A stretch of DNA of 64,000 nt from positions 3,820,501-3,884,500 of the forward strand of contig OY727103.1 of assembly GCA_963402885.1 (NCBI GenBank), in the 5' to 3' direction. Below are positions 1-64,000 of the stretch, piece by piece. Both the position numbers and the translations under genes were made by a program. The notes beneath the pieces are model-generated. The model did not search any database and was not told where the DNA came from. It saw only the letters and a program-made list of their open reading frames with translations. The DNA comes from Antedon bifida (lineage: Eukaryota; Echinodermata; Crinoidea; Comatulida; Antedonidae). Position 1 is the first letter of the stretch, and every line of letters starts with the position of its first letter.

Positions 1-764
1 TATTAATATATTTTATTACTTCCTATGAAAAGATACCATCTTATTAAATACAAAATTAAATAAATCTATATTGAGACTGAACACCTTCAGTTTCCCCCAA
101 TTCCTGACACACACCCACATAACCCCCGTTTCCCTTGAAATCTTTTCCCTTGCGGCGGAAGCTAATCTGTAAGATCTACTGCAGACAAAAATAACATACG
201 CAGACATCCTAAACGACTTACCGGCACATAAATGAAAGAAATTTAGGATTTAATCAATTAAATATCAACTGATAAACAATCTCTAATAGTATTGGACAAA
301 ACAACAGGTACTGTATAGTCTGACATACTCCTGATTGTGGTGTACAGTTTAACTAGATTTGAACTAGTCACTTTGGATGAGTTGCTTTACTTTAACATGC
401 CATGTACAAAGCATATTAAAATATTCATGTACATTATAATATAAGCATGGAAAGTTTGCCATAATATGACCGGTGGTATTGTGTTTACAGTGCTGAATGT
501 CTATTTTGTGTCATCAGTTTAGCATAGGTGAAATTAAACGACCGAACGATAAGAATCTGATGGTCCTTCATTATTGAATATCGAACTACTTTAATGTGAC
601 TTTTTTTTACATAAATAAATGTGTGTCGATCATCTGTCTTACTTTACAAAGTTTCAAGAATTTCAGGCAGGGAAATCGAAAACCCAAAACTCCACGGCTT
701 CCAAGGTTTATTGTCTGGCATGAAGATAATTTTACAAAATAAAACAAGAAAATAATCAACTTAC
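1..764. other. MITF intron, 3' of exon 2; no exon seen
   Basis: This lies downstream of MITF exon 2 on the minus strand. It is AT-rich, and I see no further MITF exon (no acidic or bHLH-like reading) and no clear repeat. The remaining coding exons must lie left of the window. Confidence 0.5.
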
Positions 765-935
765 ATCAGTGCCTGACATCGGACTGTTCGGCATGCTCGA
801 TTGCGAACCATTCCGATTGGGCGATAGCTGTTGAAGAAACCCTGGTGATGACTGCGCATTCAAGTATTGGTGTACTTGCTGCTTTTGTCGTTCTTGTACG
901 TGATAGCGTGTCGGATGCTGCAGCTTTGTTTTTAC
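765..935 (-). CDS. MITF: MITF shared exon 2 (57 codons)
   Basis: The acceptor on the minus strand is TTTCTTGCAG|GTAAAAAC and the donor is ACTGAT|GTAAGT. The exon is 171 bp and phase 0 at both ends. It encodes VKTKLQHPTRYHVQ, then QQVHQYLNAQ, and ends with SSMPNSPMSGTD. The vertebrate counterpart begins VQTHLENPTKYHIQQ, also in phase 0, and is the exon onto which all MITF first-exon isoforms converge. The proline-directed serine in PNSP corresponds to the ERK-phosphorylated serine 73 of human MITF-M. The exon is shorter than the 228-bp human one because the segment between QYL and PNSP is reduced. Confidence 0.92.
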
Positions 936-3900
936 CTGCAAGAAAGACGACAGAAAAAAGCATAAGGTAATGTAGTCATTGTATTCAAATGGAGAAACCT
1001 TTTCCGATGATATTTTTTCTTCCTGTTAGATTAAGTCGTTCCTGTCTTTGTGAATACAAATTAGCATAAACGTAAATAATAATGTACTTTACGATAGAGT
1101 AATCAATCACAATGTCACAGAAACGAAAGTATCCTACTATTGATAATATTACAAAATACTTATGGAAGCAACCTTCCTTAATTCCCATTCACATTTTGAA
1201 TCTAAATAAACTTTATAGCATCATTGTGTAACCACGTCACAAGGGCTTCCCATGAATACATTTAAACATTTCCTAAATATCAGTTTAGAATCACTAAAAA
1301 GTCTAAAAACAACTCAAGTTACAATACAATTAAAAACCACTTTGTTTGAGTTAAAAATCATATCATTTACCAAAATATGCATCTAGAACTTTATAGAATA
1401 TGTGTGGAACACTGCAGATGAGAAATTTATACAGCATGTCAAACGAACATTAGTGTTACCAATATATTAATGTCATTATTAAAATAAATGCTACTTGACC
1501 TAGAGGTCACAATCTGGTTATGACATGCTTATTTAAACTTGTATTAATAATTACTGAATGAAAGCCAACTTGCAAGAGATTTTTATATCAAAAAAGCTTT
1601 AGCTTTTCTGAAGAACATAGCTTGCTTTGCCAAGATAGGAACTCGTAACAGTCCTTTGATCTTATGTCTGGTTACGACAAATACCAACAGTACTGTTATG
1701 TACATATTCTCTACAGCGCGCAGTGTTTTTAATGAGAGTGGAACTGATCGTGTCGCAGCCACAGATAAAAACTCTTTGATCTCTGAAGATCAGCATCCTG
1801 TTGTTAGATTTTCTTGGTAATAGTGTTCATTACTGTTCCTTATTCCTCAAGGAGGAGAAAGAGGAAGGGAAAGAAGAGAAGAAGAGGAAGGGAAGGGAAA
1901 GGAAAGGAGGAGGAAGAGGAAGCGAAAGGAGAGAGGAAAAGGAAGGGAAAGAAAAGAGTGAGAAGAAAGCATTATAAATAATAAACTTTAAATTGCTATA
2001 CATGGTGGTTTAAGTTGGTAGGATACCATGTCAAAAGAACTGTGGAGAGCATTATGCATAGAACTGACTGTATCCGCAGACAAAAATCGACAGACCCTAT
2101 GATTATATACTTATCATGAACTATAGATACATTATGTTTATCGTTATCTAATTATAAGCACTATTCGTTGTTATTGACCATAAGTGAGTTTAAAGTTCAT
2201 AACACTCTCCCTGTCCAAACTGTTTTACAAACTGCGGTAAATTCAATTTGCAAGTTTAATAGAAATATCAGAAAAGTTGTGGTTTTCTTTATCTTTTATA
2301 GAAGGTAAAATTTTGCTGAATCATGGGGTAGTATGGGATATCAATATCCACGTTTGACAGGTTTATTTCGTCTGTAGGTTTCCATCTATCAACTATCATC
2401 AATATCATACACAACACTAAAAGAATCTTTCCACAAGGTTCACAGAACTTTTCCTATCTCTGGACTCTTCCATTATCTGTCAAGGGCAGAAAACCACAGA
2501 GTCATTATGCACAGATTGCAATAATTAATCATTTTCTTTCAGTATCCTAATATTATTAAAACAAATATATATATAAAACAGAAAAAAAATTATCATACAG
2601 TCAAAAATATTTAGTTAGACATAATGCAATATTTTATTTAATTTTAATATTATAAATAATTTTCATATTCCATTAATGCATTATGCAAGATGGATTATGA
2701 ATAATAAAAAAAAAATCAAGGATTCTGTGATTTCTATTATAAGTTTTCCTCTCTAATTAAAGAATCTGTAAGGCAGGGGCACCGTTTACCGTACCTAAAG
2801 AGCCAACAACATCGGCAAGGGTTCAAGGCCGACTCGCTCCTAGTTCTGGTGGTGGAACAAGTCTTCTCGGATAAGGACTATAAACCGTAGGTCCAGTGTA
2901 CACAGTTATAACCTGTGTGCACTTTAAAGAACCCAGTTCATTATTCGAAAAGAGTAGGGGGTTACCCCGGTGAACTGGTTCACAAAATAGCCCTGTATCA
3001 GGAGGATTACCACCTATCTGATAGGACAGTGATTAATTCACTATTGGTAATCCTTGGTCACATTGCCTAAAGACATAAAATAAAATAAAAATAAAAATTG
3101 TACCCTTCTCATTAAACACGTTACTAACACAAGACGACTAAAATTTGTATAAAAACGTTGTACTGTATATAAATTATAACGGCATTTCTCACCTTTAGAA
3201 TATCACAAACTGACTGATGATACTAAATGACAGGGGATATCCTAAATCAATTGTACAAATTATTGTTACATTTGGGGTGAACTTGCGGCCAAATCCTCGC
3301 AAGGGAGTAACATCAGTCGATTGGGAGATGTTGTAAATTATTTCCTTAAAGAATAATTAGGGACCACTTCAAAATTATTTTACTGCAGTTACTGCAGTAA
3401 ACAACATATTTAACTTGTTTAATACAAGCTTTTTTCTGTTACTTTCATGGTTCAAGTTTAAATGACATTACTGCACCAAAAGATTTAGTTCTGAAGTAAA
3501 CTACAAGAGTTTTGAAATCATCCCTTATGAAAGGAAGAGATAAAACTAATATTTATTAGAACAAATTATAAAAAAATTATCTAGGAATGTAACCTTGCAT
3601 AAATTTCCAGGGGCCTAAAAAATCCCAGGGACCTAAAATATCCCAGGGCAGGGTAAATGAACACAGCAAGAATTGCAAACCACAAGACAAAGTATCATCA
3701 TTTTTCATTGACGTAGGAACCTATTTTTGACCGGTAAAAAGTCAGGGGTAAATTAGCCGCTAAAAATAGCAGCCTACAATTGACGACAATGATGACAGAG
3801 AAATATAAATATATGAGAGCTTATAACTAACAATTTATTATATGTTGCTAATTGAATCAAATCTCACATGAGTAGAGTGAACGACTGTAACAAGGTATAC

Positions 3901-6900
3901 CAACGTATCATTTCTCCTGGGATGCTTAAAAACAGCTGAGTTTGGCTAGCCCCAACAAACAGGGTCAAAACATGACGTCTTTAAGTCACATGATAACAAC
4001 TTTAAACAGTATTCGTACTCGTGACATCATCAAAACGCTTGCGTATATCTGTTCATTCAAGTGTTAAGTAGAGATTGCCATCTCTTCGTATCAGGTGCTG
4101 TGGACATTTTACAAAGGTCGTCCCCAGCTGCTGGAAAATACCAGGTCAGTACAACTCCAGTTGTACGTTAAGACGTCTGTTGGCGCTAATGGCTGATTAG
4201 AGAGATGAGAAATCCCGATTGACATGTCTTACAGATCTGCCATCTCATGATATCAAACCACAGAGAATTTACAAGGCAAATCAAAACAAACCATTCTGGT
4301 TATCAATTAATATGACAAACGTACCCTCTTTAAGATAACTTTGTCTAGGGCCAGTGTCTTTGATGAATTAATACTTAAATGACACTCAGCAAAGATTCTC
4401 TATGAGATAAAACTTCAACTAACAGTGATTGCCAATTACTACTATCATTTTAATTTGACCTAAATACTATCAAACAGTTATCGCAGTATAACTTTACTGA
4501 AATTCTAAGATTCTAAAGTCAACGAGATAAAGCACAAATCTCACTTGCCTTTTCATTCCTACATTTCTTTAAAAGAAAAACAGGTATTGTTGCTTGCTAA
4601 TAAAGCATGAGAAAAAATTTTGTTTTATTAATTTTATGAATTCTTTCGAACATACTGTAGCAAATGGGCAGTATAAATGGGAACCCTGTTTAGATTAAGA
4701 CACAACTTTGCGCTGATTACTAGCTGCATTATGGGAGTATGTTACCATACGTGTTTGATCTAAAAAATGAGTGGGGTAATAATGTTCAGCGCTTAAGAGG
4801 TTTCACAACATTAGGTGCTATATAAATCCAGAATATTATTATTATTATTTAGAATTAGGGGTACTGTATGCATCATCAACGGAACTTCTGTGATGTTCGG
4901 AGGTTTGGAGCTTACACAAACAATGGCATCCTTTAGTTGTCTTTGGAATTTTTTAGCTCATTGTATGAACGTACGTATTACAAAAATAAATGATGCTGGT
5001 ATGGTTTCCTGATGCGATTATTTATTCATGTTCCATCGTTTATATTAGTTTAAAAAAAACCTTCTGATATAAAGATTAAATACTTCTAATATAACTCTGT
5101 AACCTTGACATAATGCAAAACATTTTCAAGAAACATGTTTAATAATTTTTTTATCTCGACACCGACCACGAAGGAAACTTGTGGGTAGCGATCTTGCCAG
5201 AAATGTGAATGCTGAAAATCATTATAAATACTTTGACCAAGAAACTCCCTAGTTACAATTTATGCAAGGCAAATGTTACTTCCTGCAGAAAATCAACCAA
5301 TTATTAGATCTTTATCTCCAAATAAGGCATGAAAATGTTAGTGGTAATATAAAGTTTGAATGACCAGAAAAGAGCACAATATTGGACAAATTATACACAT
5401 AATTAATTATAATTAATAATTAATATTTACTCAGGAAAATGCATAAAGTATTCAATTTGACTATGAGCAAGTAATAGCCATACTTCATTAACATCAACAA
5501 ATTATTACAATATACCGGTACATAGAATATTATAAAATAAATTTTAAAAAAAAACAGCTTTTTCCACATTTAGAGAAGATCAAAGAAACGTTTTCTTACC
5601 TTTATCCTATTAATTTATGTTCAACAGTTTAAACTGCCATTCACTTTAATTCTACAGTAACTAACTAGTATTAAGTGTAAATCATGCATACTAAAGACAC
5701 AAAATGAAAAACAAACCAAGCGCACAATGAGTGCTTTTGAGGGTCACAAAGAAATTTTTTTTTAAACCTCTGCTAAAAATCAATCGAACAAAGAACTTAA
5801 ATTCTTCTGCCGTTATAATAAAAAAAAAATTATATGCATGGTGGATAAAGTCTAGATTTTTCTAGTCTGAGTGTCTTAATAACATTTTATTTTCTATTAA
5901 ATCCTCTTATAATTTGGCTTTTCCCATGATCATGGAACTTAGCCTAAATTTTTATTTTTCTATAAATAAATATTTGGGTTTATAAAATACGTTATGTCCT
6001 TTTATAATAGTTTCATGATTTTTTTATTTTACAAGATTTCACTGCTTCAGTTTCACAATTATTTTTATTTAAGTTAAAGTTACAAATGTTTTTGTTGAGT
6101 GGAGGTTTTTATTTCTGTTGGTTGTGAATTGTATAAAATAAAAAAAAACAAAAAACTGTGGTATAATTAGTTGTTACCTTTTGCTTTATGTCGTTAACAC
6201 AATGGAGGTGGGGAAGTATCCTTACCGCTAGGCACTTAGTCACCACCTTCAAGGTGGAAGCAAGCAGAGGAAGAACAACCTCCAAATCTGGACGACATAA
6301 AGTTACCACCCAACTCAGGGGAGTTGAGCACCGGTGATGAGCAAGCCAACAGAAACAACTACTAATTAACGAGCTGTTTTAAACGAACCAAACACTAATT
6401 AGCAATCATGACTTTATTGTTGGCAACAGGAACAGATAGAATTAAGATTTCGCATGATAGTTGTAATACGAAGGATTAACAAATTAACTGACGCGTACCA
6501 GAGGGGGCGTTTCCGAGGCAAACTCCCGCAACTTTCAACGGTTATTGCTAGGATGAAGGGGGTTAAGTATCCGTATAATATTAGCGGATTATGAGACAGG
6601 TAATTGCATTACGCCGTGTTGCTTGTAATGAGACAAGAAGTGTAAACAAATACTCGTTAATCTTAAGTACTTCCCTGTCCTATTCAAAGCAATACTAATT
6701 TATAAGCTAAACTTTAATTTCATTTCTTTATGATTATATTTTCTACTATCCAGGTAGTAAACACTTTGATATCAACTTTATAAAGCAATTCAGTTTACTA
6801 TAATATACACTTTGATATCAATTTATGAAGCTATTAAATACAGTTATACCCTTCTTTTGGAACATCCCTATTAAGGAGACACCTCTAATTAGGACACGTT

Positions 6901-9900
6901 CCTGATAAAAGAACAAGGGGCAATACATTATGACAATAAGGCCAAACACCTCTTTGTAGATTCTACAGTATTTTAATGTGGTCATTTTCAAAGATTTAAT
7001 AACAATAATTTATTTGGAAGCTACACCTTTGAAACAGTGGCACACTTCTTGAATTAAGGTGCATGAGCCAGTAAAATAAAAGTTAACAATAGGCCTAATT
7101 TTCAGTACAAGGAAACTTAAACTAAATTATGTACAAGATATAAAAAAATAACATTAACAAAAGTAATACTTTTGAAACAGTGGCATACTTCTTGAATGAA
7201 GGTGAGTCCATAATATAGTAAGTAAAATAAAAGTTAAAGAAAAAAAAAATGATTTAACAATAGGCCTATTTACAGTACAAGGAAACTTGAAATAAATTAT
7301 GTACAAGATATAATATAAAAAAAAAATATTAAAAGTAATACAGGATTTAAAAAGCAAAGAACTTTAATCATTTTCATTGTTGATTTCCCTTTCTCTTCTC
7401 TTTTTCCATGCCCGATTTAATATAAAAATAACTAACAAATTGTTTGCACTAATAATTTTGTAAACTTAATTAAATATTTTTAGAACAAAAAAATAAAAAT
7501 CACATCATCATAGCATTAGTAGTATTAAGTACTAATTATTCAATTATTTTATAATTAGTTAAATTTAATCTTACAAATCTTTTAAATTAACTCTGAAAAT
7601 TCCCTTTAGCTAAGAAATCCTGCTTCGGTAAGCATTACGCCATCAAATAGTACTACACAAAAGCATATTGCATCCATTTGGAAAACTATCCGATGGACGG
7701 AAGCCAAGTTCGTTCGAGACAAGATCTCCCAACGGAATGACTGGCCACTCAATACAATATTCCTAATGGAATCATCGGACTATCCCTCACAGAATTCTCA
7801 ACGGAATGCATTCCAGCGATCTTCAAAATAATCCAGTAGAGATTAACTTTGAAACATTCTTATAGGGTGGACGCCAAGCTACCTACAGCACAACTTCATT
7901 CAAGACAAGTTGATTTAATTTCCCATTTTCTGGGAAAAATTGAACCAACAGATTGTCTGACAAGTATATCTTCACTCCATTTGCTCAGTCTTGTCAAAAT
8001 AATGAAGAGTCACTAATCTTTCGACCAGAAAAATTCAAGTAAAAAATATGTATCTAAAATGGCAATATCTTGTAACAAAAAACCACAAAATATTTCCGCA
8101 ACAACAACTTCAGAATTAATTAAATTGCGGTAGATAGATTTCGGAGTTTAATAGTGCAGTAAACGTCCTAAAACATTTTATAATCATTTAACATTATAAA
8201 CAAGTCTGTCGCAGTTGAGTGAGTTTTACTGTCACAGTTGAGTGATTTTCAAAGAATGTTTTGATGAGTTAATCTAGTTGTTTACTCATCTATCAAGTAT
8301 CTATGATACTTGTCAAAAATGATAATTACATTAAAAATGCATAATTAAGAAGGCTTTACTTGTTATTATGATGGAAAACTAGTTATTTATCTCTTCAAAT
8401 ATTTTCTGATTGATAGTGTCTCTAGTTTATTTTATATCTATTTTTTGTCATTCATATTTCATCAATAATTTTTAATAAAAAAATATTTCATAATCTCAAA
8501 CACTGGCCTTACCGCATTTGAAATAATTATTAAATTAAAATGAAGATTATTGAGTTAGACTGAAACATCAGCAAATGTTCATGAAATGTCAGTGTTATGA
8601 TGTAAAGTAGAAGTTAATTGTAAAGTCAAAAAGTATAAAAACAGATGTAGAACACCAATATGTTACAAAGCATGTGCAAAGTTTGATACGCCCTATTTCT
8701 TCCTTTTTTGTGTGTTGCCATGTAAACATTATCTTAAAATGTTATCAAGAAGTGTTAACATAATGTGTTTTGATATTTCGTACAACTACAGGTTGGTGAA
8801 ATTTTCTTCCTTTTTTGTGTTGCCATGTAAACATTATCTTAAAATGTTATCAAGAAGAAGTGTTAACATAATGTGTTTTGATATTTTGTATAACTACAGA
8901 TAAGTGGAATATAAAATAGTGTGGGTACCAAATTTTTACAAATTCAACAGGTGAACTGTGGTATAGACAGGTGAGGAAGGCACTAATAAGACAGGTGGGG
9001 AAAGCACTAATAGGCTAAGTAGACCATCAGGTTAATACAATGATAGTAAAAGGAAATGACGGAGGACCAATGAGGGCACTAAGCCAACAGGATATGAAAG
9101 CTGACAAAATCAGAAGACTAGGCCTACACTTTAGTGTTATACTAACAGCACACTAGATTGTGAAAAGCTTTGATTTCACATTCTATGAGACAATGCCAAA
9201 GGAAGCGGAGAAATGCAAGACAGGGGATAATTGATGAGTCAACAAGTTTGAAAGACAAAACTTATCATGTTTTACATGTAAAGTATTACTGAAACCAAAC
9301 ACATGGAAGAAATGGAAAACATTTTGAGAAAAATAATAAAAAACATTTAATGGGTGGAAAATACAATGAAAAAGATGCCATTACTGGTTTATTATTATTT
9401 TAGGAAAATTGTAACCAAATACATCCTACTATATTCTCCTCAAAAAGAGCAATATTAGAAAATGTAACACCCCTAAATAGTACAGTCCACAAGCATCTGA
9501 ACATTTCATCATGGGCATCTTCATCATGAGCATCTTCATCATGAGCATCTTTCTCAATCATTCTTTTCTTACACATACAATGGCTGGACTGAATAGAAAT
9601 ACATGTGAGTTACATAAGAAATTCCCAATAAACAGTAAATAAAAATAAATGAGGCATATCTAGAATAAATCTTAACCAGTTGAATTTAAGTGCTATTGTT
9701 AAATCAGTATCAACAGATGGTATGCGATCGTGGACATAACCATATGTAGTAGCAGTGTTTATTGGATCCAAAATGATAAATCATAAAGGAAATTTTAAAG
9801 GGTCATGTCAGGATTGAACTATGCAATCTGTAATTGAGCAATACACCAGTTCACAACACCATGAAACTTTTTTTTATAAAGAACTTTTTTTTGGTGTAAA

Positions 9901-12900
9901 ACAGGACCAACGGCTTAAAGTTCAATCCAATGGACGAACCATGATAGTAAAGCAGTTTGCTCAAGGAAAACAAGACATTACTAGCAGACTTTTCTCATAA
10001 AGTCCACACTACGATCTTTTTTTTGTTTTATCAAGACAAACTTCATTTCTTCTTTCTGTGAAGCTGAACTAAGTCTATGCTACTTGAACCTAACCCTCAA
10101 AGTTAGTACACAAATCCAAAAGTGGTGTTGGTAGTCTATAAGTGCTAGTTTACCTAGATAAACCAACTTTGGCCATTCTATCCAAGAAGAGAGCTACAAC
10201 TCGAATAATATATAACAATACATTATATTAAATAATGGTACATTCCATGAACCCTGCCCTCAAGTGGCAGCATCCCAACACACAATTATCATCATTTATA
10301 TTTAGCCGTTTGAACCAATCCCACTATTTTATTAAATTTCCCTTTTGAATTAGACTAGACCATAACAATTTCTAAAATAAGTATCAACACTCCTTCCTCA
10401 CCCTCCCTCCATACCCTCTCTCCCTCCGTCCATCCATAGTGGTGGTTACATGCGCTAAACTTCTACCCTTTCAACAGCCACATGGACTTTTAAACCTTCA
10501 ACTTGCTTAGCTACATTCATGATGGGTTAACAGACAATGCACAATGTATCAAACAAAGTCCAACATGCATCAAACATATTTCAGGTTTAAACAATAAAAC
10601 ATTTTTATTGATGACATAAACCTACTTTATATCAAAATGCAATAAATAGTTACAATATTTGTTCAGATTGTGTTGAAAAAAGTGCAGCATCAACCACGTT
10701 TGACTTTAGAATAAACGTCTTAATTGTTTGTATGGACATCGTATCTGGTGTTTTACACAATCAATACAATCAATCAATCGATCAATCAACTTTATTTCCA
10801 TTCACCATTACAATTTTTGATTGAAGGTGCAGATGAGTAGAGAAGTTGGGGTAGCAAGGAGGGAGGAAAGTAGAAATGCGGTAGCAAAGTAGAATAGAGG
10901 GTGGGAGAGGGAAGGAGGAAATGCGGTAGCAAGGCAGAGGGTGAAGAGGAAAGATGGGCAGTGAGGCAGAGGGTGGGAGAGGAGAGATGCACTAGCAAGG
11001 CAGAGAATGGAAAGGGAAAGCGGAGGGGAGGGGAAAACCAGTAGCAAGGCAAAGAGTGAAAGGAGTCTCCTTGTACAATAAAGCCTTGGTAATTCCTGAA
11101 TTATCACTACATTCAACTTTCTTAAAGTACATTCTTGAGTTATATATTTATATAGCAAGATTCACTTTCTACCTTGATTTATCTATAACAATATGGTACT
11201 ATCTTGGTAAGACACCATATTTCACATTTATATGGTTTTTATAAAGTTGTGAAAGTTTATAACACATGTCTGCCGTCTAAATACATATCTATATTAGTTG
11301 TCAAAAAGTGCAGTAAAAGCACAATCTCATCAAACGACTAAAAAACCATCAAATCACATACTTAACACAGAATCTTTACCACTCGGTTCAATCTTGTCAA
11401 TAAACATGGCCACAAAATTTTATATCAGATGTGTACAAGAAAAACAACACTTTATAAACGAATCAAATAAACCAGTATTATTAAACAAAATCTCAATAAA
11501 AATGGTGTTCATACTATAAAAGTTTACCAGTGTGTTGGGTTGAACGTATACATTGGTTTTCTTTGTTTTAATAAACAAAACTTTCAACCATCATTTGTGT
11601 TTAGTTACGAGCCAACAAATCAAATAAAATTTCAATCATGACTATTATTAAAGAATTTGATACCAACTATAATTTTTGGTTAAAAATATTTGGTTATATT
11701 TTAAGAAAAAATGTCTCAAATAAAAATATTTAAATAACTTTATTCGACATTGTAGTAATTGAAGATACTGCATACCACTGTATGTAGTGGATAAAAAAAT
11801 GTTAGCCAAAAATATGCGCATTCTGTGGGATTCGAACCACTAATCTCTAAATCACTAACTTGGAGTCATGCCATTAGACCACCAAGCTTGCAATTGGTTA
11901 CTAGGTTTGAGATTCAAACCTAAATAAGCAGTGAATACTACAGAACATTAGTCCCGATACCAGATCTTAAAAACTATAAAAATAAAAACCTGTACAAAAT
12001 GTATAGAATACAAATATATTGGGCTGATCACCTGATCAGAGAAAACAATTTTGGACTCATCACATGATCACAAGAAGAACAATTTCTCCTGAATCACCTG
12101 ATTCTGCAAAATGTAACAACACAAAATGAAAGCAATAACAATAGTTTAATATCAAAATCCTGTTACATGTAAGGACTAGTTTTTATATCCTAAAACATAA
12201 AAACTTAAAATATTTCATCATTTATAATTTTAGATTTGAGCAATTTTAACTTGTTATTGTTTTTATGAACATTAAATGTTCGTGGCTTTATACATTACAA
12301 TAAAGACAATGCAATGTAATTTCACAATTATTTAGAAAATCAACAAACAATTACGGAACACGAAAATAAAAAAGTTAAAAGTATAGTTCACAAATGAATA
12401 TACTGTACACCTTTTGAGAAAATCAACTTTAATTTAAGGCCATGAAAATTTAAAAATAAACTAATTAAAAATATTTTAAATAACACATTTTGCTCTTGAA
12501 AATAAATTAATTTTGAAAATTTAAGGCTGCAAAAATAAAAAGTAAAAAAAAAACACTTTTGATTGTATTTTGATAAATATGTTGACTAGCCGGTATAAAA
12601 TAAATATGTTGACTAGCCAGTATAAAATAAATATGTTTTAGTTTCATTATCCTAAAGGAAATATTAATACGAACTATAGTATTGAGAATCAACGAAACCA
12701 AAAGGATTGAATGATCGATTGATCCAAATAGTGGTAACCACTAATACCATAATAAGCTCACAAAGTCCTTTTACTGTTTTTTCAAATAATGATTCAGAAT
12801 TTAATATTTGAATTATAGATTTTATAGATGTACAGTCTTCTATACATAAAACTGAAAAGAACTGTCTCAATGAAAAGAAGTATAGAACATGATTCAGAAA

Positions 12901-15900
12901 TGAATATTTGAATTATAGATTTTAAAGATATATTCTTACATAAAACTTAAGAACTGTGGAAAAAGAAAGAAGTTTGGACATGGACAGAGGTAGCTATTGT
13001 AGGCCAAAACAGGGAAGTATGGAAGGCAGAAGTTACAGAATAGGCCCTATTCTATTCTCCTAATGGGTGGAAGTATATTCTTCTTTAATCTAAAATACAG
13101 TAGTATTATTAACGAATGAAATAAAGATATGGTAAAATAACTTTTTTAAATAAACACTTTTCCGAAGTTCAAAATTACTAATCTGACCCTATAGTAATGT
13201 TTCGAATAAAGCTAAAAATGTTTCGAAATTGGCAACCAGCCATTCTATAATTTGTTGAACTGTTTAAAAGTAAGTCATGGTAACATTAAATATAAAAAAT
13301 GTTATAGTTAAAAACTTTGAACTACACAGAGTATATCCAGTAGAAATTAATCAAGAATATTAAAATTGAAAAAAGAGATTTAAAAAGAAGATTCCTTCTG
13401 GTTGCTAGGATAAACAAAGCTTACCGGACGATACTGCTGACAGTAACCATACTGATTCTGATTGGCCTGCTGCTGGTAATAGTACTGTTGTTGGTGGTAA
13501 AACGGCGCACCGAAATTATTACCGTGATTATAATACGCACAGTCTACCATTGTAATTATCAAAGTTTCAATCAAGTATAAATAAGCTTATCTCTACTATA
13601 CTACTGTCTGCTGCTCAGGTTCCAGCCCTCAACAGTGCATGAATGAAAGTGATATAAGTCGGCCTAGCATTACTAAAATCAAGAATGACGGCTACACACA
13701 TCTTTGCAATGCTTTTTAAGCTCAAACTTATTTCCCTCTCTTGTGTGTGTTCACTGTTACGACGACGTCACTTTCCTGAATTCTAATTGGCCCATGAACT
13801 TGGGTGTACGATCCAATACTTGCATATCATTGTACATTAGGCATACTACAATATTTTATGGTGTTTCTATTAGCCAATAGGAAGTAAGATAATTCATACA
13901 GATTTTATAAGTTTCAGGTATTTCCATAGTTGTATTTTAACATTAAAAAAACTGATGAAACATTAAAAAAACTGATGAAACATTAATATAAAATAAACAA
14001 TTAACATAATTTAAAACCTCTAATAACTTTATAATAAATAATAATACATTACAAAGAAAATACTTCAAAAATATTATGATCATTTTAAATTTGATTGATT
14101 AAATTGACTTTTTAAAAATCATAAATTTATGATGTGGTTTGCGGACTGTACCATTTATGGTGTTTAATGAATTCTCTACTTTTTGAGGGTATTAGACTAT
14201 ATCCGTTTATCCATGTAAGCTAGGCACAAAATAGACCTTTACATTTATCATTACAAATTCATCAAATTAAAATTATGTTGTTAGTAATTTTTGTCTAACT
14301 TTAATTAATATTTATTCAAGTGTTTTACGTTAATATTTTGTTTTGTTCGTGGCAAATTTAAGGCAGGTGTCGAGTACGAAGTAGACAGAGTTTGAGGGGG
14401 AAGGATTTGTATTGTGTCTGCCTATCTCCTACATAAGCATAATTATAGGCTAGTACATTACTGTGGTTCAATGACATATTCAAATTAAATTCAATTTACC
14501 ACTGATTACGCTAATTATGAACATCCTTTTCTAGCTTTATATTTCATTTTTTAATCTTAATTCTTCTAGCAATTCATTGCGAAGATAAATAAATATTATG
14601 AAATTAATTTATGCTAGTATCAATGATTAATTAGGCGGGAAAATGAGGAAATTATAAAGGAATTTGACTAAGAGAAAGGTCTTATATCTTAATATCCCTA
14701 CGGAATAATTGATCCTCATAAACGACATCCAAAGGCTTTCTACCTACGGTAAGTTGTATCCTAATGTTATCATTTCATAATTGTATGACTAAGGCGGGAA
14801 GGCCTAACAAGCATATTGTTGGGTATCCTAGAATTATTTTTCATAATTATTATTCATAATATTAATTATTATAACTTACTGTATTCATTAAATTATCTTT
14901 ATTTTGGACTTCATATCCATTGAACAAATAATAGACAAAAGTTACTCAAAAAAATCTGACAAAACTTTACATTTAGGTTTCAGAATATAACTATAAATAT
15001 TAAAAACAAAAGCTTGGTCCATTTTTTCTTAAGTTTCAATTCAGCTTGCCAATTAGTATTAGGCTATTTAGTTGATTATTTTATGCTCACAGTCACATAC
15101 CAATTCATAAAAGTCTGAAAATTGTTTTAAATATCCAGTTTAATACTGTAGCTGTATGTACAAATAGTAAAATATGCTTATAGCCCAGAGTGGGCTCATA
15201 TCTGAGTCTTATGGTATCAATGTATAAACAATCAAAATATCTCTCAAGTACTTTTGCGGATTTAAGTGTGGTGGTTAAAATTAATAACTTATGCACATTT
15301 TATAACAGGTTGTTCAAAAAACCACTAAAAAACACTTTCACAGTACTTAGTAATAGAGTTATTAATATAACATTTAAAAATCAATCATTTGACAATATAT
15401 CATCATAAAAAAGTTCTTCGATTATTCTCTTGAGTTTAAAAGACTGACGTAAAACTTCATAATTCTTAAGTGCGCTTTTTAAAGATTTACAGGAAATTAT
15501 ACAGCTTTTATCGGAGTGTAAATAAACAGTTTATAAATTCACAAATTCTTTAAAGTTCTAACAAAAATAGGTCCCAGGTTCCTTTCAATCTCTTAATCCC
15601 TCCTGCGGGAATGGAAGTGCATGTGATTACAGTTTATTAATTTTAGAACATGGAATGGTTACATATTTATAGAAAGGACAGATACTTTAAAAATAATATG
15701 ATTATGGGTCAGATATAGAGCAGGTCAAACTGAAGATGCACTTTGAGGCCCAGGTCAAATTTAGAATACCTTGAGACTGAGAGAGTAGTGAACTAATTTA
15801 TTTGACAAAGAATCAAAAATACAAAGGATATTTCATATCAAATGTCCTTATTAAAAATGTACAAAACTACAAGTTTGGAATATTTATAATAATTTGGAAG

Positions 15901-18900
15901 TGGAACATCCTTATCCTAAAAAAAGAATTTTTAAAAAATGATCCTAAATTAGCTAATCTCGAGGAGATTAGTCCAAATCAAAAAAGACTAGCTAATCTCA
16001 GAAAAAACTCAACACAAGAAAGATTTCCACATCTCAAGAACAGGCTAGCCCATTTTAGAACAGAATAACCCATCTCAGAACAGACTAGTCCGTCACAGAA
16101 CATACTATCCCATTTCAGAAAAGACTAACCATCTCAGAACTGAATAGCCTGTCTCAGAAATAACTAGCCAATCTCAGAACAGTCTAGCCCATTTCAGGAA
16201 AAAACAGCCCATCTCAGAAATAATTAGAAAAGAAAATCTAAGAACAGACAAGTCCATCTAAGAACAGACAAGCCCATCTTAGAACAGGCAAGTCTATCTT
16301 AGAACAGACAAGTCCATCTTAGAACAGACAAGTCCACCTTAGAACAGACAAGTCCATCTTAGAACAGACAAGTCCATCTTACAACAGACTAGCCTGTCTC
16401 AGAACGGATTGGCCTATCAAAAAAAAATCAAGATACTTACCACCAGAACATCTTTGGGAACTTCTGGTATAGTTGCCAACTGCTGCTGAAGCTCAATTGG
16501 TCTGGTCTGATTGAGTGATGTACTGGCAAAGTTGGCATTCTGTTGCTGTTCTAATAACTCCTGTTGAGCAACTTGCTGTCGCATCAACTCCTGCTTGAAA
16601 AGAACCCGAGAGGTCATCTGAGGGTCGTTGAGAGAAGAGTTTCTTCGTAGAGGACTAAACATAAAAAAAATTAATATATTAATAACAAATTTTTCTTTAG
16701 TCAATGATATCATTCTATTGATAGCTGAAAAGATGAGATATTTCAGTACAAATATCATGGATGAGTACTGTATGTGTGAACAGCAATTAAGAAATATATT
16801 AATAAGATTTGTTTGTACAGTACAAGCGAGTTTGTTCCTTCTCTAGTAACGACAATGTGAACTGACACCCGGAATATCGTTGATAGTACAATAGAATAAC
16901 ATGAGTTAGTGATAAGAATTGGTGTTAATCCATCATTAGCCCACAAAGATGGATGACATACAAGCCAAAAATGAAGCTGGGCTATTAATTACCAAATCAT
17001 TGACGAATGGTAGAATCCTTATTAAGGGCAGAACATGTACCCAAGAAAGTGTCCCTTAAAGCTCTGTCTACACTATCAAACTTGTTTGACCAAAAGAAGA
17101 AAGCCAGAGCTTTATAGAGGTTGGCTATAGTTAAACATTATATTCCTTTGTTTGTTTCACAAGAAGGTTTCCCCTAATAATTTAAGTGTCACAAAGGAGT
17201 GGTCTTTACTGTATTGACAAACATGCCATGTACATATTTTTAATCTTCTTTTTTTACCTTGACTGTGATTACAATAATAATTGAATAATTGTCTGCTAAC
17301 TTTCAAATATGGGTTACTTTGCACTTGTGTGTATATTTTAATTACATCAATCACTATTTCAGTGAAAAACAATTATTCTTATTAACCATTCTGTAAATTT
17401 AATTCAAACAACCATGTGAATAATTTATTTAAAAGATATTAGTGACCCTTTATTTATCTTTGTGAAGCAGAACGCAGGCTAACGATAAGCGACGCCATCA
17501 GGTGTAGATAGAAGGTTAATGGTGCTTAAGGCTTCTTAAAAATCATCTTTGAAACCGAGAAAAATGCACAGCTTGCAAAACCACAATTCATCGCCATGGT
17601 AATTAACAAGCTCGTCTTAATGCCGAGTGTAAGATTAAAGTGGTTATCAGGCTGGGGCAGATAATGGGCACCTCCAAGGCCGATAGGCTGGGGTTTACGA
17701 GCTACCCTCGGGGAATCCGGTAAGGGGAGATAAAAGAAGGCTGTGCCTGGTTACGGAAGCAGGCTCCATGTGTAGTGAAATGTAGGCCAAGTTGATAGAT
17801 CAGGCGCGAACAGGAGAGAAAGTTAGATAGCACATCTAGTAGTACTTACTAAATTCTGTTTAATTACACTCAACTGCTGTCAGCCTTATCTACAGTGTAA
17901 AACTAACACAAAGTAGTGTAATACGAATTGATAGGGCAGCGAATACATTGTTAGTAGGTCAACTTTGCGGGATTACCGTTATCTACAGCATCCAGGGAAA
18001 AGAAGATACTTATAATGTGTCTTATCAACCGTATTCCTGAAGAAATACTAATTTTTCATTGAATGTTTTCATGAACCAATTAATATGACCCCTGTACTAT
18101 ATTAGCAAGCGCATTATCGCAATTTGATTGCCCTTTCAAGCTTAATATTTTAAGTATATACTCCTTGAAATTAATTTTAATATAGATAGAATTTGAAAGA
18201 CAAGGGTTGCCAATAGATTTTAAAATAGCTTAAAAATGTAATAGTGTATGATGGAGATTAGATATGAAATTAAATTTAAAATGAAGTACCCACTTTTTTT
18301 ATTTTTTAGGGTCAATAAAATAATATTATAAAACTGAACCAAGATTCCGCTTCCTTTCCTTAAACTATTAAAAAATTATTGTCTGTCTCTGAATAGGAGT
18401 GTCCCCTTACTAGATGTCCCAACATATTAGAAAAATTTATTGTTATATTTATATTTATTTTTGTTATAAAATATATTATTTATTTAATTGTATTTTCAAA
18501 AAAACATTTTTTTTTAAATTGCAACATAATAAATATGTACTACTATACTACATGAGAATATGCATTCTTTTTAATTTAAAAAAGTTATTCTTTTATTAAG
18601 TGTAGGAATGACTCCATTGTTCTTGTGCCTTAAACTTTTAGGCCTAGAAAAAACAACTGTTGCCATTCAAAAAGTCACATAACCTATCATATAAGCTAAG
18701 AATTAAAGTGACAGGATCCAGCCGTCGTGACTAACAAACCAAATGCTTTCTATGACGTTAAAGAGAAAGCTAGCGCAAGACACGTTTCACTACATGCTGA
18801 GTTCGTCGACAACCTCCCAAATTAGTCGACGAATTCGCTACTTAAACGCCATCGACATCTTGTCCAGATCGCTAATGCGTGAAATTCATGGAAAAGATTA

Positions 18901-21900
18901 TTCAATGTTTTTTATTTATTCTGTGATGTGCTTGTTGTACAATCGTGGAAAGTTGACATAAGAATTTGGTCGATTGATATCGAACAGACATCCATGAAAA
19001 TCCCATATTTCCTACAATGTCAAATTGTATATCCTGTTGCTACTTCTTGTAACTAGTTGTTATTTGAAAATGAGAAAACCTCGGAAAACGTATAAAATGA
19101 CGTAATAACGAAAGTGTTGAGATGTTTCTTTAGAGTAGATAATTAACAACGTATTGCTATGTTTCAGACACTTCAATAGACTACTTAATTAATAAAACAT
19201 TGTAACAAGTTAAACGACTATCAAACAAAAGTTAAAGGCCTAGAAAAGAAAGATTTTTAAATATCGAAAATGAAATTATCTTAAATTAATGATTTTTTTT
19301 TAAAACTAGACCTGGTACCCTTTACAGCAGGATTGTCTAGACATAATTTTCTATCAAATGTACGTAGAAAATAAGGGGTAATTTTGAGCTACAGTAATAG
19401 TATTACCCCTAAAATAACATAAGTTGGCAGGCCCTAAGTACTATCCTTCAGATATTACTGTTTAATACTCACTAAATACATTGGGGACCTATCATTTTTA
19501 TGACATGACACACACTACCTAACTATTGAGTCTAACAGTCATTTTCTGCTCAATACGGTACAAAGTGTGAGTAGAATGATTTTCAACTTGACAACTACGT
19601 TTTCAAACATCACACAGCACATCATCAAACAATACATCTTTATTAACTACAATAAATCCTACTGAAAAGTTAACTAAAATTACATAAATATTCATAAAAT
19701 AAAATGAATTTACTATTTTTTAAATCTTGAATCTTTGCACAGATGGTATCTTCCATGTAGCGGGTTCATCATTTTCGTCATGCTGCCTCTTCCCAGTAGT
19801 AAACAATTAAAACAAACAACTAAACCTATGTCAGTGGAGGACACAATGCCAAACAAATGTACGAGACAACAATATGGTAGTATTGTCAAACACAGTTCAT
19901 TTAAACCGTAGAAAACCAATGAAATCAAATAGGCACAAAAGATAGTCTTTTTAGCACAATGAACAACTACAAAATGAAAGTTATTTAGTTTACTAGCGAA
20001 TTTATAAGGAAACAAAGAGCTTTAGTTTTTATATTCCTTTAAGCTTATCATCAAAAAATGTTCCGGAGCAACAGGTTCCTAGATTCAATTGTCCAATCAG
20101 AGGTACCAATGGTTAATCAATTGTTGGCTTCCCAGCTGGGAAAGTCTACCTGTATGAACACTGCTTGAGGCATGGAATATACCCAATACCATATATAGTA
20201 CAGAACGTCTCATTGCTATACATAGCTAACTTGCTACTAATACTTGAAGCGTACCATGTAAGGATAGCCCTAAAACACATTTAAATTTCCTCATTTTAGG
20301 TAAGGTGATGTGTGATGACTTTTAACACCCACTGCTTTTAAGCTAGCCTGGGAAAATTATGCAATGAGTATAGTCATAAGAATGCATTGTTAAAAATTAA
20401 AATAAACTCTTTTCTTCAAAGTCAAAGTAAAGTTTGTTTGTGGTTAACTACAGTAGAAGTACTCTTTAGGGAAACCTCTATTAAGGGGACACTTTGTTGG
20501 GTCCTGAAGGTGTCTTCTTAATAGGTCTTCAACTGTACTGTTATAGCTTTTGGAACATTTTGTCATTCACTCTACAGAGGTAGTTGAGTTTTAGTGGGGA
20601 GTGGCGGGGATGGTTAGGATTAGGGGTTAACACACAAAATAAATTTCTTCAACACTTCTTCAACTCAAGGACTGTACCCACCTGACTTACTTTTTAACTA
20701 CAGAACTCGCCCTACAAAGCCTCTTTGTAAAATTGAAGTATCTTGTATACTAATCTATCTAGAAAGCTAATGTATACAGGTGTATAGTACCTTGTCATGT
20801 ATGGTAAAGGGGAAGCTATTGTGTATTTAAAATCAGATATAACTTCCTTGTGTTGCATAGGATTTCCTAGTGTGTTCCTACAGTAGTTCCTAATCAAAAA
20901 AGATACGACTAACTTCTTATTGTTTTGTAATACTAAGAAAGCCCTAACCTTACAAGGAATTAGTAGCACAGTATAGTGTGGTAAGGCAAATTCTAGGCTG
21001 ATTTGAAACACCATAGACATCCTCACTAACATGCATTCATACCTTTTTTTTCCCAGTAAATTTCCTGGATGATTTAAAGCTCTGTCTATACTACCAATTT
21101 ATTTTTACAACAAAAGTGACGTGCCCAAATATGGTAGTGATACATGACACATCACAGAGCATTCACCGATTTCAAACCTCCCCCACCCCCCACCCCCCAT
21201 CTTGAAGGATTGGGGAGGGGAGCTAAAGTACGGTAAACTATCCTTAGAAAAAATCACCTCAACCATCAAATGCACGGTCTTGCACTGAACACAAAAAATG
21301 TGATGTGCCCATATATGGACATGATGACGTCATATCACTATCATATTTATTTTTTTTTTGTCTTAGTGTGAGTTCTTCTCACGTTTATTTAAATTCTCAG
21401 TGATGAATATATTATATACATATAAGTACATTTGTGACAATTAAAAGTAAGTGTTTAGAGTAGCTAACTACTCTAAACACTATCATATTTAGGCATATCA
21501 CCACCATATTTAGTCACACACACTTTTTTTTGTCAAACTAGTTTGGTAGTGTAGACAGAGCTTTACGAAATATACTCACATCACAATTTACTTTTCTAAA
21601 ATGAAAGTATTTTTAAGAACTATAGTAATACAAAACCAGATGGTTTTTAAGAAACTGTTTTTATAGCAATCAATCCTACAACATGAGTCAGCACAATTCA
21701 TACTAAGATTCCTATAAAGGATACGTTGAATGATGGAAATTCCATTATATCAAACATAGATTTCTACACCCTGCTGACTACCTGGTAGTACCACCACAAT
21801 CCTGGAAATACTTCCTAAAAAAAATGTAGACCAATTATTTGGTTTCCGATAGTGTATTGCACTTTATATACTCTATTGTTCCTAGATAGAAATGATTTAT

Positions 21901-24900
21901 TAAACTGTAGTGTTGTATTTTTTTTCTTTATGTTTTGGCAATTTTTGTGTTCTCGTTGTAATTTATCATTTATGCAAATTTATATTTAAGTCAATAATGT
22001 AAATCCAAAGGGTCCGGCTAGTTTATTGTTTTGTACTGGGCCATAACGGTGTGTAACTGGAGAGCTGGCCACTACGACTTTGGCCTGTGGTGACTTTTCC
22101 TCTTTTTCAATTTAATTTAAAAATGAAAAAGACTGAATTTGTATTACATACATAACATAAACAACATCCATAAATCATGGTAATAATTATGTAATAATAT
22201 TAGAACAAATTTGGGATACTCATGTTGTTTTTATCTATGCAAATATTATTATCACTCTTCAGCTACACATTTTACAAGTAAATTAACCTCAAATAAGACA
22301 CCTCCACAATATTGTAGATTATATATTTTTACTCTCTCAGCTATAGTACACACACTGTAATATGTTTTAAATTTTGCAGTACAATTTTTGGAAAAAAACA
22401 GCATGGAATACTGTACCTTACCTAGTGCTATGGAGCAAAATGATTGGACAATTTTTTATCATCATGGTTCCATGATGCTAAAAAATAGTCTGGAAGAACC
22501 AATAGACCTAAACGCTTACAGTAAAGGCTCACTCACAACTTCCTAATGATTTTTCCGTTTGTACATTATCAACCTGTACCCAAGTACTAATAGGTAGAAT
22601 CGCAACCACCTACCAGCATACCTAAAACCTAAATACCAGCATAAATCACATCTACTGCAATATATTGACACTGACTTCAAGATGAATTTTAAACAACCAG
22701 CAATTTAAAATCATCAAAACATTATTTACCAACAAGTTTTTTCTAGTACCCATTCATATCTGTATCCATCATCAACTTATTTTTATTTATTAATTTTTTT
22801 TTTTTCCATGCTGATCAAAGCAGTTCACAAAAACCTTGTACGCACATTTTATACTGTAAAAACCATCTCAGATTGTACTGGACTACACGTCATAATCATA
22901 TACACAACTTGCATCTAAACTAAGGGTCCCTTTCTGTCAAGCTGCCACATAATTGTAGGTAGTGGTATTATTGTTTAACCATAGGCCTATGTTTATTAAG
23001 AATCCTATTATAATTCATATACAATACGAATGGGACGTGCATGATATTAGTAAAAAGATTCAACATGTCGTTTGAACTTATAGTACAAAACTCCTCGCCA
23101 TCATATTGTTGTTTCATAAAGTTATTAATAAACAAAACCATAAGTCTATTTATTCTGCAAAAATATATAATGTAGCAAGGACAGTATTAACATAATTGTA
23201 CTAAAATATGTTTAGGATTTAGTAATGCATATATACAGCAGTATACACAACTAAAGAACGGAAGCTTAACCAGATATTTGCAACCATATATAAATAATAT
23301 ATCACACACTGTACATACAATCAATTAAACATATACCATGAACAAGGCATACAACTGGAATATACAAATAAAGTACATGTAGTTACCCTGGCTCTTGTAC
23401 TAATTTGGCTTCCAGATCTTTCTCAATATCAGCACATCATAACGATATAAAACAATAGTATAAATCTTCTTTTAATGATAATGAACTTGAACTATTAAGT
23501 ATATAATTATGGCACTACAGGGAATACAATTTACACATGGGGTCAAATAAACAACAACTCGCACTTTAACCTTTCAACTGTAGATTCTTACTTCCTGATT
23601 TTCGATTGTGAGGCCTTTTGTAAAAGTGTTTATCCAGTCACCTCCATTGTAACAGTGAGATATTAGACAAATAGAGGGCGACAAACACATATTTCTTTCT
23701 ATCACATTAAAGTTTTACTGTATAAAAGTTAATGTCAAACTCGACAAACAAAATTCACTGCCAGTGTCTCAAGGCTAAGAAGATGCTTTTTTCTTGTCAT
23801 TGCCTTATCTTTAAGATGGGACATTAAACTATTGGTCACATGTACACAAAAGAACACTATTTGAAAAGAGTACGAGATCTTTGGTTTTATAAAGATTGGT
23901 CTATTAATCACCGACAATGGAACAAGTACAGATACCGATGCTATGGTACAATGTAGGGGCAGTTAAGACTGTCAAAAATAGATCAAAAAAGAAAAAGTAG
24001 TTCATATTCATTTTAACTATCAAAAGGGAGAATCGTGCATCCCTAGCCTAGGGTAAAGTAAAATAAAATTATAAATTTTGACCATTACAAGGTTTTTGCC
24101 CGAGACCAAATTACAACATTATTTTAGTACTGTATAGTACCTGAATCTAGATAACTACAATAGTCCTATCTAAAATTTGTAGTTATAAACTACTTTTAAT
24201 TTAATTAAAAATATTTTATTCCACAAACTTTATCCATCAATTAATTTGATATTAATAATTAGCATTTTACCTTACAATTCTTGTTGCTTTAATGCGGTTG
24301 ATACTCTACACTTCTGTGTACTTATTAATAAATCTCATACCTTTAGTATATCGTTTCAGAAATTACATAATGTCAAAAGGTCAAATGTCAAATATTGCAG
24401 CGTGACCCACTACTGTAGTCATGCAAGGTATCTTGCAAATGCTGGTAACCAAAGATAATAGAAAATATTTGGAGATGATCCAAATTGGTGGTAGTAGACA
24501 TGTTGTTGGTTGATGAACTTGACTTACAACAAGACTAATCAATACACTATAGAATACTTAAGTAGGGACCATGTCTAAATTATTCTACTGCAGTTACTGC
24601 ATTAATTATTAAACACATTTTGTTAAAGCCCTGTCTACACTATCAAACTTTATGTGACAAAAAAAATGTGATGTGCCCATATATATGGACATGATGATGT
24701 AACTAACATATTTGGACACATCACATTTTTTTTGTCAAACTAGTTTGATAGTGTAGACAGAGCTTTAGAAGTAGTACAGTTTAGCAAACTTTTTTGGGTA
24801 ACCATTTTACATTGTTTATTACAGTGACTGCCTCATTGAAAACAAACTAAAATCATATATTAAATTACGTTACTGCAGTAACTCCAGTACACTAATTCTT

Positions 24901-27900
24901 ACATTATTCCTTATAGGGTAAATATGTTTTATATTCCAATCCATTAATTAACAATAACATTAAAATTCAAATTGATTCACCTCCCTTAGGAGAAACATAA
25001 ACAAACTGTACAGCAAAATAAAACTTAAAGGCACCTTTTATTCAAAGATACAACATTGAACACGTGCCAATCTATCATTGATTTATTTATTAAAGAACTG
25101 CATAATTAACAGTCATTTAATCCATTATTGCTATAAAAGCTGACTGGATATGTCTGGCTGCGGTTTGATTTTTATTCTGGTAATATTCCTTTGGTGTGAA
25201 TGTTCATCATTGAATGAGGTTAGTACAATAACCAATAATTGGGAATTCCCCACATAAGCTGCAACATACACACATTCTATTATTACTACATACAATTTAT
25301 TATGGACATAATCCAGGGGGGTCAAATATTAAATGACGAAGTAAATTTAGCAATGCGTACACTTTGTATAAAACCCAAACTTACAGTGTCTAGAATAATA
25401 CTTCATAACTTCCTCATTAGATGAAATAAAAGATACTGCACTTTTTTCAACGTCATTTCCAAATATTAAATTGAAACTTTTATGATCTGATAAAATATCA
25501 CATTACTATGACGTTTACATATTTCCGTAACATTTTTCATAAATGCAAACACAATACATACATTTCTGCCATATCCAAATATAATTCGCTCAACTTAGAA
25601 ATTGTCTATGTTTAGTGCTAAGGAAAACATTCAAGAAAAAAAAAATTTGGCTTGTTCATTGGTATGGAGTCACAGATTACAAGGCTAAACAAAATTCCCC
25701 CCACCCCCATCCCAAGTCTAAAGTAATGTCTATCCTAGATACATTTCACCTAGCACTTTCAGCCCTGTTTAAACACCCACACCTTAAACGGCTCCATCTC
25801 TCATATCAAAAGGCTCTTTTAACATTCTGATTAAACAAACATTAAACTTCAATGTTTTTCTCTATCCTAAGTGTTTGTCTATATACTCCTATGATATTTA
25901 ATCAGTCCTGCAGACCACAAAGAAAAGGCATGTCTCATACAACTGTAGTTCAATTCAAGATTTGTTTAGCCAACAGTAAAGGAACTCAACAAACGAAGTT
26001 GGCCTTTTCTGTAGTTTCAAGTTTCTTTTTTAAATAAAAGTATATAAAATAATACGTAATAACATCTGATGATAAGAATAGTTTCTCGAATCATGTCAAG
26101 ACATTTTAAGGCAGTTTGCCTGTTTATCAAATGCCTCGAGTCACAATAGTTATTTTAACTCAATACAACAAGACTACATAATGAGAAAAAAAAACTTCAA
26201 TTCAATTAATCTGATTGGTCATGCAGTGAGCAATGTGTCTACAGTATAAAATCAACCAAACAACAAGAAGTTACTTATAGTCTGTACTTAATAATACAAA
26301 TACAGGAAATCTAGAACTATACACAGTAGTCTACAGACTTAAATATGCTACATCATTGTTTTTGTTAATAAGAAATGTGCACGTGCTACTTAACTCCTAG
26401 GACAGTCTGTTAAAATACTTAACATAGTTTGTAGGATACTACAATTGCTCAATTGTATTTGTAGCTATAATACAAATTTAGGGGCCAACTTCACTGAAGA
26501 CAACAAGATTAGAACAATGATATTTATCGTTACTTTCTATTTTACATCCTTCCTTTACTGTCTTCCCTGACAGAGACAATTTGTTGCATCATTTCATTCT
26601 AAAAAAGCACACAAACAAAAACACCTGATTTGATTTGTAGGAAAAGTGCCAAGTTTGTATCTTATTACCAATAACATTGCAAATGTTTTATATAAACACA
26701 CCAACTACTGCATTTCAACATCTACAGTAAGTTTCAGATACTGGGGACCATAACATTTGACAGCAACTGTCGCCGAGTAACATGGCTTAAGAATTTATTT
26801 TGAGTGTGTTTCGACTGTTATATTTAAATTTCAGCAACATATTACAATTTTTCATAGGGTACAGTACTTGGAAATAATGTTCTTTTTTAATCAGTGGAAA
26901 TAGGCCTTTAGAAACAAAGCTTTCAATTTAGCATTGATAATTAGTCAAACGTAGGAAGTCTCAGTAGGAGTACAGTTTAGCTGATCCTATTTTTATTTTA
27001 TAATTAGTTATGACGCAAACTACTAATTAATATGACACTGTAAGGAAACAGTGTTGATGTAATATAGATGAATACTTATAATAACTGTAGATTCAAATAC
27101 AAATCATGACACTTTGTAATGAGAGTGCATCTATAAAAGCATGCCACGTAAAAATGTATTTTCTTTTAGCAATACTATACTAACTGCAGGGTTCTCTCCA
27201 GCATGTCATGAGTGGTGGTTGGCGACCCTTCCCCCACCCCCCTCCAAAAGAACTCTGCCAGCCCATGTATTATAAGGTCGGAAAAAATGCAGTTCGTAAA
27301 CAACCCTACGATGTTCTTTGTGAGGTATATGTACAGTTTCTGTACAGTACTATAGTACTGTAGTAGTACCACATGGGTTGTAGTTATGCTGGGTGGAGGA
27401 GGGGGGTGGGGACGAGGGAAATGGGGAGATACAGTACGTCTACAGCTTATCTTATGGCCTTTAATTGTTAATACCAAAAATGAAATACAGATCCCTTGGA
27501 CTATCTGAAGACTTTCTTTAAAGCATCCTCCATCCCATGTGGGCGTATCCTGTTTATCAGTACCATCACCCACTCTCCCATGATTTGGAGTTAGAAGAAC
27601 ACAAGAAAAATTGAGTTTAAGATCAGAAATAATACTAATAATAACTAGATTTAATTCGTCACTATGACGAATTATAGGTTATATGCATTGATTAAAATAA
27701 AGATAATTGATTTGTAAAAGATATATTGATTGATTGATTTTCTCAGAATCTTTAATTATTTATAATATATGCTAGGATCTTACTAACGCAAATACAATAG
27801 CCGGTATCGCAATCCGATCAAAGATCCCTCTGCGTATAATGTCATAAACCACATTTGTTACATAATAATAAAGACATAAGTTTCTTTTTATCTAGATTTC

Positions 27901-29052
27901 ATTATAAATCATGTGTATAATCTATACACTAAGAAATAAAATTGAACAAACAATACAAATAATAAAAAAAAATCTTATTTCGTTTCGTTACCCAAGGTGA
28001 GGCTCGATCTCGGTACCTTGAATGCTATAGACACGAGCACAGACCACCGAGCCATACGCAACTTACTAAAACATGTAGAATGATTCCTCCGTGTATTTAC
28101 TATTCAGTAGCCACCTTGGTGCAGATAGATTATTACATACCGCAATGAATTATAATTTATTACTATGATGACATCTTTAAAAATTTAAAAAAATGATGCA
28201 CTGTCAAACTATATACTTTTAACTTTAATATATGAAATTCTTAAAAAAGAAAGTTAATGTTAAGTTTGTTATTTCGGCCTAAGAAAATGTCAAAATTTGT
28301 TTGATTGTCGAAATTAATTTTTTTTTAATTCAATATGCAATTAATGATGACTTAATCAACTTTTGTTCTCTTAATTTGATAATAAATCATACATATGATA
28401 CATACACTTCAAGAAAATAAAATAAAAAATAGGTGTTCCCCAGCATTCTGACGATATATATTAATTTTAAAATTTAGCATATTTTCACTATTTTGTTAAC
28501 TTATACGTGCGTAGCCTGTCACTTTTGACGTGCTTGTATAACGCAATTTCGAGTTGAAAAGTGAATCAAATATGATGATATTATTAAAGAAAGATTGTAA
28601 AACAGAAATCGGGCAAAAAGAGTGCGCATTAACGTTTAACGCGCAGTGCGCGTGCAAAATTCTGCGCACTCGTGGCAATTTTTTAAACGCTTAAAATTGC
28701 CTGAAACGTACTCTAATTTCATCGAAAATAAATTTTGACAATTTTAAAACTTTTAAGCGCGCGTACGCATGCGTTATATGCGCTACGCACGTACTTATAT
28801 TGCCATATGATGAAATATGACCTGAAATTTATGAGTACCAAATTTTGTTTAAAAGTGATTCATGCTTGTGAAGATATGATTACAAACGTGATTTCATTAA
28901 ATCGCGCGTAGACCGCGTAATTTATGATTGCGCACCGTGAAAACATGACCACATCGATTCCTGGCCATAAGGAATATACTCTGAAAAATTGACTTAGCTA
29001 GATGAAACTGATGCCAAGATAATTCACGGACAAAATAGTGCTAAGGAAAGAA

Positions 29053-29091
<39 letters not shown>

Positions 29092-29731
29092 AGATCCTGA
29101 CAGAATCAAGAGGTTATATGCATATCATGCATATAACCTAATAATACAATATGTTCCTCCAAGAACAATTAACATTTGTAATTGTATGTAGACATTTTAT
29201 TGTATTTATTATGCATATTTGACATTCAATATCATTTCATTAGTGCACTTTTCTGATAGTGATACCGTCAGTTAAACATTTTGATAACTAATTTGTATGG
29301 CAGCCCCGGCTTTCATTGTGCATTAATTCTTATTATTTAAACAAATCCCCTCAAACTTATATTTAATATCAGACCTACAGGGACAGTAGCCTAGCTAAGC
29401 TAGGCCTAGTAAAATATAAATAATTATGTAAATTAATCAGCCAACTCAAGACATTTTCATTTTTACCATGCTCTCTATGCATTAGCTCAGGCCTAGGTCT
29501 CATTTAGTTGGGCATAGGTCCTAGGCCTAAGTATGTTTGTGACAGGCGACCACCCCTCCTCTTGTCTTACCTGTCCTCTTCCACTGATCTGCTTTTGAGT
29601 TCGCAGAAATCAAAATCGTCTTTTAACTGCAATTGTTTTAAGTCTGATACTGCTGACAGAGAAAACAGACTTTCATCAAAAGACAAGTCGTCACTCTCGT
29701 CGAATCCTAGGTCAACTCCTGACTCGGTCAT
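765..29731 (-). CDS. MITF: MiT/TFE-family transcription factor (MITF/TFEB-like), 5' part of gene
   Basis: This is a bHLH-leucine-zipper transcription factor of the MITF/TFEB/TFE3 family, which controls lysosome, nutrient-response and pigment-cell genes. Only N-terminal exons are in the window. The A-form joins 29571-29731, 16441-16654 and 765-935, with matching phases: AG plus T makes a Ser codon at the first join, and the second join is phase 0. The product starts MTESGVDLGF, has an acidic stretch, then FCELKSR (compare YYELKSQ in vertebrate MITF-A), then MTSRVLFKQELMRQQ, which resembles the RagC-binding N-terminus of TFEB. It continues with HPTRYHVQERQKQQVHQYL, matching the vertebrate NPTKYHIQQAQRQQVKQYL, and then MPNSPM, matching the vertebrate PNSPMA ERK site. 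The bHLH-zipper exons are off the left edge. Family assignment is secure. A single pre-duplication orthologue of MITF/TFEB/TFE3/TFEC is likely, but that is inference. Confidence 0.9.
1850..1968 (+). repeat. Polypurine (GA-rich) tract
   Basis: About 110 bases of almost pure A and G, built from irregular GAGGAA, GGAAGGGAAA and GAAGAG units. Such tracts can form triplex (H-DNA) structures. It is intronic to MITF and has no coding sense. Confidence 0.8.
2770..3098 (+). mobile_element. SINE-like element with ATAAA-rich tail, copy 1
   Basis: A G+C-richer island of about 330 bp contains GGCAAGGGTTCAAGGCC, which resembles a Pol III B box. Then come CTCGGATAAGGACTATAAACC, the conserved TTAAAGAACC and GGGGGTTACCCCGGTGAACTG blocks, and a tail of ATAAA-like repeats. 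A second copy at 54718-54905 shares the CCGTACCTAAAGAG, CACTTTAAAGAACC, TTACCCCGGT and GATAGGACAGTGATTAAT segments, so this is a dispersed family. Both are in the same orientation. I do not recognise the formal family name. Confidence 0.65.
6180..6660. promoter_or_regulatory. Possible intronic regulatory element
   Basis: This block is less AT-rich than the flanks and dense in homeodomain-type sites (TAATTA, GGATTA). It also holds a CTCF-like CCAGAGGGGGCG and a short inverted repeat around CACCTTCAAGGTGG. No repeat family or open frame explains it. This is inference from composition and motif look-alikes only. Confidence 0.25.
7027..7330 (+). repeat. Diverged tandem duplication
   Basis: Two adjacent segments (about 7027-7147 and 7166-7328) share TTTGAAACAGTGGCA, ACTTCTTGAAT, AATAGGCCTA, AGTACAAGGAAACTT and ATTATGTACAAGATATA in the same order, with small insertions in the second copy. 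Confidence 0.75.
8695..8898 (+). repeat. Two-copy tandem duplication, about 108 bp
   Basis: The segment TTCTTCCTTTTTTGTG through TACAACTACAG occurs twice head to tail with few differences (about 8697-8793 and 8804-8898). It creates a repetitive but non-coding open frame. Confidence 0.85.
10830..11060 (+). repeat. GA-rich minisatellite
   Basis: Imperfect units carry AATGCGGTAGCAA, GGCAGAGGGTG and GGGAGAGGAGAG. They repeat four to five times in a purine-rich context. The open frames seen on the opposite strand are low-complexity by-products. Confidence 0.7.
11818..11905 (-). mobile_element. tRNA-derived SINE remnant
   Basis: Read on the minus strand, an A-box-like AGCTTGGTGGTCTAATGG is followed about 45 bases later by a near-perfect B box, GTGGTTCGAATCCCAC. 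The 5' and 3' acceptor-stem halves do not pair, so this is a tRNA-like SINE head and not a functional tRNA gene. Confidence 0.5.
13425..13550 (-). CDS. MITF: M-like alternative first coding exon of MITF (42 codons)
   Basis: On the minus strand an ATG opens MVDCAYYNHGNNFG and a glutamine/tyrosine-rich run ending QYGYCQQYRP, followed directly by a strong donor, CCG|GTAAGC. The donor is phase 0, exactly what exon 2 (765-935) requires. The exon lies between the MTSR exon and exon 2. That is the position of exon 1M in vertebrate MITF, which encodes MLEMLEYNHYQ and also joins exon 2 in phase 0. Met, an acidic third residue and the YNH triplet coincide. A short upstream region with CRE-like, CCAAT and TATA-like sites precedes it. 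The frame upstream opens only from a TTG, so this ATG is the natural start. The exon itself is well supported. Homology with vertebrate 1M is inference. Confidence 0.72.
13551..13790 (-). promoter_or_regulatory. Candidate promoter of the M-like MITF transcript
   Basis: Reading the minus strand towards the ATG, there is a GGCCAATTAG (CCAAT box) near 13790-13780, a CRE-like TGACGTCG at 13770-13763, an alternating CA stretch, and a TATA-like ACTTATATCACT near 13659-13648, about 100 bases before the ATG. The vertebrate MITF-M promoter is known to be CREB-driven through a CRE. The resemblance rests on motif matches and their order only. Confidence 0.35.
15950..16412 (+). repeat. 20-bp minisatellite next to the MTSR exon
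   Basis: A tandem array of about 20-bp units, consensus AGTCCATCTTAGAACAGACA, becomes cleaner from left to right. The most regular units are at 16240-16400 and diverged ones (CCCATCTCAGAACAGACTAG) start near 15955. It ends about 30 bases inside the intron, downstream of the MTSR exon donor on the minus strand. Confidence 0.9.
16441..16654 (-). CDS. MITF: MITF MTSR exon (RagC-binding segment)
   Basis: The acceptor is TTTATGTTTAG|TCC and the donor is CTGGTG|GTAAGT, giving 214 bp with phase 2 in and phase 0 out. It encodes PLRRNSSLNDPQ, then MTSRVLFKQELMRQQ, then a Gln-rich segment ending IPEVPKDVLV. In TFEB and MITF the equivalent MxSR...(Q)LMREQ segment binds active RagC and brings the factor to lysosomes for mTORC1 control. 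The S-R pair and the L-M-R core are kept, and the Q of the vertebrate QL pair is E here. The internal ATG could also serve as a start for a short isoform. Confidence 0.92.
17058..17113. mobile_element. MITE family A, short copy
   Basis: AAAGCTCTGTCTACACTATC at the left and CCAGAGCTTT at the right are flanked by TTA on both sides. It is a deletion remnant of the family seen at 21076, 24625, 48005, 56720, 60631 and 61113. It sits inside a fragment of another hairpin element (AAGAAAGTGTCCCTTA). Confidence 0.7.
17460..17830. promoter_or_regulatory. Possible intronic enhancer, about 0.8 kb upstream of the MTSR exon
   Basis: This G+C-richer, non-repetitive block contains two GATA-type sites (CAGATAATGG, GGAGATAAAAG), a homeodomain-like TAATTAAC and a purine-rich GGGGAATCCGGTAAGGGG segment. 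It carries no open frame or transposon signature. Function is inferred from composition only. Confidence 0.25.
18715..18935 (+). other. Unassigned coding-like island
   Basis: A locally balanced, CpG-containing segment is open in one plus frame for 72 codons (MTLKRKLAQDTFHYML through SRSLMREIHGKD). It has basic and helical character but no family I recognise, and no clear acceptor or donor pair. It could be an old pseudogene, a transposon fragment or chance. Confidence 0.2.
21076..21564. mobile_element. MITE family A, long copy with internal hairpin
   Basis: The ends are AAAGCTCTGTCTATACTACC and GTAGTGTAGACAGAGCTTT-like, with TTA flanks. The middle holds extra sequence, including a perfect 14-bp stem with a CTAA loop (21450-21481, AGTGTTTAGAGTAG) and a C-rich stretch. 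The typical internal signature TGATGTGCCCATATATGGACATGATG is kept in pieces at 21301-21328. Confidence 0.8.
24553..24900. mobile_element. TACTGCAGTTACTGCA hairpin element with nested MITE A
   Basis: The left terminus CTACTGCAGTTACTGCA (24587-24603) and right terminus TTACTGCAGTAACTCCAGTA (24868-24890) are inverted copies. A related terminus occurs at 3380-3402, and a partial one at 48262-48282. A complete MITE A lies inside at 24625-24766 with TTA flanks, so this element is the older of the two. Confidence 0.6.
24625..24766. mobile_element. MITE family A, full copy
   Basis: Terminal inverted repeats of about 30 bp, AAAGCCCTGTCTACACTATC at the left and its complement GATAGTGTAGACAGAGCTTT at the right. 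They surround a self-complementary core with TGTGATGTGCCCATATATGG. The flanks suggest a TTA target duplication. Confidence 0.85.
27650..29139. mobile_element. Probable non-autonomous element with palindromic ends
   Basis: GGTTATATGCAT near 27673 is matched in inverted form inside the perfect hairpin AGGTTATATGCAT/ATGCATATAACCT at 29111-29139. The left edge also has TTCGTCA/TGACGAA. Inside are a tRNA-like segment on the minus strand (28080-27990: A-box-like TGGCTCGGTGGTCTG, B-box-like GAGATCGAGCC), a CpG-dense palindromic block (28500-28970) and an (AAAT)n run (about 29052-29092). The boundaries are tentative, and it may be several elements together. Confidence 0.4.
29052..29092 (+). repeat. 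(AAAT)n microsatellite
   Basis: Ten or so perfect AAAT units follow the CpG-rich block, like the simple tail of a retroposed sequence. Confidence 0.95.
29571..29731 (-). CDS. MITF: MITF A-type first coding exon
   Basis: The ATG opens MTESGVDLGFDESDD, an acidic serine-rich segment, and then FDFCELKSRSVEED, with donor GAGGACAG|GTAAGA in phase 2. The next exon supplies a T to complete a serine codon. Vertebrate MITF-A begins MQSESGIVPDFEVGEEF and carries YYELKSQPL before the MTSR exon, so both ends align. The frame opens further upstream only from a TTG, so this ATG is the natural start. The flanking sequence is less AT-rich, as expected for a promoter-proximal exon. Confidence 0.85.
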
Positions 29732-31350
29732 TTGATGTTCTTGTCTCCCTTTGTAAGACAAACTGTATGTAGGCTGTCCGATAAACAAAATCGTGTCCTA
29801 GAGCCTAGAGAGAGCTGCTACCCTTGTTAACTTGATTCGCGCCGTGTGTGGTTTACCGATGAATCATGCATGCTGTGTGTACATAGCAGCCTAGCCATTC
29901 GATAAGTTTTTTTAGTGAATTGATCATATGATTTTCGCATCGACTTCCTATTGGTTGAAGTTATATTCTGTAATGTCTAAATATAGAATTTATACAATGA
30001 CGTAATCGGAAACGTTTAAAATGACGCACTTACTGAATGAAAAATTTTATGAAAAGACTTCCTTAGTTTTTTTTAACAACGCATCCTATAAGTATTGTAT
30101 AGATTAAAATCAATCATTACATTAGATACTTCAATCAAATAAAATGATGAAATAATCACACTATTATTCTACTGGGCCTAACTAACAATATCTTTCTAAA
30201 ATGCAAGTTACAAAAAAAACCAACATAAATAATCCATTCATACGCAACATTATACTAAATGCAAATGAATATCACTATAAATAATTTGTGTTTTTTTAAC
30301 AGAAACTTGAGCCTTCTCTTTTTTTTAGACCACCTCAAGGATAACTGCAATTAACACTAATTATAATATTCTACTTGATAGTGCTGGCACTCTAGATCAT
30401 CCAACAACAAAACGATTAATACTGTGTCCATGTGGTAATGAAAGACGACAGACGGGACAGCAAAGCTATTAATCGAATAAGTTAAAAATTAAATTATAGG
30501 ACTAAAGTGATTTAATATTTGAAAATAATTATGCAGAGAATAATTTCACCAGTGTGCATAGCAAAAAGCTATACAAAACGACCTTATTGCTACACATTTA
30601 TAAAATTGTGTAGCAAAAAATACAATACAAATCTATGTTTCTCGACTCAAAAATGTTTGATAAACAACATTTTAAAATGAAATGTGTCCCTGTTACGTGG
30701 CACTATATTAATTTGTCTTTTTAAGTCGAGCGGTAAACCCTCGAAGGTGAATATACATTTGTATAGAGAGACTATAAATACTGTAAATGACTGTATTAAA
30801 ATATAGGCTTTGCTGCTTGAAAGAAGTTGTTTATGGTATACCATAATAATGGGATTATGTATTTGGTCAAAGAGATATTTGATATTTCAATGAAAACGTA
30901 CTGGAACTGGAAACTGGAACTGAAAACAAAAAACATCCCTATATGATATAATGGTTGTATCCGCATTGCATGAACCATGGAGGTAAAATGCATGAACGAA
31001 TCGATATACTGACCGGTCTCGATGCTGATGTGGTGTACAAAGGAATTAGGCTTAAAAAATGCGTTTATTTCTAGGCCGAATCATAATAGTGTTGTTAACC
31101 AGATAAAGTGTGTTGAATATTTTATTTATTAAAGTCTCAGCAAAACAAAGTGATAGGTCACATGGGTTTATGATGTCATTTGGATCATTATGAGAGGTTA
31201 TTTTCATTCGTTGTAATGTTAATCATTGTTTGACATGACATGGTAAACAGACGGAAGACGTTCTCCTCACTCAGTTTATAGTGGACGATAAATAAACAGA
31301 CGATTTTATAATTATATGAAAATAGAAGGAAATTCAACAACTGGATCACT
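29732..31350. other. Intergenic: MITF 5' region and SLC16 copy 1 upstream region
   Basis: The two genes are divergent. The MITF-side flank (29732-29900) is less AT-rich, with GATTCGCGCCG and a TGACGTAA (ATF/CRE half) near 29999. The SLC16 side (30940-31060) carries segments shared with the upstream regions of copies 2 and 3 (ATAATGGTTGTATCC; GTGGTGTACAAAGGAATTA). I see no gene between. Confidence 0.5.
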
Positions 31351-34300
31351 ATGATTTGTAGAAAGAAGGCAACGTTAGACCGTGGCTGGTCATGGGTCGT
31401 TTTATGTTCTTCATTTGTCGTAATGGCACTAAGTTACGGTGTTATTCTAAGCTTAACAGTTTATCTGGAAGATTTAAAAGATGAGTTTGACGTTGAATCA
31501 CGAGAAGCCGGGATGATTACTGGTGTTAGCCTGTTATTTGCTACATTTATAAGTATGTATATTCTTGAGCTACTAGTTCACTCATGCATGGAGGTTACCT
31601 CCATGCTCAATGCATCCCATTCAATCGTAATATCCGCTCTCAGCACTTAAAAACCAAACTGAAATATGCACAGTTACAAATTCTGTAATTTATTTATTTC
31701 AACAATATTTTACGATGGTAATAACATACTATTGCATGTCACGTGACGTAACCAACATGGGTCAAATACAGTCATAGGTTGAGAGGTGAAGCATTTTTTA
31801 AAACTTAATTAAGATATTGAAGGTGACTCGAGAGGGATGTTATATGTAATACATTAAACTTTCCGGAACTAGGCCAGCCCAACGGTGTCCGGTATTGGGA
31901 GAGTTGATGCAGGTGGTAATGTCATTTGTATAGTTAGTTTTGAGCTGGTTACTCCATGAGCCGAGTAAAAGATGAAATCTACCAATTGTGGCACATGCAA
32001 GGGAAATCGGACATAAGTCGCATTTTTAGAAACAGCCAAAAATAATAAAAGGCTGAAAATTACATTTTTTTTTTTTTTTACAGAAAATGATAGCTGAAAC
32101 AGTATTTATTTAAATTACCTTGGTATTTTCGATTTTTTGACAATAAATAAGTGTTAATATTTTGTGTGGTATGTTGGTTAAAAAGATGGTGTAAATTATG
32201 TATGATTTTTTATAAAACCTATCATGTTTTATGCTTAAATTGAAAGTGTTCCAGTGGAAAAATTGCATATAACGAATGTGCGAAGTCTCATTGAAATAAA
32301 ACAATTAGAATACCCCTTTGCTAAGGCGTAAACTGAAACGCCCTGTATATTTGTTTGTATTTGTCATTTCTTGTTACTTAAATTTAAAAGCAGTTCTCAA
32401 AACACTGATTGTAACAGCCAGTCTATCTCTAGAAGTAGACATGGTATCAAGATATTTTTTCAGCATTTTAAATCTTGGATTAGTTTGTGAAAATCAAATT
32501 TGAAAATTCCGACTTATGTCTGCTTTTCCTTGCATGTGCCACAATTATTATATTCAATTGTCATTATAATTCGTAGTGCTCACATAACCAACCCGGTTCT
32601 CTCAACACCAGTAAATTCTTGCAATTCTTGCCAAGTACTATAGACGCACACGAACCGACATGATTTTTCTTTTTAAATGCCTAAATTCAAAGTTTGATTG
32701 TAAATTTGTCTCTCAATTTCATTTTCGTGTCCCTGTGCGTAAACTTCGTATTAATAATGTTTTAAAAGTGCAGTTTTCTCGTGTTAATGTATGTAAAAGA
32801 ACGGTATTTTTTGTCGGGTTGCTCATTCATATATATAGTTTAGTTCAAATATTTCCTTACATCGATATTTTTAGTTGTAACAGTGAGCCGAGTATGTATT
32901 CCAATTCCGTTTTTGTCTGTTAATTATTATTTCTCAAATCAAATTTATCTAAAGCTAACCATGTATGTATAATACCTCCATGAGCTAACTAAGCTGCAAC
33001 CTTAACTGTCTATTATTTTACTTTTTTGCGCGTCTAAACTAAGCTTTAAAAACCGACCTTGGTTTCCACTTGCAACGCAATTCAAGGACGTAGGCCTGCC
33101 GCATCACAATTAGCAAATTGATCAATCATGACACGATGGAAAGTACTACGGTGGCATCCGGACTGTTGCTTTTGATTGCAAAATAAATCTATTTACCTGG
33201 CAAAATATAATTTTGCAAAGTATCGGGCAAAGTATAGTATACTACTTGCTTTGTTTAACGATAGCGTCCACAATTTTGAAGTTATCGCTCGGCTGAATGT
33301 TCGGGTGTTAATTGATGCCTATTGATTTTCAGGAAAAGCGATATATTATTCATGTCACAAAAGCTTATTATAATTATATTAATTAAAATCTTACTAGCTG
33401 TATCTTCCCTATGAGATATTAAATAGCTAGCCCTCTGTATTCTTTTAACATGGTCCGAAATATCAGAGTGAGCCTTCTCTTTCCAAATATAGTTTTTGCC
33501 AAGTACTTCACTCAGGATCTTCTCATTAATATTGTTGTTTTTTTCCAAAAGGTCCTGTAGCAAGTTATGTTTGCAACAAATTTGGTTTTCGCGCCACAAT
33601 CACGAGCAGCGGTTTGATTATAACAGTTTCAATGATCCTGAGTTCTTTTACGACAACATACACTCAGATCTTCTGTTCTTCGGCATTAACAGGTACGTAT
33701 ATGGTACGCAGGGGTGGGGGGGGGGGGGACTCAGAAAAGTAGATGTACGTTAGGGAGAAATATGACGACTTTAGAGGGACATTTGACGACGTTATGATGG
33801 ACAAGGCCATACATGGCTGCAGTCGCGTGCTCAAATTTGAGTTAGTGTTTACCGACCAACCGATCGACATAGTGAGCTGTAGATTTTCACTGTACAGGTC
33901 TCATTGGTTCCCCACTATAGGAGCAACACAAGGGCGTAAGCGCAACGCAAGCGAGTTGATAAAAATAACAAGATCCAAAACACATTCTGTTGTTCTGTTC
34001 AGCTGCCGTACCACCGAAATACAGGCCTATTTTCATTGACCTTTTTTCTTTATAGGTTGTGGAGTCAGTTTTGCCTATACAACATGCTCGGTTATTATGG
34101 GGTTCTACTTCAGGCGGTACTACGTGTTGGCAAATGGAATTGTGTTCGCTGGAGTTTCCACAGGGATGTGCGCCTTTCCCATCTTATTTGAATATCTTAA
34201 TTCTCAATATACTTGGCGACAATGCTACAGAATAATCGCCGCTATGTGTCTCAATATTTCTGTGGCAGGTGCTCTTATTGCTCCTCATCCTCCTATAGAC

Positions 34301-35837
34301 ACGGACCTAAATAATCCGAAGAAAGGAGAAATAACGCAAGGTCCGGACGGTGACAACCAAACGATAAACTCAATTGAATATACAGCTGCTAACACTAACG
34401 AAGATAACGAATCAATTTCATTAGAAGAGCAAAATAACGAACTTCCTGAAGTCGATATAAATCATCAGAAGATCCACGAGGAAAGCCCAGACCCAGACGT
34501 GGAAGGGCAAACACCAGAAAATACTAAAACAAATTATATACGACTACTTTCGTACGCGGCACATTTTCTTAACGCTTTTTGTAGAGTATTTGAACTCAGG
34601 TTATTTCTCAAACTAGATTTTGTAATATTGTTCACAACTATGTACATTTTATCAGTAGGTTACATGGGAACTATTATACACTTCGTTGCAAGATTTGAAT
34701 GGGTCGGGTTCACACCAGCAAAGTCTAGTTTTCTCCTCTCTTTGATGGGCATCGGAGGTATAATATCTCGTCTCACTCACGGGTTCCTTGTGGACAGACA
34801 TTATATAACAGCGATTAACTTATACTTTGTAAACTTGATACTAGCTGCAGCGTTCGTGTTTTCGCTGACGTTCGTATCTTCGTATCTATGGAGCCAAATC
34901 TTGTCATTTTGTATTGGTATGTGGATGGGGCTGTTCCCTCCGCTTGCTCCAGTTATTATCAAGGACCTGGTGGGGATCAAACGATTCAACAGCGCTTTTG
35001 GATTGACGATTGTATCTTATGGACTTGCTGATTTTACTGGCGGCTTTTTCGTAGGTTAGTATCCTTTATCACTCAAATCATCACAAAAAATGCACCGTAG
35101 GCTTGTCATACCATGTATTTCAAATAAAGTAAAGTTGAGAAGATTTGAACGATTCCCAATGCTGTATCTTTACATACTATATCTATTTCCGAGGTATCTT
35201 GGAGTATTTGGTAATACAGCATCTCATTAATGTCACATGTGGTGCCTGTATCATGTAAGGTTGGGTTAAGTTTACTACTAGGTACATTTTGAAACACAGT
35301 GTGATGTTGTATCGCCAAATATTCCCATGATACTTCGGAAATAGGCTGCGTTTTTGGAGTAAACAACAAAACCCCGACATTTACGTTATTTTCAATTTTT
35401 GAAAACACACACACATAAATATTACTTTACTAATGTTTATCTGACTTTCTGTTTTTTTTATTACTGTCCAAAATTCGATGGAAACAACCGGACTGGTTTC
35501 TGAGATAGAAAAGTTCAAATCTGCTCTCCATGTCGATGTATTTTGGAACTGACTATTTCCTTTCATTGTCTTCACTTTGTATGTCCTGTCATACAAGTTT
35601 TCCGATCAGTACAATTATTATATAAATATTCTATATACTTTTTATCAATTTTTTACAGGTTGGATATACGATTTGACGGAAGACTACAACAAATCGTTTT
35701 ATTTGACCAGTGCTTGTCTTCTGTCTGGTGGCCTGTTAATGTTAGTATTAATCATAATGAATAAAAAGAAAGTGAATCGCAGATTAAAACTCGTCAACGG
35801 TGTGAGCATACCCCTCAAAAACGGGGACAGCGTGTAG
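31351..35837 (+). CDS. SLC16-family monocarboxylate transporter, tandem copy 1
   Basis: This is a predicted 12-helix major-facilitator transporter in the plasma membrane, of the family that moves lactate-type monocarboxylates, aromatic amino acids or creatine. Coding exons are 31351-31552, 33552-33692, 34056-35054 and 35659-35837. All joins are phase 1 with GT-AG sites, giving about 506 residues, a normal SLC16 length. Family motif 1 appears as LDRGWSWVV (about residues 9-17) and motif 2 as YFRRYYVLANGIVFAG (about 132-147). The central cytoplasmic loop (about 185-300) is acidic and variable. The C-tail is basic (NKKKVNRRLK). Exon 2 is nearly identical to copy 2, making these the closest pair. 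Substrate cannot be read from the sequence. A polyadenylation signal AATAAA follows at 35932. Confidence 0.88.
31985..32552. mobile_element. Non-autonomous TIR transposon in SLC16 copy 1 intron 1
   Basis: ATTGTGGCACATGCAAGGGA at the left and its inverted counterpart CCTTGCATGTGCCACAAT at the right extend over about 38 bp with few mismatches, including CGGACATAAGTCG against CGACTTATGTCTG. The interior is AT-rich and has no transposase. I see no convincing target-site duplication. Confidence 0.7.
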
Positions 35838-35931
35838 TTTGAAAACAGCCCGGGGTGAAGATGTTAAAATTACCAGAGAGGTCGAGACAGCGGCGCTCAA
35901 TGGGTGCGGGTGGATTTGTTTACTAATTATC

Positions 35932-35937
35932 AATAAA
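35932..35937 (+). terminator. Polyadenylation signal, SLC16 copy 1
   Basis: AATAAA lies about 95 bases after the copy 1 stop codon and is followed by a GT/T-rich stretch (GGTGTTGTCTTTTTGTTTTG). Confidence 0.6.
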
Positions 35938-36038
35938 TTATTTTAAATGAACATTTTATACAGTATTGGTGTTGTCTTTTTGTTTTGAAAATTCAGTCGT
36001 TTGGTCTTTGTCGATGATAGGTGTTTGGTGAAAAAGGT

Positions 36039-36080
36039 TTAATCAGAAAAAAGAGTGAATTTCACTCTTTTCCTGATTAA
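36039..36080. repeat. Near-perfect hairpin downstream of copy 1
   Basis: TTAATCAGAAAAAAGAGTGA and TCACTCTTTTCCTGATTAA form a stem of about 20 bp with almost no loop and one or two mismatches. Confidence 0.8.
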
Positions 36081-36329
36081 TTTAATCATAGCCTATAATA
36101 ATTGACTATACCCCGAGTCTATTAATATTTAGTAGATATGTGCTTAATTGGCTCTCTAAACGTTATACCCGGACTATGAATATTGTGGCTATGTAAAATA
36201 CTTGAGTGTGTATTTACGTATTGCAATCTGTACAAATAGAAAGTTGAATAGTAAAATTACAATACAGATCAAAATCACGTACAAAAGGTAAAATATGCAA
36301 AATGCAAATTCTAGGCTTTAGTAACTATC

Positions 36330-36660
36330 CAGCAGGTAAACATCCCCATGTAGACAATGGTTGAATCCATAATTGCTAGTACCGTAGACGAAAATATTTA
36401 CAGTACACTAAATAAACAAATATGTCCGTATGTTAGAATGGTTGCGTCCATATTGCTATTACTGTAAAAAAAAAACATATCCGTATGTTAGAATGGTTGC
36501 GTCCTCAATGCTGTTGGAGGTCAAATTATGGAACAGACAGAGCAATACATGCGGTTATTATCAAAATTGCTAGCAGTTACTGTGGTGTACAAAGAAAGGA
36601 ATTAAGCTAAAAAATAGGTGCATTTGAGCCTGACGTAAAAAGTATAGAAAGTGTAAATTT
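36330..36660 (+). promoter_or_regulatory. Repeated upstream motif block of SLC16 copy 2
   Basis: The motif TTAGAATGGTTGCGTCC occurs twice here (about 36433 and 36488), with a third relative, CAATGGTTGAATCCATAATTGC, at 36355. The segment GTGGTGTACAAAG with AATTAAGCTAAAAAAT follows at about 36581-36620. Similar motifs precede copy 1 (30950, 31031) and copy 3 (42311), so this is either duplicated promoter sequence or a shared control element. Confidence 0.5.
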
Positions 36661-36904
36661 CATTGTTCAATAATCCAGCAATACACATTACAAGTACAAG
36701 TCACCACGGGTCGGTCGATATGCCATTATGATTTTTGTGATAGATTTTAATTCATGATACGGTTGTTGTACAACGTGTGCTCAGTATGATGGTTAGAACA
36801 GGTGGAATAGGGTTAACAATAATTAAAAAATTCATATTCATTGTTTTATGTATGTATTACATATAAAACAGAGCAGGAAGGGCAATCCGGATCATTAGGT
36901 GAAT

Positions 36905-39900
36905 ATGAGTTTTGGAAAAAGGGTAGCGTACTTAGACCATGGCTGGTCGTGGGTTGTTCTCTGCTCTGCGTTTGTCGGGATGGCACTGAGTTTGGGAGTT
37001 ATTCTGAGCTTAACGGTATATCTGGACGATTTGAAAGAAGAGTTTGACGTTGGATCACGAGGAGCTGGGATGATCGCTGGCGTTAGCCTGTTATTCACTA
37101 CATTTATAAGTATGTATACGGTCTTCTTCATTGTTCACTCATGCATATCAATACAGCCACGGTGTCAAACAGTACAGTATCTAACTAATGAATTCGAAGT
37201 ATACGAGGCTATGATACAGTAAAAGAAAATGTATATAATACGGTAACTGATGAATTACTCTAGGCCCTATACATCTGTCTGTAAAGTTAGGTGACCAAGT
37301 CCTTGTGCCCGTCCTTGTGTCACGGGGTATTGCAGTAATTGATTTGGTAAAACCAGGGCCTACAAAAAATGATAATTTTGTGTTTTTTTCTCCAAAAGGT
37401 CCTGTAGCAAGTTATGTTTGCAACAGATTTGGTTTTCGCGCCACAATCACGAGCAGTGGTTTGATTATAACAGTTTCAATGATCCTGAGTTCTTTTTCGA
37501 AAACATACACTCAGATCTTATGTTCTTCGGCATTAACAGGTACGTACTCGCCGTTAGCAAGCATAACTTTGTTGATGACGTACTTCTAGGAGAATGTTGT
37601 TTGCTCGTGTTTGCAAACTAAAGTTTGCTAGACTTGGTTTACAGACGTATAGAAAAAGAGTGTCGGGACAAAAGACGAATTGACGTGTTAAAAATAATTT
37701 AGACAACGTTAGGGTAAATTTGGCGAAAAATACAACCAACGATTTTTAACCACTGAGTAAGTATACTGTAGAAGAAGAGTTAGTTTGGACTTTCAGCAAG
37801 TAAGTATACTGTAGAAGAAGAGTTAGTTTGGACTTTCAGCATGTAAACATACTGTAGAAGAAGAGTTAGTTTGGACTTTCAGCATTAAGTATACTGTAGA
37901 AGAAGAGTTAGTTTGGACTTTCAGTAAGTAAGTATACTGTAGAAGAAGAGTTAGTTTGGACTTTCAGCATTAAGTATACTGTAGAAGAAGAGTTAGTTTG
38001 GACTTTCAGTAAGTAAGTATACTGTAGAAGAAGAGTTAGTTTGGACTTTCAGCAAGTAAGTATACTGTAGAAGAAGAGATTGTTTGGACTTTCAGCAAGT
38101 AAGTATACTGTAGAAGAAGAGTTAGTTTGGACTTTCAGCAAGTAAGTATACTGTAGAAGAAGAGTTAGTTTGGACTTTCAGCAAGTAAGTATACTGTAGA
38201 AGAAGAGTTAGTTTGGACTTTCAGCAAGTAAGTATACTGTAGAAGAAGAGTTAGTTTGGACTTTCAGCAAGTAAGTATACTGTAGAAGAAGAGTTAGTTT
38301 GGACTTTCAGCAAGTAAGTATACTGTAGAAGAAGAGTTAGTTTGGACTTTCAGCAAGTAAGTATACTGTAGAAGAAGAGTTAGTTTGGACTTTCAGCATT
38401 AAGTATGCTGTAGAAGAAGAGTTAGTTTGGACTTTCAGCAAGTAAGTATACTGTAGAAGAAGAGTTAGTTTGGACTTTCAGCATTAAGTATGCTGTAGAA
38501 GAAGAGTTAGTTTGGACTTTCAGAAAGAAGTACAGTGTGCTGTAGAAGAACACTTGGTTTGAACCCTTAACGTTTCAATACTACTACTCAACATTGCCAA
38601 TGCTTTTAACATATTACATTTGTTATAAATGCCTTTGACGTTATAAGTGTATTTTACCGTGAAAATCTACCATTCATAACAAAGTCGCTGCTCTTTTTTT
38701 AAAAAGCGCGTACCCGAATGGGCGTTATCTGTTTTAAAATGTTCATGTTTTCTTCATAGGTTGTGGAGTCAGTTTTGCCTATACAACATGCTCGGTTATT
38801 ATGGGGTTCTATTTCAGGCGGTACTACGTGTTGGCAAATGGAATTGTGTTCGCTGGAGTTTCCACAGGAATGTTCGCCCTTCCCGTTTTATTTGAATTTC
38901 TTAATTCTCAATATACTTGGAGACAATGCTACAGAATAATCGCCGCTATCTGTCTTCATATTTCTGTGACAGGCGCCCTTATTGTTCCTCATCCTCCTAT
39001 AGACTCGGGCCTGACGAAACCGAAGCGAGTAGACACAAAGCAGCAAGGATTGAACGGTGACAACCAAACGATAAACTCAATTGATTATACAGCTGCTAAA
39101 ACTAACGAAGATAAAGAAACAATTTCATTAGAAGAGCAAAATAACGAACTTCATGAAGCCTCGCATAGCGTCGATATAAATCATCAGCAGATCCAGAAAA
39201 GCCCAGACCCAGACGTTGAAGGGCCTACACCAGAAAATACTAAAACAAATTCTACACTTTCGTATGCGGCACATTTTCTTAACGCTTTTTGTAGAGTCTT
39301 TGAAATTAGGCTGTTTCTCAAATTGGATTTTATAATTTTATTCTTAATTATTTACATCTATACAGCAGGTTACATGGGAACTATTGTATACTTTGTTGCA
39401 AGATTTGAATGGGTCGGGTTCACACCAGCAAAGTCTAGTTTTCTCCTCTCTTTGATGGGCATCGGAGGTATAGTATCTCGTCTCACTCACGGGTTCCTTG
39501 TGGACAGACATTATATAACAGCGATTAACCTTTTCTTTATAAACCTGGTAATGTCTGCAGTGTTCGTATTTTTACTGACGTTCGTATCCTCGTATCTATG
39601 GAGCCAAATCTTGTCATTTTGTATTGGCATGTCATTGGGGTTGTTACCTCCGCTTGCTCCAGTCATTGTTAAGGATCTGGTGGGGATCAAACGATTCAAC
39701 AGCGCTTTTGGATTGACGATTGTATCTTATGGACTTGCTGATTTTACTGGTAGCTTATCTGTAGGTTGGTATACGTTTTATTACTCAAATATATATAAAA
39801 AAAGTAATCATTAAAGTAAAGTCTGTGGTACACTCTGTGTTACGTTTCAAAAGGTATAGTGACGATTAAAAAGAATCAATACCCGACATCATGCCTATGC

Positions 39901-40239
39901 CTGTATCATTTCCTTCATATTACCTTGTCCATAGAAATAGATATTAAATCGATCATTCATATATTTTTTACAGGATGGATATACGATTTGACAGAAGACT
40001 ACAACAAATCGTTTTATTTGACCAGTGCTTGTCTTCTGTCTGGTGGTCTGTTAATGTTAGTATTAATCATAATGAATAGAAAGAAAGAAAATCTCAGCTT
40101 GCCATTATATGAAACAGGTACCGATAGTGCTGATGATCAACAGTCCGAGCTAACTAAAGAATGCGAGTCGCCTAATTCTCCAACAGTGCGAACCAATCAA
40201 ATAACTGAGAGTCACCTAATTCCCAACATTTCGAGCTAA
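36905..40239 (+). CDS. SLC16-family monocarboxylate transporter, tandem copy 2
   Basis: Coding exons are 36905-37109, 37399-37539, 38760-39764 and 39974-40239, all phase 1, giving about 538 residues. The start MSFGKRVAYLDHGWSW is the first ATG of the frame. The open frame upstream begins at a GTG, which is not a eukaryotic start. LDHGWSWVV and YFRRYYVLANGIVFAG are the SLC16 signatures. The C-tail is the longest of the three, acidic and Ser/Thr-rich (SADDQQSELTKECESPNSP), so trafficking or partner binding may differ. The donor after exon 3 (G|GTTGGT) is weaker than in the other copies (G|GTTAGT), and read-through there meets a stop after about 15 codons. Intron 2 holds a 43-bp minisatellite. 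Substrate unknown. Confidence 0.88.
37756..38545 (+). repeat. 42-43-bp minisatellite carrying splice-site-like sequence
   Basis: Eighteen well-matched units and one diverged terminal unit share the core ACTGTAGAAGAAGAGTTAG then TTTGGACTTTCAGCAAGTAA. Spacer variants at the unit join are CAAGTAAG, TAAGTAAG and CATTAAG. The array fills most of intron 2 of SLC16 copy 2 and ends about 210 bases before exon 3. Most units contain TTTCAG followed within three bases by GTAAGTA. Confidence 0.95.
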
Positions 40240-42550
40240 CCGAAAGTTGGGAGGGTCGTCTACTCAACAGTATATCAACTAGGGTCACCCTAATTCTTAT
40301 AAGTCGAGGTGTGTGAACATACATGGAACAAGGTGAGCCCAAGGGATGGGGATGGGTTTTATTATCAATTTATCAATAATAACAATAATTGTTAATATCT
40401 TAACGAACATATATTATTAAGGAAAATATAATGAATGGATTTATTGGAGAAAGAATTCATTAAAACAAATCTACGGTTAATGTACATATTTTACAATTAT
40501 TTTGGGATCTAATAGTCGGATCAACACAGGGCCGTAGCCAGGATCTGTCAAGGGGGGGGGGGGGGGGGTTCGGACAATAAGTATTTGGGTCACTGCGCCG
40601 CGGGTGGGGTCTGAGGCGAATTTAGTGACACCCCTTGATGGCCGGAAATGATACTCTCGTACATAACATTCATGATAAATGGCACCTCTAATTGGCCGGA
40701 AAAACACTCTCATGCAGCATGCTACGATTGAACAAAACGATCGTACTTTTTTCCTCCTCCTCACGATAACATTTGTTGCCGCCGTATGTTAGATGCGCGT
40801 GCTCTGTGTGCGGAACCACCGCCGATTGTTTGATCATTCACTCGGTATTTTGTTTTGCGTTCAAGTTACAAGCCCCCCCAAAAAAGCACAATTTGGGTGA
40901 GAAGGCAAATTCAATGCTTATTATAGCCAGGGGCGGACCCAGGGGTGTTTCCCTTGTGGCCCGGGCAACAGCCTTAATTTCATACTAAATGTTGTTTCTG
41001 CCACTAAATTAAAATTGAGTTCCATTTCATCGTATACAATATCCATCCGGACCCGGAACTTGATAGGCTTAGTCATAAAGTAGTTACAGAGTTGCAGGGC
41101 ATTTTATTATTGTTGAATTTTTTGATATTAAAACGACCTTCACAACCAAAATATTTCTTTTCATTTTAAATGGAACGCTACAAAAATAATCATCGGAGCA
41201 TGAATACCTAATAACCAGATAAGAACGTATCTTTGTTACGTTTTACTATCAATCCATTTTCATGTCACGCAATCCATTTTTCAACAATATAGTAGTATAA
41301 TAATAACATTTTGATTGAATATAGAAAAAAATAATCGAATGCTATAGGTGTAAACTACAGTACATGATACCATAGATATTATAGTGTAATATATTAAATT
41401 CACTATAATCCACTATACTTCATAGCCACACATACATATTGTAGGTAACCGCAGCGTTCCATTTTTTGATGTACGTCGGAAGGCTATATATGCATGCTGA
41501 CTGCCAGTGATCGAAACAATAGGTACGCGGTTGTCTAGCGGTGTCCTTTGTACGATTCGTTCGTGCCCAAGCTTACGTCAATATCATGTTACATCCTGGG
41601 ACCAAAAATTCGTATTATTTTTCGGCAACCAATTCATTTGTTTAACAATAAGGTATGAGTTATTCACGAACGAGTTAACGAATTTTTCAATTTACAAATA
41701 ACCTTGTATTGTGGGGCACGTATTTGGAGGATTTACAGAGATGAGGGTGGTGAGGTATTGGGGATGTCGGGGATGGGGGTTCGCAGTCGGTTACTAGGGG
41801 GGGGTTCGCTGTAAAGGGGGGGGGGGGGGGTTCGCTGTAAAGGGGGGGTTCGCCCGAACCATAAAAACCCCCCTGACTACGGGCCTGCAACAGTGAGTGA
41901 CAAACTTAGCCCATAACTTCCATAAGGCCAACTCAGGCAGCGCCGTAGGAAGAGGCCCGAGACGAGTCGTCTCGAGAGAAAATTAAACACGACGAACTAA
42001 AAACTATGCCCGATGCTATATCAAGTCTCGTCGGTATTCAACTCGCCGACGATTTCAATATATCTCGTCGGGCCTCGTCCTTTTATTCAATATACATTAC
42101 TATAGGCAGGGAGTAATTAAAACTCCCAGGCATGCTTTTAATTGACTGGTAAACGATAATATGGTGTCAAAATATGGATAGTAGAAATATATATTACTTT
42201 ACTTTATTTATTCATTCGCCCGAAGTGAAACGTTTCGGTATTTTCAGTACTGCACTCCAGCGGTATACATAAAAGTATCATCCAGCCAAAAAAAAAAGTA
42301 CAATCCCCCATATTAGAATGGTTGAATCCATAATTGCTGGTAGGTTAACCTATTAATATTGAAGAGGCCTGATCGGTTGAGAAAGTACGCCAATACAGGT
42401 GCAATTTGTAATGTCATATACACAATTGTTAATATTATTCAAAATGATGAGACCAAAACACGATTGAGAAATTGAACATTTTGGTAGAAAGAGCAGACGG
42501 TAAGAGAAGACGGTGATCACTGGAGAAAGATAGCAGACGATAAGAGGAGA
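40240..42550. other. Intergenic between SLC16 copies 2 and 3
   Basis: Most of this is a TIR transposon (40527-41887). The right part (42302-42345) carries ATATTAGAATGGTTGAATCC, the motif shared with the upstream regions of the other two copies, about 240 bases before the copy 3 start. I see no gene. Confidence 0.6.
40527..41887. mobile_element. Non-autonomous DNA transposon with G-run termini
   Basis: The left end CAGGGCCGTAGCCAGG is followed by an 18-20-base G run and TTCGG. The right end, read inversely, is CAGGCCCGTAGTCAGGGGGG, then TTTTTATGGTTCGGG and further G runs. Both sides are flanked by CAACA (40522-40526 and 41888-41892), a 5-bp target duplication. No intact transposase is visible. 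A second end-like motif, CAGGGGCGGACCCAGG, at about 40929 may mark another insertion inside it. The superfamily is uncertain. Confidence 0.7.
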
Positions 42551-45500
42551 ATGAGTTGTGGAAGGAATCTGGCGTTAGACCGTGGTTGGTCATGGGTCGT
42601 GCTCTTTTCTGCATTTATGGGGATGGCACTAGGTCAAGGTGTTACTTTGAGTTTAACCGTTTTCCTGGAGGATTTCAAACAAGAGTTTGATGTTGGATCT
42701 CGGGAAGCTGGCATGATTACTGGTATTTCTCTCTTCTTTACTACATTTATGAGTAAGTTATTTACCGATATTTTTTCTGGGTATACAAACAATTTATTTA
42801 TTTGTTGAAATTATAGATAACTAGTTCCTCACGAAACTAAGGGCTGGTCCTCACCGTTGGTTGGATGCAACGATAACGCAAATGCAGTTCAGAATGATCA
42901 TCGCGTCCTGATTGGTCAAATTACTGGCGGTGTTGTATGCGTTGCGTCTAAGCGGGAACCAAGCCTTAGTCATGGCAGTATTAAGTATTTATTTTACCCA
43001 AAAGAAAATTACAAGCCGTAAATGAATTAGTTATCGTTTACAGAATTATGGTATTAGCAGTGTTTCTTATTCGTTGTCTTTTTAAGCTTCGTTGTGTAGG
43101 CCTAGTTGAATGATCTTTCACAAAATTTAACTTTTGTATTTTCGTCACAGATCATTGACGATTTTATAAAAGCATGAAAATTAATAATAATTCTTTTAAA
43201 GGTCCTGTGGCAAGCTTTGTGTGTAACAAGTTTGGATTTCGTGTCGCACTCATTAGCAGTGGTTTAATAGTAGCACTTTCGATTGTATTAAGTTCTGTTA
43301 CGGCAACATACTCTCAGATGTTCTGTACTTCAGCATTAACAGGTAAAATTATAAAGCTATAGGTAATATACTACTGTAAATAGTACTACAACATTTTGGA
43401 AAACGAACACGGTACCGAAACCTTCAATTTCAATCAGGAGAACGTACGCGTACATATTTCATTGGTGTTTGAACGCGCGCGTACATATTTCATCAGTGTT
43501 TGGACACGCGCGTAAATATTTCATTGGTTTTTCAACGCGCGCGTACATTCATGTTAGAAGGAAAGCGTACATATTTCGTTACTATTTGAACGCGCGCGTA
43601 AATTTGTCTGGTCGTGGTGTCACGAACTATTTTACAAGGTACATGTAATATAAAAACTGTATATTTATATTTTTTTTATAGGTTGTGGGGTCAGTTTTGC
43701 CTATACAACTTGCTCGGTTATTATGGGGTTCTACTTCCGAAGACATTATGTGTTGGCAAATGGAATTGTGTTCGCTGGCGTTTCCACAGGAATGTTCGCC
43801 ATTCCACCGTTTTTTGAATTTCTGAGGTTTTATTATACATGGCGACAATGCTACAGAATAATAGCTGCTGTGTGCCTTCATAGTTGTGTGGCAGGCGCCC
43901 TTATTGCTCCTCATCCTCCTATAGATTCAGACTTAGAAAAATCGACGAACGTATGCCTAAAGAAGGATGAGGCAGACTATGGAAATGAGACGAATGGTCA
44001 AGTCAAATATGCAATTGCTAACACTAGAGACGAATTGAATCCTTTAGAAGACGATAGCAATCAGTTTGACGAGACTTTACATGATTTCGACGAATTAGCC
44101 GAGCACCGAAACGAGGAGACTTCAGAAATGAACATATCTACAGATGATACGCAAGAGGAAACTATGAACTCTGACCTACGACGAATATTTTCATATATGG
44201 CACGGATTCCTGACGCCTTTTGTACAGTGTTTGAAATACGCCTATTCCGCAGTCTGGATTTTGTCATCTTATTCGCAGTCATGTACTTTTTATCAGTAGG
44301 TTACATGGGAACTATTATACACTTTGTTGCAAGATCTGAATGGGTCGGGTTCACACCAGCAAAGTCTAGTTTTCTCCTCTCTTTGATGGGCATCGGAGGT
44401 ATAGTATCTCGTCTCACTCACGGGTTCCTTGTGGACAGACATTATATAACAGCGATTAACTTGTTTATTTCAAGCTTAGTACTAACTGCAATATTATTGT
44501 TGACTTTGACGTTCGTATCTTCGTATCTCTGGAGTAAAATCTTGTCGTTTTGTATTGGTTTGTCGATGGGGTTTTTTGCGCCACTTGGTCCAGTTATTGT
44601 CAAGGAGAAAGTTGGTATCGAGAGATTCAACAGCGCTTTTGGTTTGACGATTTTGTCCTATGGTTTTGCCGACTTTACAGCAAGTTTACTTACAGGTTAG
44701 TATCATACGTATACAGCAACGAATGATTTAGGAAGGGGCGACTTTGAAACGGGGCGACTGTGAATGGATGACTTATAAAAGGGGCGACTTTGAAACGGGG
44801 CGACTTTGTGAATGGACGACTTATAAAAGGGGCGACTTTGAAACGGGGCGACTTTGTGAATGGACGACTTATAAAAGGGGCGACTTTGAAACGGGGCGAT
44901 TTTGTGAATGGACGACTTATAAAAGGGGCGACTTTGTGAATGGACGACTTATAAAAGGGGCGACTTTGAAACGGGGCGACTTTGTCAATGGACGACTTAT
45001 AAAAGGGGCGACTATGAAACGGGGCGACTTTGTGAATGGACGACTTATAAAAGGGGCGACTTTGAAACGGGCCGACTTTGTGAATGGACGACTTATAAAA
45101 GGGGCGACTTTGTGAATGGATGACTTATAAAAGGGGCGACTCAGAAACGGGGCGACTTTGTGAATGGACGATTTATAAAAGGGGCGACTCAGTGTCGAAG
45201 GGGGCGGGGGGGGGGGGGGGTGGTGGTAGAGTGTGAAGGTCACGCGACTTTTCATAGAGCAATTTTTGCATTATGGAGACTCGACTAGATCCCCGCAGTA
45301 GATCTGGTACAGTATATACGATAACGATAACTCAATTTTCGGACACGTCCAAAATAATTTACCATTGAATAATATAGGGTTAGCAGGTGGGTCAATGATA
45401 TTCGGCAAGTTGCCCATTGTTAGTGAAAACACAAGATGTATGTTGGAAATATTGATGATTGAGAAGCTACAACAGATCGTCCGGACTTCATTTCCGCTGA

Positions 45501-46071
45501 CTAATAATACCCTTTCACACCAAAACTACAATAACGATTTTAGAAACCTGGACATTTTAACAATAAAACAAATAACAATCACATTGAGGCAGGTTCCGTT
45601 CCGGAAGCCGGAGAAAAATAAAATCATGAAAAATGTAGTTAGTGCTGAGTGTTGTTGAATAATAGATGCGTTCACACTAACCAATAAAAACAAATACAGT
45701 AAATGTTCTCGGTTCTTCCCACTAGATATGGACGTAAGGGCAACGCAAGTGATTTGACCAATCACAGGCGATGGACTAATCAAACTGTCGGTTTGTGAAT
45801 GGTCAACTTGCTCTTGCGTTGCGTCTACTTTCTTGCGTGTCATGGAAACCAAGAGATGTGCGCGTTACAAATCTTTTATCACCAAATAATTAATTCATTT
45901 ATTTTTGTTTTAACAGGTTGGATTTACGATTTGACCCAGAACTACAACAATCCATTTTATATGACCAGTGCTTGTCTTTTGTTTGCTGTCTTTCTCATGT
46001 TAATATTAAAAGTAATGAATAAAAAGAAAATAAATATTTCGTCTAACATTTTACAAAAGACCATGGTATAG
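42551..46071 (+). CDS. SLC16-family monocarboxylate transporter, tandem copy 3
   Basis: Coding exons are 42551-42752, 43202-43342, 43682-44695 and 45917-46071, all phase 1 with GT-AG boundaries, giving about 503 residues. Signatures are LDRGWSWVV and YFRRHYVLANGIVFAG. The central loop is acidic and differs from copies 1 and 2, and the C-tail is short (NKKKINISSNILQKTMV). This is the most diverged of the three outside conserved helices. Yet a stretch of exon 3 (44292-44461) is almost base-for-base identical to copies 1 and 2, suggesting gene conversion. Introns carry two different minisatellites and two MITEs. A polyadenylation signal AATAAA is at 46302. Confidence 0.88.
42841..42965. mobile_element. 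MITE family B, diverged copy
   Basis: The ends GGGCTGGTCCTCACC and GCGGGAACCAAGCC, with internal AACGCAAATGC and GCGTTGCGTC, match the GCTTGGTTCCCACTAG...GACGCAACGCAAG family found at 45706, 53199, 57446 and 62938. It lies in intron 1 of SLC16 copy 3. Confidence 0.6.
43438..43605 (+). repeat. CpG-rich minisatellite, about 37 bp
   Basis: About five imperfect units of the form GCGCGCGTACATATTTCAT then TGGTGTTTGAAC lie in intron 2 of SLC16 copy 3. This is the same intron position where copy 2 carries an unrelated minisatellite. The CpG density is striking in this AT-rich window. Confidence 0.85.
44733..45190 (+). repeat. 48-bp minisatellite in SLC16 copy 3 intron 3
   Basis: Units combine AAAAGGGGCGACTTTGAAAC, GGGGCGACTTTGTGAATGG and ACGACTTAT into 48-bp repeats, with some shortened 32-bp units lacking the middle block. 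The array begins about 40 bases after the exon 3 donor. It is open in one plus frame because 48 is a multiple of three, but nothing suggests it is translated. A run of about 17 Gs follows at 45203. Confidence 0.92.
45706..45853. mobile_element. MITE family B, copy in SLC16 copy 3 intron 3
   Basis: It begins GGTTCTTCCCACTAG, contains GGCAACGCAAGTGATTTGAC and the reverse GTCAACTTGCTCTTGCGTTG, and ends CATGGAAACCAAG. The inverted arrangement matches the family. Confidence 0.65.
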
Positions 46072-46574
46072 AAACGGATGGACACCGTGTTCAATAAGAA
46101 GAGACGAAAATGATACGATGAGTTTTACTGCACGTATACTGTATGCATGCTTTATGCCTCCTTCAACTGACGTAACTAGTTGAAAGAGCAATATTATTTA
46201 CACGGAGCAGCTGATTCGGTGACGATTCTTCAGAACATACATAATAATAACTGTAATATTCGGTGTAGGCCTATAGGCTAGACACAAGTTGTAAGATGCC
46301 TAATAAATTATTTGTACTAATACTATAATGATTCAGGTCTGATTTCATGATGTTGATGACAGATTACATGACAATTCATTTCAATTTATTCCGTATTTCA
46401 CTCACAATTGAACAATACAAACACAAACAACCCAGCTATAATGTAGGCCAATTATGAGGCGCCATGTTAAAACAAATTAAATCAACGTGTGACAGGGTAT
46501 TCAATGATGCAATAGGGAAATTCCCTTTCTCCGAAGATGAACAATTGAGGGCGCTATCGACAACACTTTTCAAG
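46072..46574. other. SLC16 copy 3 3' flank and EEFSEC 5' region
   Basis: The left part holds the copy 3 3' UTR with its AATAAA at 46302-46307. The right part (46440-46574) is less AT-rich and open in frame with EEFSEC from an ATG at 46464. It is probably the EEFSEC 5' UTR, or possibly an N-terminal extension. Confidence 0.5.
46302..46307 (+). terminator. Polyadenylation signal, SLC16 copy 3
   Basis: AATAAA lies about 230 bases after the copy 3 stop codon and is the first canonical signal in that direction. Confidence 0.5.
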
Positions 46575-49500
46575 ATGGCAGCCGCCACGGAAAATACAGT
46601 GTTGAATTTTAATGTTGGAGTTTTGGGCCACATTGACAGTGGGAAAACTTCTCTTGGTAATTATTTGTCTTTATGAACCATTGTCATCATAATCTATATA
46701 CTATAAAATAAATGAGTTACTAATTGCATGGCTAGGCTAAGCCAACTTATTTGCTAGGCCTGTCGAAGCAATCACGACACGACTGACGAACCAGGACTGA
46801 CTGACTGCTGTGGTGGTTCTGAATGACCAACGTAGGCCTAGCCGAATTTATCTAACAACATTCAACTTCTAAATGCTACACCGTAGCTTCATGATTGTAT
46901 AGGCTACTTATACTATTCTGTACTTGTAACACATTTCATAAGATTCTAGCTAACTAGGCATTTTAGGCTTAATATGAAAAAAGGCCTATATAGTATAGTA
47001 TCTATTAGTAATATAGATAATAATAATAGTATATATACAGGCTAGTATTAGTAGGAATAGGCCTTTAATAATACTAATACTAATAGGCCTATTTTAAATA
47101 GTTTATTATTTTTTATTCTTGAAATAGCAAAAGCACTAAGCACAACAGCATCAACTGCTAGTTTTGATAAGAACCCACAGAGTAAAGAACGGGGCATAAC
47201 TTTAGATCTAGGTGAGTAATTTTTACTGCTTTTTTAAAAAACAAATGAAAGTACTGACAAAAGAGTTACAATACAAACAATAATAAACGCCCCTTTCAAA
47301 AGAAACATTAATAGATACCACATACTACAACTCTCTGTCCAATACAAAAAAATACATATACAGTGATTACGATTTAAATATTTAATGTTGTTATTAATTA
47401 TATATCAAGGTTTTTCATCATTTTCTGTGTCGATTCCTGATCATTTAAATGGCAATGCTTATGATACGCTTCAGTTCACACTCGTTGACTGCCCTGGACA
47501 CGCTTCACTGATCAGGACCATCATTGGAGGTTAGTTAATACTAATAGTATATCAACATTATTGATTATTACTAACCAAACTAGAATTACTAACCTTATGG
47601 TAGCGCCACGTTTGAAGATTTATGAAGAGAGCAAAATGAGGAGAATCTACTCATGCGTACAAACCAATAAAACTTGCGATAGCTGTCCTGAAAAAAAATG
47701 CATATATATATATACATGATAGTGGTCTACTAGTGGGATGCAGGAGTGATATTGGTTTGAGTATTAACATGTAAGCGCTAACTGTATACAGTCAGTAGCC
47801 ACCATATGTGATCTAGTATCACAGTTTACAAGGACCAGTACTAACCCCATTTAATTATTATTATTACTCACTGTATTTATATATTAAGATAATAATAATA
47901 ATGACATTTTTTTTCCTTCTCAAGGTGCACAAATTATTGACCTAATGATGCTTGTTATCGATGTCACAAAAGGAATGCAAACTCAATCTGCAGAGGTGGT
48001 GTATAAAGCTCTGTCTACACTATCAAACTATGCCCAAATATGGTAGTGATATGACATCATCTCCATATATGGGCACATCACATATTTTTGTCACATAAAG
48101 TTTGATAGTGTAGACAAAGCTTAAGTTACCATGCAAAAACACAATAAGAATAAGAATTTTCTATGTAATATAAATAAATAAATACTATAAAAATGCAATG
48201 CATGATTTTGTTTCAATGGTAGAAGTTTGAAGCAATCATTTCAATAATAATAATTCAATAATGTAGTTACTGCAGTAAAATAATTCTGATTTTGCTCTTT
48301 TGTACAGAATGAAATGTTACTTAAAAAAAAGCATTTTTTAAATAAACATGCTGTATGTAAAAAAAGTTTTTGAAAAGTCATGGGAAAAAAATTTGAACTA
48401 GGGACTCTGTGATTGGAAGGCAAGAACCATATCTGAATTGTAATTTATTATTCTTTTTTATTTTCAGTGCTTGATTATTGGCGAGATAACATGTAAAAAG
48501 ATGGTGGTCGTTTTGAATAAAGTTGATCTGTTGCCACCACAGAAAAAACAAGCTACTATAGAAAAGGTTACTTTATCAAATTTCGGAATAGTTTTTGATT
48601 TTATGTACTGTACCACAATGATATTTCTACACCTCTAACATCAAAGCAGGTACCATAGGCTCCAAGGTCAGACTGATATAGAAAGAAAATTGTTGCTCTT
48701 CTTGGAAAAGGTCAAAGCTAGCTATTATGTGTAAACCGTTGCATCTTCCACAAAAATATTTCAAACCAATGCTGATACAAAAAGCCCATCTAAACCTCTC
48801 TCAGTCAGACTGCTCTGCTAAATAAAACCTAAGCCCTATACTGTATTAGTTGGGATATGTGACCAAGTGTTATCAGTAGAACCTTATTAAGGGGACACTG
48901 TCTTGAAGGTGTCATAATTTTATAACATGGAAAAGTATCTCCTTATGGTGTCAAAATAAAGGAGTTCTAATGTAATCACACTTATACATATATAGATGAC
49001 AAAAAGAATGTTAAAGACGCTAGAATCTACATGCTTTGCTGGGTCTCCCGTGATAGCTGTAGCTGCCAAACCAGGGGGACCAGATGGGGGAGAGGAATGT
49101 TCTGAAGGAATTGATCAACTTATTGAGGTATTGATTTAACATATTTGTGGGAAAATCTGTATCAAAAATTTCGCTAAAATTAGGAAGTGGTAAAACTAAT
49201 AAAAGATTAAAAATGATAACATACAAATTTACAAACTAACATTTCCTAATTTTAAATCTGTTCCATTTACATACAGGAGCTCAAGCGTCAAACATATATT
49301 CCAGCGCGTGATTCGTCAGGTCCTCTGTTATTTTCTTTGGATCACTGCTTTGCAATACGAGGTCAAGGAACGGTCATGACGGGGACAATGCTAAGTGGCA
49401 AAGTGACAGTCAATGATGTAAGTGGCAAAATGACAATCCCATGTGACAATGATGTAAGTGGCAAAGTGACAATGATGTAAGTGGCAAAATGACAATGATG

Positions 49501-52500
49501 TTAGTGGCAAAGTGACAATCCCATGTGACAATGATGTAAGTGGCAAAATGACAATGATGTTAGTGGCAAAGTGACAATGATGTAAGTGGCAAAATGACAA
49601 TGATGTTAGTGGCAAAGTGACAATCCCAAGTGACAATGATGTAAGTGACAAAATGACAATCCCAAGTGACAATGATGTTAGTGGCAAAGTAACAATTAAT
49701 GATGTAAGTGACAATGCTAAGTGACAATTATAATGTAAGTAGCAAAGTGACAATGATAGACACACTAAAACAAATTGTTTTCTGCTTTACAGACGGTAGA
49801 AATTCCTGCACTAAAAGTAAACAAGAAAGTAAAATCCATGCAAATGTTTCATAAACCTGTAACCTCCATATCACAAGGTGACCGTGCCGGGATCTGTGTG
49901 ACCCAGTTTGACCCCAAACAACTTGAGCGAGGCCTGGTGTGTACGCCAGGCACATTGCCAACAATATTTGGTGAGATTGAAAATAAAAGATCAATAAAAA
50001 AACAAATAGATTGCTATATGCTTTTTTGATAACCATGTTTTCAATTATTGTGCAAAAAAAAAAGTTCTGTATTATGAGGTTTCTGTTACAATATATTTAA
50101 AGTTACTGATATTTATGCTTTTTTTCAGCTGGAATTATATCAGTGAAAAAAATAAGTTATTTCAAAGGTGCTTGCACAACTAAAGCCAAGTTTCATGGTA
50201 AGTTTTTCCAGTTACTTTAGAAATCTAGGGAGAGCTGTTTATGAGAATCAAGTTTACAATTCTGTAAAAATACAGCAACATACAAAATACAGTAATGAAC
50301 AAAATATTTCAATATTACAGTAACGATGGGACATGATACGGTAATGTCAAAGGTCACTTTCTTTCGGTGCCTTACAGATCAAGAGGACTCCAATCCAGGT
50401 ACGTTTTCCAACAGCAAGTAACTCGCCAAGTACAGGATGGATAAACTATTTTACAATTTATCATGCTTATAATTCTCATATGAGCCTTAGGGAGTGGAAT
50501 TAAAAAGAGTTGTGAGTTACAACCATGGCACTAGGTCAGGATTGAACCTTGGACCTTAAGATTGGAAGACAAGCACATTAACCACCAAGCTAGCTCCACT
50601 TTATTCTACAGTAAAGTCCGATCTATCACACAACAAGAACAATATTTTGCATATGAATTTCTACATATGAATTTTAAATTTGGATACATTTTTAAATCTA
50701 TTTACAGAATTTAGTTTTTCAAAAGAGTTTATTTATCAAGATGAATTATTAAAGCCTTTACCTAGCAAAGAAACAAAGAAGTCAGGTGATTTTGATCAAC
50801 CACAGACAGCCAATCATCAATGGGCTTTGTTGGAGTTTGAAAAACCAGTCACATGTCCAGAAGCCTGTCTTGTGATTGGTTCAAAACTTGATACAGATAT
50901 TCATATCCTTTATCACATTAATGTAGACCCCTCCCCGAAACAAATGAAGGGACATATATTTTTTAACACTACAGCCAACATGTATTCAAAGGGCACCTCG
51001 TAATAAAGGAGATACTAATTTATTAATTATTTTTCTTAACTGTGCTTTTTACATTCAAACACCTGTCGTTTGGCATTTCATGGAAGACTTGTTAGCCACA
51101 TGACCGAGAAGGTAATTGTTATTCGTTTGTATACTGCATATATTAACTCACACCATCTATAGCAAATGATACGTAGTATACAAAACAAATGTTGATTGGG
51201 ATTTCAAATTAAACTAGTAATACATCATTTATAAATATCTTGTAGTAAATACATAATACGATCGTATGATGTTAAAATAAAAAAATAAGATCTATTTTTG
51301 CATTACAGAACTACCTAGACACAATACTACCTCAACTGAAGATTTTTAAGACAAAATGTCGTGAGGGATTTGTTGAAAGGGTGAGATTAAAATATTTCTA
51401 AAACAATAAAAGAATTAAATAAAAATACATTTGACAGGCATAGAAGAAAATCAAAACCGCCCAATAATAATGATATACTGGAAATAAATTATAAATCAAA
51501 ATTTATAGATTTCAATAGAAATAAAATAAGCAGAAAGCTAAATCAGAATGACAAAGTAAACCAGCCAGAAAGGAAAAATATAGAGAAACCAAATGATGAC
51601 AATAGCATTAATAAACAGTAAAATTATAGAGAATGAAAAGCAACCCCAATCGAGATTCGAACTCAAAATCTGCTTGATATACAGACATCTTTATATACCA
51701 TATATTTTTGTTATACACTTTTAGATGACTGATGAATATAGTGTCATAGGTCGTTCATTGTTTAAGAAAGAAACAAATATTCAGTTGTTTGTGGGTCTGA
51801 AAGTTCATCTATCTACAGGGGAAGAAGGGGTCATTGAAGGAGGATTTGGTCAAAGTGGAAAGTTTAAAGTTCGAATACCAAGTGAGTATGTTAATACTAC
51901 TGCCAAATATTATGCCTTCTCTCTGCTAATGGGATTGGGGAGGAAGAGGGACGAGTTCAAGTTGACATCAAATAAATTGGATCACCAAGATCCTAATTAA
52001 TGTATCATACTATAAAAGATTGTTTAATAATTATAATAAAATAAAACAATATTTTTTAGGTGGACTGGGTGATGAAGCATCAAAACAGCTATCAATATTA
52101 TCAAAGAAAAAAGGAAAGAAAAAACAAGGTATATCAAAACTGGTATTTGAAAAGAACATACAGTATTTTTTTTATAAATGGCATATTTGACTCGGGAAAG
52201 GTTACCTGGTTAAGTAAACAATAAATGTTCAACTATTCATACTTCATCGATTTAATTATATCAACGTATAATGTAGGGGTAATGAATATTCATGATGGTA
52301 CAGAGAACCGACACAATCACTACCATCACCCCACATGTGGATATAAGATAGGGGTGGGAAACCCGCCTTAAATGCTAAATTATAGATCACCAAATGTAAA
52401 ATTATTTTAAACTCATAACTATGTTTTTCTTTCAGACACTGAAGATGTTTCTTCATTGCCACATGACCATCAGCCAATCAAAATCATCCTTCATTTTAAA

Positions 52501-52542
52501 CGATACATGTTTGATGCAAAGAAACAAATGATTCAGTCATGA
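46575..52542 (+). CDS. EEFSEC: Selenocysteine-specific elongation factor (eEFSec)
   Basis: This is a translational GTPase that carries Sec-tRNA to UGA codons specified by SECIS elements. Sixteen coding exons: 46575-46656, 47128-47211, 47410-47529, 47925-47995, 48468-48566, 48996-49127, 49277-49417, 49793-49970, 50129-50197, 50321-50398, 50708-50902, 51053-51111, 51309-51380, 51725-51881, 52060-52128 and 52436-52542. They total 1713 bp, about 570 residues (human 596). Phases agree at every join. GTPase motifs are GHIDSGKT (G1), RGIT (G2), DCPGH (G3) and NKVD (G4). Family blocks include VEIPALKVNKKVKSMQMFH, ICVTQFDPKQLERGLVC, YSVIGRSLFKKETNIQLFVG and the C-terminal HFKRYMFDAKKQMIQS. The start with GAAGATGG context gives a human-like N-terminus. 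An in-frame ATG at 46464 would add 37 residues. All introns look GT-AG except the 50903-51052 AT-AC intron. Confidence 0.95.
48005..48122. mobile_element. MITE family A beside the EEFSEC exon 4 donor
   Basis: AAAGCTCTGTCTACACTATC at the left and GATAGTGTAGACAAAGCTT at the right enclose the family core. Insertion is 9 bases after the exon 4/intron 4 junction (GCAGAG|GTGGTGTAT). Confidence 0.88.
49418..49745 (+). repeat. Satellite made of copies of the EEFSEC exon 7 donor
   Basis: Units of about 23 and 36 bp, such as AAGTGGCAAAGTGACAATGA followed by TGT and the longer form with CAATCCCATGTGA, run from the true donor at 49418. The unit equals the last bases of exon 7 plus its 5' splice site. 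Eleven further donor-like sites follow: GTAAGT at 49454, 49477, 49536, 49582, 49641, 49704 and 49735, and GTTAGT at 49500, 49559, 49605 and 49677. Exon 8 begins at 49793. Confidence 0.95.
50480..50605 (-). mobile_element. tRNA-derived SINE in EEFSEC intron 10, copy 1
   Basis: On the minus strand the head reads TAGCTTGGTGGTTAATGTGC (A box), then AAGGTTCAATCCTGACC (B box), then a short body ending in CTCTTTTTAATTCCACTCCC. The copy at 56293-56417 shares the whole arrangement. Confidence 0.75.
50903..51052 (+). other. U12-type AT-AC intron of EEFSEC
   Basis: The intron starts with ATATCCTTT, the exact minor-spliceosome 5' splice-site consensus. It carries TTTTCTTAAC (51031-51040), a near-consensus U12 branch site, and ends with AC 12-13 bases after the branch adenosine. 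Joining GATATTC to ATTCAAACACC gives D-I-H-S-N-T-C-R-L-A-F-H-G, matching human DIHTNTCRLAFHG. No GT-AG alternative gives this reading, since no AG acceptor lies near the exon 12 boundary. It is 150 bp and phase 1. Confidence 0.93.
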
Positions 52543-52645
52543 GGAGAACTATAAAATATAAATATATAACATATCAATATGGAAAATTAGACAGTGAGAT
52601 GAGGGAAGTCTTTGGAAGTCTTCAGCCATTTTCACAATTAGCGAC

Positions 52646-52651
52646 AATAAA
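52646..52651 (+). terminator. Polyadenylation signal, EEFSEC
   Basis: AATAAA about 105 bases after the EEFSEC stop codon. Confidence 0.6.
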
Positions 52652-53198
52652 AGTAGTATTCATATGAGAATTTACAAGAATATATTGTAACCATATAGTA
52701 TGAAAGAGTCTGACAAAACAATAAAAAATCCTGGAAAAATGAATTTTGTCAATTGTTTACTTGATATGCTTGACTGAACAACATCACGATTACGCACAGC
52801 TGCAGGATGGGAATGATGGATTGCAAATTCCAGCAAATATTTAATGTATAAAAGTAAATAAAGTCGACACATTGTTCAATCGTAAATAAAAAACAATGAG
52901 AAAATACCTCCAAGATAAATTCATTTATAAGTTCTTTCAAATAAATTATAATTTGTACACTTTTTATAAACCATACCTATACAAATTATAAAACAATTGA
53001 TTCCAATTTATAAATTCTTTTAACATAATAACTTTTTTTTGTCAAATTTATTATTAATTAACTTTTCTTCAACATTATATATACTCTGAACATGTATAGT
53101 TTGTTAGTCATCAGACCAGGTAGTTTTATATTCATACCTAGCTCTAAAGCTTGGTTCCCACTAGGACCAGGTAGTTTTATATTCATACCTAGCTCTAA

Positions 53199-53334
53199 AG
53201 CTTGGTTCCCACTAGGACGCAAAATGTAGACTTAACACAAGCAAGTCACAACGGCAGTTCTATCTCTTGTGAGTGGTCAAATCACCTGCGTTTCGTTTAC
53301 ATCGTTGTGTTGCGTCATGGTGGGAATCGAGCAT
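53199..53334. mobile_element. MITE family B in BDP1 3' UTR
   Basis: The element starts AGCTTGGTTCCCACTAGGAC and ends GTGGGAATCGAGCAT, flanked on both sides by TAA (53196-53198 and 53335-53337). Its left terminus has been duplicated together with upstream flank: the 51-bp segment GACCAGGTAGTTTTATATTC through CCCACTAG occurs twice, at 53114 and 53164. Confidence 0.82.
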
Positions 53335-53355
53335 TAAGAAAATAAGAAATAGCCA

Positions 53356-56300
53356 TCAATTGGTACATTCAGCTTCAACCTCCATCGCGACCTCTGACAC
53401 GACCTCTGTCTGTGCTGCAAGACTGACATCATCCAACAAAAGAACCTCTGGACCAGACTCCAGACTCTGTGGTAGACTTTGTACAATCACCTTTTGCTGA
53501 TTTTTGTTAGCGCTGTCTCTCGGGCACGATTTTGGTTTCATTGAGGGCGGTACAAACGGTTCATTAAGCGCTACCTCTAAAGTTTGTGTTGGTCTACGTT
53601 TTGTATGGCTATTGGCAGTTTGATTTTGTTGCACAGAAATGGCAGTGTTGTTAGGAGACATTCTTATGTCACCTGGTTGAATTCTGATAAACGTTCTTTG
53701 ATTGGCCGAGTGCACAGGTGGTGTATTGTTGGTATGCAGAGTGTTTTGAACACCTGTTGACAAGGAATGATTGAAATCAACTTTCCCTGAACTGCCAGGA
53801 CCTCCTCTTGCTGGCGACATTACAATGATTTCGGTATTCCCTACTTTTTGTTTCAAAACTGTGTGTGATCCAGTTGGGGAGGTAATTGGATTTTGAGGAG
53901 AAGGCATTCTCAGCTGTAGAGTTGATGTTGCTGGTGAGTTCCGATGTTGCAGCTGGATTAAAGGCGATTGACCACCGGTTGAAAACTGTGAGGTTGTGCC
54001 TCCTGTATTATGTTCTAAGGCTGCTTGAATGCTGTCCGGTGACGGCTGTGGTATATTATGCTGTCTAATCATGAACTGTTTACCTCCTTGTAAAGGAGTA
54101 ACAACATATACCGTTTGCATAGGTGTTGTTGGCATGCCTTGTGCAGGTGTCATGTGACTTGATTTACCAGGTGACAATCCACCTGGTGTTTTCTGCACAT
54201 TTCCATTTACCAACGGTGAAGAGCCAATTTCTCTCACAATTCCACCAGTGTCCTCCTGTTCATCCTCAACTTCGACAATGTTAGCGTAGTCAATTCTGAC
54301 CTTTGGCATTCGACCTGAGCGTGTAGGTCTTGCCAGGATGTTAGTGACCTCGACATCACTACCATCCTGATCAGAGTTGTTATCCAGAAGACTTTCATTG
54401 AACTCGGCTTCCTCATCTTCAACTCGTTTTTCTTTTGAAGTCGCTGCTTGCTTTGGTCCTAGTAAAAAGAAAATTTTAAACATTTAGTCAACTGCACATT
54501 GAGACAGTTATCGTACTAAATACATGTCCATCAATTTTAATTTGTTACCTCGTTTTTTTCCTTTGGTTATCGTCACGCCCACAACGCTTTCTTCATCTGA
54601 ATCCTCTGACGACTCAAACATTGATCTGTCCAAACGTTGTTTTTCTCCTAAATAAATAAATGAATGAAAAATACTTTATATTAGATCACACATATATACA
54701 GTAGAGCTCCCTTCATTGGCAGGGGCGCAGTTAACCGTACCTAAAGAGTGAACAATATATGCATGGATTTGAGGCACTTTAAAGAACCTAGTTTATAGTA
54801 ATTTGAGACGAGTTGGGGGTTACCCCGGTAAACTGTTTCACAAAAATATTACCACCTATTTGATAGGACAGTGATTAATTTACTATTGGTAATCCTTGGC
54901 AAATAATAAGGGGACACTTTCTCATGAAACAAATGAGGGGAAATATAATTTCAACACTACATCTAACCAATATTAGGACGACACTTTCTTGTGCTTTCTG
55001 TAGTAATACTCACGTATAGCTTTATCAATGCGTGTTCGGTTCATACGTTCTTCGCGTTTAAACTTGTTCTTGATTTGATGTCGGGTTCGTTTTGGAAAAA
55101 GTGCATTTATCATTGTAAAATCTGTACCAACCATGCTCAACGCCAAGAAGAACCTTTCAGTCTCTGTAAAAAAAAATGATTTTGGAAGTTTAATAACGAC
55201 AAGAACTGTATGAATTATGTTATTGTTGAGAATGAATCAAAGTTGAATGAACTTATTGACCATCGTTATTTTATTTGATTATCAATTTGGGCATATATTT
55301 CTCTAGTACAGTATAACATATATATATATATCAGTAAAGATCACTTACCCATTTTTGTCCATGCTGACGTGTGGATTCGCTTCCTAAAACTTGCATAGGT
55401 TACATTCGACTGATCTTCGTGAACGACTTCAGCATTTTCAGTCACAAATGTTCTTGCAGGCGATGCTTCGATCGTTAAACTGTCAATAAAAAAAAAGTAC
55501 CATAAAAAATTGAGCAATCGCTCGGATGTGTATTAAAAAAAATTGGTATAGATTTGTACCAGTTAATTTTTTTTGTAGGTTAAGTTTAGTGTGTGCTTTA
55601 CCTGTCTTTGTCTATCACTATTTTCCCATCTGCATCAATTCTAACTTGCGGTGCCATTTGATTGGACTCCTCCTCTGCAACCTCATCCACAGCATTTACA
55701 ACACTAGATAAACAAAAATAATTTGTTTGTAAATCATATATATTTTTTGGGGAAATAACACAATATTAACATATTATTTGTAGTTTTGAGATTTTGCCAG
55801 AAACCAATATTTTGTAAGGAAATCAAAAAGAATAAAATAAAAAATCTCAGTGGAAAAAAGAATCTGAGCTAATGATGAAAGTCTTAACCTTTGATCTTTG
55901 ACATGTTCCAAAAATTTCACCTTGATTTACATACAATACAACATACAAATAATTGCTATTGATTTAATTACATCTTTTGAATAATTAATAATTATATCAG
56001 TTGTTACAAACAGTGATAAACAACAATATACAACAAACCTTGGTTTTTCCTTTACATTATTATCATCATTATTGTTATTATTTGCTTTAGCTTTTTCTTG
56101 GGCTTCCAACGACGACCTGAAAGATAGTCAATATCAGAAGAACCGGATTAGGGATTTTGCATTGAATGTAGAAGGAATATATTAGAGAGTGAGTTGACCA
56201 CTGAATGTTCAAATTATCCATTGCTTGTGATTTGACAAATCCCTTACTTGCGCTATGTCTTTACATTTCGTCTCTAGTGCGAACCAAGCATGAGTATTTA

Positions 56301-58457
56301 AGTCTTAGGGAATGGACTTAAAAGAGTCGTGAGTTACAACCCTGGCACTAGGTAAGGATTGAACCCTGGACCTTGGGATTGAAAGGCATACATGTTAACA
56401 ACCAAGCTACAGCACCACTACAACTTACTTCATTGGGTTCGCTTTTGGATTATAATAAATTAGATCGCTCATCGTCATCTTGCTGCGGTCTGGTGGCGAT
56501 GTCTTCTTTATGTATCGTTTGCGTCGTTTGGCTGGTGTCTATAAAACAATTTTTAATTATAATACAGTGTGTCATATGTATCACATGTACGCCTGTATCA
56601 TGGAAGGTTAGGTCAAGTGCCTATGATTCAAGTATCACATGTGAAAGACACGAGATGCTGTACCACAGAATTTTCCTCTGATAGAATCAGAGTTGCATCA
56701 TAAAAGCCAACAACTTCTGAAGCCTTGTCGACACTATCAAACTTTATGTGACAAAAAAATGTGATATGCCAATATATGGACATGATGATGTCATATTACT
56801 ACCATATTTGTGCACATCACATTTATTTTGTCAAACTAGTTTGATAGTGTAGACAGAGCTTTAGTTTTAAAATATCAATGGCACACAATACCTCAGTCTC
56901 AAGCGCTTTGAGATCACGTAATCGTTTGTCTTGGATGGTTGGAGGTAGTGCAGCTCGTTTCTCCACCAAGCGTTCTGGCCGTGATGGTTGTTGGTTTGAC
57001 TTGGGGTGAACCGTTGGTTGAGACATTTGAGGCTTTGGTTGGGTTGAGGTAGATAATATTTCCCTGATGTTTTTCTGTGGCTTGTCCACCACATGTTTAT
57101 TTTGCAATACATCTAGAAATAGAAAACAATGGTTACTGCTACCATACTAAAATGCACAGTTCTCGAAACATTAAGGTTTTTGGCTACCTAAAAGCCTGTT
57201 TTCCTGTCGACGTTATTCGACGCTATCGTCGTTGATCGTTAACAGTTCAACAACGATCGTCTGAAAACGATCAAGTTGAAATGATAACGATAGCGAGTAC
57301 CTTTTCCTGTAAATCGTTAACATTTCAATGTTTACGTAGAAGATCGCCAATTATTGTTAACGATAGCGTCGAATAATGTTGACAGGAAAACAGGCTTTAG
57401 TTATCAAAATCATAAATACACATGGTTTCTCTGTCTTACATCTGAAGCTTGGTTCCCACTAGGACGCAATGCAAATGAGTTGACCAATGACAAGCAATTA
57501 CTTTCATTGCACTTAGGTTCTTGCTTTGCGTCCTAGTGGGACCATATAGACAAGGCATACCTGCAGACTTCTGTAGGGATACTGGAACCACTCTCCTTAC
57601 GTTGGGTGGATCCAATGTCTTAGCAGAATCAGCATTAGCTATAGCACCACAACTTTCTGATGTACCATTGGCGGTATGACAAATTACAGGTGTCTTTTCC
57701 TTTCTTGATGGTAACGGTAAACGCATTCTATTTTGACCAAGATTTGGCTTAGCAGAGAATTTTCTCCTACGCTGCGGATTTAAGCTTTCTTTTGACTGTG
57801 AGGGCGCTGTAGGTGATTGACTAACTTTATTAGAGGTATCCGATTCTTGCTCCTGTAGATAAAAATACATACATGGAATTCAATTACATTATTTAAAATA
57901 AACAATTTTTCAATTATGGCGATTATACTGTACTCTTGATTTTAAATTTTGTTTTGGTTAATGGTGAAATAAATGAAATATCTAAATTGTCTTACGTTTG
58001 TTGCGATTTCTTCAGACTCTGTTTGCACTAAAGGCTTGGAAGACTTGTCACCAGAAGCTCCTTCTGTTATAAATTTTGTGCAAGACAACTGGGGTTTGGA
58101 TACTTGTTGCACAGCCATCAGGGGCTTAGAATCTTTAGGGCTGGTGACCTGGGGCTTAGACACTTTGGGGCTGACCATCTGGGGCTTAGACACATTAAGA
58201 TTGGCCACCTGGGACTTAGACACTCTGAGGCTGGTGACCTGGGGCTTAGACAATTCAGGGCTGGCCACCTGGGGCTTAGACACTTCAAGTGCATTCTTAG
58301 CCTCAGATGATCCATTGTTGTCTGCTATAGGAATGCCTCTTTCAGTAGGAGTGTCCTTTGATGGTGTATTCTTGGCTTTACTGTCCGGCTTGACCACCTG
58401 CGATGACCTCCTGGAAGCAGCGAGATTGATAGAAGGCTTGATTTTAGCACGTCTCAT
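53356..58457 (-). CDS. BDP1: Transcription factor TFIIIB subunit BDP1 (B double prime)
   Basis: BDP1 is the TFIIIB component that, with TBP and BRF1/BRF2, places RNA polymerase III at its promoters. Ten coding exons on the minus strand: 58457-57996, 57852-57561, 57112-56892, 56538-56429, 56116-56039, 55703-55602, 55479-55349, 55163-55014, 54647-54549 and 54458-53356. They total 2748 bp, about 915 residues, with phases agreeing throughout. The start MRRAKIKPSINLAASRR resembles human MFRRARLSVKPNV. SDLIYYNPKANPM (about 349-361) is the conserved pre-SANT motif. The SANT domain (about 450-508) reads YASFRKRIHTSAWTK, then ALSMVGTDFTMINALFPKR, then KNKFKREERMN. The N-terminal exon has seven decapeptide repeats. 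The C-terminal exon is acidic, then Pro/Ser/Thr/Gln-rich. The long repeat tail of human BDP1 (about 2600 residues) is absent, as in most invertebrates. Confidence 0.93.
54718..54905 (+). mobile_element. SINE-like element, copy 2, in BDP1 intron 8
   Basis: It shares CAGTTAACCGTACCTAAAGAG-type start, CACTTTAAAGAACC, GGGGGTTACCCCGG and GATAGGACAGTGATTAAT with the copy at 2770, but lacks the part between the head and TTTAAAG. It seems inserted in a hairpin repeat of the TTAAGGGGACAC type (54700-54717 and 54906-54985). Confidence 0.65.
56293..56417 (-). mobile_element. tRNA-derived SINE in BDP1 intron 4, copy 2
   Basis: On the minus strand, GTAGCTTGGTTGTTAACATG (A box) and CAGGGTTCAATCCTTACC (B box) are followed by GTTGTAACTCACGACTC. 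It is about 80% alike to the copy at 50480. It ends about 10 bases from the BDP1 exon 4 donor. Confidence 0.75.
56720..56862. mobile_element. MITE family A in BDP1 intron 3
   Basis: AAGCCTTGTCGACACTATC at the left and GATAGTGTAGACAGAGCTTT at the right. The core has AATGTGATATGCC, ATATATGG and ACATGATG. It ends 30 bases from the exon 3 donor. Confidence 0.85.
57191..57398. mobile_element. MITE family C in BDP1 intron 2
   Basis: The perfect terminal inverted repeats are AAAGCCTGTTTTCCTGTC and GACAGGAAAACAGGCTTT. The interior is largely self-complementary, with ATTCGACGCTATCGT against ACGATAGCGTCGAAT and several GATCGT/ACGATC pairs, so the 208-bp element folds into one long hairpin. Confidence 0.88.
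57446..57543. mobile_element. MITE family B in BDP1 intron 2
   Basis: AGCTTGGTTCCCACTAGGAC at the left and TTTGCGTCCTAGTGGGACC at the right, with CAAATGAGTTGACCAATGAC inside. It is a short copy ending only about 17 bases from BDP1 exon 2. Confidence 0.75.
58074..58283 (-). repeat. Coding 30-bp repeat in BDP1 exon 1
   Basis: Seven tandem decapeptides of consensus VSKPQVTSPK (BDP1 residues about 59-128), for example VSKPQVASPE, LSKPQVTSLR and VSKPQMVSPK. The frame is kept, so length changes would alter the protein in ten-residue steps. Confidence 0.92.
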
Positions 58458-58484
58458 GATGGTGTTGATTTCAATTGTCAATAT

Positions 58485-60276
58485 CTAAAAGAAAATAACA
58501 GTGTTGTTTTTGTTTTTTTTAATTAATTTTTTATATATATATTTTTACTATGACATGTATTTTTACATGCAATCTGGCTCTTCGCCACGAGTTGTAATTT
58601 TGGTCGATTTTTTATATTTGAAATAAAATGAATAAGTGAGTGAATAATAATAATAAATAATCAACTTAGTACTGTACCCCTATTGTAGCTTTAGTAGTAG
58701 CTAGCTTACTTTAATTTTAACTATTAGGCCTGCCACATTTAGTAGGCCTAGGCTATCCATAGAGATATTATAGTGAACTATAATATCTCTATGGCCTATC
58801 CGATAATTATTTGATATAAATTAGATAATTATTGATTAATTTTTTTGAGCGAAAACTGGTTAAACCACGTATCCATATAGGCACTTTATCCGTTAATAAT
58901 ATTAATAAATATCGGTTAATTTTGGTTGTGGAAACACAGCCTAAAAAAGCATAATTTCCTACATACTACTACTCCTATATATTATAGGCATAAATAGCCT
59001 ACAAGCCTAGGCTTACCTAAAGCCAAGTTCTATGCCTAGATAAGATTATGACCGTTTATAAATAACTATATGTTGCATAGTCTAGGCTCCCTTGAAATGC
59101 ATTATCGAGGGGGCCTAAAGTATAATTCAACCGGAGGAGACAGAGAGTTCTTGCCGGCGTTGTCATTGCATAATATAACACAGTGGGTAGTAGTTACGTA
59201 AAGCTAGTTAAATATGTCTGAATTTTACATAATAAATAAAATATTATAACAGTTTGTATATATTAAATATACGAATGATTGTATTACCTTTTGAAATTAT
59301 TTTACTGGCATATTGTTGAGAGAATCTTTACTTTAATTTCATCGATCATCAAAAATAAGAATCTTCTTTGATCGCCAACGAAGTGTGAGGGCGCTAGGCA
59401 CATTTTCATCTCTCCTCATCATCACACAACAACAGCTCTCTCAATTGATTTTTTTTCGGAAAACAATTTACATCTTTTGTTTGTCGATTTATAAAGACAA
59501 GCAGAAGTAGCAGAATGGACCTAGCAGCATAAAATATTAAATTCGTCAGTTGAAGCTTATTCAAAATTGGTGGTGTTTTACAAATATTAGGAAAAAAAAA
59601 CCAAAAATCATAAATATGGATGCGAGAGTTGATCAAATAAACAAAAAATACAACATTTTGAATAGGCCATTTTGAAGTTTATAAAGTTATTTCACTTTTT
59701 ACAAAGACAAAATGAACATAAAATGGATAAAATGTATCAGATATATCATTTTTTTTCTTTTGTGAATAACTATTATAAATTATATTAATGGCCTATTCAA
59801 CAACAAAAATGTTTTGACCCACTGAGACCTTAATAATTTCCGTAAAATATATAAACTTCTATGGTAATATCAAACTATTATACAACTATTACTGCAGGTG
59901 CTCAACTTTTACCAGACATTTAATAAGCTTTTCAATATCAAAAATCAACAAATACAAAAAAAACAAGTTTTGGTAGAAACTGTTAATATATTTTGCCTTG
60001 AACAATAGCCAGTATTACTATTATATTATAGAGGTACCCTTCGCTGTCCATTCTATTATTCACCATCAATGTGTATTCATTGTTTTTTTATTACCAATAT
60101 TGTTCTTTTGAATTCCCAGCTGCAGTATTCATTTTTGTACAGAGCATTTTCAAGGGTGTGTGCCGACTTATTTGTACTTGTTTTTTTATATAGTTCTGTT
60201 TGGACTTTTTAAAATTGTTTATTATTTTGCCGTTCAAATCATCATTTTTACAGTAGGTGAACTTTTCTGTCTTTTG
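58485..60276. other. BDP1 5' region and SEM1 3' flank
   Basis: A BDP1 5' UTR exon boundary is at 58484 (acceptor TTTTCTTTTAG|ATATTG on the minus strand). Candidate upstream donors are AAAAG|GTAATAC near 59288 and TTTAG|GTAAGC near 59017. A perfect 18-bp inverted repeat with a 2-base spacer (58757-58794) is present. The rest is AT-rich. I see no gene. Confidence 0.45.
58757..58794. repeat. Perfect 38-bp cruciform
   Basis: CCATAGAGATATTATAGT, then GA, then the exact complement ACTATAATATCTCTATGG. Confidence 0.95.
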
Positions 60277-60516
60277 TTATGTTTTCATTGGTTCTTGTTG
60301 GTTGACCTTATTCCCTTGTATCTGAAGCTCTGTTCGTAGCTGTTGTGAGAAATCATCTTCAACGACATCGTCATCCCAGTTGTCTTCCCATACATTCACA
60401 TCTTCCGAATCCTCTTCATCCTCATTCCACTCTTCCGCTTGGAATTCTTCAAATTCATCATCTTCCTCCAATAAACCCAAGTCAACTTTTTTGTCTGATT
60501 TTTTTTTATCTTCCAT
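60277..60516 (-). CDS. SEM1: 26S proteasome subunit SEM1 (DSS1)
   Basis: SEM1 is a very acidic, mostly disordered protein of 79 residues (human 70) that stabilises the 19S proteasome lid and also binds BRCA2 and the TREX-2 complex. The sequence holds [15 protein letters not shown], the central EEWN segment, [16 protein letters not shown] and the C-terminal helix [11 protein letters not shown], nearly colinear with human SEM1. It has two acidic tryptophan-containing clusters and a slightly longer tail ([11 protein letters not shown]). The coding region is uninterrupted, whereas the human gene is split. An acceptor-like TTTTTTTTGTAG|AATTTATT at 60543, 27 bases before the ATG, and a good donor AATT|GTAAGT at 60918 suggest a 5' UTR intron, so I do not call it a retrocopy. 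Confidence 0.95.
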
Positions 60517-60630
60517 AGTTGTAGAGTGTCTTTAATAAATTCTACAAAAAAAAGACAATTTTATTTAAATGTGGTAAGGATAGCAGACGTATAGATTATA
60601 TTTGGTCACCTACTACAAAAATGGGTTCAC

Positions 60631-60680
60631 CCAAAAATAGCCACATCACATTTTTTTGTCACAGTGTAGACAGAGCTTAA
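60631..60680. mobile_element. MITE family A, partial
   Basis: Only the right half remains: CCACATCACATTTTTTTGTC, then ACAGTGTAGACAGAGCTTA. Confidence 0.65.
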
Positions 60681-61112
60681 GCCTACCTTGTAGAGGCCTA
60701 GTTGTATATAGTTGTAGACTACTAGGCTAGGCCCTTCTACTCTAGCCTAGATAGCTAAAAACAAAAGAGTACCAAGGCTATCCACCTCCAGTCCAGGCTC
60801 TGTCTGTGTGTGGGCCTCTCTACTACTACTAGAGGCTAGGCCTAGTAGCCAGTTTTTTTTCTACTAGTTTACCTAGCCTACTCAAACACAATACATGATA
60901 TTAACATTTGAACTTACAATTCTGGTATTTCACATAGACAGACGGTGCTTATTTAATTGATTATGTATTAAACTTCGCATGAAAATGTAAAAAACAACAA
61001 CTTGGAAATTGATTATGCCTGCTCATTCAGTCACCACCACCACACAACAAACACACGCGATACACTCGTATACTGAGGGCGCTTGTCGGAAAAGAAATAC
61101 ATACCCTATTGT

Positions 61113-61268
61113 AAAGATCTGTCCACACTATCAAACTTTATGTGACAACAAATCTGATGTACTGTACCCATATATGGACATGATGATTTCATATCAATGC
61201 CATATTTAAGCATATCACTATCATATTTGGACACATCGCACTTTTTTTGATAGTGTATAGACGGCTTT
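61113..61268. mobile_element. MITE family A, full but diverged
   Basis: AAAGATCTGTCCACACTATC at the left, TGATAGTGTATAGACGGCTTT at the right, and core ACCCATATATGGACATGATG. Confidence 0.8.
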
Positions 61269-61718
61269 AGGTATGGCTATCGCAGGCCTACAATACAATA
61301 TCACATTCTATTTGATCTGAAGATCTTTAATCATAATTTGACAATGATTGATCTTGCATTTTGTAGTGTCTGACTCATAAATAATTAACATTAATATTTA
61401 TATTTCACAATGTCGAATACGGTGGGAAAAAATTGCACTCGATGACGCCAGAGTTCAATGGAGTACTGTAGTTATTGAAAATCATGTGACCCACAATCGA
61501 TCTAACAAGTGTATAGGAAACAAAATAGGCTACAACAAACATCAGCATCGATATAGGAGGAAGAATTTATTTAAACAAACAATTTAGTTCCATTTCATTT
61601 TATTTAGTTTAGTGACCTGTATGTCGAAGATCTGCACATAATAGGCCTAGGGCACTGACACAAGTTAATAATTCACTACTTATTAATAACAAAAGGCGGC
61701 CATCCAAGCCTCATTCCT

Positions 61719-61724
61719 TATAAA
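61719..61724 (+). promoter_or_regulatory. TATA box of the 61.76-kb exon
   Basis: CTTATAAATTC sits 40 bases before the ATG at 61759. A start site about 30 bases downstream would leave a 5' UTR of only about 10 bases. Confidence 0.45.
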
Positions 61725-61758
61725 TTCAACCGAATATCAGCAACGAATCAGTTTAAAA

Positions 61759-61935
61759 ATGAAACGATTTTTTGTAGCAGTATCGTGCTGTTTAGCTTGT
61801 ATTTGTGTTACCTGTACCAGATTGAACATCAACATTACTATAATAAGCATGGTAAAAAGATGGAATGCCACCACAGAAGAACAGGAATCAAATAATACAT
61901 GTAATGAGATTCCGAATGCCAGTGCAACAAAGTCG
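61759..61935 (+). CDS. First coding exon of an unrecognised secreted protein
   Basis: The ATG opens MKRFFVAVSCCLACICVTC, a basic start followed by a hydrophobic core, typical of a signal peptide. Then come TRLNINITIISMVKRW and an N-glycosylation-rich stretch (NIT, NAT, NNT, NAS) ending SATKS at a good donor, AAGTCG|GTAAGC. The donor and TATA box support a real plus-strand exon of about 59 codons. Its next exon would lie beyond the minisatellite, possibly outside the window. I recognise no family. It could encode a peptide precursor or a small extracellular domain. The open frame continues 19 codons past the donor to a stop, so an unspliced 77-residue product is the alternative. Confidence 0.45.
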
Positions 61936-61984
61936 GTAAGCTCCAGCCATCGGCCTTCTTTCAATGATTACTCGTGTATCACCA

Positions 61985-63200
61985 CCCACTAACGTTAATA
62001 TAACCACTAACGTAACAAAAATCAACCACTAACGTAACAAAATTTAACTACTAACGTAATAACAGTTTAACCACTTACGTAACAAACTTCATTAAACACT
62101 AACGTAACAACATGTAACCACTAACGTAACAACAGTTTAACCACTTAATTACGTAACAAACTTCATTAACCACTAACGTAACAAAATGTAACCACTAACG
62201 TAACAAAATGTAACCACTAACGTAACAACAGTTTAACCACTAACGTAACAAACTTCATTAACCACTAACGTAACAAAATGTAACTACTAACGTAACAACA
62301 GTTTAACCACTAACGTAACCAACTTCATTAACCACAAACGTAACAAAATGTAACTACTAACGCAACAACAGTTTAACCACTAACGTAACCAACTTCATTA
62401 ACCACTAACGTAACAAAATGTAACCACTAACGCAACAACAGTTTAACCACTAACGTAACAAAATGTAACCACTAACGTAACAACAGTTTAACCACTAACG
62501 TAACCAACTTCATTAACCACTAACGTAACAAAATGTAACCACTAACGTAACAACAGATTAATCACTAACGTAACAAACTTCATTAACCACTAACGTAACA
62601 AAATGTAACCACTAACGCAACAACAGTTTAACCACTAACGTAACAAAATGTAACCACTAACGTAACAAACTTCATTAACCACTAACGTAACAAAATGTAA
62701 CTACTAACGTAACAACAGTTTAACCACTAACGTAACAAACTTCATTAACCACAAACGTAACAAAATGTAACCACTAACGTAACAAACTTCATTAACCACT
62801 AACGTAACAAAATGTAACTACTAACGTAACAACAGTTTAACCACTAACGTAACAACAGTTTAACCACTTACGTAACAAACTTCATTAACCACTAACGTAA
62901 CAAAATGTAACTACTAACGTAACAGTTTAACCACTAAAGCGTGGTTCCCACTAGCGACGCAACGCAAGGACGTAACGCAACGCAAGTGAATTGACCAATC
63001 ACAAGCGATGGCTTATTCGCTTGTGATTGCTAACTGTCTATAACTTCGCTTGTCATTGGTTAAAACGCTTGCGTTGCGTTTACGTCCTTGCGTTACGTTC
63101 TAGTGGGAACCACGCTTAACGTAACAACAGTTTAACCACTTACGTAACAAACTTCATTAACCACTAACGTAACAAAATGTAACCACTAACGTAGCAACAG
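61985..63200 (+). repeat. Minisatellite of 22-, 23- and 25-bp units with higher-order order
   Basis: Units share the 11-12-base core CCACTAACGTAAC and differ in the tail: AAAATGTAA, AACAGTTTAA or AAACTTCATTAA. The three forms follow one another in a recurring order, so the array has grown by amplifying multi-unit blocks. It is interrupted once, at 62938-63116, by a MITE. Confidence 0.95.
62938..63116. mobile_element. MITE family B, intact copy inside the minisatellite
   Basis: The terminal inverted repeats AGCGTGGTTCCCACTAG and CTAGTGGGAACCACGCT are perfect. Subterminal CGCAACGCAAG/CTTGCGTTGCG are also inverted. The interior GACCAATCACAAGCGA continues the hairpin. The flanks are TAA on both sides (62935-62937 and 63117-63119), and excising the element plus one TAA restores an ordinary CACTAACGTAAC unit. 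A 3-bp TAA duplication fits PIF/Harbinger-type elements. Confidence 0.92.
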
Positions 63201-63784
63201 TAGAAAATATTAAGATATGTTTGAACTTCTTTTAAGTTGGAAATCTCTCAGTTTTAATCCTGTGTGTTTTTTAGTCGATTGAAATAGTAAAGTACATGTA
63301 ACGATACACCACTACGACGTTTATATATTTTTTTTATTACAGTATTAATTAATACAAACGTTGAGAACCAACTGTCAGTAATAAAGTTTATTTGTATATT
63401 ATGTGTTTATAATAATGTAAAATCTGTAGCCAAATATAATTGCCATCATGAGAATTTTAAAATTAAAAATAAACTTTAGACTTGAATTGTCTAAGACGGC
63501 GACTGTTTTCTGTTATCTTACAAAATACCTATATCTCACCTCTGCAGTCACAAATTTCTTTGTTATGAGTGTACTTGCCTTTGTGTTATTACGCCTGAGG
63601 GAATAAACACTTGTGGAAGAGAGATTGGAATGTTCCATTCATCGCCAAGCAATACGTTACGTAAACGTATATTAAATCTATCAAAATAGTATTTAAAGAA
63701 AATCGGCTTGTCTTCAACATTATGGTGCTGTACTCGAGCTGTTTAAATAATTCGGAGGAGATAGGTAAATGCGAAGCTCTTCTT

Positions 63785-63885
63785 CTTCTTCTTGTTAACG
63801 TTTTTCGTCTTCCGACATTACGCTTTCCACAAGTTGTTTCCATTTTTGTCTGTTTATGGCAGGTATTTTTCAAGATAGACATCCA
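63785..63885 (-). mobile_element. Possible LINE 3'-end fragment
   Basis: One minus-strand frame reads PAINRQKWKQLVESVMSEDE, similar in form to the C-terminal end of RTE-type non-LTR retrotransposon proteins. It is followed by a GAAGAAGAAG simple tail. Too short for certainty. Confidence 0.3.
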
Positions 63886-64000
63886 TTAGACAGTGTATAC
63901 CACGATCGGAAAACACCCTTATTTGGGGCAAATCGTTGAACCTAAATTCGTTTTAATCGTCAATAATTAATGATCTAACTCAACTTAATTAGTAAACAGG

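Follow-up and report, generated by a model that had tools for sequence, protein, structure and literature searches.

Vertebrate MITF genes carry an alternative first exon, exon 1M, which lies in the intron that separates the MTSR exon (1B1b) from exon 2, joins in phase 0 and encodes an 11-residue peptide, MLEMLEYNHYQ. The MITF gene analysed here, which probably comes from an echinoderm and lies partly on a 64,000-nucleotide stretch of DNA (the window), has an ATG-started open frame in the same intron. The locus therefore raises two questions: is this frame a genuine first exon of MITF and, if so, is it the same exon as exon 1M? The parts of the gene that bear on them are as follows.

29571–29731, minus strand: MITF exon 1A-like first coding exon (MTESGVDLGF...FCELKSRSVEED), ending in phase 2, donor score 7.36

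16441–16654, minus strand: MTSR exon (PLRRNSSLNDPQMTSRVLFKQELMRQQ...VPKDVLV) with the Rag-docking segment, ending in phase 0; identified by sequence, tblastn and PF15951

13425–13550, minus strand: candidate alternative first coding exon MVDCAYYNHGNNFGAPFYHQQQYYYQQQANQNQYGYCQQYRP, 126 nt, 42 codons, Tyr/Gln/Asn-rich, in phase 0 to exon 2

13419–13424, minus strand: GTAAGC, the splice donor of the candidate exon, score 7.33

765–935, minus strand: MITF exon 2 (VKTKLQHPTRYHVQERQ...PNSPMSGTD); identified by sequence, tblastn with an MITF query and PF15951

The gene is a member of the MiT/TFE family, as the preliminary description had recognized. Joined exons 1A, MTSR and 2 score 77.7 bits with PF15951 (the MITF/TFEB/TFEC/TFE3 N-terminal domain; cut-off 27), and the match begins at profile position 1 when the MTSR exon is joined with exon 2. 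The bHLH domain scores 62.2 bits with PF00010 (HLH), and the zipper was located by tblastn alone. These two are among the remaining exons of the gene, which lie on the same contig downstream of the window; a transactivation exon was assigned by inspection on a weak tblastn hit (E 33) and carries no weight in the analysis. For the parts searched, the genome has a single MITF locus. Exon 1A was assigned from its place, its phase and its ELKS motif. The MTSR exon is completed by one base (AG/T), which matches the phase in which exon 1A ends. A tblastn search with an MITF-A query did not report the exon, and its resemblance to TFE3 is equalled by 18 of 2000 shuffles (112 of 2000 for MITF-A). The ELKS motif is retained as in TFE3 and MITF-A and lies behind an acidic stretch containing Ser. 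From its sequence, a first exon of the 1A type may be old, for which there is moderate support.

The rest of the window holds an MFS transporter gene present three times in tandem (31312–46068, plus strand), which by eye has the look of a monocarboxylate transporter; PF07690 was found in both of the large exons of these copies that were tested. Behind the third copy lies a minisatellite-like array (44693–45270) with several open frames across the two strands. A BDP1-like gene (53359–55236, minus strand) has PF15963 on 54979–55236, with its larger exon assigned by eye, and there are also an eEFSec C-terminal domain (51725–51997, plus strand) and DSS1/SEM1 (60283–60531, minus strand).

That the DNA is not from a vertebrate, as had been suggested from the window, agrees with the mitochondrial genes, for which code 9, the echinoderm code, gave the best fit among the three scored. 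This code is common to echinoderms and flatworms, so an echinoderm is the best reading of the result. For ND1 the scores with codes 9, 5 and 4 were 357.9, 334.7 and 342.9 bits, and for the N-terminal cytochrome b domain they were 264.9, 258.8 and 258.5 bits, respectively. In the mitochondrial genome (15,844 bp; genes named by eye), nad4L and tRNA-Arg lie between nad4 and nad5, and cox1 directly abuts cox2. Scouras and Smith reportedly described in 2006, to judge from their title (cited in PMC5856267), a unique nad4L rearrangement within crinoids. The nuclear assembly adds 11 large contigs of 19–37 Mb (about 314.7 Mb in sum; the other 11 of the 22 contigs sized, from an assembly of 27, are each below 0.3 Mb), a number equal to the n = 11 of crinoids. 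Gene order and contig number thus suggest a crinoid.

The candidate exon sits between the MTSR exon (16654–16441) and exon 2 (935–765). Its ATG has a good start context (ATTACAATGG; A at −3 and G at +4), and the first in-frame stop upstream is a TAA at 13589. There are eight ATGs in the 300 nt upstream, the closest at 13640 and 13670. Exon 2 begins at 935 on a codon boundary and the join with the candidate exon (...QQYRP to VKTKLQHP) is therefore in phase 0. On a generic weight matrix, the donors of the candidate exon and of exon 1A score almost the same (7.33 and 7.36), above those of the MTSR exon (5.93) and exon 2 (3.31), so that the ATG exon with a strong phase-0 donor that had been proposed for this position stands. 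The 112 nt ahead of the ATG (13551–13662) contain no acceptor that scores above 0, which is what a first exon should show. Weak acceptors are found further upstream at 13663 and 13672; the latter scores 0.76, against 0.75 for the real MTSR acceptor, and by way of it the candidate could be part of a later exon. An in-frame cassette exon is rejected on the in-frame stop and the acceptor-free 112 nt. The genome contains one match to the DNA of the exon, and a search with the joined peptide recovered its own two exons alone (both counts being lower bounds); there was thus no sign of a retrocopy or of a second copy. When the joined peptide was compared with viral and prokaryotic contigs, no relatives were confirmed among 14 and 94 pattern matches, respectively, a result with no bearing on animals.

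It is unlikely that this frame arose by chance. The intron from the MTSR exon to exon 2 is 15,505 nt long, and the candidate is its sole ATG frame of at least 20 codons that meets a phase-0 donor scoring at least 5; the next frame with such a donor, a single one, has 12 codons, and the opposite strand of the intron has none of at least 10 codons. Markov-2 simulations of the intron (n = 300) gave a frame of 40 or more codons with a donor of at least 5 in 4.7% of cases, and with a donor of at least 7.3 in 1.0%. The composition of the 42-residue peptide also falls outside the intronic null: 26 residues are Tyr, Gln, Asn or His and none is Lys, Ile, Leu, Ser or Thr. For comparison, we took 784 overlapping stop-free windows of 42 residues from both strands of 43,224 nt of MITF intron, in which the first group of residues had a mean of 7.4 and a maximum of 16, and the second a mean of 17.4 and a minimum of 7. 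Markov-5 simulated ATG frames (n = 3886) reached a maximum of 19 and a minimum of 8, respectively. This measure of composition was picked after the peptide had been inspected, but the gap to the null is wide nonetheless. The repeat finder called no tandem repeat over the exon, and 53 of the 784 null windows have an entropy as low, so the peptide is not a plain repeat. Its synonymous codon choice gives 3.94 bits in favour of coding (expected 1.90 ± 2.34 for coding and −1.89 ± 2.39 for noncoding sequence), on a measure that separates the true strand from antisense in 71% of 79 known 42-codon blocks. The absolute fit of its codons to local coding usage is poor (z = −2.65). The G+C content of the exon is 44%, a value reached by 5% of 126-nt intron windows.

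We consider it probable that the candidate is genuine and serves the echinoderm MITF gene as an alternative first coding exon. Two minor rivals are to be weighed against this. The first, which we regard as unlikely, is that the frame is unexpressed, being either a cryptic triplet-rich stretch or a dead exon, and has a good donor by accident. The core of the exon is indeed rich in CAR and TAY triplets, and a frame this long with a good donor does turn up in 1 to 5% of the simulated introns; however, no repeat was called, the codon usage tilts towards coding, and the ends of the peptide that lie outside the core are likewise free of Lys, Ile, Leu, Ser and Thr.

The second is that the coding strand is the other one, on which a transmembrane terminal exon of an unrelated gene (INKAYRTILLTVTILILIGLLLVIVLLLVVKRR...) would be read from an open plus-strand frame at 13344–13577. 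This has the look of a membrane helix: 27 of 42 residues are hydrophobic, which is matched by one of the 784 null windows, the 19-residue hydropathy of 3.59 is equalled by none of them, and there is a fair acceptor at 13409 (score 3.03). The hydrophobicity is automatic, however, because the NAN codons of the minus strand (Tyr, Gln and Asn) read as NTN (Leu, Ile and Val) on the plus strand. The plus-strand frame has no in-frame ATG, and its best donor scores 0.74. Its Leu codons are CTG in eight of ten cases compared with 13% in local genes (p = 3e-6), whereas on the minus strand Gln is CAG in eight of ten (p = 0.02), and its fit to coding usage is worse (z of −3.44 versus −2.65). We therefore hold antisense coding to be very improbable.

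If the candidate is a first exon then it should have a promoter of its own, and the region upstream contains the following elements.

13551–13900, minus strand: candidate promoter and 5′ UTR, with CCAAT at 13790–13786, a CRE-like TGACGTCG at 13770–13763 and upstream ATGs

13874–13885, plus strand: 12-mer CCAATAGGAAGT, 324 nt upstream of the candidate-exon ATG

29943–29954, minus strand: second copy of the 12-mer CCAATAGGAAGT, upstream of exon 1A

In vertebrates the promoter of exon 1M is under SOX10, PAX3, LEF1 and CRE control. The CRE-like site was rejected as proof of an M-type promoter, as the pattern occurs at chance level (three found in the window versus 1.21 expected). The 12-mer was spotted by eye, that is, picked after looking, and its two copies in the window compare with an expectation of 0.01. 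In the genome of 315.6 Mb it has 29 copies, and the reversed control word has 19. Among 2942 random pairs of 500-nt segments, 11% have a common word of at least 12 nt; for each upstream region up to 1500 random segments were tried, and none gave a longest common word of at least 12 nt with at least five G+C, which is what CCAATAGGAAGT has. Within the 300 nt upstream of each first exon the longest common word is merely an 8-mer. Other close pairs of the 12-mer are found in the genome on C9 (32 kb apart) and C13 (8 kb apart), so nearness by itself is not unique. We also tried and rejected the 12-mer as a piece of a repeat family: 20 of the 29 copies were compared, and none of the 40 longest alignments spans the site in both partners. 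The occurrence of the same word upstream of both first exons is support for the putative promoter, not proof of it.

The candidate exon had also been put forward as a possible counterpart of vertebrate exon 1M, and this part of the preliminary description is not supported. With the two peptides anchored at Met there are identities at four of 11 positions; Met, an acidic third residue and YNH are in common, and the lengths are 42 and 11 residues. Among the 1288 ATG-started peptides of the window, two reach the BLOSUM62 score of the candidate against exon 1M, the candidate itself included, and 1.4% have at least four identities. Composition-matched shuffles of the candidate peptide score equally in 0.55% of cases, have at least four identities in 3.4% and have YNH in place in 0.13%. 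Given the free choice of comparison, the likeness is suggestive at best.

True homology with exon 1M would mean that the ancestor shared by echinoderms and vertebrates already had the A/M dual-promoter design, in which one gene makes a nutrient-gated and a nutrient-free isoform, and had it before there were melanocytes; either the vertebrate exon would since have been reduced to 11 codons or the echinoderm exon would have grown. The shared intron and phase, the Met and YNH at equal offset and the rarity of so high a score in the window point this way; the difference in length, the seven mismatched positions and the shuffles, a small share of which reach such a score through composition alone, point the other way. 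In addition, the MITF-M literature that we found (PMC9600194, PMC10522771 and PMC9363479) concerns vertebrates in the portions available. We think homology a long shot, and a separate origin of the candidate exon is likelier than a common one. On paper the exon would work like that of MITF-M, yet it is not classifiable as exon 1M.

How a real alternative first exon at this place might act can be set out from the exon structure. A second promoter, in the intron past the MTSR exon, would begin transcription upstream of 13550, and splicing would join the candidate exon in phase 0 with exon 2. The predicted protein is without exon 1A and without the MTSR Rag-docking segment, the loss of which had been foreseen correctly for this isoform. 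Its new N-terminus would consist of 42 Tyr/Gln/Asn-rich residues, probably disordered, and it would retain the bHLH domain together with the phospho-site motifs that the common exons encode, PNSPM (exon 2) and SSSCPADL (downstream), which we take to correspond to Ser142 and Ser211 of TFEB. The binding of TFEB to Rag maps to the MTSR segment. In human, mouse and Drosophila-derived cells, TFEB reaches mTORC1 through its binding to Rag (PMC9363479). Because it has lost the MTSR segment, the isoform would evade this recruitment by Rag to lysosomal mTORC1 and would be more nuclear, whatever the nutrient state; we infer this nutrient independence from the domain content. The Tyr/Gln-rich head could serve as a low-complexity activation segment. 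To our knowledge, vertebrate MITF-M has nothing like such a head, and we know of none among the mammalian MITF, TFEB and TFEC first exons.

If the exon is used, the choice between promoters at the intron in question would separate a Rag-gated from an ungated MITF in an invertebrate too, and MITF-M could be regarded as one example of a solution that recurs, not as something that melanocytes invented. With a single MITF locus in the parts of the genome searched, one gene could allow the study of roles that are spread over four vertebrate paralogues.

No M-like first exon of an invertebrate was described in the titles and abstract openings of the MITF papers listed, with few subscription journals covered. 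A literature search found no paper for the peptide MLEMLEYNHYQ, and the available parts of PMC1890551, PMC10522771 and PMC12828906 contain nothing on invertebrate first exons. In humans, sequencing reads fall on exons 1A, 1B1b and 1M, and exon 1M mRNA is found in cells of the melanocyte lineage (PMC9600194, in the portion accessible). The human MITF isoforms come from alternative promoters, and mitfa of zebrafish is compared to the M form (PMC9363479). The candidate resembles the alternative first exons of mammalian MITF, TFEB and TFEC covered there, in which alternative promoters give varied N-termini on common domains; unlike the candidate, those are from mammals. Closer in descent is sea urchin Pl-Mitf, also an echinoderm MITF orthologue, which is found in pigment and skeletogenic cells; the passages on sea urchin Mitf in the same paper (PMC9363479) mention no alternative first exon, in contrast to what is proposed here. 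The closest parallel in design is vertebrate MITF-M, which likewise has an ATG exon of its own past the MTSR exon (1B1b) and ahead of exon 2, a phase-0 join and a product without the MTSR segment; the echinoderm exon differs from it in encoding 42 rather than 11 residues, in being rich in Tyr and Gln and in sharing four of 11 identities.
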